Source: Dehalococcoides sp. JdFR-54
GTDB lineage: Bacteria; Chloroflexota; Dehalococcoidia; JdFR-54
NCBI GenBank assembly: GCA_002011475.1
Contig: MTNP01000037.1
Coordinates: forward strand, 33,191 to 75,549
Direction of reading: 5' to 3'
Length of the DNA stretch: 42,359 bases
Positions within the stretch are counted from its first letter, which is position 1. The number at the start of each line of letters is the position of its first letter. Positions 1-42,359 of the stretch are shown one piece after another. The notes beneath the pieces were generated by a model. It had not been told where the DNA came from. It was given only the letters and a program-made list of their open reading frames with translations, and searched no databases. Position numbers and translations under genes: made by a program.

Positions 1-1257
1 CTGGCCTGTGCCCACCATCTCTTTCGGATGGGCTATCTGGTCACCATATTCGAGGCAGGGACGACGGCCGGCGGCATGCTGGCTACGGGAATCCCCGAGT
101 ACAGGCTCCCTAAGGAGGTGCTGCACAGGGAACTACAGCGCATCGTCAGCTGCGGCATAGACATAAAGACGCAAGTTCGCATAGGGCAGGACTTGAGCTT
201 AGATGGTCTCTTCCAGCAGGGCTATGAGGCGGTCTTCCTGGCTATCGGCGCCCAGCAAAGCCGAAAACTGGGTATCCCCGGGGAAGAGGCCACCGGCATC
301 GTGCCCGGGCTGGACTTTCTGCGCAAGGTGTGCCTGGGGGAGCGGCCGAAGCTCAGAGGTTCCGTGGCCGTCATCGGCGGTGGCAATGTGGCGATAGATG
401 CAGCCAGGGTGGCCAGGAGGCTGGGGGCAGAAAACGTGACCATTTTCTATCGCAGGTCGAGACAGGAAATGCCAGCCAGCCCCGGCGAGGTGGAGGCAGC
501 TGAGGCCGAGGGCGTGAGCATCGAATACCTGGCTGCCCCCACCAGGCTTTTTCAGGCAGAGGGGAAAGTAACCCACATGGAACTGCTGCGGATGGAACTC
601 GGAACGCCGGATGCGTCCGGGCGCAGGCAGCCTGTGCCCGTGCCCGGCTCTGAATTCAGCGTGGCAACAGAGCTGGTCATTGTGGCTGTGGGCCAGGAGG
701 TGGAGCCATCTTCCCTGGAGGAAGAGGGCGTGCAAACGGCCGATGGCCTGCTCAAGGCGCACCCGGAGACGCTCGCCACCAGCCGAGCCGGCGTGTTTGC
801 CGGCGGGGACGCAGTGACTGGGCCGGCCACTGTAGCCATGGCTCTGGGCGCAGGCAAGCGGGCAGCGACCTCCATCGATAGCTACTTGAGAGGGGTACCC
901 TTGGAACCCCCTGCCTCCCAGCCACCCGTGACACTGGATGAACTGAACCTGGATTACTTCGAGAAAAGCCCACGCCTGAAGCCAAAGCACCTACCGCCAG
1001 CGAGTAGAGTCAGGGACTTCGCCGAGGTAGACGGGGCTTGTAGCCAGGAGCAGATATTGACCGAGGCCGGACGGTGCTTCAGTTGCGGTTGCTGCGCGGC
1101 TTGCGACAATTGCTGGCTCTATTGCCCGGAGGTCTGTATCTCCAGGGAGGATAGGGAGTATAGCATCAACTACGACTACTGCAAGGGATGTGGCATCTGC
1201 GTTGAGGAATGCCCCACCGGATCCTTGGTCATGGAGGCGGAAACATGGAAAAGGTGA
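1..1257 (+). CDS. NAD(P)-binding glutamate-synthase-small-subunit-like oxidoreductase fused to a 2x[4Fe-4S] ferredoxin domain (5' partial)
   Basis: The reading frame is open from base 1 and begins LACAHHLFRMGY, the sequence expected just after the first GxGxxG of this FAD/NAD(P)-binding family, so the true start lies outside the window. The second nucleotide-binding fold shows VIGGGNVAIDAAR, followed by the GltD-type AVGQ and the FAD-contacting FAGGDAVTGPATV. The last ~70 residues hold two cysteine clusters (CFSCGCCAACDNCWLYCP and CKGCGICVEECP), typical of two [4Fe-4S] centres. The family passes electrons between NAD(P)H and iron-sulphur partners. The ferredoxin-like tail resembles the delta subunit of pyruvate:ferredoxin oxidoreductase, and the gene overlaps the alpha-subunit gene by 13 nt. 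It is therefore inferred to be the electron-transfer/delta subunit of the complex encoded downstream. Family is certain; the exact physiological partner is inferred. Confidence 0.88.
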   Translation: MACAHHLFRMGYLVTIFEAGTTAGGMLATGIPEYRLPKEVLHRELQRIVSCGIDIKTQVRIGQDLSLDGLFQQGYEAVFLAIGAQQSRKLGIPGEEATGIVPGLDFLRKVCLGERPKLRGSVAVIGGGNVAIDAARVARRLGAENVTIFYRRSRQEMPASPGEVEAAEAEGVSIEYLAAPTRLFQAEGKVTHMELLRMELGTPDASGRRQPVPVPGSEFSVATELVIVAVGQEVEPSSLEEEGVQTADGLLKAHPETLATSRAGVFAGGDAVTGPATVAMALGAGKRAATSIDSYLRGVPLEPPASQPPVTLDELNLDYFEKSPRLKPKHLPPASRVRDFAEVDGACSQEQILTEAGRCFSCGCCAACDNCWLYCPEVCISREDREYSINYDYCKGCGICVEECPTGSLVMEAETWKR

Positions 1258-2405
1258 TGACAGGCAACAGCGCCGTTGCCTACGGCGTAAAGCTGGCCCG
1301 GGCTCAGGTTATCCCTGCCTATCCCATAACACCCCAAACGACGATAGTGGAGCACCTCGCCCAGATGTGCGCCACGGGCGAGCTGAGGGCACGGTTCATC
1401 AATGTGGAGTCGGAGTATTCGGCCATGGCCGCTTGCATAGGTGCTGCCGTGGCCGGGGTCAGGACTTTCACCGCTACATCCTCCCACGGCCTGGCATTCA
1501 TGCATGAGCTACTGCACTGGGCGAGCGGAGCTAGATTGCCCATCGTTATGGCGAACGTGAATCGCGCCCTGGCCGTGCCCTGGAGCCTTCTGGCTGAACA
1601 TACCGACAGCCTCTCTCAAAGAGACACGGGCTGGCTCCAAATATATTGTGAGGACAATCAAGAGGTCCTCGATTCCATATTGCAGGCGTACTACATTGCG
1701 GAGCGGGTCAGGCTGCCCTGCATGGTGAACCTGGAGGGGTTCTACCTCTCCTATATCTCAGAGCCGGTACATATCCCGGAGCAAGAGCAAGTAGATGCCT
1801 TTCTGCCCGCCCACTGCCCAGCCTATGAACTGGACCCAGATCGGCCGGCGGCCTTCTTTGGGGCCACCTTCGAGCCCACAATGCTCTACAGGTTCAGAAG
1901 GGACACGCACCAAGGCCTGGAAAAGGCCCTGCGGGTGGCCCGGGAAGCGGACGAGGATTTCCACAGGGCTTTCGGACGCAGGTATGGTCTCCTAGAGGGG
2001 TATCGCCTGGTGGATGCCCAACTTGTTTTGGTTGCCACCGGAACCTCGGTCAGCACGGCCAGGACGGCCGTAGACAGGCTACGAGACAGGGGGGCCAAGG
2101 TGGGGCTGCTAAAGCTCCGGCTGTTTCGACCTCTGCCGGCCGATGATATAAGAAGCGCTTTGAGAGGGGTGCCCAAGGTGGCCATCCTTGACCGCAGCAT
2201 ATCGTTAGGAGCTGGGGGGATATTGTGCCAGGAGCTCAAGTCTGTCCTCTATAGGGCAGATGGCCAGTGTCCGGCCGTTTTTGGCCTGCTGGCTGGGCTG
2301 GGTGGCATCGATGTGACCCCGGACCTCATTTGTGAGATCGCTGAGCGGGCCCTGCGATCTGAGTATCCCACCGAGGAACCTATCTGGATCGAGGTGAACC
2401 GATGA
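1245..2405 (+). CDS. porA: 2-oxoacid:ferredoxin oxidoreductase, alpha subunit (PorA-like)
   Basis: The start is the ATG at 1245, seven bases after a GGAGG, giving MEKVMTGNSAVAYGVKLARAQ; an upstream ATG at 1209 lacks a ribosome site. The motif AYPITPQTT near residue 25 is the alpha-subunit signature of pyruvate/2-ketoisovalerate:ferredoxin oxidoreductases, and a transketolase-like C-terminal domain follows (LVLVATGTSVSTARTAV, KLRLFRPLPADDI). The complex oxidatively decarboxylates a 2-oxoacid to acyl-CoA with reduction of ferredoxin, or runs in reverse. It overlaps the preceding ferredoxin fusion and its stop overlaps the beta-subunit start (ATGA), so the three are co-transcribed. The gamma subunit is not in the window and may lie upstream. 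Pyruvate is the likeliest substrate, but related 2-oxoacids cannot be excluded. Confidence 0.9.
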   Translation: MEKVMTGNSAVAYGVKLARAQVIPAYPITPQTTIVEHLAQMCATGELRARFINVESEYSAMAACIGAAVAGVRTFTATSSHGLAFMHELLHWASGARLPIVMANVNRALAVPWSLLAEHTDSLSQRDTGWLQIYCEDNQEVLDSILQAYYIAERVRLPCMVNLEGFYLSYISEPVHIPEQEQVDAFLPAHCPAYELDPDRPAAFFGATFEPTMLYRFRRDTHQGLEKALRVAREADEDFHRAFGRRYGLLEGYRLVDAQLVLVATGTSVSTARTAVDRLRDRGAKVGLLKLRLFRPLPADDIRSALRGVPKVAILDRSISLGAGGILCQELKSVLYRADGQCPAVFGLLAGLGGIDVTPDLICEIAERALRSEYPTEEPIWIEVNR

Positions 2406-3310
2406 GAACAATGCCGGCTTTTGACAGGGACGACTTCAGCATACCCAGGGACGAATATCTATACTCGGGTCATAGCGGGTGCCCTGGCTGCGGTGCCACC
2501 TTGACCATGCGACATGTGTTGAAGGCTATGGGACCGAGAACGGTGGTTGTGGTGTGCGCTTCCTGCTGGACGGGCATAGCCGGCTATTTCCCGACTTCGT
2601 CCCTGAAGGTTCCGTCAGTCCATTGTGCCTTTGCCAGCGCCGCAGCTACAGCCTCGGGCTTGAAGGCGGCCTTGGAGATGAGAGGTGACGACATAAGCGT
2701 CCTGGCCTGGGCCGGAGATGGGGGCACCCTGGACATCGGGCTGCAAGGGCTCTCGGCGGCAGCGGAACGAAACGATGATATCCTCTACATCTGCTATGAC
2801 AACGAGGCTTACATGAATACCGGGATTCAACGCAGCTCCGCCACACCTTTGGGCGCCTGGACCACCACCACCCCCCTGGGCCAAGATCGGCCCAACAAGA
2901 ACATCATGGATATCATGGTCGCCCACGGGGTGCCCTATGCGGCCACGGTGACCATCGGTTTCCCCTCGGACCTGATGCGGAAGGTATCCAAGGCTAAAGG
3001 CATCAGGGGCACCAGGTTTATCCATGCCCTTTCACCATGCCCCACCGGTTGGCGGTTCGCCCCTCACCTTACCGTGAAGATTGCCAGACTGGCGGTGGAG
3101 AGCAAGGCCTTCCCCCTCTATGAGGTCGAGCAAGGGGAGTACATTATCACCCACATGCCTCGCGACCGCAGCCTCAAAGAGTACCTGGAACTGCAAGGCC
3201 GGTTCAAGGATTTGACGGACGACGAGGTGCAAGGCATCCAAGACAACCTTGAGCGGGCCTGGCAGCGCTTGATGGCAAAATCCAGGATTGCCACCTATGC
3301 CACGCCCTGA
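2402..3310 (+). CDS. porB: 2-oxoacid:ferredoxin oxidoreductase, beta subunit (PorB-like)
   Basis: 302 residues, the usual length for PorB. It carries the GHSGCPGCGATL segment and a later Cys pair (CASCWTG), which with the Cys in SPCPTGW are expected [4Fe-4S] ligands. The thiamine-diphosphate motif runs from AGDGGTLDIG to YDNEAYMNTG, with GIQRSSATPLGAWTTTTP as in pyruvate synthase beta subunits. It binds TPP and transfers electrons from the decarboxylated intermediate to ferredoxin. The start overlaps the alpha-subunit stop by 4 nt, implying translational coupling. The gene ends the operon; a convergent gene lies 38 nt beyond. Confidence 0.92.
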   Translation: MRTMPAFDRDDFSIPRDEYLYSGHSGCPGCGATLTMRHVLKAMGPRTVVVVCASCWTGIAGYFPTSSLKVPSVHCAFASAAATASGLKAALEMRGDDISVLAWAGDGGTLDIGLQGLSAAAERNDDILYICYDNEAYMNTGIQRSSATPLGAWTTTTPLGQDRPNKNIMDIMVAHGVPYAATVTIGFPSDLMRKVSKAKGIRGTRFIHALSPCPTGWRFAPHLTVKIARLAVESKAFPLYEVEQGEYIITHMPRDRSLKEYLELQGRFKDLTDDEVQGIQDNLERAWQRLMAKSRIATYATP

Positions 3311-3348
3311 AGGGAATGCCCGGGGAAACGGCACGGCCAGCTATGTGG

Positions 3349-4446
3349 CTATTTGACCTCGTATTTGGCCACAGCCTCTTCAGCCAGCTCGAGTCCTAGC
3401 CCCGGCTTTTGCGGCAGGACAAATGCCCCATCCTCTATCCGAAGTGGCTCAGTAAATAGGCTCGACGACAAGGGCAGATACTCCAGGATCAAGCAGGGGG
3501 GCAGGGCAGCGACCAGATGACATAGGATTTCTGGGAAGAGGTGGCTGACCACCGGCAGGTGACAGGCTTCGGCCATGGCGGCGATCTTTCTCCATTCGCT
3601 GATACCCCCTACCCTTTGCAGGTCGATCATCACGATATCCAGGGCCTTCCTCTCTATCAGTTGGCGAAAGTCTGCCTTGGTGCGATGCAGTTCCCCCGCG
3701 GCAATGGGCACATCGAGGGCCGCTGCCACCTGGGCACTGCCCTCGATATCCTCTCCCGGTACGGGGTCCTCCAGCCAGTAGATGTCATATTTCTCAAACT
3801 GCCTCCCTATGCGTATAGCTTCGGGGGGAGACCAGGCCTCGTTCACATCCACCATAAGGTGGATGTCCTTGCCGATGGCCTCTCGAACTGCTCTCACCCT
3901 CTCCACCTCCTGGGAGATGCTCCCACCCCCAGCCCGCATTTTCATCGCCCGGAAGCCCATGTCCACCAGCTTTGTGGCTGCCGCGGTCAACTCCTTCAAG
4001 GTCGTAGACCGCCACAGGTCGAAGCTGGCATAGACGGGAACCCTATCCCTGAGCCCTCCCAATAGCCTATATAGCGGCTTGCCCGCCTCTTTGCCCATGA
4101 TATCCCAGAGGGCGACGTCGATGGCCGTGGTGGCGAAGTTGACGAGCCCCACCCATCTCAGGAAGGATGTGTGTATCCGTATCTTGTGAAGGATCTCCTC
4201 CCCCAGGAAGGGGTCCTCGCCGATGAGGAAATCCCTCAGCTCATCGACCATGGTTTTCAGGGCCTTCATCCCCTTGGCTGACAAGGACAATGCATAGCCG
4301 AAGCCTTTGTGCCCCTGGTCAGTGCATATTTCGACGAGCACATGGGTTGTGGTGGTAAATAGCTGCCATTTGCCCCCCACATGGGCGGTAAAGGGCTTCT
4401 CCATGGGAACGGAGAGCACCCGGGCGGTAACATCCTCGATTTTCAT
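3349..4446 (-). CDS. Mandelate racemase/muconate lactonizing enzyme family protein (enolase superfamily)
   Basis: The start chosen is the ATG at 4446 (MKIEDVTARVLSVPM) behind a GGGAGGAAGG; a further upstream ATG lacks this. The 365-residue protein has an N-terminal capping domain and a TIM-barrel. Visible active-site elements are KMRAGGG (acid/base Lys), metal ligands in DVNEAW, LEDP and AAGELH, and a C-terminal VVSHLFPE histidine. The Lys plus His arrangement is that of the mandelate racemase subgroup, which abstracts the alpha-proton of a carboxylate substrate with Mg2+. Likely substrates are sugar acids or similar carboxylates; the sequence does not settle which. It stands alone between two + strand operons, so context gives little help. 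Confidence 0.88.
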   Translation of the reverse strand: MKIEDVTARVLSVPMEKPFTAHVGGKWQLFTTTTHVLVEICTDQGHKGFGYALSLSAKGMKALKTMVDELRDFLIGEDPFLGEEILHKIRIHTSFLRWVGLVNFATTAIDVALWDIMGKEAGKPLYRLLGGLRDRVPVYASFDLWRSTTLKELTAAATKLVDMGFRAMKMRAGGGSISQEVERVRAVREAIGKDIHLMVDVNEAWSPPEAIRIGRQFEKYDIYWLEDPVPGEDIEGSAQVAAALDVPIAAGELHRTKADFRQLIERKALDIVMIDLQRVGGISEWRKIAAMAEACHLPVVSHLFPEILCHLVAALPPCLILEYLPLSSSLFTEPLRIEDGAFVLPQKPGLGLELAEEAVAKYEVK

Positions 4447-4572
4447 GGCCTTCCTCCCGTATGACCTTACAGGCCCGCGCCTGTAAAGCCTTATAGCCGG
4501 CAATTCTACTGTCTGCCGTAGGGGCAGTCAAGTTGCAGGCCTTAGGGGTTTATCGGGCCTGGGGAGACGATG

Positions 4573-4601
4573 TTGACGTTTGCGCATATTGCTGGTATAA
4601 T
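4573..4601 (+). promoter_or_regulatory. Sigma-70 promoter for the methyltransferase/corrinoid operon
   Basis: TTGACG at 4573-4578 and TATAAT at 4596-4601 are separated by exactly 17 bases, close to the ideal housekeeping promoter. It points at the UroD-like gene starting at 4679, leaving a leader of about 70 nt that ends in a G-rich Shine-Dalgarno (GGGGGGAGGG). Confidence 0.8.
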
Positions 4602-4678
4602 GCGGCCTCACAAATGGGGGGCATTTCAGAGGCTGAGGCGGTTACAGCAGCCAGAGGTTCCCCTGGGGGGAGGGCAGA

Positions 4679-5731
4679 ATGCCGAAGATGACCGGATTGG
4701 AGCGCTTGCTCACAGCGCTGAAGCTTCAGGAACCGGACGTGGTCCCCCACTTCGAGTTCCTGATCAACCAAAAGGTGAGGGACGCCATCTTACCCGGCGC
4801 ATCCTACGAAGATTTCGTCGATTACATGGACCTAGATGCGGTGGCGGTCTTCGACAGGACAGCGGAGCGCTACGAACCCGTAGATGCCTCCAAGAAGATA
4901 GTTCGTGACCATTGGGGTGCCATCGTCCGCTTCACCTCGGAGGATGTACCCCACCCCGTAGAGACGCCTATTAAGTCGGAGAGGGACCTGGACAGCTATG
5001 TCCCCCCCGACCCCGACCTGCCCTGGCGATACGAGAGACTGCGCAATCTGGTGAAGCGCTTCAAGGGGCAGCGGGCCATCGTGGCCACCCTCATCGATAC
5101 CTTCGACGTGGTCAGGGATGGCTTGCGCGGCGATGTCGCCCTTTATCGGGACATGATAAGGAACCCCGAAATGGTGGACCGAATGAATGAGATTGTGCTC
5201 AAATACCAGCTGGGCTACATCAAGAATTGCATCGAGGTGGGCGCTGACATCATCGTCATTACCGGAGATTATGCCACCACAATGGGGCCCATGGTATCCC
5301 CTCAACATACCGAGAGGTTCATTACCCCCTGTTTGAAGAGGATGGTGGAGTACATTCACAGCCTGGGCAAGCCCTGCATCAAGCATACCGATGGCAATCT
5401 GTGGCGCATCTTTGACCTGATTGTGGAAACGGGTATAAACGGCCTCCACCCCATCGATCCCGAGGCGGGCATGGACATCGGAGAGGCCAAGGCCAAATAT
5501 GGCAACCGGATCTGTCTCATGGGCAACATCGACTGTGGTCCCCTGTTGAGTTGGGGGACCCAGGAGAGGGTGCGCCAGGAGGTGAAGGAGTGTATCAGGA
5601 AGGCGGGGAAGGGGGGAGGGCTCATCGTCGCCTCCAGCAATTCCATCCATTCAGCGGTGAAGCCGGAGAACTATGTGGCTATGGTGGAGGCCATTCGAGA
5701 GTATGGCCAATACCCCCTGTCCCTGGACTGA
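4679..5731 (+). CDS. Uroporphyrinogen decarboxylase-family methyltransferase (corrinoid-dependent, MtaA/CmuA-like)
   Basis: 350 residues, full length for the UroD/MtaA family. Features include an N-terminal MTGLERLLTALKLQEPDVVP segment, a central VGADIIVITGDYA strand and KHTDGN around His236, close to the metal-site region of the UroD-like methyltransferases. The tail GGGLIVASSNSIHSAVKPEN is typical of the family. True HemE enzymes differ in the N-terminal substrate motif, and the next gene encodes a corrinoid protein 24 nt downstream, so methyl transfer to or from a cobamide is much more likely than porphyrin synthesis. The methyl donor is unknown: O-methyl aromatics, methylamines, methanol and similar are possible. 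A clear promoter lies upstream. Confidence 0.85.
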   Translation: MPKMTGLERLLTALKLQEPDVVPHFEFLINQKVRDAILPGASYEDFVDYMDLDAVAVFDRTAERYEPVDASKKIVRDHWGAIVRFTSEDVPHPVETPIKSERDLDSYVPPDPDLPWRYERLRNLVKRFKGQRAIVATLIDTFDVVRDGLRGDVALYRDMIRNPEMVDRMNEIVLKYQLGYIKNCIEVGADIIVITGDYATTMGPMVSPQHTERFITPCLKRMVEYIHSLGKPCIKHTDGNLWRIFDLIVETGINGLHPIDPEAGMDIGEAKAKYGNRICLMGNIDCGPLLSWGTQERVRQEVKECIRKAGKGGGLIVASSNSIHSAVKPENYVAMVEAIREYGQYPLSLD

Positions 5732-5755
5732 CCCTCTGAGAGGAAGGTGACCAAG

Positions 5756-6397
5756 ATGACGGTAGACCTCAATGAACTGAGCAGGCGCATCATCGAGGGA
5801 GATGCCGATAAGGCTATAGAGTTGACCAAGGCGGCTCTAGAAGGCGGGGTGCCGGTGCAGGAAATCCTGACCAGGGGCCTGGTAGGGGCCATGAACACGG
5901 TGGGGGAGCGGTTCAAGAGAGGGGAATACTTCCTCCCGGAGATGTTGCTGGCGGGGGAGGCGGTGAAGGCGGCCGTTGAGCAATTGAAGCCAGCCCTGAT
6001 CAGGGGTGAGGCGGGTTACACCGGCAAGTATCTGATAGGAACTGTTCAAGGCGATGTGCACGACATCGGCAAGAACATCGTGGCTATGATGTTGGAGGGG
6101 AATGGCTGGGAGGTGACCGACCTGGGAGTTGATGTCGCCCCTGAGGACTTCTGCTCGGCGGTGGATAAGAACGGTTACCATATTGTGGGGATGTCGGCCC
6201 TGCTCACATTGACAATGTCCAACCTGGCCAAGACCATAGATGCCTTGAAGGCGGCTGGGTTGAGGGATAGGGTCAAGATAATGGTCGGCGGCGCGCCGGT
6301 GACCCAGGCCTATGCTGACCAGATCGGTGCCGATGGCTATGCCCCCGATGCCGTCGAGGCAGTTATGGTAGCTGCCAAGCTCCTGGGGAAATCCTAG
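5756..6397 (+). CDS. Corrinoid (cobalamin-binding) methyl-carrier protein, MtbC/MtaC-like
   Basis: 213 residues from the ATG at 5756, which is 8 nt after AGGAAGG; a GTG three codons upstream sits inside that ribosome site. The first ~90 residues form the four-helix cap domain (GLVGAMNTVGERFKRGEYFLPEMLLAGEA is spread over this part). The rest is the Rossmann B12 domain with the DxHxxG motif (GDVHDIGKN), whose His102 is the expected lower cobalt ligand, and the later SALLTLTM and GGAPV loops. Such proteins carry a methyl group on cobalt between two methyltransferases. It is the second gene of an operon with the UroD-like methyltransferase. No reductive activator (RACo) or second methyltransferase is visible in the window. 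Confidence 0.93.
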   Translation: MTVDLNELSRRIIEGDADKAIELTKAALEGGVPVQEILTRGLVGAMNTVGERFKRGEYFLPEMLLAGEAVKAAVEQLKPALIRGEAGYTGKYLIGTVQGDVHDIGKNIVAMMLEGNGWEVTDLGVDVAPEDFCSAVDKNGYHIVGMSALLTLTMSNLAKTIDALKAAGLRDRVKIMVGGAPVTQAYADQIGADGYAPDAVEAVMVAAKLLGKS

Positions 6398-6399
6398 GA

Positions 6400-6438
6400 G
6401 GGTCAATCCGGCTGGACCATGTCCAGCCGGATTGACCC
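6400..6438 (+). terminator. Perfect 18-bp hairpin after the corrinoid gene
   Basis: Arms 6400-6417 and 6421-6438 are perfectly complementary with a 3-base CAT loop. It begins two bases after the corrinoid gene's stop codon. There is no T-tract downstream, so it is either an atypical terminator or a processing/stability structure separating this operon from iorAB. Confidence 0.6.
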
Positions 6439-6523
6439 CTTGGTGTGGTCGGAGTAGAATCTGTCCCGAGGGCGGGCAAATCCGTACCCGCTGATTATAG
6501 GCAATTAGATTGGGGGTGAAAGA

Positions 6524-8437
6524 ATGCCCGGTCTTGCTCGAGAGGTGACCGGTTCCCGCGGGCTGCTGATGGGCAATGAGGCCATCGCCAGAGGTGCCTT
6601 GGAGGCAGGTGTACAATTCGCCGCGGGCTATCCGGGGACCCCCTCCTCGGAGATAGTGGAGAACCTGGCCGGGGCTGCCAAGGAGACGGGCATCTATGTG
6701 GAGTGGTCCGTCAACGAGAAGGTAGCCACGGAAGCGGCAGCCGCTGCCTCCCTGGCAGGGCTGCGGGCACTTGCGGCTATGAAGACGGCTGGCCTGAACG
6801 TGGCCCTGGACTTCCTGGCCCACCTCGGCTACTCCGGATTGGGCAAGCACGGTGGGGGCCTGGTTGTGGTGGTCTGTGATGACCCAGAGGGCCATTCCAG
6901 CGGTGATGAGGCGGATTCCCGGTGGGTGGCCAAATCTATGAGTGTCCCCCTGCTGGAGCCGGGGAGTCCTCAGGAAGCCTTGGATATGACGAAATGGGCT
7001 TTCGAGCTCTCCGAAGGGTCCAACTGCTTCTGTTTTGTGAGGAGCTATACCCGCCTCTCCCATGCCAGTGGCCCTGTCACGCTGGGCGAGGTGCCTGAGG
7101 TGGAAAGGAAGGCTCACTTCGATACCACCCAGACCATCTCGCCCTACCTGGCCAAACCACACCATGCCAGCCTGCTCCAACGACTGGCAAAGGTTGGCGA
7201 GCTCTTCGAGTCCTCCCCCTTCAACTGGTACACGGGCCCGGAGAACCCGGAACTCCTCATCGTTTGCAGCGGCAGCGGCGGCTCCTATTCCCTAGAAGCG
7301 ATAGGGTCGTTGAACCTGGGGCAGTCAGTGGGGGTGCTAAAGCTGGGAACACTTTGGCCATTTCCCAAGGGGTTGGTTGAAAAGCATCTGGCCCGGACCA
7401 GTCGAGTGCTGATTGTCGAGGAGGTTGACCCCTTCATCGAGATCCATGTTAAGGAGACGGCGTTTGAATCCCCGATGGTGCCCAAATCCCTGAGAATATA
7501 CGGCAAGGGCTCCGGCCACATACCCAGCGTGGGGGAGCTGACACCCGACCTGGTGCTGAAGGCCCTCTCCACCCTCTTCGGGTTGGAGTACTGCGCCAGG
7601 GAGCCAGATTATGAGCAAAAGGCCCATGGGGCGGCGACCCAGATGCTTATCGACCGGGGCCTGACCTGGTGCCCGGGCTGCCCTCACCGAGCCAGCTTCT
7701 GGTCGCTGAAAAAGGCGATGCAGAAAGATGGCCGGGGCGGTTTCTTGACCGGCGATATCGGCTGCTACACCCTCGATGTCTATCCCGCCGGCAACCAACA
7801 GACGAAGGCGCTGCACGCCATGGGCTCGGGGGTGGGGCTGGCCACCGGGTTTGGCAAGCTCAACCAATTCGGCTCCAAACAGCCCGTTATAGCGGTATGC
7901 GGTGACTCGACTTTCTACCATGCTTCGATCCCGGCCCTCTTAAATGCCGTACATAATAGGTCAAACATGATGATGGTGCTCCTGGATAACGCTGCCACGG
8001 CCATGACGGGCTTCCAGCCCCATCCAGGTACAGCCTTTGATGCCGTGGGGAATGCGGCCCCAGTGATAGACGCTGAGAAACTGTGCCAGGGCATAGGCTG
8101 CAAGGTGGTGGTAAGCGACCCGTTCGACATAAAGGGCACCACGGAGAAGCTGCTCCAGCTCCTCAAGGAAGACGGGGTTAGGGTCTTGATCCTGCGCCGA
8201 AAGTGTGAGCTGGTGCGCATGAGGGAGGAGCGGCGATACCCCTATAAGGTCTGGGTCGATGGGGAGAAGTGTCGCGGCGATAAATGCGGTTACTGCACCA
8301 AGGTATTCAAGTGTCCTGGGCTGCCCTGGGACATGGAGACGGGAAAGGCACAAATCCAGCAGGCAGTTTGCTCCGGGTGCGGGGTTTGCGTTGACATCTG
8401 CCCCTTCGGGGCTATTGCCAGGGAGGAGCCAGCGTAA
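6524..8437 (+). CDS. iorA: Indolepyruvate:ferredoxin oxidoreductase, alpha subunit
   Basis: 637 residues, close to the family norm. The N-terminal pyrimidine-binding domain has MGNEAIARGALEAGV and AAGYPGTPSSEI, the IorA form of the PITP motif. The TPP domain shows the CPGCPHR motif near residue 382, DIGCYTL, and GDSTFYH with later DNAATAMTG. The C-terminus carries an 8-Fe ferredoxin domain (CRGDKCGYC... and CSGCGVCVDICP). The enzyme oxidatively decarboxylates aryl pyruvates, or in reverse makes them from aryl-acyl-CoA, using ferredoxin and CoA. The ATG at 6524 follows GGGGGTGAAAG. The stop overlaps the iorB start (TAATG), the usual iorAB order. An alternative role with other 2-oxoacids is possible but less likely. 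Confidence 0.93.
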   Translation: MPGLAREVTGSRGLLMGNEAIARGALEAGVQFAAGYPGTPSSEIVENLAGAAKETGIYVEWSVNEKVATEAAAAASLAGLRALAAMKTAGLNVALDFLAHLGYSGLGKHGGGLVVVVCDDPEGHSSGDEADSRWVAKSMSVPLLEPGSPQEALDMTKWAFELSEGSNCFCFVRSYTRLSHASGPVTLGEVPEVERKAHFDTTQTISPYLAKPHHASLLQRLAKVGELFESSPFNWYTGPENPELLIVCSGSGGSYSLEAIGSLNLGQSVGVLKLGTLWPFPKGLVEKHLARTSRVLIVEEVDPFIEIHVKETAFESPMVPKSLRIYGKGSGHIPSVGELTPDLVLKALSTLFGLEYCAREPDYEQKAHGAATQMLIDRGLTWCPGCPHRASFWSLKKAMQKDGRGGFLTGDIGCYTLDVYPAGNQQTKALHAMGSGVGLATGFGKLNQFGSKQPVIAVCGDSTFYHASIPALLNAVHNRSNMMMVLLDNAATAMTGFQPHPGTAFDAVGNAAPVIDAEKLCQGIGCKVVVSDPFDIKGTTEKLLQLLKEDGVRVLILRRKCELVRMREERRYPYKVWVDGEKCRGDKCGYCTKVFKCPGLPWDMETGKAQIQQAVCSGCGVCVDICPFGAIAREEPA

Positions 8438-9045
8438 TGGCCATTCAGGAAGACCCGATGAACTTGGTCATCAGCGGGGTTGGTGGGCAGGGGAATATCT
8501 TGCTTTCCCGTTTGATTGGCAGGTCGCTGGTGAAGAAGGGCTATTTTGTCAGCATCGGGGAGACCTTCGGTGCCGCCCAAAGGGGTGGCGCGGTTATGAG
8601 CAATGTCAGGGTGTCCGAACACATGCCCCTCGGCCCCCTCATCCCCGAGGGCAAAGCCCATATCATCCTCGGCCTGGAGCCCCTGGAAACCCTGAGGGTG
8701 CTGGTCAAGTACGGCAACCCCAAGGTGGTGACCATCACCAATTCCCAACCCCTCTTCCCGGTTGACGTCCTTTCCAGGAAGGCCCAGTACCCTGATTACG
8801 AGGCGCTGAAGCAGACCATCAGGGGGCTTTCTCAATCGGCCTGGTTCATAGATGCCACAGCCATGGGCCTCGGGCTGGGGGCGCCCATAGTAGCCAATGT
8901 CATCATGCTGGGGGCCTTGATCGGGATCGACCTGCTCCCCCTCACTAAGGGGGATATCGAGGCCGAAATAAAGGCCAGCTTCCCCCCAGACAGGGCCGAG
9001 CTAAATCTCAAGGCTTTCAACATGGGGACAGACTCGGTGGGATAG
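8437..9045 (+). CDS. iorB: Indolepyruvate:ferredoxin oxidoreductase, beta subunit
   Basis: 202 residues with the gamma-type 2-oxoacid oxidoreductase domain. Seen are SGVGGQGNILLSRLIG near the N-terminus, the ETFGAAQRGGAV loop, and the C-terminal AIVANVIMLGAL-like segment (PIVANVIMLGALIG). It pairs with the alpha subunit and forms the CoA-binding part of the complex. The ATG at 8437 overlaps the iorA stop by one base. A second ATG at 8458 (MNLVISGVGG) also gives a normal family start. The gene ends 51 nt before a convergent minus-strand gene. Confidence 0.93.
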   Translation: MAIQEDPMNLVISGVGGQGNILLSRLIGRSLVKKGYFVSIGETFGAAQRGGAVMSNVRVSEHMPLGPLIPEGKAHIILGLEPLETLRVLVKYGNPKVVTITNSQPLFPVDVLSRKAQYPDYEALKQTIRGLSQSAWFIDATAMGLGLGAPIVANVIMLGALIGIDLLPLTKGDIEAEIKASFPPDRAELNLKAFNMGTDSVG

Positions 9046-9096
9046 CGCCAGCCCCGCCGCGGGCCAGTGAGGCGAGTTAGAAGCTCGGGAACACGC

Positions 9097-9810
9097 CTAA
9101 GCCACCACCACGGCCGTGACTATGGCCAGGCCGGCACAGACCTCAGCCTCCGGGAGGCTGACGATCCTCTCGAGAAGGGCGGGGTCGAGGGCAATCGTCT
9201 GCGCCAAATCCAGATAGCAAAGGAAGGGCTTAGGGGCGCTATCGCCCCGCTGAAGCCGCCAGTACCTTCTCTTATCTCTGTGGATCCTCTCCCGCCTCGC
9301 CTCGGCAAACCCATTGAGCTCACCCCGCCACAGATGCCTGGCTTGCTCGGTGCTCCATCGATATAGGTCAAGTACGGAATAATCAGCGATGCGGAGGTGT
9401 AATCTCCATTCCCTGTCACCAAGCTCGACCTTGGTCTGAACCTCGTCGATGGACAAGCCTTGTAGCTCCCCGTATAGGGAGGAGCCCAAGCAGATAACCG
9501 GGCTCGCATAGGCTGATGCCAGAATGGTCGCTTCGACCATTTCCGGCTGAAGGTTGCTGAGCCGGCCGACGCACTCAGCAACCTTCATAAGGCTCTCCAA
9601 GGGATAGGCCAGCTTCACAAAAGGGTTACCTCCCAGCCGAGATTCGAAGAAGGCGGGGGACTTGTCTACCACGGAGGGAGGCACCCCCACATTTCTGTAG
9701 CGAAACCTTTGGCCAAGCCATTGCACAAGCTGTTCGGCCTCGGGAGCTTGCGGCCTGACCAGGACAACCCCCCGCAAGTTCTTGACCAGAGCGACATAAT
9801 CAGAGAACAT
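9097..9810 (-). CDS. Protein of unknown function, second gene of an unrecognised pair
   Basis: 237 residues from the ATG at 9810, which follows GGGAGGAGG. It begins 18 nt after the stop of the preceding minus-strand gene, so the two are surely one operon. I do not recognise a family. Visible features: a hydrophobic strand near the N-terminus (GVVLVRPQAPEAEQLVQWLG), an Arg/Trp/Tyr-rich stretch around residues 150-185 (RIADYSVLDLYRWS, ERIHRDKRRYW) and a hydrophobic C-terminus (CAGLAIVTAVVVA). There is no signal peptide, metal motif or P-loop. Codon use and GC content resemble neighbouring host genes, so a recent import is not indicated. A nucleic-acid or envelope role would be a guess. Confidence 0.72.
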   Translation of the reverse strand: MFSDYVALVKNLRGVVLVRPQAPEAEQLVQWLGQRFRYRNVGVPPSVVDKSPAFFESRLGGNPFVKLAYPLESLMKVAECVGRLSNLQPEMVEATILASAYASPVICLGSSLYGELQGLSIDEVQTKVELGDREWRLHLRIADYSVLDLYRWSTEQARHLWRGELNGFAEARRERIHRDKRRYWRLQRGDSAPKPFLCYLDLAQTIALDPALLERIVSLPEAEVCAGLAIVTAVVVA

Positions 9811-9827
9811 CCCATTCCTCCTCCCTG

Positions 9828-10751
9828 TCACAGTTCGAGACCGGCCTTGTCCCCCTTTCCCGATGATGCCAGCAATTCCCGGATTCGAAGCCGCCACGCC
9901 GCCATTTGCCCGGAGGCCGCCAACGAGCTATCTTCGGACAGGTAGTCCCATACGATCAGGTGCTGCCCCAGAGCGTCCCTGGAACTGACCCTGTCAAGGC
10001 TATCCGCCAGCATGGAGGGGAGAAGCTGGCCCCCGGGTATAAAGAGTGGCCCCTCGTTTATGGCGCAAGGCGCATAGAATAGCCACCTGTCTTTGGTTGC
10101 CAGGTTGCCCAGGGTGATGGGGGCATATCCCGCATCCCGCAATAGGCCGTGTGCCGTAGCCAGCACCTCTTCAATGAGCCCTGATCTCAGCAGCCCCTCT
10201 TGGTCACCGGGGCGCCTTCCCTGATACCGCCGGATCAACTGGGCTGACCGTTCCAAAGCATTTCGCTCCGGTTCCACCTCCAACAGCCCGCGAATGCCCC
10301 TCCCCCGGTACTGATTTTCGAGGAGAATCGCATTCTTGGCCACATAGGTGAGCACCGCCTTCCCCAACCTGTGATTGCCCGAAGCATGAGCTGTGAGCAA
10401 GGTCTTGAGCCCCAGCCTGCCCTGGATGATGTTGTCAACGCGGAGGCGAAAGTGGCTATCAAAGAACCAGAGCTCGTGAACCGAAGGCGAGATGGTATAG
10501 AGGCGGCGCAGCAGGCGATAGCGGTCCCCCACCCCTCGGTCCTTGAGGGCGTGCCCAAGCCCGCCGAGCAGCCGCTCAATGGCTTGGGCAGCAGGTGCCC
10601 GGCCCAGAAAGCTCAATGTGTTCCTGTTGTTCCGCCGATTTCCCAGTCCGCGGTTGGGCCAGCCCCGCCGCTCAGCTTCTGCGAGGTAATCCAGCTTGAG
10701 TAGCTGGTGCAAAAGGAGCACCCTGTAAAGCAGAAGATCAGCATCTATCAT
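9828..10751 (-). CDS. Protein of unknown function, first gene of an unrecognised pair
   Basis: 307 residues, predicted largely helical and rich in Leu and Arg, without an export signal or membrane span. I do not recognise a domain. Noticeable segments are the helical start (MIDADLLLYRVLLLHQLLKL), an Arg/Asn-rich loop (GLGNRRNNRN), FFDSHFRLRVDNI, a possible ordered core GNHRLGKAVLTYVAKNAILL, and FYAPCAINEGPLFIPGG. The ATG at 10751 has no obvious Shine-Dalgarno, but a plausible promoter is centred ~45 nt upstream. It is transcribed together with the next unknown gene (18-nt gap) and divergently from the inositol-phosphate cytidylyltransferase-like gene. Confidence 0.72.
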   Translation of the reverse strand: MIDADLLLYRVLLLHQLLKLDYLAEAERRGWPNRGLGNRRNNRNTLSFLGRAPAAQAIERLLGGLGHALKDRGVGDRYRLLRRLYTISPSVHELWFFDSHFRLRVDNIIQGRLGLKTLLTAHASGNHRLGKAVLTYVAKNAILLENQYRGRGIRGLLEVEPERNALERSAQLIRRYQGRRPGDQEGLLRSGLIEEVLATAHGLLRDAGYAPITLGNLATKDRWLFYAPCAINEGPLFIPGGQLLPSMLADSLDRVSSRDALGQHLIVWDYLSEDSSLAASGQMAAWRLRIRELLASSGKGDKAGLEL

Positions 10752-10782
10752 GGGTTATCTGCCGCTGTGGCCCGTCAATTGT

Positions 10783-10811
10783 ATACTATTGGGTCCGACT
10801 CTCGAATTCAA
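10783..10811 (-). promoter_or_regulatory. Probable promoter for the unknown gene pair
   Basis: On the minus strand TTGAAT (10811-10806) and TAGTAT (10788-10783) are 17 bases apart, 32 bases before the ATG at 10751. The match to consensus is moderate. Confidence 0.5.
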
Positions 10812-10909
10812 CTATGCCGCCTTGCTTGCAGAATGGTGCGGCCGTGCTCAGCTTTGAGTTTGTTGGCTGCAAAACAATTGAAAAGTGTGAAACCACAATG
10901 TAAGCCTTG

Positions 10910-10938
10910 TTGACAGAGCTTGCCCCCTAAAGTATCCT
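10910..10938 (+). promoter_or_regulatory. Promoter for the nucleotidyltransferase/phosphatidyltransferase operon
   Basis: TTGACA at 10910-10915 and TATCCT at 10933-10938 with a 17-base spacer. The transcript would have a ~95-nt leader before the ATG at 11040. The leader contains AAGGAGGT at 11021-11028; no further structured element was recognised in it. Confidence 0.7.
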
Positions 10939-11039
10939 GAATCGATGGACTGCGCGCCAAACAGTTCGTCGTAGGCAGTGTTCTGATCATCCCTGGTTGC
11001 CAAAAGTACAATGTCGCCCCAAGGAGGTACAACTATATC

Positions 11040-11762
11040 ATGGCCGATGGGCGCGTCAGCAAGGGGGTTGTCCTGGCTGCTGGCGATGGCAGTCGCCTAG
11101 GCGACCTAACCGCTACCTATCCCAAGGTCTTGCTGCCAGTGCGCGGCAAGCCGTTGATTTGGCATCCCATCGAGGCACTGGTGGCAGCGGGGATCACGGA
11201 GATAGCTGTGGTGGTCGGCTATTGCGCAACCCATGTGAAGGCCACGCTCGGCGATGGCAGCCGCTTTGGCGCCAGGCTGGCGTACATCACTAACCCGGAC
11301 TACCTCGGCGGCAATGCTATTTCAGTGGGGAAAGCCAAACCATGGGCCGAAGGGAAGCCCTTCGTTCTTTGCATGGGCGACCATATTATGGAACTGGGCT
11401 TCGTTTGTCGCCTCCTGGACAAGTCCCCTGTTGCCGAGACGCTATGCGTCGACTTCGCCCCCGCGGGCCATCACCAGTTGGCAGAAGCGACCAAGGTCCT
11501 GGTTGATAGCGCCGGGTGCATCAGGCACATCGGCAAGGAGCTGGCCTCCTGGGATGGTCTCGATACCGGCGTCTTTCTGCTGACAGGCAGATTCCTAGAT
11601 GCCGTAGAGCAGCTCATTCCCGAGCTTGGCATCCACATCGAGATCAGCGATGTGATCCGGTTTTTGGTGGGCACAGGCTGCCGCTTTGCCACCTGTGATG
11701 TCACTGGCTCCTTCTGGACAGATGTGGACACCGAGGAGGACCTGGGCTTTGCTACAGCCTAG
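11040..11762 (+). CDS. Sugar-phosphate-type nucleotidyltransferase, likely inositol-1-phosphate cytidylyltransferase (IPCT)
   Basis: 240 residues with the NTP-transferase fold: GVVLAAGDGSRLGDL (the GxGxR nucleotide loop), YPKVLLPVRGKPLI (substrate Lys), CMGDHIME (metal Asp) and DTGVFLL. Length equals the N-terminal half of the bifunctional IPCT/DIPPS enzyme. The next gene, 9 nt downstream, matches the C-terminal half unusually well, so CTP:L-myo-inositol-1-phosphate cytidylyltransferase is the best guess. The reaction would give CDP-inositol for an inositol phosphodiester solute or lipid head group. Alternatives are another CTP- or GTP-dependent sugar-phosphate nucleotidyltransferase. An AAGGAGGT precedes the ATG. 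Confidence 0.75.
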   Translation: MADGRVSKGVVLAAGDGSRLGDLTATYPKVLLPVRGKPLIWHPIEALVAAGITEIAVVVGYCATHVKATLGDGSRFGARLAYITNPDYLGGNAISVGKAKPWAEGKPFVLCMGDHIMELGFVCRLLDKSPVAETLCVDFAPAGHHQLAEATKVLVDSAGCIRHIGKELASWDGLDTGVFLLTGRFLDAVEQLIPELGIHIEISDVIRFLVGTGCRFATCDVTGSFWTDVDTEEDLGFATA

Positions 11763-11771
11763 GGGGTGGGG

Positions 11772-12386
11772 ATGAGCGACGTATACGACGGCTTCATTTC
11801 CAGACATATCAATCGAAGGCTGTCAGAGCCCATAGCAAAGCTGCTAGCCAGGACAAGGCTAACCCCCAATCAAGCCACCTGGGGGGCGTTGGGCATCGCC
11901 GTTTTGTCCTTTGTCAGCTTCACCGTGGGCCAGAATATCGTGGGCGGCATCCTGGCTCAACTGTCCTCCGTAGCCGACGGGATAGACGGTGGCCTGGCCC
12001 GCCTCAAAGGCACGACCTCATCCTTCGGCGGTTTCTTGGACTCCGTGCTCGACCGCTATGCCGATGCCCTGATAGTGCTGGGAATGACTTTGTGGTCCCT
12101 GGCCCATGAGAGCTATGCCGGAATCTGGCTAGTAGGCTTTCTGGCCATCGTCGGCATCCTCTCTGTCAGCTATACCAGGGCCCGCATCGACCCACAGCAT
12201 CGCCCCCTTTTCGACAGGGGGCTCTCCTCCATCGCCTCGCGCGATATAAGGCTCTTCCTGGTAATGCTGGGGGGCATCGCCGGGCAGGTCTATCTTTGTC
12301 TCTTGGCCATAGCTATTTCAACTAACGTGGTGGTTTTCTACCGCCTCATCTACAGCTACAGACGCTTCGGGTCTCAGGGCAAATGA
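11772..12386 (+). CDS. CDP-alcohol phosphatidyltransferase, DIPP-synthase-like
   Basis: 204 residues from the ATG at 11772; a GTG two codons earlier lies within the G-rich ribosome site. The complete catalytic motif D(x)2DG(x)2AR(x)8G(x)3D(x)3D is present, from DGIDGGLAR through GGFLDSVLDRYAD. It is preceded by LTPNQATWGALGIAVLSF and followed by several membrane helices. The SFGGFLDSVLDRYAD segment resembles the di-myo-inositol-phosphate-phosphate synthase half of IPCT/DIPPS enzymes. It would transfer an alcohol phosphate from a CDP-alcohol made by the upstream gene. It could instead be a phosphatidylinositol-phosphate synthase relative. The organisation differs from the fused enzyme: here the two activities are separate genes. 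Confidence 0.83.
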   Translation: MSDVYDGFISRHINRRLSEPIAKLLARTRLTPNQATWGALGIAVLSFVSFTVGQNIVGGILAQLSSVADGIDGGLARLKGTTSSFGGFLDSVLDRYADALIVLGMTLWSLAHESYAGIWLVGFLAIVGILSVSYTRARIDPQHRPLFDRGLSSIASRDIRLFLVMLGGIAGQVYLCLLAIAISTNVVVFYRLIYSYRRFGSQGK

Positions 12387-12426
12387 CCGAAAGCGCGATC
12401 TCGACGGGGCTACGAGGGGCTTTCGG
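12387..12426. terminator. Inverted repeat between convergent genes
   Basis: CCGAAAGC at 12387-12394 and GCTTTCGG at 12419-12426 are perfect 8-base arms with a 24-base loop, lying between the convergent phosphatidyltransferase and giant-protein genes and running into the latter's 3' end. No T-tract is seen; a bidirectional terminator is possible. Confidence 0.3.
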
Positions 12427-15400
12427 CCTTCCCCAAGTTCATTCCCACTAACACCAGGTCATAGATATCCACTACCTGGTCACCATTAATGTCTGCCGTC
12501 TCATCGCCGGGCGGCGAGGTGTTGAAGTTGGCTGCTATTGTCACCAGGTCATAAATGTCTATGACGCCGTTGCCATCGGCATCGCCAGCGAGCAAGGTAA
12601 CCGGGGGAAGGGGCTTTATCTTCCCAGCCTCACCCACTACAGCGCTTTTCGTGATAGACAGGTAACCAGGCATGGTAATGGCAATAGTGTGGGGGACTCC
12701 CGGCGGAGCCGGGATGAAGTAATTGCCCTCCACGTCGCTGATAGTGGTCACGGGCTCGCCATCGATGAGGAGTGTCGGCCCATCGTGGTGGCTGCGCCCT
12801 TGCAGAAGCACCTGACCACTAATGACGGTGGCATCAAGACCAAATAGTTCGACATCCCCGCTGCCCGTCTCTATGGGCACTTCGTTTGCTTGTATATCTC
12901 CCACGATAACGTTCGATAGATCGAGGGGCGCGGTTCCGCTCGTGGTTCCGGCTCTTAGGGTAATTATGGCAAAGGTCCCGGGCGAGGAGACGCTTGCCCC
13001 TGGAGTGATGACCACGCCCACCACACCGGTGACGGTCCCGGCATCGTTATCTATGGCCCCGGGCTGGAAGAACGTGCTTGCTCCGTCTTGACTGAGCAGG
13101 TCTCCTTCCTCCACGTCGACCACTGTCACCAGCGTGGCATCAAAGCTGAGGTCAAATTGGGCACCGGCTATGGCAACCTTGGGCTCTATGACCACATTCA
13201 CCGTAAATGTCTCCCCCGGGGGGACTGCTTGACTAATTGGGGAGATGTTGACAGTCGTCACCTCTTGGGCGGATATCGCTCCAGCAAAGGCGCCAGCAAT
13301 CGTGATATGGGTCCAGTTTTGACCTATCAGGATCATGTCCAAGGCATTAATGCTTCCATCCCTGTTGACGTCCTCCCGGATCCAGTGGGGCGCCCCGGTC
13401 TCACCCCAGTGCTGCCCTACCCTGATCATATCCAGGACATTGACCCTTTTATCGCAGTTTACATCCCAGTCCGCATAGGGCAGGATGGTGACGCTCCCAT
13501 CGTGTACAATGATGGGCATGGCGCGCCCTTGCGCGTCTCCCACTATAAAGTTTGTCAAGTCCAGCAGCGCGGTGGTTGTTTCTGTCACCGTCTTGGCTCT
13601 TAGGCTGATGATGGCGAGCGTCCCCGGGGAGGCTACTGTCTCCCCGGGCCCTGTTATGGCGCCGGCGACACCGCTGACCCTCCCGGCGCCGTTATCTATA
13701 GTCCCCGGGAAGAAATATGTACTGGCTCCATCTTGATTCAGCAGGTCCCCCTCTTCTATCTTATCTACGGCCACAAGCAAGGGGTCGAAGCTGAGGTCGA
13801 ATTGGGCACCGGCTATGGCGAATTTTGGCTCTATCACTACTTCCACAGTGAACGACATTTCATAGGCAACCTCTTGGCTCGGCGGCGAGATGCTGACTAT
13901 GGTCGCCTCCGGAACGATGGTTATTGTCTCGCTCCTCGTTCCTGACGCCCCCTCGCTGTCGGTAACCGTTAAGGTTACAGTGTAATCGCCGGGGCTTGAA
14001 TAAGAATGCGTGGCCACTTTTTCTACGGTCGGTTGTTCTGGCGAGTAGGTGAAGATGACGCTGGGGCTCCCATCCCCGAAGTCCCATGCGTAAGACTCGA
14101 TAAAGCTATCCACATCGTAAGAGGCTGAGGCGTCGAATGTTATAGGTTGCCCCACAATCAGGTCTTCCGCCGGGTAGGTGAAGGAGGCGACCGGGGGTTG
14201 ATTGGTTGTTACGATGAAATCATACCGTATAGCGGTGTTGTTATCTTCGTAAGACTCGTTCACCAAATTGTCTGGGTCTACAATCACATATAGGTCGTAA
14301 TCCCCGGAGGTCGTTGCCCAGGTAACAGATACCTCAGCGCTTTGCCCAGCTAGGAGTTGTGCAACGCTCGGCGCGCCTATCAGGATTCCGCTCTCGCCGG
14401 GGTCTCCCGCATAGAATTCAACGGTGGTGGCCTGGCTCAGGGCACGACCCCTATTATAGACAGTCGCCCTTATCTCAACCTCGTCGCCTTCCTTGGGAAA
14501 GGCATCGCTGACTCCGATATCGGAAACGGTGAGGTCGGGCAATCTCAGCAGCGACACGGATTGTTGGGTTTGGCAGGAGTTACCCACATCGTCTTTGGCC
14601 TCTATCTTATAGGTTAAGCCCATTGCTGGCAGAGGTCCGATGGTCGCCTGCCATTTGCCTATGTCTATACGCTCCATGGGCTCGACGTAGTAAACACTCA
14701 GGGTGACGCCCTCCACCTCGTCAATAGGGTCGTGCGGGTCATAGGCTGGGGCAGTCCTCGCCAGTTTTCCTAGGGCATATTTGCCGGGAGGGATTTCAAC
14801 GGGGAAAATCTCGGCACCTGGGATGTAAGGGGCACATTGGGTCCTGAGTTCAATGGGCACGCCAGCGGTGGTTTTGAAGTCCGTTATGACCGCGGTCTCG
14901 TTGCCGCTATTATATATCCTGTAGTATATGGTGTATTCGGTGTTCTCCACCACCGTGGAGGGGAAGATCGTTTCCACAATCAAATCGCCAATCTGCCACC
15001 ACTCGGGCCACATCGAGGGGTCTTCTTTGTCGGTGAATTTGAACACCCGGGTTGATTCCTGGAACACCATGATCATCTTCTTGATCAACATTAGACCCGA
15101 GGTCTGGGATGTAAAGTACAATGGCACAGTGGGCAGGAACCCCTTTATAGCGGTCGAGAGGTCTGGCGTGACATCTATGGTGTCGAAAACCCCGGAATAT
15201 GTCCATTCGATCTCGCCGTCAGCGCCGACATCCAGTGCGGGATCCCCTGGAAACGGAGGCAACCCTTGCAACGCCAAGGATGATCTAAGTATTAGCTCGG
15301 GTTTTTCGGGGAGGGTCATCTCCGCCTTGGCCGCCAAATCCGGGAGAACGAACTCCAGCACCTCCCCAGCTATATCCCTGACGACGTTCACCCGCATGCC

Positions 15401-18400
15401 TGGCAGCGCTGTGGAGCCGGTATCGTATGCGTAGGCCAGCTTCACCTCCCAGTCGCCCTCGCTCATATACCTGTTGAATTCGGACATGTGGGTGCGGAAT
15501 GACCGCAGACACTCCTCCCATTCCTCCTGGGTCATATCACCCTTGATGGTCTCCGTCAGATACTGCTCAAACCCCTCCATATCGCCTATGTAATTATAGA
15601 ACTGTGTCAGGCAGGCCTCCCATTGCTCGGGGCTTATATAGGGTTTGAACTTCGCCAGTGCCGTCTCCAAGTCAGCCTTAGCGATGAAGATCTGGGCCTG
15701 GATAACCAGGGGCTCAAATGCTGCCGGCCTAGCTGGACTCACCAACTCAGACGTCATATTTACGCCGAGATATCCCTCTATGACCCTTAGCGTGGAGGCC
15801 TTGGTATTTGCCACCCTTGGGTCCTTCTTGAGGAATGCCGTGGTCTCTATAGGTATGGAGCCTGGGGCCTCTGTTTTGATTTTGATGGGCAGCTTTGTCT
15901 CAATGCCAGGGACGACGAGAGATTCCGCAGTCGTCGTATTATGCAACACGGCGCTTATTATTTCATATTTTGAGGTGTCTATGAGCAAAGTGGCGTAGGG
16001 ATCGAGCCACAATAGGATATTCTTCAATAATTTGTCATAGCCGGTCAGGCCAAAGGTGGTATACACCACCTTGCCCATATCAAATATGGTGCCACTCTCA
16101 ATCACCACGGGGTTTACAGGCCTTTTCCGGAATTCCACAGCCAGTTCTTCCGCGGTTAGCTCATAAACGTCTGGCACCTCTTCATAGGTGGCGGCTATAA
16201 CAGTCCAGCCCATCAGCTTTATCGCATCTATTTCCTGGTCTATCACGTCCTCCGCCCTGCCAAAGTCCCGAGCCTGCAACTCGGTGGGGAATTCCCCAGA
16301 GCCGGTTATGATGGGGTGCAATCGCATTTCCTCTGGGATAAAAACCGGCAGTTTGCTGGAGCGGGCAGGACTTATGGTGATATCAGGCAAGAAGGCATAT
16401 CCCTTTCTGGTGCCATACCATCCCGCCCCATCGACGATGAGCCTCCCGCCACTGGCGACGAAGGATTTGAGCCTGTCACCGACCTCTTGCATTGTAATCG
16501 ATGGGTAAACGGGATAATAGGTATCTGGCATCCCCCCGATTATGCCATCTATGGGAAGGGGGAGATGATCGAAATCTGCCCAGCGGTAAGGCAAAATGAG
16601 GAGCTGATAAGTGACAGCGTCCCAGGGTATCTCGTCGGGGCTTATCTTTTCTGGCCTGTATCCGTACCGGCTCAACTTCTCCAGCCATCTCTCTGCGTTG
16701 GAGCCGGGCAGATGGATGACGGCGATCCTCGCCCTCGGCGGCTCATATTCCAACTCAAATCTGAACCGATACTCCCTTGTCTCGGCGATATATTGGTCTA
16801 ACGGTATTTCGATGTCGGTCGTCCCCGGCTGAAGCGGGGATTCATTTATCTTTTGCATGTCCAGGTATGTAACCAGGCTTACAGTCACGTTGTCCCTGTT
16901 CTCCACCCGAAGCTCGAGCTGGGGGCTTCCGTCTATCATGGTTACATTTGCCTTGACCAGGGCGGGGATGGGCTTGTTTAAGGCAATCACCGGCGGGAAA
17001 CCGTATTCATCACTGCCGAGCCCGCTCAGATGGGCCACGTAAACCGCCTGCTTTATGCCGGTATTGCTTAAGACCATGTCAATCGTCGAGGGGAGCCCAC
17101 TTATCACCCGGTTCAGATCTCTGGTAAGCTGCTCCACGCCATGCAAGGGCTGGATGGTCGTCTTTACCGTATCCAGATGTATCGCCTCCAGGATCGCCAC
17201 CCTGTTGCCCTTGTCATTCATATACACGATTCTAATCCGGTGCTCCCCCGCTGGGAGCGTGCCCAAGAACAGGCTCTTATTCGTGTAGGATTCATCGCCC
17301 TTATGATAGAACAGCGTCCCCTTGTATCTGCCATCAATGTATACCAGCAATACTATGCCCTCTACATCCCCCGGTGGCATATCCTTGGCCTTTACGGTGA
17401 GCATGAAGTAATCCGAGTCCACCGTGGTGGTGACATACTCCACCCAGTCTCCATCGGCCGATAGGACAAAATTCTCGCTCGTCGCCGGGCCACCCAGTCC
17501 ATCTTGACGGGAGTAGTCGTGATAATATTGACCGACCTTTTCAATGGCGGTGAGGGGGCTTATATCATCGACCTTGAACAATCTGAAGTAATCGATGTAT
17601 TGCTGCCGATATGGCAGATGACCGCGATATTTTAGCTTCAGGGTGTGGGGGCCAGCACATACATCGTTCAATTTCAGGCGGAGGCGCGCATATCCGGAGC
17701 TCTCGGGGATCAGCTCGATCTTGAGGATCAGGTCATCGAAACTGGTATCATCCCCCTCTTCATACCTGAAATAATATAGGCCAGGGGCGGCCTTTTCGAT
17801 CCTGAAGATTTTGGCGACATCCTCTTGCCTCAGCTCCGCGATGTCCTCTGGCCTCAGCCTCAGCTCCGCCCAGGTCTTGACGCCTTCCACCCCGGGATTG
17901 TAAAAATAGGGGTAATTGTCGCACTCATCCCCTATCCCATCCCCATCACTATCTTCCTGGTCGGGATTGCTCACAAAGGGGCAGTTGTCCTCGGTATCGG
18001 GGATTCCGTCTCCGTCAGTGTCGGCATCTGCGGATAGCCTCGCCTGCCATATCTGGGGCAAGGTGGGCACCTCACCGTCGTAGCAGATATAAAAGCACAG
18101 CTCCGAATCCTTTTCAAAAGGACCGATCAAACCCTGGAGCCCCTGCTTCAGGCTCCCGTAGTAATGGGCGATTACGGGACTTGTGAGTGACACCAATAAG
18201 GTTTTAGCTGTTTCCAGTCTGGTTATTGTCAGCCTGGCATAGCTATCCTTTGCTATTAGTATCTCATCGGTGCCAAAGCCTTCCTCTATATTCGCCATTA
18301 AGGCCACATCCTTTAGCTCATCATCCAGGTATATCTCAATGGCATTGCCGAGCTGAGCCGTGGTGGGACTCAAAATTCCGCCGCTATATAGCTCGCGGAC

Positions 18401-20737
18401 GTCGATGTAGGAGGCCGTCCTCAGGTCAAGCTCATAGTCCCCGCTTCTGGGTATGAATATGTCGTAGCTCACCCAGTCCCCATCCCGCTCCAGCTTTATC
18501 GCCCTTGAACCCTGGAAGTATGTGGGGGTATAGGTTGTCGAGGCTTGGTCATAATCCTCCGCCTCGATTATGGCAGCGGCCACATCGTCTGTGGGGTCAA
18601 GGGGATTCAGGGTGAGCTGGACCTCGACGCTGTCGCTCAATCCGCCCCCATCCGTATCCCATAAGAGCGGATTGGTGAGGTGGGTGTGAATCTCGTCATA
18701 ATCTGTTAGGCCGTCAGCATCGGTATCCGGACTGAACGGGTTGGTACCCAGGGTCTCTTCGATCCGGTCTACAATCCCATCGCCATCTGTATCTGAGGTG
18801 AATATGAAGGAGAGCTTATCGCCGCCTTTCAGCCTTAGGGTATCAAAGAGGTCGATGTAGGCTCTGTGTTCTTGCTTTTCGGGGGAGGTGCCACCCCGCT
18901 CGTAAACAGTGGCCCATATCCTGCCACCGCCGATATACAGGCCATCTAGCCCCAACAAATACCCACCGGCTATGTCATAATCGCTGATAACCCCGGCTCT
19001 GACCAATTGATCGAGCAGGCGGGTAATGCCTATGCCATTCCTCTTATCCACATTGGCCACCACAAAGGCCTTCTTTATCAGGCCGTCGCCCTCATCGATG
19101 ATGACCTGGACGGTCGAGCCGAATATATTGGCCCTGTAGTAGGCCCAGTCATTGTGGTATTCATCCTCTAGCTCCAGAGGGTCGGCAAATTCCACCCTGA
19201 AGCCTTGGCCACTGTCTATGGCTTCTATAGCCTCTATTCCAGTAACGTGGAACTCGATAAACTCATGAGCCCTATCACCTGGTGCCAGGGTTTTACCTTC
19301 TGGGAAGTCACTGATGCCCCATATTATCTCGCTCCTCTTATAAGGGATGGCCGAGTTCCCCAAAAACAGGTTGAAGTAAAGGTTCTTGACCGTGGCTGCC
19401 ACCTCTCCCCTATTTTCGATATAGGCGCCGGTGTAAATTATCCCGCCATCCACATATTTGGCGAAGGTCTCCCTCGATTCGAAGTTCCTCTGGATGGCAT
19501 TTCTGGCTGCCTCTACTGTGGCCACCTCCGATGCCTCTGTGATGGCTTGACTCTCGCTGGTTGCGGTGGCCACCTCCTCGGTGGTGGCCGTGGTTTGGGA
19601 AATGCTTTCCTGGGTCTCCTGCCTCAGGGTCTCAGAGACCGACTGGGCGATCTCCGAGGCCCGTGTCGAAATAGCGGTTTCGGCCTGCCGGTAGGATTCC
19701 GTCTGGGTTATCTCTTCGGTCAAGGCTTGAGAGTTCGCCCTCACATTTTCGCTGGCATGGGTTCGGGTGGTCTCCTCGGTGGCGGTCTTCGTGGTTTCAT
19801 AGGTGGCCTCGGCGGAGGCCGTAGCGGTGACACTGGCACTGACACTGCCCCCAGGGGGGAAAATGGATGCCTCCGCCTCAACCGTAGCCTCTATCGAAGC
19901 GGAAACGGTCTCGGAGTTCGTCTCGCTAAATGTAGTACCTACAGTGTTGCTTATGGAGCTGGCAACGCTGTTTATTTCCTCTTGGGATAATGTTATCCCC
20001 CTCGCCTGGGCCGCCTCCCTCACCATTTCCCTGGTATTTTCCTCGGAAAACTCCTCCCTCACAGTTTGGGTCAATTGCTGGGTTACTTCCTGGGCAAACG
20101 TCTGACAGAAGGTACGGGTTTCCTCCCGGCTCCGACTTACAGAATTGGCCACCTCCTGGGCTATCTCATTGGTCGCCGATCTGGCGTAGGCCTCCGAACG
20201 GGTACTGGTGGTCTCATAGGTCATCGTGTCGCCTTCGATATACTCCTGGATGTATTCCATCTTGCCGGTAAGCGTGATCTTGACCTGGGGGTCCACCGTT
20301 ATGGAGAAGATGGGGATATTGGCAATGAAGGGACAACGCCAGGTTGTCCCTTCTGTCCAGCTGGTAAGCTCCTGGTAGTCATCAACGCCATCGAAATCGG
20401 AATCCGGCTGGGTCGGGTTGGTTCCTAATTGAACCTCTGCACCATCATATAGCCCAGGATTCCCTTGAGAGTCGTTATCGGAGTCGATGCTGAGGGGGTC
20501 ACTCTTGTATATCTTGATCTCCTCCCCATCGGTCAAGCCGTCCCCATCGGTGTCAGCATCGTCGGGCTCGGTATGATACTTATAGGCCTCCTCCCAATCG
20601 GTCAAGCCATCTCCATCCGTATCCAGGGTGTTATCTTGGGCGTATACGACAAAGGATGCACCATTAACGGATATGGACATCAGCAGCGATATGGCCAGGG
20701 CGATGGCTAGAAATCGGCTTTTCTTACCCCGCATCAT
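12410..20737 (-). CDS. Giant secreted multidomain protein with type-3 Ca repeats, CBM-like, CARDB, PKD, two cohesin-like and two dockerin-like modules
   Basis: 2,775 residues. The N-terminus (MMRGKKSRFLAIALAISLLM..., cleavage near VVYAQD) is a signal peptide, so the protein is exported. Approximate order: DTDGDGLTDWEE-type calcium repeats (37-125); a very Ala/Thr/Ser/Glu-rich, probably helical region (174-422); an unassigned beta-rich region (423-640); more calcium repeats (646-725); a CBM6-like module (719-870); DTDGDGIPD/DSDGDGIGD repeats (904-950); a second CBM-like module (~1070-1190); a GATase-like fold (~1330-1560); CARDB-like and CARDB domains (1907-2172); PKD with SYAWDFGDG (2177-2275); cohesin-like 1 (2281-2420); dockerin-like pair DVNCDKRVNVLDM/DVNRDGSINALDM (2421-2480); cohesin-like 2 (2492-2632); a carboxypeptidase-regulatory-like fold; a C-terminal dockerin (DADGNGVIDIYDL/DINGDQVVDIYDL). 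No catalytic domain, sortase motif or C-terminal membrane anchor was recognised. A scaffold or adhesive surface role is inferred. Confidence 0.93.
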   Translation of the reverse strand: MMRGKKSRFLAIALAISLLMSISVNGASFVVYAQDNTLDTDGDGLTDWEEAYKYHTEPDDADTDGDGLTDGEEIKIYKSDPLSIDSDNDSQGNPGLYDGAEVQLGTNPTQPDSDFDGVDDYQELTSWTEGTTWRCPFIANIPIFSITVDPQVKITLTGKMEYIQEYIEGDTMTYETTSTRSEAYARSATNEIAQEVANSVSRSREETRTFCQTFAQEVTQQLTQTVREEFSEENTREMVREAAQARGITLSQEEINSVASSISNTVGTTFSETNSETVSASIEATVEAEASIFPPGGSVSASVTATASAEATYETTKTATEETTRTHASENVRANSQALTEEITQTESYRQAETAISTRASEIAQSVSETLRQETQESISQTTATTEEVATATSESQAITEASEVATVEAARNAIQRNFESRETFAKYVDGGIIYTGAYIENRGEVAATVKNLYFNLFLGNSAIPYKRSEIIWGISDFPEGKTLAPGDRAHEFIEFHVTGIEAIEAIDSGQGFRVEFADPLELEDEYHNDWAYYRANIFGSTVQVIIDEGDGLIKKAFVVANVDKRNGIGITRLLDQLVRAGVISDYDIAGGYLLGLDGLYIGGGRIWATVYERGGTSPEKQEHRAYIDLFDTLRLKGGDKLSFIFTSDTDGDGIVDRIEETLGTNPFSPDTDADGLTDYDEIHTHLTNPLLWDTDGGGLSDSVEVQLTLNPLDPTDDVAAAIIEAEDYDQASTTYTPTYFQGSRAIKLERDGDWVSYDIFIPRSGDYELDLRTASYIDVRELYSGGILSPTTAQLGNAIEIYLDDELKDVALMANIEEGFGTDEILIAKDSYARLTITRLETAKTLLVSLTSPVIAHYYGSLKQGLQGLIGPFEKDSELCFYICYDGEVPTLPQIWQARLSADADTDGDGIPDTEDNCPFVSNPDQEDSDGDGIGDECDNYPYFYNPGVEGVKTWAELRLRPEDIAELRQEDVAKIFRIEKAAPGLYYFRYEEGDDTSFDDLILKIELIPESSGYARLRLKLNDVCAGPHTLKLKYRGHLPYRQQYIDYFRLFKVDDISPLTAIEKVGQYYHDYSRQDGLGGPATSENFVLSADGDWVEYVTTTVDSDYFMLTVKAKDMPPGDVEGIVLLVYIDGRYKGTLFYHKGDESYTNKSLFLGTLPAGEHRIRIVYMNDKGNRVAILEAIHLDTVKTTIQPLHGVEQLTRDLNRVISGLPSTIDMVLSNTGIKQAVYVAHLSGLGSDEYGFPPVIALNKPIPALVKANVTMIDGSPQLELRVENRDNVTVSLVTYLDMQKINESPLQPGTTDIEIPLDQYIAETREYRFRFELEYEPPRARIAVIHLPGSNAERWLEKLSRYGYRPEKISPDEIPWDAVTYQLLILPYRWADFDHLPLPIDGIIGGMPDTYYPVYPSITMQEVGDRLKSFVASGGRLIVDGAGWYGTRKGYAFLPDITISPARSSKLPVFIPEEMRLHPIITGSGEFPTELQARDFGRAEDVIDQEIDAIKLMGWTVIAATYEEVPDVYELTAEELAVEFRKRPVNPVVIESGTIFDMGKVVYTTFGLTGYDKLLKNILLWLDPYATLLIDTSKYEIISAVLHNTTTAESLVVPGIETKLPIKIKTEAPGSIPIETTAFLKKDPRVANTKASTLRVIEGYLGVNMTSELVSPARPAAFEPLVIQAQIFIAKADLETALAKFKPYISPEQWEACLTQFYNYIGDMEGFEQYLTETIKGDMTQEEWEECLRSFRTHMSEFNRYMSEGDWEVKLAYAYDTGSTALPGMRVNVVRDIAGEVLEFVLPDLAAKAEMTLPEKPELILRSSLALQGLPPFPGDPALDVGADGEIEWTYSGVFDTIDVTPDLSTAIKGFLPTVPLYFTSQTSGLMLIKKMIMVFQESTRVFKFTDKEDPSMWPEWWQIGDLIVETIFPSTVVENTEYTIYYRIYNSGNETAVITDFKTTAGVPIELRTQCAPYIPGAEIFPVEIPPGKYALGKLARTAPAYDPHDPIDEVEGVTLSVYYVEPMERIDIGKWQATIGPLPAMGLTYKIEAKDDVGNSCQTQQSVSLLRLPDLTVSDIGVSDAFPKEGDEVEIRATVYNRGRALSQATTVEFYAGDPGESGILIGAPSVAQLLAGQSAEVSVTWATTSGDYDLYVIVDPDNLVNESYEDNNTAIRYDFIVTTNQPPVASFTYPAEDLIVGQPITFDASASYDVDSFIESYAWDFGDGSPSVIFTYSPEQPTVEKVATHSYSSPGDYTVTLTVTDSEGASGTRSETITIVPEATIVSISPPSQEVAYEMSFTVEVVIEPKFAIAGAQFDLSFDPLLVAVDKIEEGDLLNQDGASTYFFPGTIDNGAGRVSGVAGAITGPGETVASPGTLAIISLRAKTVTETTTALLDLTNFIVGDAQGRAMPIIVHDGSVTILPYADWDVNCDKRVNVLDMIRVGQHWGETGAPHWIREDVNRDGSINALDMILIGQNWTHITIAGAFAGAISAQEVTTVNISPISQAVPPGETFTVNVVIEPKVAIAGAQFDLSFDATLVTVVDVEEGDLLSQDGASTFFQPGAIDNDAGTVTGVVGVVITPGASVSSPGTFAIITLRAGTTSGTAPLDLSNVIVGDIQANEVPIETGSGDVELFGLDATVISGQVLLQGRSHHDGPTLLIDGEPVTTISDVEGNYFIPAPPGVPHTIAITMPGYLSITKSAVVGEAGKIKPLPPVTLLAGDADGNGVIDIYDLVTIAANFNTSPPGDETADINGDQVVDIYDLVLVGMNLGKAESPS
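12845..13895 (-). repeat. Internal tandem duplication encoding two cohesin-like modules
   Basis: Two ~410-base units (about 13483-13895 and 12845-13262) encode near-identical modules: both contain AIAGAQFDLSFD, EEGDLL, QDGAST and GTIDN/GAIDN, and the DNA still shares stretches such as those at 13154-13172 and 13800-13818. A dockerin-like pair separates them. Confidence 0.8.
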
Positions 20738-20815
20738 ACCCCTCCCTTGAATCGAGGCCCTAAATCCGAGGCTTTTAAAACGCGGTCAAACCCCTTGGCC
20801 AACAATCATACTTCA

Positions 20816-20844
20816 AGGTTAAGACTAAAGGCCTTCATTGTCAA
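20816..20844 (-). promoter_or_regulatory. Promoter of the giant secreted protein gene
   Basis: On the minus strand TTGACA (20844-20839) and TAACCT (20821-20816) are 17 bases apart. A leader of ~70 nt leads to ATGATG at 20737 behind GGGAGGGG. The same TAACCT -10 occurs at the lexA promoter. Confidence 0.7.
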
Positions 20845-20917
20845 GCGAAGCGAGTCGATTTGCCATCGGGTTTCAAATTCTTAAGCCCAGTGGCGAGATT
20901 GAAGCTGGCGAGCTGCC

Positions 20918-21376
20918 TCAAGACCTTTCTGTTTTTGCCAATTTCTTGGCCTTGTTGATGGCGGCTTCGATCAACCCCGGAATGGGGTCGGGGGGCACAA
21001 AACCCACAGCTTTTCTCGCATTGAACCTGTGGGCCAGCCGATAGGCCAGGAGATAGGTCAGGGGCTTTGTCTGGTTGGTCAGGTGATCGGCCGCCAAATG
21101 CACACCATACCCTGCGCTGGCAGCTATGAGGTAGGGGTTCCAAGCGGTAAGCCAACAAAAGACTATCAGCAGCGCCAGGACCTCCCAGGCGTACAGGATG
21201 AGGACAAAGGTCCGGCGAGTATTCTTCAGGGACCAGATCACATAGTCCAGGATGTGATCCGCGTCAATTAATACCCCGGCAGCCAGGCACAACAGGGCTG
21301 GAAACACTGACCAAGCAGCCAATCCAATGCCGGCGCTTATGGGCGTGGAGACAATGAGGTGAGAGGTTGGTCGCAT
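20918..21376 (-). CDS. Integral membrane protein, DUF457/YdjM-like putative metal-dependent hydrolase
   Basis: 152 residues with about four membrane helices. Two histidine/aspartate motifs typical of the membrane-bound YdjM/DUF457 group are seen: GVLIDADHILDYV near residue 40 and HLAADHLTN near residue 97; the N-terminal THLIVS adds another His. The family is predicted to bind a metal within the membrane, but its reaction is not established. The C-terminus is a Lys-rich cytoplasmic tail (AAINKAKKLAKTERS). It lies 32 nt downstream of the DUF1616 gene on the same strand, so they probably share a transcript, and ~180 nt upstream of the giant gene's start. Confidence 0.7.
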   Translation of the reverse strand: MRPTSHLIVSTPISAGIGLAAWSVFPALLCLAAGVLIDADHILDYVIWSLKNTRRTFVLILYAWEVLALLIVFCWLTAWNPYLIAASAGYGVHLAADHLTNQTKPLTYLLAYRLAHRFNARKAVGFVPPDPIPGLIEAAINKAKKLAKTERS

Positions 21377-21408
21377 TTGGGGTCATTCCTCAAGGGATCT
21401 CATTGGCC

Positions 21409-22245
21409 CTAAATTCCCTCCAGCACATCGACCTGAAGGCGAAGCGCCTGATAAGGCTCTGGGCTCGCCCCTTTAAACAGGAGGAACTCCACCTCCCGGT
21501 CGGGCCCCGCCCTGGTGGGGGCGAAGCTCACTTCCTGCTCCCATTTCCCCCCATGGTCCAGGGTGATAGGTCCGATCTCTCCGGCCCTTTCCCCGTCAAT
21601 GGTTATCTCTACCTTGTAGATTGTGGTCTCATGCTCCCGGTTCACCAGCCCCAGGATTACCCTGCCCTCCTCCCCCAAGATAATCTTGCGGGGGTAGCCT
21701 TCCGCCTTCCCCTCCAGGCCCAGGATATAGAACTCGGTAAATTTCTCTTCCGCCTTAGGGGATGCTATGACGCAGGTCAGGGCCCCCAGGGCGCCCATTA
21801 TCGCCATGACCACGAGGAGGCCGAGCAGCCTATCCCAACGGCCCTGGCACGCCCAAGAACGGGATAACAGCTTGAGATGGATGCCAAGCTGAGGCTGGAA
21901 GCGTTCCTCGGGCGAAAGCCTATGCCGCCGATACCAGGCGATGGCTGCCATCACGGCGATGAACAGGAGCAGGGAAATCAGGATGGGGTAGAGGCCAATG
22001 CCCCAGGGGGTGTAGTTCAGAACGAGTCCCATCAGCGGCACCACGGCGATGGAAAGTCCGAAACTGAGGGCCAGGCGTTCAATGCCACTCAGGTTGCCCT
22101 TGTGGGGGAACAACGCCGCGACGACGGTGTAGCCAGGGAAGAAGAGGACAAAGAGAAGGCCGAGGACGATGCGCAAAGGCCCTGTGGCCAGGACCACTAG
22201 GGGCACCAGCAATAGCGAGAGGGCTATGATGATAACTAGGTCCAC
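21409..22245 (-). CDS. DUF1616 membrane protein
   Basis: 278 residues. The N-terminal half has four membrane helices, with the family's hallmark ...GPLRIVLGLLFVLFFPGYT and the following ERLALSFGLSIAVVPLMGL. One further helix near residue 150 leads to an exterior beta-sandwich beginning TEFYILGLEGKAEGYP and ending EVEFLLFKG. DUF1616 proteins are known from archaea and some bacteria and are often found near surface polysaccharide genes; their biochemical role is unknown. The soluble domain is clearly homologous to the separate 159-residue protein encoded at 23970. The start is the ATG at 22245, preceded by GGGGGG. Confidence 0.83.
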   Translation of the reverse strand: MDLVIIIALSLLLVPLVVLATGPLRIVLGLLFVLFFPGYTVVAALFPHKGNLSGIERLALSFGLSIAVVPLMGLVLNYTPWGIGLYPILISLLLFIAVMAAIAWYRRHRLSPEERFQPQLGIHLKLLSRSWACQGRWDRLLGLLVVMAIMGALGALTCVIASPKAEEKFTEFYILGLEGKAEGYPRKIILGEEGRVILGLVNREHETTIYKVEITIDGERAGEIGPITLDHGGKWEQEVSFAPTRAGPDREVEFLLFKGASPEPYQALRLQVDVLEGI

Positions 22246-22356
22246 AAATCCCCCCTATCTGGTATCACCCTGCTTGAGCCCCCGCGGACATCCTTTACCC
22301 GAGACCCTATTTAGTATAAACTGAGACCTGAGATACCCGCAAGCGAAGTCGAGCCG

Positions 22357-23973
22357 ATGAGGATAATATACCGGCACTCCCGGCCATGGGCCCTCCTGAG
22401 CCTAGCCCAAGAATCATGGGCAAAGCACACGCCCTTACTTCGGGTCGCCGCCATCATGGGGATCCTCCTTTTCAGTTTCTGGGCGGGCATGGGCCCCCAC
22501 TGGGATTACAGGTATCCGCTTCACGTGGACGAATGGTTTGCCCTGGGCTTTACCCAGAGCATGCTCGAAGACGGCTCCCTTCAATATACGACCCCTTATG
22601 GGCGGGGGGAGATCAGCTATCACCCCGAGATGGGGTTTCACCTGCTACTGGGGTTCCTCAAGACCATCACAGGCCTCTCCTGGATGGGACTGTACCGGGT
22701 TGCACCGGGGGCGATGGTCGCCTTGCTGGCCTTCCTGGTATATGCCCTGGGCCGCCGTGACGGGTTCGGGTGGGCTGCTGCGCTCTTTGTGCCATTGATA
22801 CCCACCTCCATACGGACCCTCGGCCCCACCTTTCTGGTGCCCGTCTCGGCGGCGATGATTTTCATCCCAGTGACTCTCCTGGTGCTGCACAGGCTGGAGG
22901 CCAGGGGCATGGGGCAATCCCTCTGGCTATTGTTGATCCTTATCGGCGGCACCATCTTCGTTCACCCACCTACTGAGGGGGTCGTCACCGCCCTTGCGGC
23001 GCTCTACCTCGCGGCCCTGATGGCGGAGGCTCTGGCCGTGCGGCGCTATCGCGCGGCGACGAACCTCGTGGCTGCGGTCGGGGTTCGGATGCTCATCCCC
23101 ATCATCGTGCTGGGCGTGTGGTTGCCTTCCGTCAGCAAAAGCACGCTGGAACGGGCAGTGGCCGGTGACCCCGGCATAAGCAGGTATTTGGGCTTCAATG
23201 CCGGCTTTTTTGAAGCGTTCGGGGTTATCGCCGTGGCCCTATTCGTTTGGGGTATCTTCATATTTGTATTGGACCGCCGATATGGTCTCCGGACCTATGT
23301 CTTGCCTGTGCTTACAGTTTTTCTCCTATTGTTCTTGAACTTCGTGTATCCGCGATATCAACTGGGCCCCAGCATTCTTTACGAACGAGGCTGGTCTTAC
23401 CTTGGCCTGTTCATGGCGATCCTGGCTGGTTACGGCGTCGCCTCCTTCTTCCGCTCTGTCCCCGCACTCTCCAAAAGTATGGAGGCCCTCGTGTCGCATC
23501 GCTTCTCAGGCTGGACGCGTGTCATTTGCATCGGTGTGGGCATAGCCGTCGTCGCTGCCGCCCTCACCACGGGCTTGTTCAACGAGCAGCGAGGCGATTA
23601 CGCCCGCTATTACCATATGATGGATGACCAGGTATACGCCGATTTCGTCTGGCTTGGCCAGCATACCGCCCCGGGACATAAGGTGGTCATGATGGAGCCA
23701 AGCCTGGCCTGGGCCTATCCGCCCATTGCTGGCCCTGGGAACATGGTCTCCGGAGCAGCCTCCGCTCCTTTCCGCACGAAATGGGCAAAGCAGGTGCGAG
23801 AAGTGCTTATTACCGGCAATGTTGACACTGAGTGGCTTAGACAACAGGGCGTCTCAGTGCTCTACACCGGTTTGCCCGGGAGCCAGAAGTATGCGCCAAT
23901 CAAAAATAGCGAACTGCTCGAAGTTCGCCCCGGGGTCTACCTCGTTCCCGCTGAGAGGGCAGGTGAGCATTGA
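22357..23973 (+). CDS. Polytopic membrane protein, GT-C glycosyltransferase-like
   Basis: 538 residues with about ten hydrophobic helices and a C-terminal soluble domain (YADFVWLGQHTAPGHKVVM... to VYLVPAE). An acidic first-loop motif, YPLHVDEWFA near residue 55, resembles the Asp/Glu-bearing loop of GT-C enzymes that use polyprenyl-phosphate sugars; a second segment, FVHPPTEG, follows helix six. The overall plan suggests a glycosyltransferase or oligosaccharyl-transfer role in the envelope, but this is inference from architecture. The start is the ATG at 22357, preceded only by weak GAG elements. The stop overlaps the TTG start of the next gene. Confidence 0.65.
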   Translation: MRIIYRHSRPWALLSLAQESWAKHTPLLRVAAIMGILLFSFWAGMGPHWDYRYPLHVDEWFALGFTQSMLEDGSLQYTTPYGRGEISYHPEMGFHLLLGFLKTITGLSWMGLYRVAPGAMVALLAFLVYALGRRDGFGWAAALFVPLIPTSIRTLGPTFLVPVSAAMIFIPVTLLVLHRLEARGMGQSLWLLLILIGGTIFVHPPTEGVVTALAALYLAALMAEALAVRRYRAATNLVAAVGVRMLIPIIVLGVWLPSVSKSTLERAVAGDPGISRYLGFNAGFFEAFGVIAVALFVWGIFIFVLDRRYGLRTYVLPVLTVFLLLFLNFVYPRYQLGPSILYERGWSYLGLFMAILAGYGVASFFRSVPALSKSMEALVSHRFSGWTRVICIGVGIAVVAAALTTGLFNEQRGDYARYYHMMDDQVYADFVWLGQHTAPGHKVVMMEPSLAWAYPPIAGPGNMVSGAASAPFRTKWAKQVREVLITGNVDTEWLRQQGVSVLYTGLPGSQKYAPIKNSELLEVRPGVYLVPAERAGEH

Positions 23974-24449
23974 TACCTTCGCTTACAACCACAGCCCGAA
24001 GCCGCTGGGACAAGGCTCTGACGGTGCTTTTGGTCGTAGCAGTGCTGGGGGCTATCGGCTCCCTCGTGTATGTGACAGCCACGCCGAGGGTGGGGGAGAG
24101 GTTCACCGAGTTCTACATCTTGGGCCCGCAGGGGAAGGCCGAGGACTACCCCAAAGTGCTTGTCCTCGGAGAAAAGGCCGTGGTGAGGTTGGGGATAGTA
24201 AATCACGAACACGAGACAACGGACTACAGGGTGGAGATAACTATCGACGGGGAAAAGGTAAGCGAGATAGGGTCGATCGCCTTAAAGCACGAGGGGAAGT
24301 GGGAGCAGCCAATAACCTTCTCGCCCACAAGGGCCGGCGCCCACCAGAAGGTGGAGTTTTCGCTCTACAAGGGTGAGGACACCGAGCCCTATCGAAAGGT
24401 CTACCTGTGGATAACTGTCATGGAGGAGTGGGTCGAGTCCGGTTCATAG
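23970..24449 (+). CDS. Single-span protein carrying the DUF1616 C-terminal beta domain
   Basis: 159 residues: one N-terminal membrane helix (ALTVLLVVAVLGAIGSLVYV) followed by a beta-rich domain nearly collinear with residues ~150-278 of the DUF1616 protein at 21409-22245 (shared RFTEFYILG, GKAE-YP, HEHETT-Y-VEITIDGE, GKWEQ and SPTRAG/APTRAG). It lacks the four-helix N-terminal module. It starts at a TTG overlapping the upstream stop codon by two bases, implying coupling to the GT-C-like gene. Probably an envelope-exposed accessory subunit; function unknown. Confidence 0.8.
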   Translation: MIPSLTTTARSRWDKALTVLLVVAVLGAIGSLVYVTATPRVGERFTEFYILGPQGKAEDYPKVLVLGEKAVVRLGIVNHEHETTDYRVEITIDGEKVSEIGSIALKHEGKWEQPITFSPTRAGAHQKVEFSLYKGEDTEPYRKVYLWITVMEEWVESGS

Positions 24450-24531
24450 CGCCCTCCTTTATACACGGCACAAGATTATGTTTCAGATTGGAAGGGGGGA
24501 AGGGGATAATAATAGTCCAAACCCTTAGCCT

Positions 24532-25971
24532 TTATTGGCGCTCTTTATAAAAATCTCTTATTAATCTTATCTCATCGGGACCAAAAACTCTGAGCAGGTA
24601 TAAGAGCACACCGTAGGAAAGTATAGCCCCAAGCACGATTATAAATACGTTAGTAGTTATAAAATCAAAGCCGTAGACGATTATGCCCATGATCAGCGCT
24701 GCAGCTAAAGGTTTTAAGATAACCCTGTGCATGGGCAAGCGGTATAAGTGTCTTTGAAGGTAATGATAATACAATACGAAAATCGTTAACTCGGTGGCAA
24801 CTGTGGCCACTGCTGCCCCAATGTAGCTATAAGGGGGGATTAATAAGAGATTTAAGATTATATTTAATAATGCCCCGATACCCATATTTCTGACACTTAT
24901 CCATTGCTTGTCAATGGAAGCCATCGTGTGACCGGCAAGGGAGGTCAAAAATATCAATGAGACGGCCCAGACCAGAATCTGCAATGCGATCACTGAATTG
25001 GCGAAGCCTGCCCCATATAGTAAGGCTATGACCTTATCTGCCACCAGGGTTGTGCCAATGCCAAGTGGTATGGCCAGGATGAGCAAATACTTGAATGATT
25101 TTTCATAGGTTATCCTCAGGCTGTCCTTTGAGGACTTGAAGTATCTTGATAGGAGGGGATAGAGGGAGCCGATAAAGGCAGCGGGAATGAACATTAGTGC
25201 CAAGACCAATTGATATGCGGCATTATACCAGCCAACGACCGCATCTCCCTTCATTACGGAGAGCATGACGCTATCTATCTGGAAGTAAATCGTTAAGAAA
25301 ATCGCCATTAGGCCGAAAGGAAGCGCAGCTTTGATCAGTTGTTTGGCGAGGGGTATGTCAAGCGATAATTCGGGTGCGGTGAATCTCTTAATAACAATCG
25401 CTAGACTGAATAAGGACATTAAAAATCGAGCTACCAGAATTACAGAAACTAGCTCTAGTAGCCCATATCCCAGAAATAATACTGTCAGGCCGGCTCCGAT
25501 GACTAACGTCTCCTCTACAATTCTAGTCATCATCTCGTATTCCATTCTTTCAAAGGCGCGGAATATCGACCTAAAGAATTGGGTAAAGGAGCTAAAAACT
25601 ACGATAAGTCCGACAATGTAAACTGTTTGAGTCGTGTCTTGAGGGTAGTCCATTAAATTGATTACGATGACGATTAAAGCAAAAGTAATCAGGGACAGGA
25701 TCGCTTTGACGATCGATACGTTACTCAAATATTTGCTGGCCTTTGATTTATCTCGTGCGATCTCCCTTATGCTTAAGATACTTAGGCCGAAATCGGAGAA
25801 AATTATGAACAGAGAGGTAAATGCGAATGCGAAAGCGTACTTGCCGTAGCCGATATCACCTAATTCTCTGGCAATAAAAATGATGAGCACTAAATGCAGT
25901 AATCTGCTGACTATGTCTCCTAAAAATAAAAAGCTGCTATTTATAGCAACCCTTCTCGCTGCGCTTGCCAT
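24532..25971 (-). CDS. Polysaccharide/oligosaccharide flippase (MATE/MOP superfamily, Wzx-like)
   Basis: 479 residues with 12-14 membrane helices. The start MASAARRVAINSSFLFLGDI leads into the polysaccharide-synthesis-type pattern, with LGDIGYGKYAFAFAF and FSDFGLSILSIREIAR, typical of Wzx-like transporters that flip lipid-linked sugars across the membrane. It starts 3 nt after the stop of the DegT-family gene, without a visible Shine-Dalgarno, so translation is probably coupled. Base composition is clearly AT-richer than in neighbours on both sides, suggesting separate ancestry. It fits export of the deoxysugar-containing glycan whose precursors the two upstream genes would make. Confidence 0.9.
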   Translation of the reverse strand: MASAARRVAINSSFLFLGDIVSRLLHLVLIIFIARELGDIGYGKYAFAFAFTSLFIIFSDFGLSILSIREIARDKSKASKYLSNVSIVKAILSLITFALIVIVINLMDYPQDTTQTVYIVGLIVVFSSFTQFFRSIFRAFERMEYEMMTRIVEETLVIGAGLTVLFLGYGLLELVSVILVARFLMSLFSLAIVIKRFTAPELSLDIPLAKQLIKAALPFGLMAIFLTIYFQIDSVMLSVMKGDAVVGWYNAAYQLVLALMFIPAAFIGSLYPLLSRYFKSSKDSLRITYEKSFKYLLILAIPLGIGTTLVADKVIALLYGAGFANSVIALQILVWAVSLIFLTSLAGHTMASIDKQWISVRNMGIGALLNIILNLLLIPPYSYIGAAVATVATELTIFVLYYHYLQRHLYRLPMHRVILKPLAAALIMGIIVYGFDFITTNVFIIVLGAILSYGVLLYLLRVFGPDEIRLIRDFYKERQ

Positions 25972-25974
25972 TAG

Positions 25975-27201
25975 CTATCCTGCTGCTTTATCAATTACTT
26001 CCTTAAAGGTTCTAACGATATAAGCTAAATCCTCCTCTTCCAAATATTGGTGGCAGCCGATGTAGAAGCCGTTCTTCCCAAGATAATCGGCATTGGGCAA
26101 TTTGCCTTCATATTCCTTTTTCAAATGGCTATACGCGGGTTGTTGTGTGGGGATGCAGCCAAACAGTGGCCTTGTCTCTATGCCACGCTCTTCGAGCTCT
26201 TGGCGTAGCTTCTTCCGTGAAAATCTTTGCGGGTCCTTTATAACGATGGGATATGCCAGATAACTAACCGTATCCATAAACTTGGGCAACTGCAACACAT
26301 CGGAAAACCCCTTTAACCCCTCATTCAAATATTTCACATTTTCACGCCTTCGCTCAGCTATCCAATCGGCCTTCTTCATTTGAGTTATTGCCAATGCCGC
26401 TTGAAATTCCATGGCCTTGAAGTTATAGCCTATCAATTCATGTGCGAACCTGGGGTCGAAGTCCTCCTCCCCCTTGTAATTTTTCAATCGGGGGCATTTG
26501 CCCTGGGACCGCTGGCATATCGGGCAATCACACATTCGCCCATGGGCCTTGATCTTCTTGATGAGGCGAGCAATCTTGGCATCGTTTGTGACCACAATCC
26601 CCATCTCGCCAGCCTGTATGTTATGGGCAATGTAAAAGGAAAAGATAGATAATAATGAGAGTGACCCAGTTTTTTTGCCCTTGTAGACTGTCCCATGTGC
26701 CTGTGCTGAGTCCTCAAAGGTTACGAGTCCGTATCTCTCGGCGATCTTATTGATTTCATCCATGTCACATGGATAACCCATTAAATGAACAGGGAGGATA
26801 AATGAATACCGGTCGATATCATCGACCCTTTCAAGATGCTCTTTGATGCTTTGCGGTGTTATCAGGAAGGTCTCAGGATCGACATCGACATAGACTGGAT
26901 CGAACCCGGTGGTCACCAAAGCATTGCTGGTGGCGATATAGGTTAAGGGGGTGGTTATCACCTTTGTGCCATGCTTAACATTTATACCTTCATGGTGTAT
27001 GATGGCTGCCATTCCAGCCATCAGCGCCGCTGTCCCGGAGCTAACCGCCACTGCGTACTCAGTTCCGACATACTCGGCAAATGTCTTCTCAAACTCTCTG
27101 ACCTTGGCACCCTCTGATATTCGCCCGCTATCTAGAACCTCGTTTACCGCCCTTTTCTCCTCCTCCCCGATTTTAAAATCGCCAACGAAGATCCTTCTCA
27201 T
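25975..27201 (-). CDS. DegT/DnrJ/EryC1-family PLP enzyme, probable NDP-hexose 3-dehydrase (RfbH/ColD-type)
   Basis: 408 residues with the fold-type-I sugar aminotransferase pattern: SSGTAALMAGMAA, TPLTYIATSNAL, FEDSAQAHG. At the PLP site, where aminotransferases have SFYxxKN with the Schiff-base lysine, it has SFYIAHNIQAGE with His193. His at this position is the known signature of the 3-dehydrases ColD and RfbH (E1). A cysteine block C224-x-C226-x2-C229-x6-C236 lies 31 residues later, much as in E1, which binds a [2Fe-2S] cluster. Removal of the 3-hydroxyl from a 4-keto-6-deoxyhexose nucleotide is therefore inferred. The start overlaps the gmd-like stop by 4 nt (ATGA). It lies in the AT-rich block. 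Confidence 0.85.
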   Translation of the reverse strand: MRRIFVGDFKIGEEEKRAVNEVLDSGRISEGAKVREFEKTFAEYVGTEYAVAVSSGTAALMAGMAAIIHHEGINVKHGTKVITTPLTYIATSNALVTTGFDPVYVDVDPETFLITPQSIKEHLERVDDIDRYSFILPVHLMGYPCDMDEINKIAERYGLVTFEDSAQAHGTVYKGKKTGSLSLLSIFSFYIAHNIQAGEMGIVVTNDAKIARLIKKIKAHGRMCDCPICQRSQGKCPRLKNYKGEEDFDPRFAHELIGYNFKAMEFQAALAITQMKKADWIAERRRENVKYLNEGLKGFSDVLQLPKFMDTVSYLAYPIVIKDPQRFSRKKLRQELEERGIETRPLFGCIPTQQPAYSHLKKEYEGKLPNADYLGKNGFYIGCHQYLEEEDLAYIVRTFKEVIDKAAG

Positions 27202-28145
27202 ACCCTTTCTCTCCAGTAATTAAGTAGGTCTTCCATCGTTTTCTCAAAGGGTATCGTTGGCTTCCAGCCGGTTTGTTGTCTAAATTTTGAACAGTCGCCC
27301 TGGAGTATCGCGACATCGGAAGGTCTCATCCGAGAGGGGTCTTGTCTGACCTCGATATTTCTGTTGGCCATAGATAAAAGTAGATTCAAAACCTCGTGCA
27401 CCGTCCTCGTTTTTTCAGAGCAGATATTGTATACCTCGCCAAACTCGCATTTCTGCAGTGCCAACCAATATGCCCGTACAATATCCCTGACATCGGAGAA
27501 GTCTCTTTGAGCATCGAGATTGCCCACATAAATTATCGGCTCTTTCCCCTTTTCGATCTCGGCGATTTGCTTGGCGAAGCTTGAGGCTACGAATACCTCC
27601 CCTCTTCTCGGCCCAGTGTGATTGAAGGCGCGGGTAACCACAATTTTTAAGCCATAGGATTTGTGATATTGATAAGATAATTTGTCCTGGGCCACCTTGG
27701 AGACTCCGTAAGGGGAGAGGGGCCTTAGGGGGGCTGTTTCCCTAATGGGCAGCTCATGGGGGTAAACCATCCCGTATTCTTCGGAACTACCGGCAACATG
27801 AATTTTGGGATCTATATCCGATTTTCTAATTGCCTCAAATAGATGTATTGTCCCAATTACATTGGTCTCCATGGTATCCGCTGGAGCCCACCAACTCATC
27901 GGAACGAAGGATTGGGAAGCCAGATGGAAAATATAGTCCGGCCTCGATTCTCTTACAGCCCTCTCTAATGAATGGCCATCTCTCATGTCGGCATTGATCA
28001 ACTGAATATTGTTTTTGATGTGCTCTATATTGTCTAGTTTGCTTCTCCAGCGCGCTGTCCCATATACCTTCAGCCCTTCTTGCAGCAGATGTTCAGCCAG
28101 ATGACTCCCTACAAAACCTGTTATGCCAGTGATCAAGGCTCTCAT
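27198..28145 (-). CDS. GDP-mannose 4,6-dehydratase-like NAD-dependent sugar dehydratase/epimerase
   Basis: 315 residues of the extended SDR family. Seen: GITGFVGSHL (NAD loop), the GMD-like GTARWRSKLDNIEHI, ASQSFV, SSEEYG with the catalytic Ser/Glu, YGVSKVAQD (YxxxK) and the substrate loop FNHTGPRRGEVFV. This set is best matched by GDP-mannose 4,6-dehydratases and the related Rmd reductases, which form or use GDP-4-keto-6-deoxymannose. The first gene of the AT-rich operon, it begins behind AGGGGGG and would supply the substrate for the DegT-type dehydrase. Which of dehydratase or reductase it is cannot be settled by eye, but the context favours dehydratase. Confidence 0.82.
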   Translation of the reverse strand: MRALITGITGFVGSHLAEHLLQEGLKVYGTARWRSKLDNIEHIKNNIQLINADMRDGHSLERAVRESRPDYIFHLASQSFVPMSWWAPADTMETNVIGTIHLFEAIRKSDIDPKIHVAGSSEEYGMVYPHELPIRETAPLRPLSPYGVSKVAQDKLSYQYHKSYGLKIVVTRAFNHTGPRRGEVFVASSFAKQIAEIEKGKEPIIYVGNLDAQRDFSDVRDIVRAYWLALQKCEFGEVYNICSEKTRTVHEVLNLLLSMANRNIEVRQDPSRMRPSDVAILQGDCSKFRQQTGWKPTIPFEKTMEDLLNYWRERV

Positions 28146-28520
28146 TTTAATCCCCCCTGTTCAGTCCCTTATGGAAATCGGTAAAGTTCTTTAATGAACG
28201 CCAGATTGCGTCTGAGCTATAATACAACAAACAGGGAGAATTATGCTACAGGTCTTGCCCCGTCTCAAAAAATTTGACAGGGTTTTTAATCGTGTCAAAA
28301 TGGAGTCGCTCATTTAATAGCATTCTCGGGCGTCTCCAATTCAAAGCCTCGTGCTCTCTTTCCTCATTGTATCACCTTCTGCTCTTCCAGACTCGGCTTA
28401 AGTTCGGGTAGCGTCTGCGGGTCCTCCGCGGCAGCACTCCCGCTCCAAGGCGAGCACCAGCCTCTCATCGAGCTTTCCCTGGCCTCCGAGGTATTCTGCC
28501 CAGCTAGTACAAACAGGGGC
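28146..28520. other. Gene-free stretch right of the AT-rich block
   Basis: No convincing gene on either strand. It holds the upstream region of the gmd-like gene, a GTTC-N6-GAAC repeat near 28187, and a 7-base inverted repeat at 28273-28299. Composition changes from AT-rich to GC-rich at about 28390, which may mark a junction. Confidence 0.5.
28273..28299. repeat. Inverted repeat TTTGACA / TGTCAAA
   Basis: Arms 28273-28279 and 28293-28299 surround 13 bases, so each strand shows a TTGACA hexamer. No matching -10 was found at the right distance on either strand; it could be an operator or a chance repeat in AT-rich DNA. Confidence 0.4.
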
Positions 28521-28550
28521 TTGACGCCAAACGAAACGGGGTGTTATGAT
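28521..28550 (+). promoter_or_regulatory. Promoter of the tRNA cluster
   Basis: TTGACG at 28521-28526 and TATGAT at 28545-28550, spacer 18. Transcription would begin about 28557, enter the broken tRNA-Trp and continue through the tRNA-Leu, Gly, Cys and Leu genes. Confidence 0.65.
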
Positions 28551-28585
28551 ATTTGGTGGCACTGTGGAGGGCATCGATCTTCGAA

Positions 28586-28630
28586 CTCCAAAACCGCAGG
28601 TCGGGGGTTCGAATCCCTCCATTCCTGCCA
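28586..28630 (+). pseudogene. 3' fragment of a tRNA-Trp gene
   Basis: From the anticodon loop (CTCCAAA, anticodon CCA) through the anticodon 3' stem ACCGC, a complete T-arm with GGTTCGAATCC, acceptor strand CATTCCT, discriminator G and encoded CCA, this is a tRNA-Trp 3' half. The 5' half is missing: the expected GCGGT 5' stem is replaced by TCGAA, no D-arm is seen, and AGGAATG (the acceptor partner) does not occur nearby. The break falls at the anticodon loop, a common crossover point of tRNA-targeting integrases. Confidence 0.8.
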
Positions 28631-28634
28631 TAGG

Positions 28635-28720
28635 GCCGAGGTGGTGGAATGGTAGACACGCTGTCTTGAGGGGGCAGTGAGCGAAAGCTCGTAGGAGTTC
28701 GAGTCTCCTCCTCGGCACCA
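28635..28720 (+). tRNA. tRNA-Leu (GAG)
   Basis: 86 bases. The acceptor stem GCCGAGG/CCTCGGC closes the molecule, the anticodon stem CTGTC/GGCAG encloses TTGAGGG (anticodon GAG), a long class-II variable arm (TGAGCGAAAGCTCG) is present, and the T-loop is GTTCGAGTC. CCA is encoded. Confidence 0.95.
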
Positions 28721-28774
28721 TAAGGGAGGTTGGCAAGAAGGGCCGAGTGCTGCGGCACTTTAACAAGGGACAGC

Positions 28775-28850
<76 letters not shown>

Positions 28851-28862
28851 GAAACTGGTCGA

Positions 28863-28935
28863 GGCGACGTGGCCAAGAGGTTAAGGCGGAGCTCTGCAAA
28901 AGCTCTATTCGGCGGTTCGAATCCGCCCGTCGCCT
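28863..28935 (+). tRNA. tRNA-Cys (GCA)
   Basis: 73 bases. Acceptor GGCGACG/CGTCGCC, anticodon stem GAGCT/AGCTC around CTGCAAA (anticodon GCA), discriminator T as expected for Cys. No CCA is encoded; a short T-run follows directly. Confidence 0.95.
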
Positions 28936-29006
28936 TTTTCGTTCTGGGCGTGGGTCTCTCGAGATGTGTCAGAAACTAGGTTCGGGGCTGATTTTGGGTC
29001 GAAAAA

Positions 29007-29091
29007 GCCGAGGTGGCGCAACCGGCAGACGCGGCGGACTTAAAATCCGCTGAGGGCCAACCTCATGCGGGTTCGAATCCCGCCCTCGGCA
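29007..29091 (+). tRNA. tRNA-Leu (UAA)
   Basis: 85 bases. Acceptor GCCGAGG/CCTCGGC, anticodon stem GCGGA/TCCGC around CTTAAAA (anticodon TAA), long variable arm, T-loop GTTCGAATC. No CCA is encoded, unlike the Leu-GAG and Gly genes of the same cluster. Confidence 0.95.
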
Positions 29092-29116
29092 CACTTTCCA
29101 TAGAGGTATCAGGCAC

Positions 29117-29239
29117 ATGGGCAAAAGGGGCCGCTTTGTCAATCTGAACCGCTTCAAGTTCGGCAAGGCGATCAAGCGTGCCTCCAAGCTGCGGGACGAT
29201 AAGCGCACAACAAAAGCTATGACACCTAGAGGACGCTAG
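29117..29239 (+). CDS. Possible 40-residue highly basic protein
   Basis: An ATG 26 nt after tRNA-Leu opens a 40-codon frame ending TAG: MGKRGRFVNLNRFKFGKAIK continues into ASKLRDDKRTTKA and ends PRGR. About one third of the residues are Lys or Arg, with almost no acidic ones, so it would be a nucleic-acid-binding-type peptide. Only a weak GAGGT precedes it. It would be transcribed as the tail of the tRNA operon. No family is recognised. It may be real or a chance frame. Confidence 0.35.
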   Translation: MGKRGRFVNLNRFKFGKAIKRASKLRDDKRTTKAMTPRGR

Positions 29240-29291
29240 CCAAGGGGCGTCACACCGCTTCACCATCTGCAATTGGGCCAGTATGTGGCCA

Positions 29292-30170
29292 TTATTCTTT
29301 CTTTTCCGGCTTTTCTGGGATTCCAGCCTCTGCCCACCTCAACTGAGCCAACCCACCCAGCTCACCGCTGGTAAGCCCTCTCATCTCTGAGGGAATGATC
29401 ACCAGTTTAGCATTCTCCGATTCGCCAAACTTCTTTAACGCAGCTATACTCTCAAATCGGAGAGCGGTTTCGGCACCCTGGCCCAGTTCCGCAAGCTTTT
29501 GATAGTAGATGCTGATGCCCTCGGCGTGGAGGATTTGGGCTTGCTTTTCGCCCTCCGCCTTGGCGATGGCGGCGTTCTTCTCCGCCTCAGCGCGAATCAG
29601 CAAAGCCTCCCTTTCCGCCTGGGCTGCTTCCTTTTCTGCCTCTGCCTTCAGGATGGTGGCCCTTCTTTCTGCCTCAGCTTGCTCGATCTCTGCTTTCCGC
29701 CTCGCCATGGCCTCTTCCACTATGCGGTCAGTCTTGACTTCCGCTATTTCGACGGTGGTCACATCTATGCCCCAGCGTCCGGCTTCTTCTGCCAGCCTGA
29801 CCTTAAGCTGGGCAGCGATTTGTTCCCGCTTAGCGATGACATCGGCGAACTCCATATCCCCTACCACTGCCCTGAGCGTAGTCCGAGCTACGTTGCGTAT
29901 TCCCTCCTCCGCATTCTGGATGCTCAGTACCTTCTTTTCTGGATCCACGACCTTATAAAATACGATGGGGTCAATGGTGACCACAACATTGTCCCTAGTT
30001 ATGCAATGCTGGTCTGGCATGTCCTTTACGATCTCCCTCAAATCTATTCGCTCCACAACCTTGTAGCCCGGGGGTATGTAGACAAACCCCGGGCCTCGGA
30101 TCCCACCATACTTGCCCGTCATGGTAAACACGACCAACCTTTCAAACTGGGGCACCCTGTGAAATCCCAT
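29292..30170 (-). CDS. SPFH/band-7 (stomatin/prohibitin-like) protein without an N-terminal membrane anchor
   Basis: 292 residues. The first half is the SPFH domain (ERLVVFTMTGKYGGIRGPGFVYIPPGYKVVERIDLR, then VVTIDPIVFYKVVDP and NVARTTLRAVVGDMEF, in pieces). The second half is a long Ala/Glu-rich coiled coil typical of stomatins, ending in LGGLAQLRWAEAG. Such proteins oligomerise at membrane microdomains and often guide proteases. The start is fixed by AAGGAGG eight bases before the ATG at 30170. The usual N-terminal hydrophobic anchor is absent, and no in-frame upstream extension restores it. A NfeD-type protease partner is not adjacent. Confidence 0.88.
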   Translation of the reverse strand: MGFHRVPQFERLVVFTMTGKYGGIRGPGFVYIPPGYKVVERIDLREIVKDMPDQHCITRDNVVVTIDPIVFYKVVDPEKKVLSIQNAEEGIRNVARTTLRAVVGDMEFADVIAKREQIAAQLKVRLAEEAGRWGIDVTTVEIAEVKTDRIVEEAMARRKAEIEQAEAERRATILKAEAEKEAAQAEREALLIRAEAEKNAAIAKAEGEKQAQILHAEGISIYYQKLAELGQGAETALRFESIAALKKFGESENAKLVIIPSEMRGLTSGELGGLAQLRWAEAGIPEKPEKKE

Positions 30171-30217
30171 TCTCCACCTCCTTATGGTTACCCTTAAAAC
30201 CGGGGTCTTGCGGGGTC

Positions 30218-30247
30218 AACATACGGGATACAGCCCTCGTTTGTCAA
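30218..30247 (-). promoter_or_regulatory. Promoter of the SPFH gene
   Basis: Minus-strand TTGACA (30247-30242) and TATGTT (30223-30218), spacer 18, about 48 bases before the ATG at 30170. Confidence 0.6.
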
Positions 30248-30309
30248 GTTGTGGCAGGGGAAGGCTATCTGGATGGCTGTATGGGCCAGATGCGGCCCGG
30301 CGGCGTGGC

Positions 30310-31284
30310 TTACCGGCCGCCGAGGCGGAAGGCCATTTGCCTGGCCTTGCGCAGCACCACGCCCCTGACCCCGTCCATGATGTCCTCGGCGGTAAGCCCG
30401 CATCTCTCCATTAGCTGCGCCGGCTTGCCCGACCTGGAGTAAACATCCTTGATGGCGATAAAGGCCATGGGCACCGGCTGGTGGCTGCTCACCACCTGAG
30501 CCACCCGGCTGCCCAGCCCGCCCTGGAGCAGGTGCTCCTCGGCGGTGACGATGGCCCCGGTCTCCCGGGCAGCTTGGAGTATAGCCTCCTCATCCAGGGG
30601 CTTGACGGTGGGCATGGTGAGCACCCGGCAGTCTATGCCCTCTATCTCCCTCAGCCTGTGGGCTGCCTCCAGGGCCAGGGCCACCATGACCCCAATGGCT
30701 ATGATGGTGGCATCTCGCCCCGGCCTCAGGGTCACCGCTTTGCCCAAGACGAACCGATAGCCATCCTCGTGGATGACGGGGGTCTTGGGCCGGCTCAATC
30801 TTATATAGAAGGGCCCGAGGAGAGCGGCTGCTGCCCTGATGGCCTGGGCGGCCTCCACGGCATCGGTGGGCACGATGACGGTGAAGCCGGGGAGGGAGCA
30901 CATCAGCCCCACGTCCTCGATGGCGTGGTGGGAGAAGCCGTCCTCGCCCACGGTGATGCCCCCGTGGCTGGCCACTATCTTGACATTGAGTCGGGGCTGG
31001 GCGATGCTCATCCGGAGCTGGTCGAAGCAGCGGGCAGAGGCGAACACAGCGAAGGTGCTGGCAAAGACGGTCTTCCCCGAGGCCGCCAGCCCGGCGGCGA
31101 TGCCGATCATATTCTGCTCCGCCAACCCTAGGTCGAAAAAACGGCTCGGGAACTTGTGGCCAAACATCTGGCTCTGGGTGGACCGGGCCAGATCGGCGTC
31201 CAGGACCACTATATTGGGATTGGCCTCCCCCAGCTCCACCAAAGTCCTGCCATAGGCCTCCCTGGTGGACTCTTCCCGGGCCAC
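30310..31284 (-). CDS. Transketolase, C-terminal subunit
   Basis: 324 residues covering the pyrimidine-binding and C-terminal domains: VVLDADLARSTQSQ, RFFDLGLAEQNMIGIAAGLA, ASHGGITVGEDGFSHHAIED and a final VTAEEHLLQGGLGSRVA. Combined with the adjacent N-terminal subunit it makes the split transketolase common in anaerobes and archaea, moving two-carbon units between sugar phosphates. It begins at GTG directly after the partner's TAG stop, so the pair is co-translated. Confidence 0.93.
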   Translation of the reverse strand: MAREESTREAYGRTLVELGEANPNIVVLDADLARSTQSQMFGHKFPSRFFDLGLAEQNMIGIAAGLAASGKTVFASTFAVFASARCFDQLRMSIAQPRLNVKIVASHGGITVGEDGFSHHAIEDVGLMCSLPGFTVIVPTDAVEAAQAIRAAAALLGPFYIRLSRPKTPVIHEDGYRFVLGKAVTLRPGRDATIIAIGVMVALALEAAHRLREIEGIDCRVLTMPTVKPLDEEAILQAARETGAIVTAEEHLLQGGLGSRVAQVVSSHQPVPMAFIAIKDVYSRSGKPAQLMERCGLTAEDIMDGVRGVVLRKARQMAFRLGGR

Positions 31285-32220
31285 CTACTCCAGCTCCTTA
31301 AGGGCCTGGGCCAGCTCCTCGGCATTGGGGGCTCGCCCATGGAATTCCAGGTTGTTTTCCATGAAGCTAACGCCCTTGCCCTTGATGGTGTGGGCGATGA
31401 TGACGGTGGGCTTGCCCTTGGTTGCCCTGGCCTGCTCAGCGGCGGACAGGATTTGGGGGATGCTATGCCCATCGACCTCGATAGCTTGCCAGCCGAAGGC
31501 CCGCCATTTTTCGGCCAGAGGCTCCAGGTTCATGATGTCGGAGCACCAGCCATCAAGCTGTTGCTTATTATGGTCCACGATGGCGGTCAGGTTATCCAGC
31601 TTGAAATGGGCGGCGGATATAGCTGCCTCCCAGACCTGTCCCTCGTCGCACTCCCCATCGCCCAGCAAAACGTAGACCCGGTAGTCCTTGGAGTCCAGTC
31701 GCCCGGCCAGGGCCACCCCGATGCTGAAGGAGAGCCCCTGGCCCAGAGAACCGGCGGACATCTCCACCCCAGGGGTGATGGTCCGGTCGGTGTGGCCCTG
31801 AAGGCGGCTATCCATTTTCCTCAGGGTGGGCAGCTCGGCCACCGGGAAATAGCCGGCCTCGGCCAAGGTGGCATACAGGGCCGGGGCGGCATGTCCTTTG
31901 CTCAGGATGAAGCGGTCGCGCTCCGGCCACCGGGGGTCCTGTGGCCGATGACGCATTATCTTGAAGTAGAGGGCCACCAGCACCTCCACGGCTGAGAGGC
32001 AGCCACCGGTGTGCCCGCTGCCGGCGGTGCCGATCATGGTGATGATATGGCGACGCAGGCTTTTGGCTAGCCTCTCCAGCTCGGCCTCGGGCCTATCCTG
32101 ACCCTTCTGGGTGGCCAGGGATGAAACGGCCTCGGCGGGGTTGTTGCCTGCCGAGGCCGAAGTCGGCCCACAGCGCTTATCGGGGAGGCTGCCTCCTGGT
32201 GAGGATGCACCTATCTTCAT
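31285..32220 (-). CDS. Transketolase, N-terminal subunit
   Basis: The TPP-binding half: MIGTAGSGHTGGCLSAVEVL, FILSKGHAAPALYA, GSLGQGLSFSIG, and the diphosphate motif GDGECDEGQVWEAA through DHNKQQLDG. The ATG at 32220, 9 nt after hisS, gives a ~45-residue N-terminal extension rich in Gly/Ser/Ala with no Shine-Dalgarno. The conserved part starts near LERLAKSLRRHIITM, so the real start may lie later. It sits between hisS and the C-terminal subunit in one minus-strand operon. Confidence 0.9.
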   Translation of the reverse strand: MKIGASSPGGSLPDKRCGPTSASAGNNPAEAVSSLATQKGQDRPEAELERLAKSLRRHIITMIGTAGSGHTGGCLSAVEVLVALYFKIMRHRPQDPRWPERDRFILSKGHAAPALYATLAEAGYFPVAELPTLRKMDSRLQGHTDRTITPGVEMSAGSLGQGLSFSIGVALAGRLDSKDYRVYVLLGDGECDEGQVWEAAISAAHFKLDNLTAIVDHNKQQLDGWCSDIMNLEPLAEKWRAFGWQAIEVDGHSIPQILSAAEQARATKGKPTVIIAHTIKGKGVSFMENNLEFHGRAPNAEELAQALKELE

Positions 32221-32229
32221 AGCGCCATA

Positions 32230-33507
32230 TTATATATCATCTGTCCCCAGGTGTCTACCCTTCAAAACAGATAAAATCTCACTGCGGGGCACCCTCTGCT
32301 GCTGGCCGGCGACCATATCCCGGAGGGTGAGCTCCCCTCGGGCCACCTCCTCTTCGCCGATGATGATGGCCTGGGACACCCCCAGGGCATTGGCCTGCCT
32401 TAGCTGGGCCTTGAGGCTCCGCCCCCCCATGCCCATCAGGGCGGCCACCCCTGCCCGGCGGAGTTGGGCGGTGAGCCCTATGGCCTCAGCCTTGGCGGCA
32501 TCGCCCACATGGGCCACCCAGATGGTGGCCGGGGGGGGCTGGGGCACCGGCAGCTTCTGCTTCTTCAGGTTGAGCACGATGCGCTCCATCCCGGTGGCCA
32601 GGCCCACGGCAGGGGTGGGCTTGCCCCCCAGCTCGGCGATGAGGTCATCGTAGCGGCCGCCGCCGCCCAGGGTGCTCTGGGCGCCGGAGACACCCCGGGG
32701 CTGGATCTCGAAGACGGTCCTGGTGTAGTAGTCCAGGCCCCGCACCAGGCGGTGGTCCAACTTATAGGGGAGGCCAAGAAGACCAAGGTATCTCTGAAGC
32801 TGCTGGAAGTGCTCCAGGCAGGCGGCACAGAGGTGGTCAGCGCTGCGGGGGGCGTGCCGGGCCGCCCTCTGACAGGAGGGGCGTTTGCAGTCCAGGAGAC
32901 GCAGCGGGTTTCTGACCAGCCGCTGCTGGCAATCGGCGCAGAGCTGGCCGGCCAGATCCCGGTAATACTCTTTGAGCTTCGCCAAATACTTGGGGCGACA
33001 TTCCCGGCAGCCGATGCTGTTCAGGAGGAGCTGGAGATGGCTCAGCCCCAGGGAGGTATATAGCTGCCAGGCCATATCGATGACCTCGGCGTCCAGGGCA
33101 GGGTCGGCATCGCCGATGGCCTCGTAGCCGAACTGGTAGTGCTGGCGGCGCCGGCCCGCCTGGGGCCGCTCATAGCGGAAGGCAGGGCCTATGTAATAGA
33201 GCTTAACCGGCTGGGGGAGGTTATGCATGCCGTGCTCCACATAGGCGCGGCACACCGGGGCGGTGCCCTCGGGGCGGAGGGTCATCCTATCCCCACCCCG
33301 GTCCTGGAAGACATACATCTCCTTTTCCACGATGTCCGTCTCCTCGCCGATGCTGCGGGCGAAGAGACGGGCATCCTCGAAGATAGGGGTATCGATGCGG
33401 CTATAGCCGTAGAGCTGGCAGATGGCGACTATCTTCTGCCTCACCAGTTCCCAGTAAGGCTGTTCCTGGGGGAGGATGTCCGTGGTGCCACGGGGCGCCT
33501 TATACAC
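32230..33507 (-). CDS. hisS: Histidyl-tRNA synthetase
   Basis: 425 residues from a GTG at 33507 (VYKAPRGTTDILPQE), seven bases after GGGAGG; a TTG five codons earlier lies inside that site. Class II motifs are visible: RPEGTAPVCRAYV (motif 2 region), the YRYERPQAGRRRQHYQFG loop in pieces, and the histidine motif LVRGLDYYTRTVFEI, with TLGGGGRYDDL and GLATGMERIVL. The C-terminal anticodon domain follows. An unusual Cys-rich insertion of ~70 residues holds four Cys pairs (CREC, CADC, CKRPSC, CAAC) and may bind zinc. It heads an operon with the transketolase genes. Confidence 0.95.
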   Translation of the reverse strand: MYKAPRGTTDILPQEQPYWELVRQKIVAICQLYGYSRIDTPIFEDARLFARSIGEETDIVEKEMYVFQDRGGDRMTLRPEGTAPVCRAYVEHGMHNLPQPVKLYYIGPAFRYERPQAGRRRQHYQFGYEAIGDADPALDAEVIDMAWQLYTSLGLSHLQLLLNSIGCRECRPKYLAKLKEYYRDLAGQLCADCQQRLVRNPLRLLDCKRPSCQRAARHAPRSADHLCAACLEHFQQLQRYLGLLGLPYKLDHRLVRGLDYYTRTVFEIQPRGVSGAQSTLGGGGRYDDLIAELGGKPTPAVGLATGMERIVLNLKKQKLPVPQPPPATIWVAHVGDAAKAEAIGLTAQLRRAGVAALMGMGGRSLKAQLRQANALGVSQAIIIGEEEVARGELTLRDMVAGQQQRVPRSEILSVLKGRHLGTDDI

Positions 33508-33536
33508 CGAAAGGCCTCCCAATCGTGTCTCTAGCT

Positions 33537-33565
33537 AGGATACTGCAAAGGCGGCGCTTTGTAAA
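33537..33565 (-). promoter_or_regulatory. Promoter of hisS-transketolase operon
   Basis: Minus-strand TTTACA (33565-33560) and TATCCT (33542-33537), spacer 17, ~30 bases before the GTG at 33507. It is divergent from, and interlocked with, the Rel promoter region. Confidence 0.6.
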
Positions 33566-33573
33566 GGCGACCA

Positions 33574-33602
33574 TTGCCAGATAAGAACGGTTGCGCTATA
33601 CT
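33574..33602 (+). promoter_or_regulatory. Promoter of the Rel gene
   Basis: TTGCCA at 33574-33579 and TATACT at 33597-33602, spacer 17. Transcription would start about 33609, so the leader before the GTG at 33617 would be very short and the ribosome site (GGGAGAGG) would lie at its extreme 5' end. Confidence 0.5.
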
Positions 33603-33616
33603 TCAAGGGAGAGGCC

Positions 33617-35788
33617 GTGGAATTCGCTGAACTGAGGGAAAAGCTGGGCTATTTGCCGCGCCAAAAGCTGGCGATGGTGGAAGAGGCCTATCGCTTTGCC
33701 GAGGAGGCCCACCGGGGGCAGCGACGCAAGTCCGGTGACCCCTATATCGAACATCCCCTGCACACGGCCAGTATCCTGGCTGACCTTCAGCTGGATGCCA
33801 GCTCCATCGCCGCGGCCCTCCTCCACGATGTCCCTGAGGATGCCGGGGCATCCCTGGCCGAGATCGAGAGCAAATTTGACCCCGAGATCGCCCGCCTGGT
33901 GGCCGGCACCAGCAAGCTGGGGCGCATCTCCTGGGAGAGCACCCAGGAGAGGTTGCCCCGGCAGAAGGGGGCCGACCTCGTGCGGGCCCAGGCCGAGAAT
34001 CTGCGCAAGATGCTCATGGCTATGGCCAGCGACCTGCGGGTGGTCTTTATCAAGCTGGCGGATCGCCTGCACAATATGCGCACCCTGGCCCCCCTCTCTG
34101 CCGAGAAGCGCCGCGCCATCTCCCGGGAGACCATGGAGATATATGCCCCCCTGGCCCACCGCCTGGGCATCTGGGAGCTCAAATGGCAACTGGAGGACCT
34201 GGCCTTTCGCTACCTGGAACCCCAGCGCTACCGCCAGATGGCCCATCTGGTGGCCAGCCGCCGTGAGGAGCGGGAGGAATTTGTGGCCAAGGTCTCCGCC
34301 ATCCTCCAACAGGAGCTGGGGAAGGCCGGGCTCGAGGCGGAGGTGGTGGGCAGACCCAAGCATATCTATAGCATTTATCAGAAGATGGAGCGCTACACCG
34401 CCCTGGGCAAGCGCTTCGGGGATATCCACGACCTCTTTGCCCTGAGGGTGCTGGTAAATAGCGTCGCCGACTGCTATACGGCCCTGGGCATCCTCCATAA
34501 CCTGTGGCACCCCCTGCCCGGCGAGTTCGATGACTACATCGCCAACCCCAAGGACAATGGCTATCAGTCCCTGCATACCACCGTCATGTCCTGGGGGGGT
34601 ACCCCCATGGAGGTGCAGATCCGCACCCACGAGATGCACCGCTTCGCCGAGTACGGGGTGGCTGCCCACTGGCGCTATAAGGAGGGGGCCAGGCCCGATA
34701 TAGGCTACGAGGAGAAGATAGCCTGGCTGAGGCAGCTGGTGGAATGGCAGCGGGAGCTCAGCGGCGCCGAGGAGTTCCTGGAGTCGGTCAAGACCGATAT
34801 CTTCATCGACCAGGTGTTTGTGTTCACCCCCAAGGGCGAGATCAGGGACCTGCCCAAGGGTGCCACCCCCCTGGATTTCGCCTACCGCATTCATACCGAC
34901 CTGGGCCATCGCTGCATCGGGGCCAAGGTGAATGGCCGGCTGGTGCCCCTGAACTACCAGCTCAAGAATGGCGACACCGTGGAGATCCTGACCACCAAGC
35001 TGGAGAGGGGACCCAGTCGGGACTGGCTCAATCCCAACCTGGGCTATGTCAATACCTCCCATGCCCGGGAGAAGATCAGGCAGTGGTTTAAGAGGCAGGA
35101 GCGCACCCAGAATATACGGGAGGGCCAGGAGCTTCTGGAGAAGGAGCTGCGCCGCCTGGGCCTGAGCCTCAGCAATCAGGAGAAGATCGCCCACCTTTTC
35201 AAATATGACAATGTGGACGATTTCTACGCCGCTATCGGCGATGGCGGCATCAGCCTGAGGCAGATCGCCCTCAAGCTGGCAGCCCAGGAGGAGCAGCCGC
35301 GGTTGGTCGCCGTGCCCAAGCCGGCGGCACCCAAGAAATCCGCCTCCACCATCCAGGTGCTGGGGGTGGGCGATCTGCTCACCCATACCGCGGGCTGTTG
35401 CCACCCCCTGCCCGGCGACCCCATCATCGGCTATATCACCCGCAGTCGCGGGGTGAGTATCCACCGCCGGGATTGCCCCAATATCGCCCATGAGGATGAG
35501 AGGGAGCGGCTCGTTGAGGTGGAGTGGGGCCATGCCGATGAGCTGTACCCGGTGATGGTGCACATAGAGGCCTGGGACCGGGTGGGCCTGCTCCGGGATA
35601 TTAGCGCCGTGGTGGCGGAGGAGGGGGTCAACATCTCCGGGATCACCGTCAAGGAGCAGGGGGACGGCACCATGGGCATCTACCTGGGCTTGGAGACCAA
35701 GGGCATGGCCCAGCTCAGCCGCCTGCTCCATCACCTGGAGGGGGTGCGCGGCGTCACCAGCGCTGTCCGGAGCACAGAGGCGACCTAG
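33617..35788 (+). CDS. rel: RelA/SpoT-family (p)ppGpp synthetase/hydrolase
   Basis: 723 residues, full-length long Rel. Order: HD hydrolase domain with H46 and the HDxxED motif intact (H70 D71 ... E74 D75); nucleotidyltransferase domain with GRPKHIYSIYQKM and YQSLHTTV; TGS domain (VFVFTPKGEIRDLPKGATPLDFAY); helical/zinc-finger-like part with the AGCCHPLPGD cluster; C-terminal ACT domain. It makes and degrades the starvation alarmone at the ribosome. The motif before YIANPK reads E303-F-D-D, the ExDD form usually seen in synthetase-only RelA, whereas the hydrolase site looks intact. It starts with GTG behind GGGAGAGG. rpsT follows 40 nt downstream. Confidence 0.95.
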   Translation: MEFAELREKLGYLPRQKLAMVEEAYRFAEEAHRGQRRKSGDPYIEHPLHTASILADLQLDASSIAAALLHDVPEDAGASLAEIESKFDPEIARLVAGTSKLGRISWESTQERLPRQKGADLVRAQAENLRKMLMAMASDLRVVFIKLADRLHNMRTLAPLSAEKRRAISRETMEIYAPLAHRLGIWELKWQLEDLAFRYLEPQRYRQMAHLVASRREEREEFVAKVSAILQQELGKAGLEAEVVGRPKHIYSIYQKMERYTALGKRFGDIHDLFALRVLVNSVADCYTALGILHNLWHPLPGEFDDYIANPKDNGYQSLHTTVMSWGGTPMEVQIRTHEMHRFAEYGVAAHWRYKEGARPDIGYEEKIAWLRQLVEWQRELSGAEEFLESVKTDIFIDQVFVFTPKGEIRDLPKGATPLDFAYRIHTDLGHRCIGAKVNGRLVPLNYQLKNGDTVEILTTKLERGPSRDWLNPNLGYVNTSHAREKIRQWFKRQERTQNIREGQELLEKELRRLGLSLSNQEKIAHLFKYDNVDDFYAAIGDGGISLRQIALKLAAQEEQPRLVAVPKPAAPKKSASTIQVLGVGDLLTHTAGCCHPLPGDPIIGYITRSRGVSIHRRDCPNIAHEDERERLVEVEWGHADELYPVMVHIEAWDRVGLLRDISAVVAEEGVNISGITVKEQGDGTMGIYLGLETKGMAQLSRLLHHLEGVRGVTSAVRSTEAT

Positions 35789-35828
35789 TCGAGTCAGGAA
35801 TAACTATAAATACTAGGAAGGAGGCAGA

Positions 35829-36104
35829 TTGGCAGGTATCACATCGGCACAGAAGTCGGCTCGCGTGGCCGAGCGCCGGCGGAGGCGTAATCGGCCGATA
35901 AGGAGTCAGGTGAAAACCCAGATAACCAAGACCCTCCGGCTGATCGCCAGCGGTGACCTGGAGGCGGCCCAGGCAGCGGCCAGGGAGGCCGTCTCGGCGC
36001 TGGACAAGGCGGCGGAGAAGGGGGTCATTCACCGAAATAATGCTGCCCGGCGCAAGTCCCGCCTCATGCGCAAGCTCAACCAGGCCCTGGGCATTTCGAA
36101 GTAG
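35829..36104 (+). CDS. rpsT: 30S ribosomal protein S20
   Basis: 91 residues, normal length for S20: an N-terminal SAQKSARVAERRRRRNRPIRS stretch, KTQITKTLR, and the family-typical GVIHRNNAARRKSRLMRKLN. It binds 16S rRNA in the small subunit. It starts with TTG (leader AAGGAGG within 35815-35824), so initiation may be deliberately modest, as known for S20 in other bacteria where UUG is used. It lies between rel and lexA on the same strand. Confidence 0.96.
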   Translation: MAGITSAQKSARVAERRRRRNRPIRSQVKTQITKTLRLIASGDLEAAQAAAREAVSALDKAAEKGVIHRNNAARRKSRLMRKLNQALGISK

Positions 36105-36112
36105 CCCAGGTA

Positions 36113-36141
36113 TTGACACAAAGGGAGCTCTGTGCTAACCT
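36113..36141 (+). promoter_or_regulatory. lexA promoter
   Basis: TTGACA at 36113-36118 and TAACCT at 36136-36141, spacer 17, beginning 9 bases after the rpsT stop. The LexA operator lies just downstream over the expected start of transcription. Confidence 0.7.
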
Positions 36142-36151
36142 TTAAGGTATA

Positions 36152-36163
36152 GAACAAAAGTTC
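36152..36163 (+). promoter_or_regulatory. LexA operator (SOS box)
   Basis: GAAC-AAAA-GTTC, a perfect GAAC-N4-GTTC box of the Gram-positive type, placed 10 bases after the -10 and 17 bases before the lexA ATG. It indicates autoregulation. Confidence 0.85.
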
Positions 36164-36180
36164 CAAAACCGGGGGAAGCA

Positions 36181-36810
36181 ATGAAGGACCTCTCAGCAAG
36201 GCAGCAACAGATTCTGGCCTTTATCCGGCGCTTTGTGGGGGAAAGGGGTTACCCGCCCACTATCCGTGATATAGTGGCGGGCTGTGACATCAGCTCCACC
36301 TCGGTGGTGGACTACAACCTCAGGATCCTGGAGCGGGAGGGTTACCTGCGCCGCGACCCTGAGGTATCTCGGGGCATCCTGTGCCCCCGGCCCAGTGGGA
36401 GGCGCCTGGTGCCCCTCATCGGGTATATAGCCGCCGGTGAGCCCATTCCGGTGCCCTCCGCCGATACCTGGGACAATCTGGCCGCCGGGGAGACCCTGGA
36501 GCTCACCGAGGAGCTGGTGGGGGCCAGGGAGGGGGTCTATGCCCTCAAGGTAAAGGGCGATTCTATGGTGGATGCCCTGGTCAACGATGGCGATATTGTC
36601 CTGATGCAGCAGGTGAGCACCGCCAACGATGGTGATATGGTGGCGGTGTGGCTCAAGGTGGAGAGGGAGGTCACGCTGAAGAGGCTCTACCGCGAGGGCA
36701 ACCGGGTGCGGCTCCAGCCGGCCAACAATCAGATGCAGCCCCTCTATGTGGATGCCGCCAATGTAGAGATTCAGGGCAGGGTCATCGGCGTCATCAGGCA
36801 GACAGTGTAG
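36181..36810 (+). CDS. lexA: LexA repressor
   Basis: 209 residues. N-terminal winged helix (PPTIRDIVAGCDISSTSVVDYN, split over helices 2-3) and C-terminal S24 peptidase domain. The self-cleavage site Ala85-Gly86 (IAAGEP), catalytic Ser128 (KGDSMV) and Lys167 (EVTLKRLY) are all present, so it should be a functional, RecA-inducible repressor of the SOS response. A near-consensus promoter and a perfect operator precede it. GGGGGAAGC serves as the ribosome site. Confidence 0.96.
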   Translation: MKDLSARQQQILAFIRRFVGERGYPPTIRDIVAGCDISSTSVVDYNLRILEREGYLRRDPEVSRGILCPRPSGRRLVPLIGYIAAGEPIPVPSADTWDNLAAGETLELTEELVGAREGVYALKVKGDSMVDALVNDGDIVLMQQVSTANDGDMVAVWLKVEREVTLKRLYREGNRVRLQPANNQMQPLYVDAANVEIQGRVIGVIRQTV

Positions 36811-36821
36811 CGCAAGCTCTG

Positions 36822-36861
36822 GGCAGGACGGCTTACGGAAACGGCAGACATCGGTCCTGCC
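36822..36861. terminator. Inverted repeat between convergent lexA and dCMP deaminase genes
   Basis: GGCAGGAC (36822-36829) and GTCCTGCC (36854-36861) are perfect 8-base arms around 24 bases, filling the 51-base gap between the two stop codons. It may act as a bidirectional terminator, although there is no T-tract. Confidence 0.4.
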
Positions 36862-37344
36862 TCACTCCAGGTAGGTTATCTCTGAATTGGGCCGCCTCTT
36901 TATCTCAAAGGCTATTCCGGCTTCCTTGAATAGCTCCAGGAAAGAGTCATCGGCATACTGGCCAAAGCTCACAAACCGCTTTATCTTGGCATTCACCAGC
37001 ATCTTGGCGCAGAGCACGCAGGGCGTATGGGTACAGTAAATGGTGCTCCCCTCCAGGCTCACCCCATGGAGGCTGGCCTGGATGATGACATTCTGCTCGG
37101 CGTGGATGCCCCGGCACACCTCGTGCCTGGTGCCGGAAGGTATGTCCAGCTCCTCCCGGAGGCAGCCCAGCTCCAGGCAGTCCTTGAGGCCGGAGGCGGC
37201 GCCGTTATAGCCCGTGGCCAGTATATGTTTCTCCTTTACCGCCACCGCTCCCACGTGATGGCGGCGGCAGGTAGAGCGCTCGGCCACCACTGAGGCTATC
37301 TTCAGGAAATACTCATCTACATCGGGTCGGGTTGCCTCTTTCAT
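36862..37344 (-). CDS. dCMP deaminase family protein (ComEB-like)
   Basis: 160 residues with the zinc-dependent deaminase signature: GIHAEQNVI (His ligand and catalytic Glu) and [11 protein letters not shown] (two Cys ligands), plus an upstream [11 protein letters not shown] and [14 protein letters not shown], as in dCMP deaminases. The enzyme converts dCMP to dUMP for thymidylate synthesis. Its start overlaps the upstream kinase-like gene's stop by 4 nt, so the pair belongs to one nucleotide-metabolism operon. Confidence 0.92.
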
Positions 37345-37883
37345 CTCAGTCGCTGGATAATCCTTTCCGTGTCTTGGCGCAGGTCTTCCAGGGAGCCCTC
37401 ATTGGTGATAGTGAAGTCGGCCATGGCGATGGGCCCGCCCTTGTTGGTATTCTCTATTTCGGCCATGTCCCGGTCAGCGGCCTCCTCCGGGGTTAGCGCC
37501 CGCTCTGGCCTGTGGCTGAGCCGCTGATACCTGGTCTTAGGCGAGGCCCACACCGCCACCACATAGAGGTCCTCCCCGTAGTGGGCCTTGAGCAGGGTAT
37601 ATTCCTCCCAGGAGTAGAGGCCATCCACCACTACATTGGCCTTCTGCCCGGCTCGGTCGATTTTGGGGAGGTTCAGCTTGGCGTAAGCGGCCATCCCGTG
37701 CACTTCCCTGAGCCGCTCCCTGACCGAGCGCTCACTCTGTTCGCTGGGCTCCAGCCCCCGTTTCCTGATCTCCTCATCGGTCAGGTCGCCGAACCTTACC
37801 CGGGCGAAGCCATGCTCCTGGAAGACTTTGGCTACCTCGGTTTTGCCCGAGCCGGCCAGCCCCACAATGCAAACCACTTTCAT
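37341..37883 (-). CDS. P-loop nucleotide kinase-like protein (UPF0200/dephospho-CoA-kinase-like)
   Basis: 180 residues starting [20 protein letters not shown], with the Walker A sequence at residues 8-15. [21 protein letters not shown] segment follows, then [12 protein letters not shown] (Walker-B-like) and [22 protein letters not shown]. This matches the UPF0200/AAA-type small kinases, common in archaea and found in some bacteria, related to dephospho-CoA and adenylate kinases. Substrate is unknown; translational overlap with dCMP deaminase suggests a nucleotide or deoxynucleotide. Confidence 0.8.
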
Positions 37884-37917
37884 TATCAGCCTGCTTTGCC
37901 AATCGGATTAGGTGTCT

Positions 37918-37946
37918 ATTATAAGTAAACCCCCGAGAAAGGACAA
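37918..37946 (-). promoter_or_regulatory. Promoter of the kinase-like/dCMP deaminase operon
   Basis: Minus-strand TTGTCC (37946-37941) and TATAAT (37923-37918), spacer 17, ~35 bases before the ATG at 37883. Confidence 0.65.
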
Positions 37947-38018
37947 TGGCTACTGGGAACCAAACGCTCCAAGAGCGGGAGGGCATTTGCCGAGAGCCGA
38001 CGAGCGGGCCGAGAAGAT

Positions 38019-38046
38019 TTGACATTTCCCGCAGGAGGAGTAAGCT
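38019..38046 (+). promoter_or_regulatory. Possible promoter of the DUF4389 gene
   Basis: TTGACA at 38019-38024 and a poor TAAGCT at 38041-38046, spacer 16. The -35 is perfect but the -10 is weak. Confidence 0.35.
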
Positions 38047-38052
38047 AGTCGT

Positions 38053-38067
38053 CGGGGTGCCGCGGAA
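38053..38067. repeat. Left copy of a 15-bp inverted repeat flanking the DUF4389 gene
   Basis: CGGGGTGCCGCGGAA here is the exact reverse complement of 38428-38442. It sits between the candidate promoter and the start codon, in the expected 5' leader. Confidence 0.85.
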
Positions 38068-38096
38068 GGTTAGGTCAAGTGCAGGGGGGTGAAAAA

Positions 38097-38399
38097 GTGG
38101 AGGAATACCCTATAAAATTCAGCGCTGAATATCCTGAGCGCCTGTCTCGGGGCACTTTGCTGCTCCGAACCTTCTTCGGCTGGCTTTATTGCGGTCTGCC
38201 CCACGGCCTTATACTCTGCCTTTACGAGATCGCCGTGGGCGTAGTCATGTTCATCGCCTGGTGGGCGATACTGTTCACTGGCCGGTATCCCCGGGGCATG
38301 TACGATTTCGTGGTGGGTTTCAACCGGTGGGCCATCAGGGTCGGTGCCTATATGTGCTGGCTCACCGATAAATACCCACCATTTAGCGGCAAGGAATAA
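38097..38399 (+). CDS. DUF4389 membrane protein
   Basis: 100 residues. The start chosen is the GTG at 38097 after GGGGGGTGA; a GTG six codons earlier lacks a ribosome site. A soluble N-terminus (EYPIKFSAEYPERLSRGTLL) leads to two closely spaced hydrophobic helices (WLYCGLPHGLILCLYEIAVG and VVMFIAWWAILFTG), then the family-typical RYPRGMYDFVVGFNRWAIRV and LTDKYPPF. Function unknown in all members. It is monocistronic and embedded between 15-bp inverted repeats, an unusual setting. Confidence 0.85.
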   Translation: MEEYPIKFSAEYPERLSRGTLLLRTFFGWLYCGLPHGLILCLYEIAVGVVMFIAWWAILFTGRYPRGMYDFVVGFNRWAIRVGAYMCWLTDKYPPFSGKE

Positions 38400-38427
38400 G
38401 CGGCCTAAGGGCGTTTTGGGCGGCCTT

Positions 38428-38442
38428 TTCCGCGGCACCCCG
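38428..38442. repeat. Right copy of a 15-bp inverted repeat flanking the DUF4389 gene
   Basis: TTCCGCGGCACCCCG is the reverse complement of 38053-38067. It starts 28 bases after the DUF4389 stop codon, preceded by CCTTTT. Confidence 0.85.
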
Positions 38443-38476
38443 TTTGAAGCGAGCTAGAGGCCCAGATCGAGAAGAA

Positions 38477-38504
38477 TTGATTTCTGGTGGGCGCTTGTTA
38501 TAGA
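38477..38504 (+). promoter_or_regulatory. Possible promoter of the class II aldolase gene
   Basis: TTGATT at 38477-38482 and TATAGA at 38499-38504, spacer 16, 22 bases before the ATG at 38527. Confidence 0.45.
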
Positions 38505-38526
38505 GTATGGGTAAGAGGGCGGGGCG

Positions 38527-39120
38527 ATGAGTTTAGCCAGATTTCAGAGCGTAGGCAGGGACCTGTTCACCAGGGGGCTGGTCTCCTCCCATGGCGGCAA
38601 CCTCAGCATCCGCCAGGGGGACCAACTGCTCATTACCCGGCGCAGCAGCATGCTGGGCAACCTGGAGGAGCAGGACCTGCTGGAGATAGGCATCGACAAG
38701 AATACCCGGGTAACCCCCCTGGCCTCCACCGAGCTCAGGGTGCACCGGGCTATCTACGAGAAGACGCCGGCCCAGGCTGTAGTTCATGCCCACCCCCCCC
38801 ACGCCATCGCCCTATCCCTCACTGAGCGCCATATCGTCCCCACCGATATGGAGGGGCGCAACCTGTTGCCCAGGGTGCCGGTGCTGGGCTGGAACACGAG
38901 GGTAAGCCCGGGGTGTCTGGCCGAGGCCATAGTCGAGGCCTTGAAGGAGCACCCGGTAGTCATCATCAGAGGCCACGGCAGCTTTGCCACGGGACAGCTT
39001 CTGGAGGAGGCGTATCACTATACCACTGTCCTGGAGGAAAGCTGCCGTATCTTGTGTCTCTTGAGGTCCCTGGGGGTGAGGGGGGCTGCCCTGGCTAGTC
39101 CGAGGAAGGGACCGGCCTAG
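38527..39120 (+). CDS. Class II aldolase/adducin family protein (fuculose-phosphate-aldolase-like)
   Basis: 197 residues, the common length. Zinc ligands are visible in VVHAHPPHAIA (two His) and IIRGHGSFATG (third His). The substrate-phosphate loop SSHGGNLSIRQ and the catalytic-acid region LASTELRVHRAIYE are also present. Relatives cleave fuculose-1-phosphate, ribulose-5-phosphate epimers or methylthioribulose-phosphate; the exact substrate is uncertain. The ATG follows GGGCGGGGCG. Its last 26 bases overlap a convergent short desulforedoxin-like gene. Confidence 0.88.
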   Translation: MSLARFQSVGRDLFTRGLVSSHGGNLSIRQGDQLLITRRSSMLGNLEEQDLLEIGIDKNTRVTPLASTELRVHRAIYEKTPAQAVVHAHPPHAIALSLTERHIVPTDMEGRNLLPRVPVLGWNTRVSPGCLAEAIVEALKEHPVVIIRGHGSFATGQLLEEAYHYTTVLEESCRILCLLRSLGVRGAALASPRKGPA

Positions 39121-39238
39121 GCTCCTGGACCACCATCTCCTTGTCACAGCAGGTGGCTACACCGGGGCCTGCCTTGGTGCATAGGATCTCGGTGCCGCAC
39201 ACCTCACAACGATATCTCTTGCCCAATTGATTGGCCAC
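39095..39238 (-). CDS. Desulforedoxin-like protein (second copy)
   Basis: A 47-residue frame beginning MANQLGKRYRCEVCGTEILC and ending in a short Pro-rich tail. It has the desulforedoxin ligand set CxxC (11, 14) and a CC pair (30, 31), which in this family bind one iron as Fe(SCys)4. Start GTG at 39238, 10 bases after GAGGAGG. It follows the first copy by 61 nt, with a hairpin in between, and overlaps the 3' end of the convergent aldolase gene. A possible redox partner in superoxide reduction or rubredoxin-like electron transfer; a zinc site is an alternative. Confidence 0.8.
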   Translation of the reverse strand: MANQLGKRYRCEVCGTEILCTKAGPGVATCCDKEMVVQEPRPVPSSD

Positions 39239-39256
39239 AGCCGAAAAACCTCCTCA

Positions 39257-39277
39257 GGGCAAGCCCGAGGCTTGCCC
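39257..39277 (-). ncRNA. Intercistronic hairpin between the two desulforedoxin-like genes
   Basis: GGGCAAGCC and GGCTTGCCC form a perfect 9-bp stem with a 3-base loop, one base upstream of the second gene's Shine-Dalgarno (39249-39255 on the minus strand). It may stabilise the upstream message, attenuate, or shield the ribosome site. No T-tract immediately follows. Confidence 0.6.
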
Positions 39278-39299
39278 GGTGATCTCCCGAGCTCGACGC

Positions 39300-39416
39300 C
39301 TACTTCATCTTCATGGGCTCGCCGCAGCATTGGATCTGGCCATTGCCACCGCGGGTGACGATGAACTCCGAACCGCATTTGACACAGGTGTATCTCTTGC
39401 CGACCTGGTTTGCCAA
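39300..39416 (-). CDS. Desulforedoxin-like protein (first copy)
   Basis: 38 residues, almost exactly the size of classical desulforedoxin. MANQVGKRYTCVKCGSEFIV shows the first pair (C11, C14) and QCCGEPMKMK the second (C30, C31). The TTG start at 39416 lies behind AAGGGAGG and a consensus promoter. In desulforedoxin these four Cys bind a distorted Fe site; the same fold is the N-terminal domain of desulfoferrodoxin. Located back to back with fur, so a role in iron or oxygen stress is likely. Length and spacing make the family call secure; the function is inferred. Confidence 0.85.
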   Translation of the reverse strand: MANQVGKRYTCVKCGSEFIVTRGGNGQIQCCGEPMKMK

Positions 39417-39450
39417 GGCGTGAACCTCCCTTGGGGCGATTTCTCGAAAT

Positions 39451-39479
39451 ATTATAGGGGGGGCTCCCTCGATTGTCAA
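39451..39479 (-). promoter_or_regulatory. Consensus promoter of the desulforedoxin-like genes
   Basis: Minus-strand TTGACA (39479-39474), 17-base spacer, TATAAT (39456-39451): a full consensus match, 35 bases before the TTG start. High expression is expected. Confidence 0.85.
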
Positions 39480-39505
39480 CATCATCACAATTTATGCGGC
39501 GGGGC

Positions 39506-39534
39506 TTGACCGGGAGGGCGATGTGTGTTATATT
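39506..39534 (+). promoter_or_regulatory. fur promoter
   Basis: TTGACC at 39506-39511 and TATATT at 39529-39534, spacer 17. The start would be near 39541, only ~23 bases before the ATG at 39564; no Shine-Dalgarno is seen. Confidence 0.7.
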
Positions 39535-39545
39535 GTAATCGCAAA

Positions 39546-39557
39546 TAATAATTATTA
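39546..39557. promoter_or_regulatory. Fur/PerR-type operator at the fur promoter
   Basis: TAATAATTATTA is a perfect 12-base palindrome in an AT-rich island, overlapping the expected first transcribed bases of fur. Its composition and place suit an autoregulatory Fur-family box. Confidence 0.6.
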
Positions 39558-39563
39558 GCAACA

Positions 39564-39998
39564 ATGCGCCGAAAATCCGACAGTCGACAGATCCTGAATT
39601 CGGCCCAGCAACGGATCACCTCCCAGCGGGTGTTGCTCTTGGATCTCATCCGCCAGGGGGATGGGCACCTGGCCGCCGATGAACTTTATCGCCGGGCCCG
39701 CCAGAAGCTGCCCCGGATCAGCTTATCCACCGTTTACCGCGCCCTGCAACTATTCAAGCGACTGGGGCTGGTCCAGGAGCACCACTTCGAGGAAGGCCAT
39801 CTCCACTACGAAGCACGCCCGGCCGGCGACCACCACCACCTATTGTGCCTGGGCTGTGGCCATATCGTGGAATTCCGATGCCCCCTGAGCCAGCAACTGC
39901 GCCAGGAGGTCGCCCGGGAGACGGGCTTCCAGATCACCGGGGCCGAGGTTCGGATGGAGGGGTATTGCGCCCGGTGCCGCCAAAAGGATATGGAATAG
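39564..39998 (+). CDS. fur: Fur-family metalloregulator
   Basis: 144 residues. Winged helix with RITSQRVLLLDLI, HLAADELYRRAR and the recognition helix ISLSTVYRALQLF. The dimerisation domain has a regulatory His set (HHFEEGHLHYEA, GDHHHLLCLGCGHIVEF) and two CxxC pairs (CLGC and CARC) for structural zinc. It could be Fur, PerR or Zur by sequence. The flanking desulforedoxin-like and feoB genes, with a Fur-box-like palindrome before feoB, favour an iron or peroxide sensor. The promoter carries its own palindrome, so autoregulation is likely. Confidence 0.92.
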   Translation: MRRKSDSRQILNSAQQRITSQRVLLLDLIRQGDGHLAADELYRRARQKLPRISLSTVYRALQLFKRLGLVQEHHFEEGHLHYEARPAGDHHHLLCLGCGHIVEFRCPLSQQLRQEVARETGFQITGAEVRMEGYCARCRQKDME

Positions 39999-40024
39999 GC
40001 CCTTTTATTTTCAGTTGAAAGATA

Positions 40025-40041
40025 GAAATGATTCTCATTTC
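40025..40041 (+). promoter_or_regulatory. Fur-box-like palindrome upstream of feoB
   Basis: GAAATGA-TTC-TCATTTC, perfect 7-base arms around 3 bases and close to the classical Fur box in base pattern, 25 bases before the TTG at 40066. It implies iron-dependent repression of the FeoB genes. Confidence 0.75.
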
Positions 40042-40065
40042 CATCAGCCAAGGAGGCGATCAGAC

Positions 40066-40629
40066 TTGGCGCTAACCAAATGGCATGGCCGCGGTCGAGG
40101 CAAAGCCGCCCCAGGGGCGAAAAAGGTGATCTTGGTGGGCAGCCCCAACGTGGGCAAGAGCCTCATTTTCAATCGTCTCTCCGGGGCTTATGTCACCGTG
40201 TCCAACTATCCTGGGACCACCGTGGAGGTGGCCCGGACCCGGGCCAAGCTGGATGGTGTGGAGTATGAGCTCTTGGATACGCCGGGCATGTACTCCCTCC
40301 TGCCCCTCACCGAGGAGGAGCGGGTAGCCCGCTCCATCCTGCTCAGCCAGAGGCCGGCCGCGGTGCTTCAGGTGGTGGACGCCCGGGACTTGGAGCGGAC
40401 GCTGCCCCTGACCTTTCAGCTCATTGAGGCGGGCCTGCCCTTGATATTGGACCTCAACATGATGGATGAAGCGGAGGAGCTGGGGCTCAGGCTGGATGCG
40501 GCGCGCCTGGAGGCGGAGCTAGGCATCCCGGTGGTGACCACTGTAGCTACCACCGGGCGGGGGGTGGCCGCGCTGAAGAGGAAACTGGCTGAGTTTGTGA
40601 ACCGAGACGAGCCGAATGTTGACCTATGA
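40066..40629 (+). CDS. feoB: FeoB G-domain protein (separate N-terminal part of the ferrous iron transporter)
   Basis: 187 residues from the TTG at 40066, 9 bases after AGGAGG; upstream in-frame codons run through the operator and are not expected to be translated. G1 GSPNVGKS, the switch region with YPGTTVE, G3 DTPGMYSL and G4 NMMD are seen, all typical of FeoB's small GTPase domain. The polypeptide stops before the membrane part, which is encoded in the next gene starting 14 nt inside this one. FeoB imports Fe2+ across the inner membrane. No FeoA is visible, although the regulator at the right edge could carry one. Confidence 0.9.
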   Translation: MALTKWHGRGRGKAAPGAKKVILVGSPNVGKSLIFNRLSGAYVTVSNYPGTTVEVARTRAKLDGVEYELLDTPGMYSLLPLTEEERVARSILLSQRPAAVLQVVDARDLERTLPLTFQLIEAGLPLILDLNMMDEAEELGLRLDAARLEAELGIPVVTTVATTGRGVAALKRKLAEFVNRDEPNVDL

Positions 40630-42049
40630 TGAGACCATAGAGGCCGCCCTGGGCCGCCTGTCTGAGTTGCTTCGCGGCAGCTATGATATATCGAAACGGG
40701 CCATCGCCCTGCTCCTGCTTCAGGGTGACCCCGAGATAACGGGTTTGGTTCAGGGACGGGAGGGCGCCCTCTATCCGGCCATCGCCGAGACCGTCCGCGC
40801 CACTCAGGATGCCTATAGCCAGCCCCTGACTTATGTCATCGCCCGCGCCCGCCAGGAGGCCGCCAGGCGTATCGCTGCCAGGGCCGTCTCCCAGCCCGGG
40901 GGCATTCGTCGGGGTTTTGCCCCGTGGCTCAGCCAAGTGATGATGAACCCGGTGACGGGCATCCCCCTCTTGCTCCTGGCCCTGGTCGGCCTCTATTACT
41001 TCGTGGGCGTCTTCGGCGCCGGGGTGGTGGTGGGCTTTCTGGAGAAGACCGCCTTTGGGGAGTATCTCAATCCTTGGCTCAGCCGCGCCGCCGGGGCTAT
41101 CATTCCCTGGCACATCCTGCGGGACCTGTTCGTGGGCGATTACGGGCTGATCACCCTGGGGCTGACCTACGCCTTTGCCATCATCCTGCCCATCGTGGGC
41201 ACCTTCTTCATCGCCTTTTCCATCATCGAGGACAGTGGCTATCTGCCCCGGCTGGCCATGCTCATCGACCGGGTGTTCAAAAAGATCGGGCTTAGCGGCC
41301 GGGCGGTTATCCCCATGGTGCTGGGTTTTGGCTGCGACACCATGGCCACCATAGTTACCCGAACCCAGGAGACGCGGCGGGAGCGGGTTATCGCCACCCT
41401 ACTGCTGGCCCTGGCCATCCCCTGCTCCGCCCAACTGGGGGTCATCTTCGGGGTCCTCTCGGGGAGCTTTGGGGCGCTGCTCATTTGGGGCGGGGTGGTT
41501 TTTGGGGTGCTCCTCTTGGTGGGTTACCTGGCCTCCAAGGTCATCCGCGGCCAGCGCCCCAGCTTTTTTATGGAGATCCCGCCCCTGAGGCTGCCCCGAC
41601 CGGGCAACATACTGAGCAAGACCTATGCCCGGATGCAGTGGTATTTCCTGGAGGTGCTGCCTTTTTTTATTTTGGCCAGCTTCCTCCTGTGGCTGGGGGA
41701 TATCAGCGGGGTGTTCCAAATCATCCTGAATGGGTTGGAGCCGGTGATGCGGCTCCTGGGCCTGCCTGCCCAGGCCGGGGCTGTATTCGTCTATGGCTTC
41801 TTCCGCCGCGATTTCGGGGCTGCCGGCCTCTATGACCTGCACAGCTCAGGGGCCATCGCCGGCGTGGCCCTGGTAGTGGCGGCAGTAACCCTCACCCTGT
41901 TCGTTCCCTGCATCGCCCAGTTTGCCGTTATGCTCAAGGAGAGGGGGATCAAGACGGCCCTGACTATCGGTATATTTATTTTCCCCTTCGCCTTCCTTAT
42001 CGGCTTCCTGCTCAAGCTGGCGCTCCAGGCCCTGGGGGTGACGCTATGA
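40616..42049 (+). CDS. feoB: FeoB membrane-domain protein (separate C-terminal part)
   Basis: 477 residues: a soluble helical start (TYDETIEAALGRLSELLRG) equivalent to the GDI-to-membrane linker, then about eight membrane helices. Gate motifs typical of FeoB are present: VMGFGCDTMAT-type (MVLGFGCDTMATIVTRTQE), AIPCSAQLGVIFG and YGFFRRDFGAAGL. The first Cys in the gate helix (GCDT) is the expected metal-pathway residue. The ATG at 40616 overlaps the G-domain gene by 14 nt, which should keep the two halves in equal amounts. The break falls between GDI and G domain rather than at random, so this looks like a true split transporter, not a frameshift. Confidence 0.92.
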   Translation: MLTYDETIEAALGRLSELLRGSYDISKRAIALLLLQGDPEITGLVQGREGALYPAIAETVRATQDAYSQPLTYVIARARQEAARRIAARAVSQPGGIRRGFAPWLSQVMMNPVTGIPLLLLALVGLYYFVGVFGAGVVVGFLEKTAFGEYLNPWLSRAAGAIIPWHILRDLFVGDYGLITLGLTYAFAIILPIVGTFFIAFSIIEDSGYLPRLAMLIDRVFKKIGLSGRAVIPMVLGFGCDTMATIVTRTQETRRERVIATLLLALAIPCSAQLGVIFGVLSGSFGALLIWGGVVFGVLLLVGYLASKVIRGQRPSFFMEIPPLRLPRPGNILSKTYARMQWYFLEVLPFFILASFLLWLGDISGVFQIILNGLEPVMRLLGLPAQAGAVFVYGFFRRDFGAAGLYDLHSSGAIAGVALVVAAVTLTLFVPCIAQFAVMLKERGIKTALTIGIFIFPFAFLIGFLLKLALQALGVTL

Positions 42050-42273
42050 TAGATTGCCCCATGTGCGGCTACCGATTCGGGGAGGCGGAGGCGGAGCGCT
42101 CCTGTGTAGGCTGCCCTATGTCGCCGGGTTGTCATCTGCTGAAATGTCCCCGCTGCGGTTATGAGGTGCTTCGGGAGCCAAGGCTGGTTCGGACCATCAA
42201 GACGTGGAGGAGAAGGCATGACACTAGAGGAAAAGGCCCAGGAGATACTGGAGACGCTGTGGATAAGGAGTAA
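42046..42273 (+). CDS. Small Cys-rich zinc-ribbon-like protein next to feoB
   Basis: 75 residues starting MIDCPMCGYRFGEAEAERSC, then VGCPMSPGCHLLKCPRCGYEV. Two CPxCGY knuckles flank a CxxCPxxPGC segment, eight Cys within ~40 residues, suggesting two zinc or iron-sulphur sites. The ATG overlaps the feoB stop. Similar short Cys-rich proteins occur beside feoB in anaerobes, but no function is established. The last ~19 residues are encoded in DNA that also encodes the next gene's start, and are low-complexity, so the conserved protein probably ends near residue 56. Confidence 0.75.
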   Translation: MIDCPMCGYRFGEAEAERSCVGCPMSPGCHLLKCPRCGYEVLREPRLVRTIKTWRRRHDTRGKGPGDTGDAVDKE

Positions 42274-42359
42274 GGAAGCAGGCCGGGAGCTTCTCTCTGT
42301 AGCCGAAGTCGGGGGGGAGGAAGATGGGGCGGTGAGGCAGTTGCTGGAGGCGGGGCTGG
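42218..42359 (+). CDS. Probable DtxR/MntR-type metalloregulator, N-terminal part (3' partial)
   Basis: An ATG 3 bases after GGAGGAGAAGG opens a frame running off the right edge: MTLEEKAQEILETLWIRSKE then AGRELLSVAEVGGEEDG and AVRQLLEAGL. The pattern of a helix containing ILETLW, an interrupted helix and VRQLLEAGL is that of the winged-helix start of DtxR-like regulators (usual ILETIYxL ... VxxMLxxLxxxGL). It overlaps the preceding small gene by 56 nt. As iron/manganese sensors often sit with feoB, a role in metal homeostasis is likely. Only 47 residues are visible. Confidence 0.6.
   Translation, partial: MTLEEKAQEILETLWIRSKEAGRELLSVAEVGGEEDGAVRQLLEAGL

Follow-up and report, generated by a model that had tools for sequence, protein, structure and literature searches.

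How does the 3' half of a tRNA-Trp gene come to stand, without its 5' half, directly in front of four intact tRNA genes in a member of the Dehalococcoidia? The locus is part of the window, by which we mean the whole analysed stretch of 42,359 nucleotides (G000:C1:33191-75549), and belongs to a MAG of 1.69 Mb in 67 contigs. The collection searched contains no other genome of the same genus, family or order, and comparisons were made at the level of the class (Dehalococcoidia); the nearest named relatives of the transketolase gene are Dehalococcoidia/Chloroflexota MAGs. Positions without a contig name are those of the window, and the tRNA region comprises:

28586..28630, + strand: tRNA-Trp 3' fragment, bases 33-77, from the first anticodon-loop base to CCA (by alignment); putative attR
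28635..28720, + strand: tRNA-Leu(GAG), first intact gene of the stranded half (ARAGORN, Rfam)
28775..28849, + strand: tRNA-Gly(GCC), with another copy on contig C3 (ARAGORN, Rfam)
28862..28936, + strand: tRNA-Cys(GCA) (ARAGORN, Rfam)
29007..29092, + strand: tRNA-Leu(TAA), last gene of the ancestral operon (ARAGORN, Rfam)

The fragment (CTCCAAAACCGCAGGTCGGGGGTTCGAATCCCTCCATTCCTGCCA) matches bases 33-77 of the genome's own tRNA-Trp at 44 of 45 positions, with a single C-to-T change, and its first base is also that of the 7-nt anticodon loop (CTCCAAA; stem GCGGT/ACCGC). Both ARAGORN and Rfam leave 28586-28630 without a tRNA call, and the only other feature there is an overlapping, mechanically derived ORF on the minus strand (28398-28850). 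The spacer between the fragment and tRNA-Leu(GAG) measures 4 nt, and most relatives have 1-10 nt at this place. The 60 nt to the left of the fragment do not resemble the missing 5' half, either in a local alignment (P=0.16) or in an alignment anchored at the junction (P=0.20). The original prediction had thus correctly described a tRNA-Trp piece running from the anticodon loop to CCA, an absent 5' half with the edge exactly at the loop, and four intact tRNAs behind it.

Such a fragment might also be what is left of a second tRNA-Trp gene, which arose by duplication of the whole gene and lost its 5' half, with no integration involved. The 5' half can be aligned with gaps to the sequence on the left, including a possible 7-nt repeat (TCGATCT/TCGAACT), yet both alignments are at chance level, and for this reason a degraded but complete tRNA-Trp, whose anticodon stem would contain a 7-nt tandem repeat, was rejected. 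Moreover, neutral decay would not keep one half 98% identical while erasing all resemblance in the other, nor would it stop sharply at the loop. Considering also the gene order described below, which shows an operon that was split and not duplicated, this origin is hardly credible.

An intact tRNA-Trp with the same 45-base end had been postulated to the left on the same strand, and it is indeed found on the same contig and + strand at C1:12387-12463, identical to the fragment at 44 of 45 positions of its 3' end. The fragment, located to the right of it, corresponds to C1:61776-61820, and the genome contains no further copy or fragment of tRNA-Trp. The distance from the CCA of the intact gene to the fragment is 49,312 bp, and the inserted block extends over C1:12464-61775, of which C1:12464-33190 precedes the window and the remainder is given by:

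1..28585, no strand assigned: right 28.6 kb of the 49.3-kb block, bounded by the intact tRNA-Trp (C1:12463) and the fragment, and by composition

The AT-rich sugar block, which the original prediction had placed left of the fragment, is real (24532-28145), but it represents only the right 3.6 kb of the 49.3 kb. The sugar operon as the entire insert was rejected, since the left end is 49.3 kb away.

The gene order in relatives, which it had been proposed to compare, reveals what was interrupted. Of 29 loci retrieved from relatives through the tRNA array, 27 show tRNA-Leu(GAG) behind tRNA-Trp in the same order, in 24 cases at a distance of no more than 40 nt; one of the remaining two has no tRNA-Trp within 1.5 kb, and the other ends at a contig edge. 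tRNA-Gly and tRNA-Cys follow in all 29 loci and tRNA-Leu(TAA) in many; upstream of tRNA-Trp, tRNA-Arg(CCT) is found in 15 loci, and tRNA-Ala(CGC) as well in 7. The unbroken order in Dehalococcoidia relatives is therefore Ala-Arg-Trp directly followed by Leu-Gly-Cys-Leu, whereas the window genome harbours Ala(CGC)-Arg(CCT)-Trp to the left of 49 kb, and the Trp fragment with Leu-Gly-Cys-Leu to the right. Since the halves of the operon lie either side of the 49 kb and the relatives possess the operon unsplit, the cut falls inside tRNA-Trp. In one relative (L061) the unsplit array is located upstream of the same transketolase genes that follow the array in the window genome, and thus the right flank is native. 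An empty site in relatives, a general criterion for tRNA islands, is found at the class level.

Some further observations concern the flanks. A TauE-family gene (C1:11437-12156, L021) lies between tRNA-Ala and tRNA-Arg, a pair that is close in several relatives. At its left end the contig carries two genes (C1:3-1321, L021) that are a few kb from the transketolase genes (30310-32220) in several relatives and 62 kb from them here, and therefore another rearrangement occurred. The ferredoxin-oxidoreductase pair at 6524-9045 has relatives at L061:12207-14743 (51% and 45% identity), which sit between transketolase and the tRNA array. Finally, a short ORF after tRNA-Leu(TAA) (29117-29239), read by eye, could encode a 40-aa basic peptide (MGKRGRFVNLNRFKFGKAIKRASKLRDDKRTTKAMTPRGR).

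An operon cut inside tRNA-Trp, with its halves on either side and on the same strand, is what site-specific integration into a tRNA gene characteristically leaves behind, and tyrosine integrases that act at tRNA genes usually have the 7-bp anticodon loop as their overlap region (PMC8371274). We consider it very probable that the 49-kb block reflects site-specific integration into tRNA-Trp, which split the operon, and that the integrase has since been lost or replaced. In this process, a circular element with a copy of the tRNA-Trp 3' half (attP) would have recombined with the chromosomal tRNA-Trp (attB) across the 7-bp loop, most likely through a tyrosine integrase. The native 5' half and the 3' half of the element would have formed the intact gene at C1:12387-12463 (attL). 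The fragment at 28586-28630 is, with equally high probability within this explanation, the native 3' half of the original tRNA-Trp gene; it would have been left as attR, still before tRNA-Leu(GAG), and the operon Ala-Arg-Trp-Leu-Gly-Cys-Leu would have been split with 49.3 kb between its halves. Later loss or replacement of the integrase gene would have immobilised the island, a possibly composite set of metabolic and polysaccharide genes.

The arrangement resembles the tRNA-plus-fragment signature of Islander-type islands in tRNA genes (PMC4383910). As in these islands, an intact tRNA gene and its cognate fragment (44/45) reside on the same replicon, the 3' fragment follows the intact gene in direct orientation (49.3 kb to its right, + strand), the length of the block falls within 2-200 kb, and the breakpoint is in the anticodon loop. 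Judged by the tRNA calls, the fragment also lies outside full-length tRNA genes and conserved domains, with the mechanical minus-strand ORF overlapping it. Unlike Islander islands, for which a tyrosine integrase (PF00589) in or overlapping the block is required, the block contains none.

The tyrosine recombinase that the original prediction had expected between the two tRNA-Trp copies was not found there, and the interval contains no recognisable integrase, excisionase, relaxase or phage gene. A six-frame search of the whole genome for PF00589 gave 7 matches, none of them in the block; PF07508 (serine recombinase) has no match in the block, and the window genome contains no member of the tRNA-Trp integrase family introduced below at E<=1e-50. 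A serine recombinase or another integrase of the genome was rejected as the agent, since the block harbours none and the integrases encoded elsewhere in the genome are only distantly related to the tRNA-Trp family. The integrase may have acted in trans, and mobility has been lost or was supplied in trans; because no integrase gene remains in the block, the block looks immobile. A single pattern scan of viral contigs gave no match to attP. The block is a tRNA-Trp integration product or remnant of a known kind, not an active island.

A class-wide pattern search led to four further tRNA-Trp 3' fragments, in G179, G147, G113 and G292, which share the identical start CTCCAAA and are 100% identical to the tRNA-Trp of their own genome. 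Integrases of one family lie at most about 170 bp downstream of tRNA-Trp in G147, G113, G292, G084 and G050, and a same-family tyrosine integrase (PF14659 and PF00589) lies inside the island of G179; the expected catalytic residues (R, K, H-x-x-R, H, Y) are conserved in the three that were aligned. In G179 the two tRNA-Trp copies are 15.1 kb apart on a single contig. This 15-kb island (L175) of the same class has the same target gene, breakpoint and anatomy as the 49-kb block, but differs from it by its integrase, its type I restriction-modification system and its fully identical fragment, and the two share no cargo. The original prediction had tied the truncated tRNA to the sugar block, and a relative with the former and without the latter was to speak against it. 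Such relatives exist in these four genomes; as separate insertions that brought different cargo to the same site, they break the link to the sugar block, whereas the integration stands.

Both junctions are taken from the MAG assembly, and in a MAG of 67 contigs unrelated DNA could have been joined at the 45-bp repeat. Such an artefact would need two false joins 49 kb apart that leave the operon halves in perfect order and strand, and the same arrangement is present on the single contig of G179; we regard it as very improbable.

Other loci of the class show related configurations. In L191 (G113:C52, 13840 to 9858) 3.9 kb separate the Trp fragment from the tRNA-Leu(GAG)-Cys that follows it, and Ala-Trp and the integrase are on another contig, which is probably an independent split of the same operon. 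In L239 (G007:C89) a same-family integrase (about 899-1930) is located just downstream of tRNA-Leu(TAA) (2053-2138), the last tRNA of the operon, and suggests tRNA-Leu(TAA) as a second integration target in this array. In L237 (G166:C27) and L238 (G130:C146) same-family integrases immediately precede tRNA-Trp in the same orientation and may have arrived by integration into the next tRNA upstream.

Islands of Dehalococcoides occupy tRNA-Ala, -Val, -Lys and ssrA (PMC2764846, PMC3146451). Like the 49-kb block, they are found in the same class at structural RNA genes, are bordered by 3' direct repeats and carry metabolic cargo. They differ in their target genes, and those at ssrA use serine recombinases and insert in the T-loop, whereas the target here is tRNA-Trp and the block lacks PF07508. 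The text of PMC2764846 does not name tRNA-Trp, and no earlier description of an anticodon-loop tRNA-Trp site for Dehalococcoidia was found in the literature.

The cargo in the window includes:

28..12386, no strand assigned: 2-oxoacid:ferredoxin oxidoreductase genes, an enolase-family enzyme, a URO-D/corrinoid protein pair, a nucleotidyltransferase and a CDP-alcohol phosphatidyltransferase (Pfam, NCBIfam)
12410..20737, - strand: 2775-aa surface-type protein with CARDB, PKD, TSP3, dockerin and cohesin domains (Pfam)
24532..28145, - strand: AT-rich polysaccharide genes at the right end of the block, GC 0.43-0.47 (Pfam, NCBIfam), namely
24532-25971, - strand: flippase (Pfam, NCBIfam)
25975-27201, - strand: DegT-type aminotransferase (Pfam, NCBIfam)
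27198-28145, - strand: GDP-mannose-4,6-dehydratase-like enzyme (Pfam, NCBIfam)

Further genes of the block code for a hydrolase, NAD synthase, NrpR, DNA ligase/Ku, MmgE/PrpD, IlvD and DUF1616 proteins, and for what we take, by eye, to be an RtcA-like protein. The end of the hydrolase gene lies 40 bp beyond the intact tRNA-Trp, at the place that the integrase takes in relatives; like the lack of recognised mobility genes, this speaks against the integration explanation. The GC content of the block is 0.574, compared with 0.632 in the left and 0.603 in the right flank, and the GC3 of its genes is 0.70 versus 0.77 outside (P=2e-6, an optimistic value, as neighbouring genes are not independent). 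The shift is mild except at the AT-rich right end, which forms the strongest break.

While entry of all 49 kb in a single step would fit this integration, a smaller element might have produced the 45-bp duplication, with most of the 49 kb arriving later by transposition, homologous recombination or translocation of host genes, after deletion of the integrase. This is a variant of the integration explanation, with the same scar and a different cargo history, and we deem it a serious though not the favoured possibility. The absence of mobility genes agrees with it, as do the patchy GC (0.44-0.63 per 2 kb), sugar genes far more AT-rich than the rest, and a NAD synthase-NrpR pair that other members of the class also conserve, with no further block genes nearby. 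Both ends, however, fit one integration, no second junction is marked internally, and the genome holds no further Trp fragment. NAD synthase, apparently present once in the genome by nucleotide search, is odd cargo for a mobile element and counts against the preferred reading, integration of the block into tRNA-Trp. The NAD synthase-NrpR genes are 83-85% identical in nucleotides to those of G026 and G052, where right-flank housekeeping genes reach 67-73%; recent transfer of the pair was dropped as evidence, since it is conserved across many genomes and may evolve slowly. L242 (G026:C121, 8503-12603) has two NrpR genes around NAD synthase, with 54% and 89% identity to the block NrpR. The metabolic cargo may be of composite origin.

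Integration into tRNA-Trp would have separated the right half of the operon from the native promoters, which remained with the left half (11/12 match just before tRNA-Ala). Because a nucleotide search of the assembly finds no second tRNA-Cys, the right half must be expressed. The original prediction had placed a strong promoter just before the fragment, and a promoter-like site is present there:

28521..28550, + strand: predicted sigma-70-type extended -10 promoter (TTGACG-18-TATGAT with TGn), just inside the right end and directed toward the stranded tRNAs

An equally good site is expected by chance in about 0.3% of 100-nt stretches on C1 with TGn, and in 1.1% without TGn. It is the forward promoter-like site nearest the junction (another lies at 28274-28301) and, judged from its motifs, the simplest promoter source for the stranded half, whose transcripts would most likely begin there and carry the Trp fragment as their leader. 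A search of 200 bp around the other fragments found no outward promoter in G179, G147 and G113, and a weak one in G292; hence, the promoter is not a general feature of the tRNA-Trp site. It is conceivable, if unlikely, that an element which uses a gene within a multi-tRNA operon persists only where its right end supplies the cut-off half with an outward-facing promoter. The promoter here, which lies 36 bp inside attR and would drive, among others, what appears to be the sole tRNA-Cys gene, would then be a selected part of the attachment region, a proposal we make with considerable doubt, and on the same speculative footing it could help to fix the island and permit loss of the integrase.

The locus thus presents a tRNA operon that was cut in two and apparently rescued by a predicted promoter at the edge of the island. 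A 49-kb accessory block, in a lineage that is alone of its order in the collection searched, has now been given base-exact ends, and the tRNA-Trp anticodon loop emerges as a place where integration has recurred within the Dehalococcoidia, in addition to the tRNA-Ala, -Val, -Lys and ssrA sites of Dehalococcoides.
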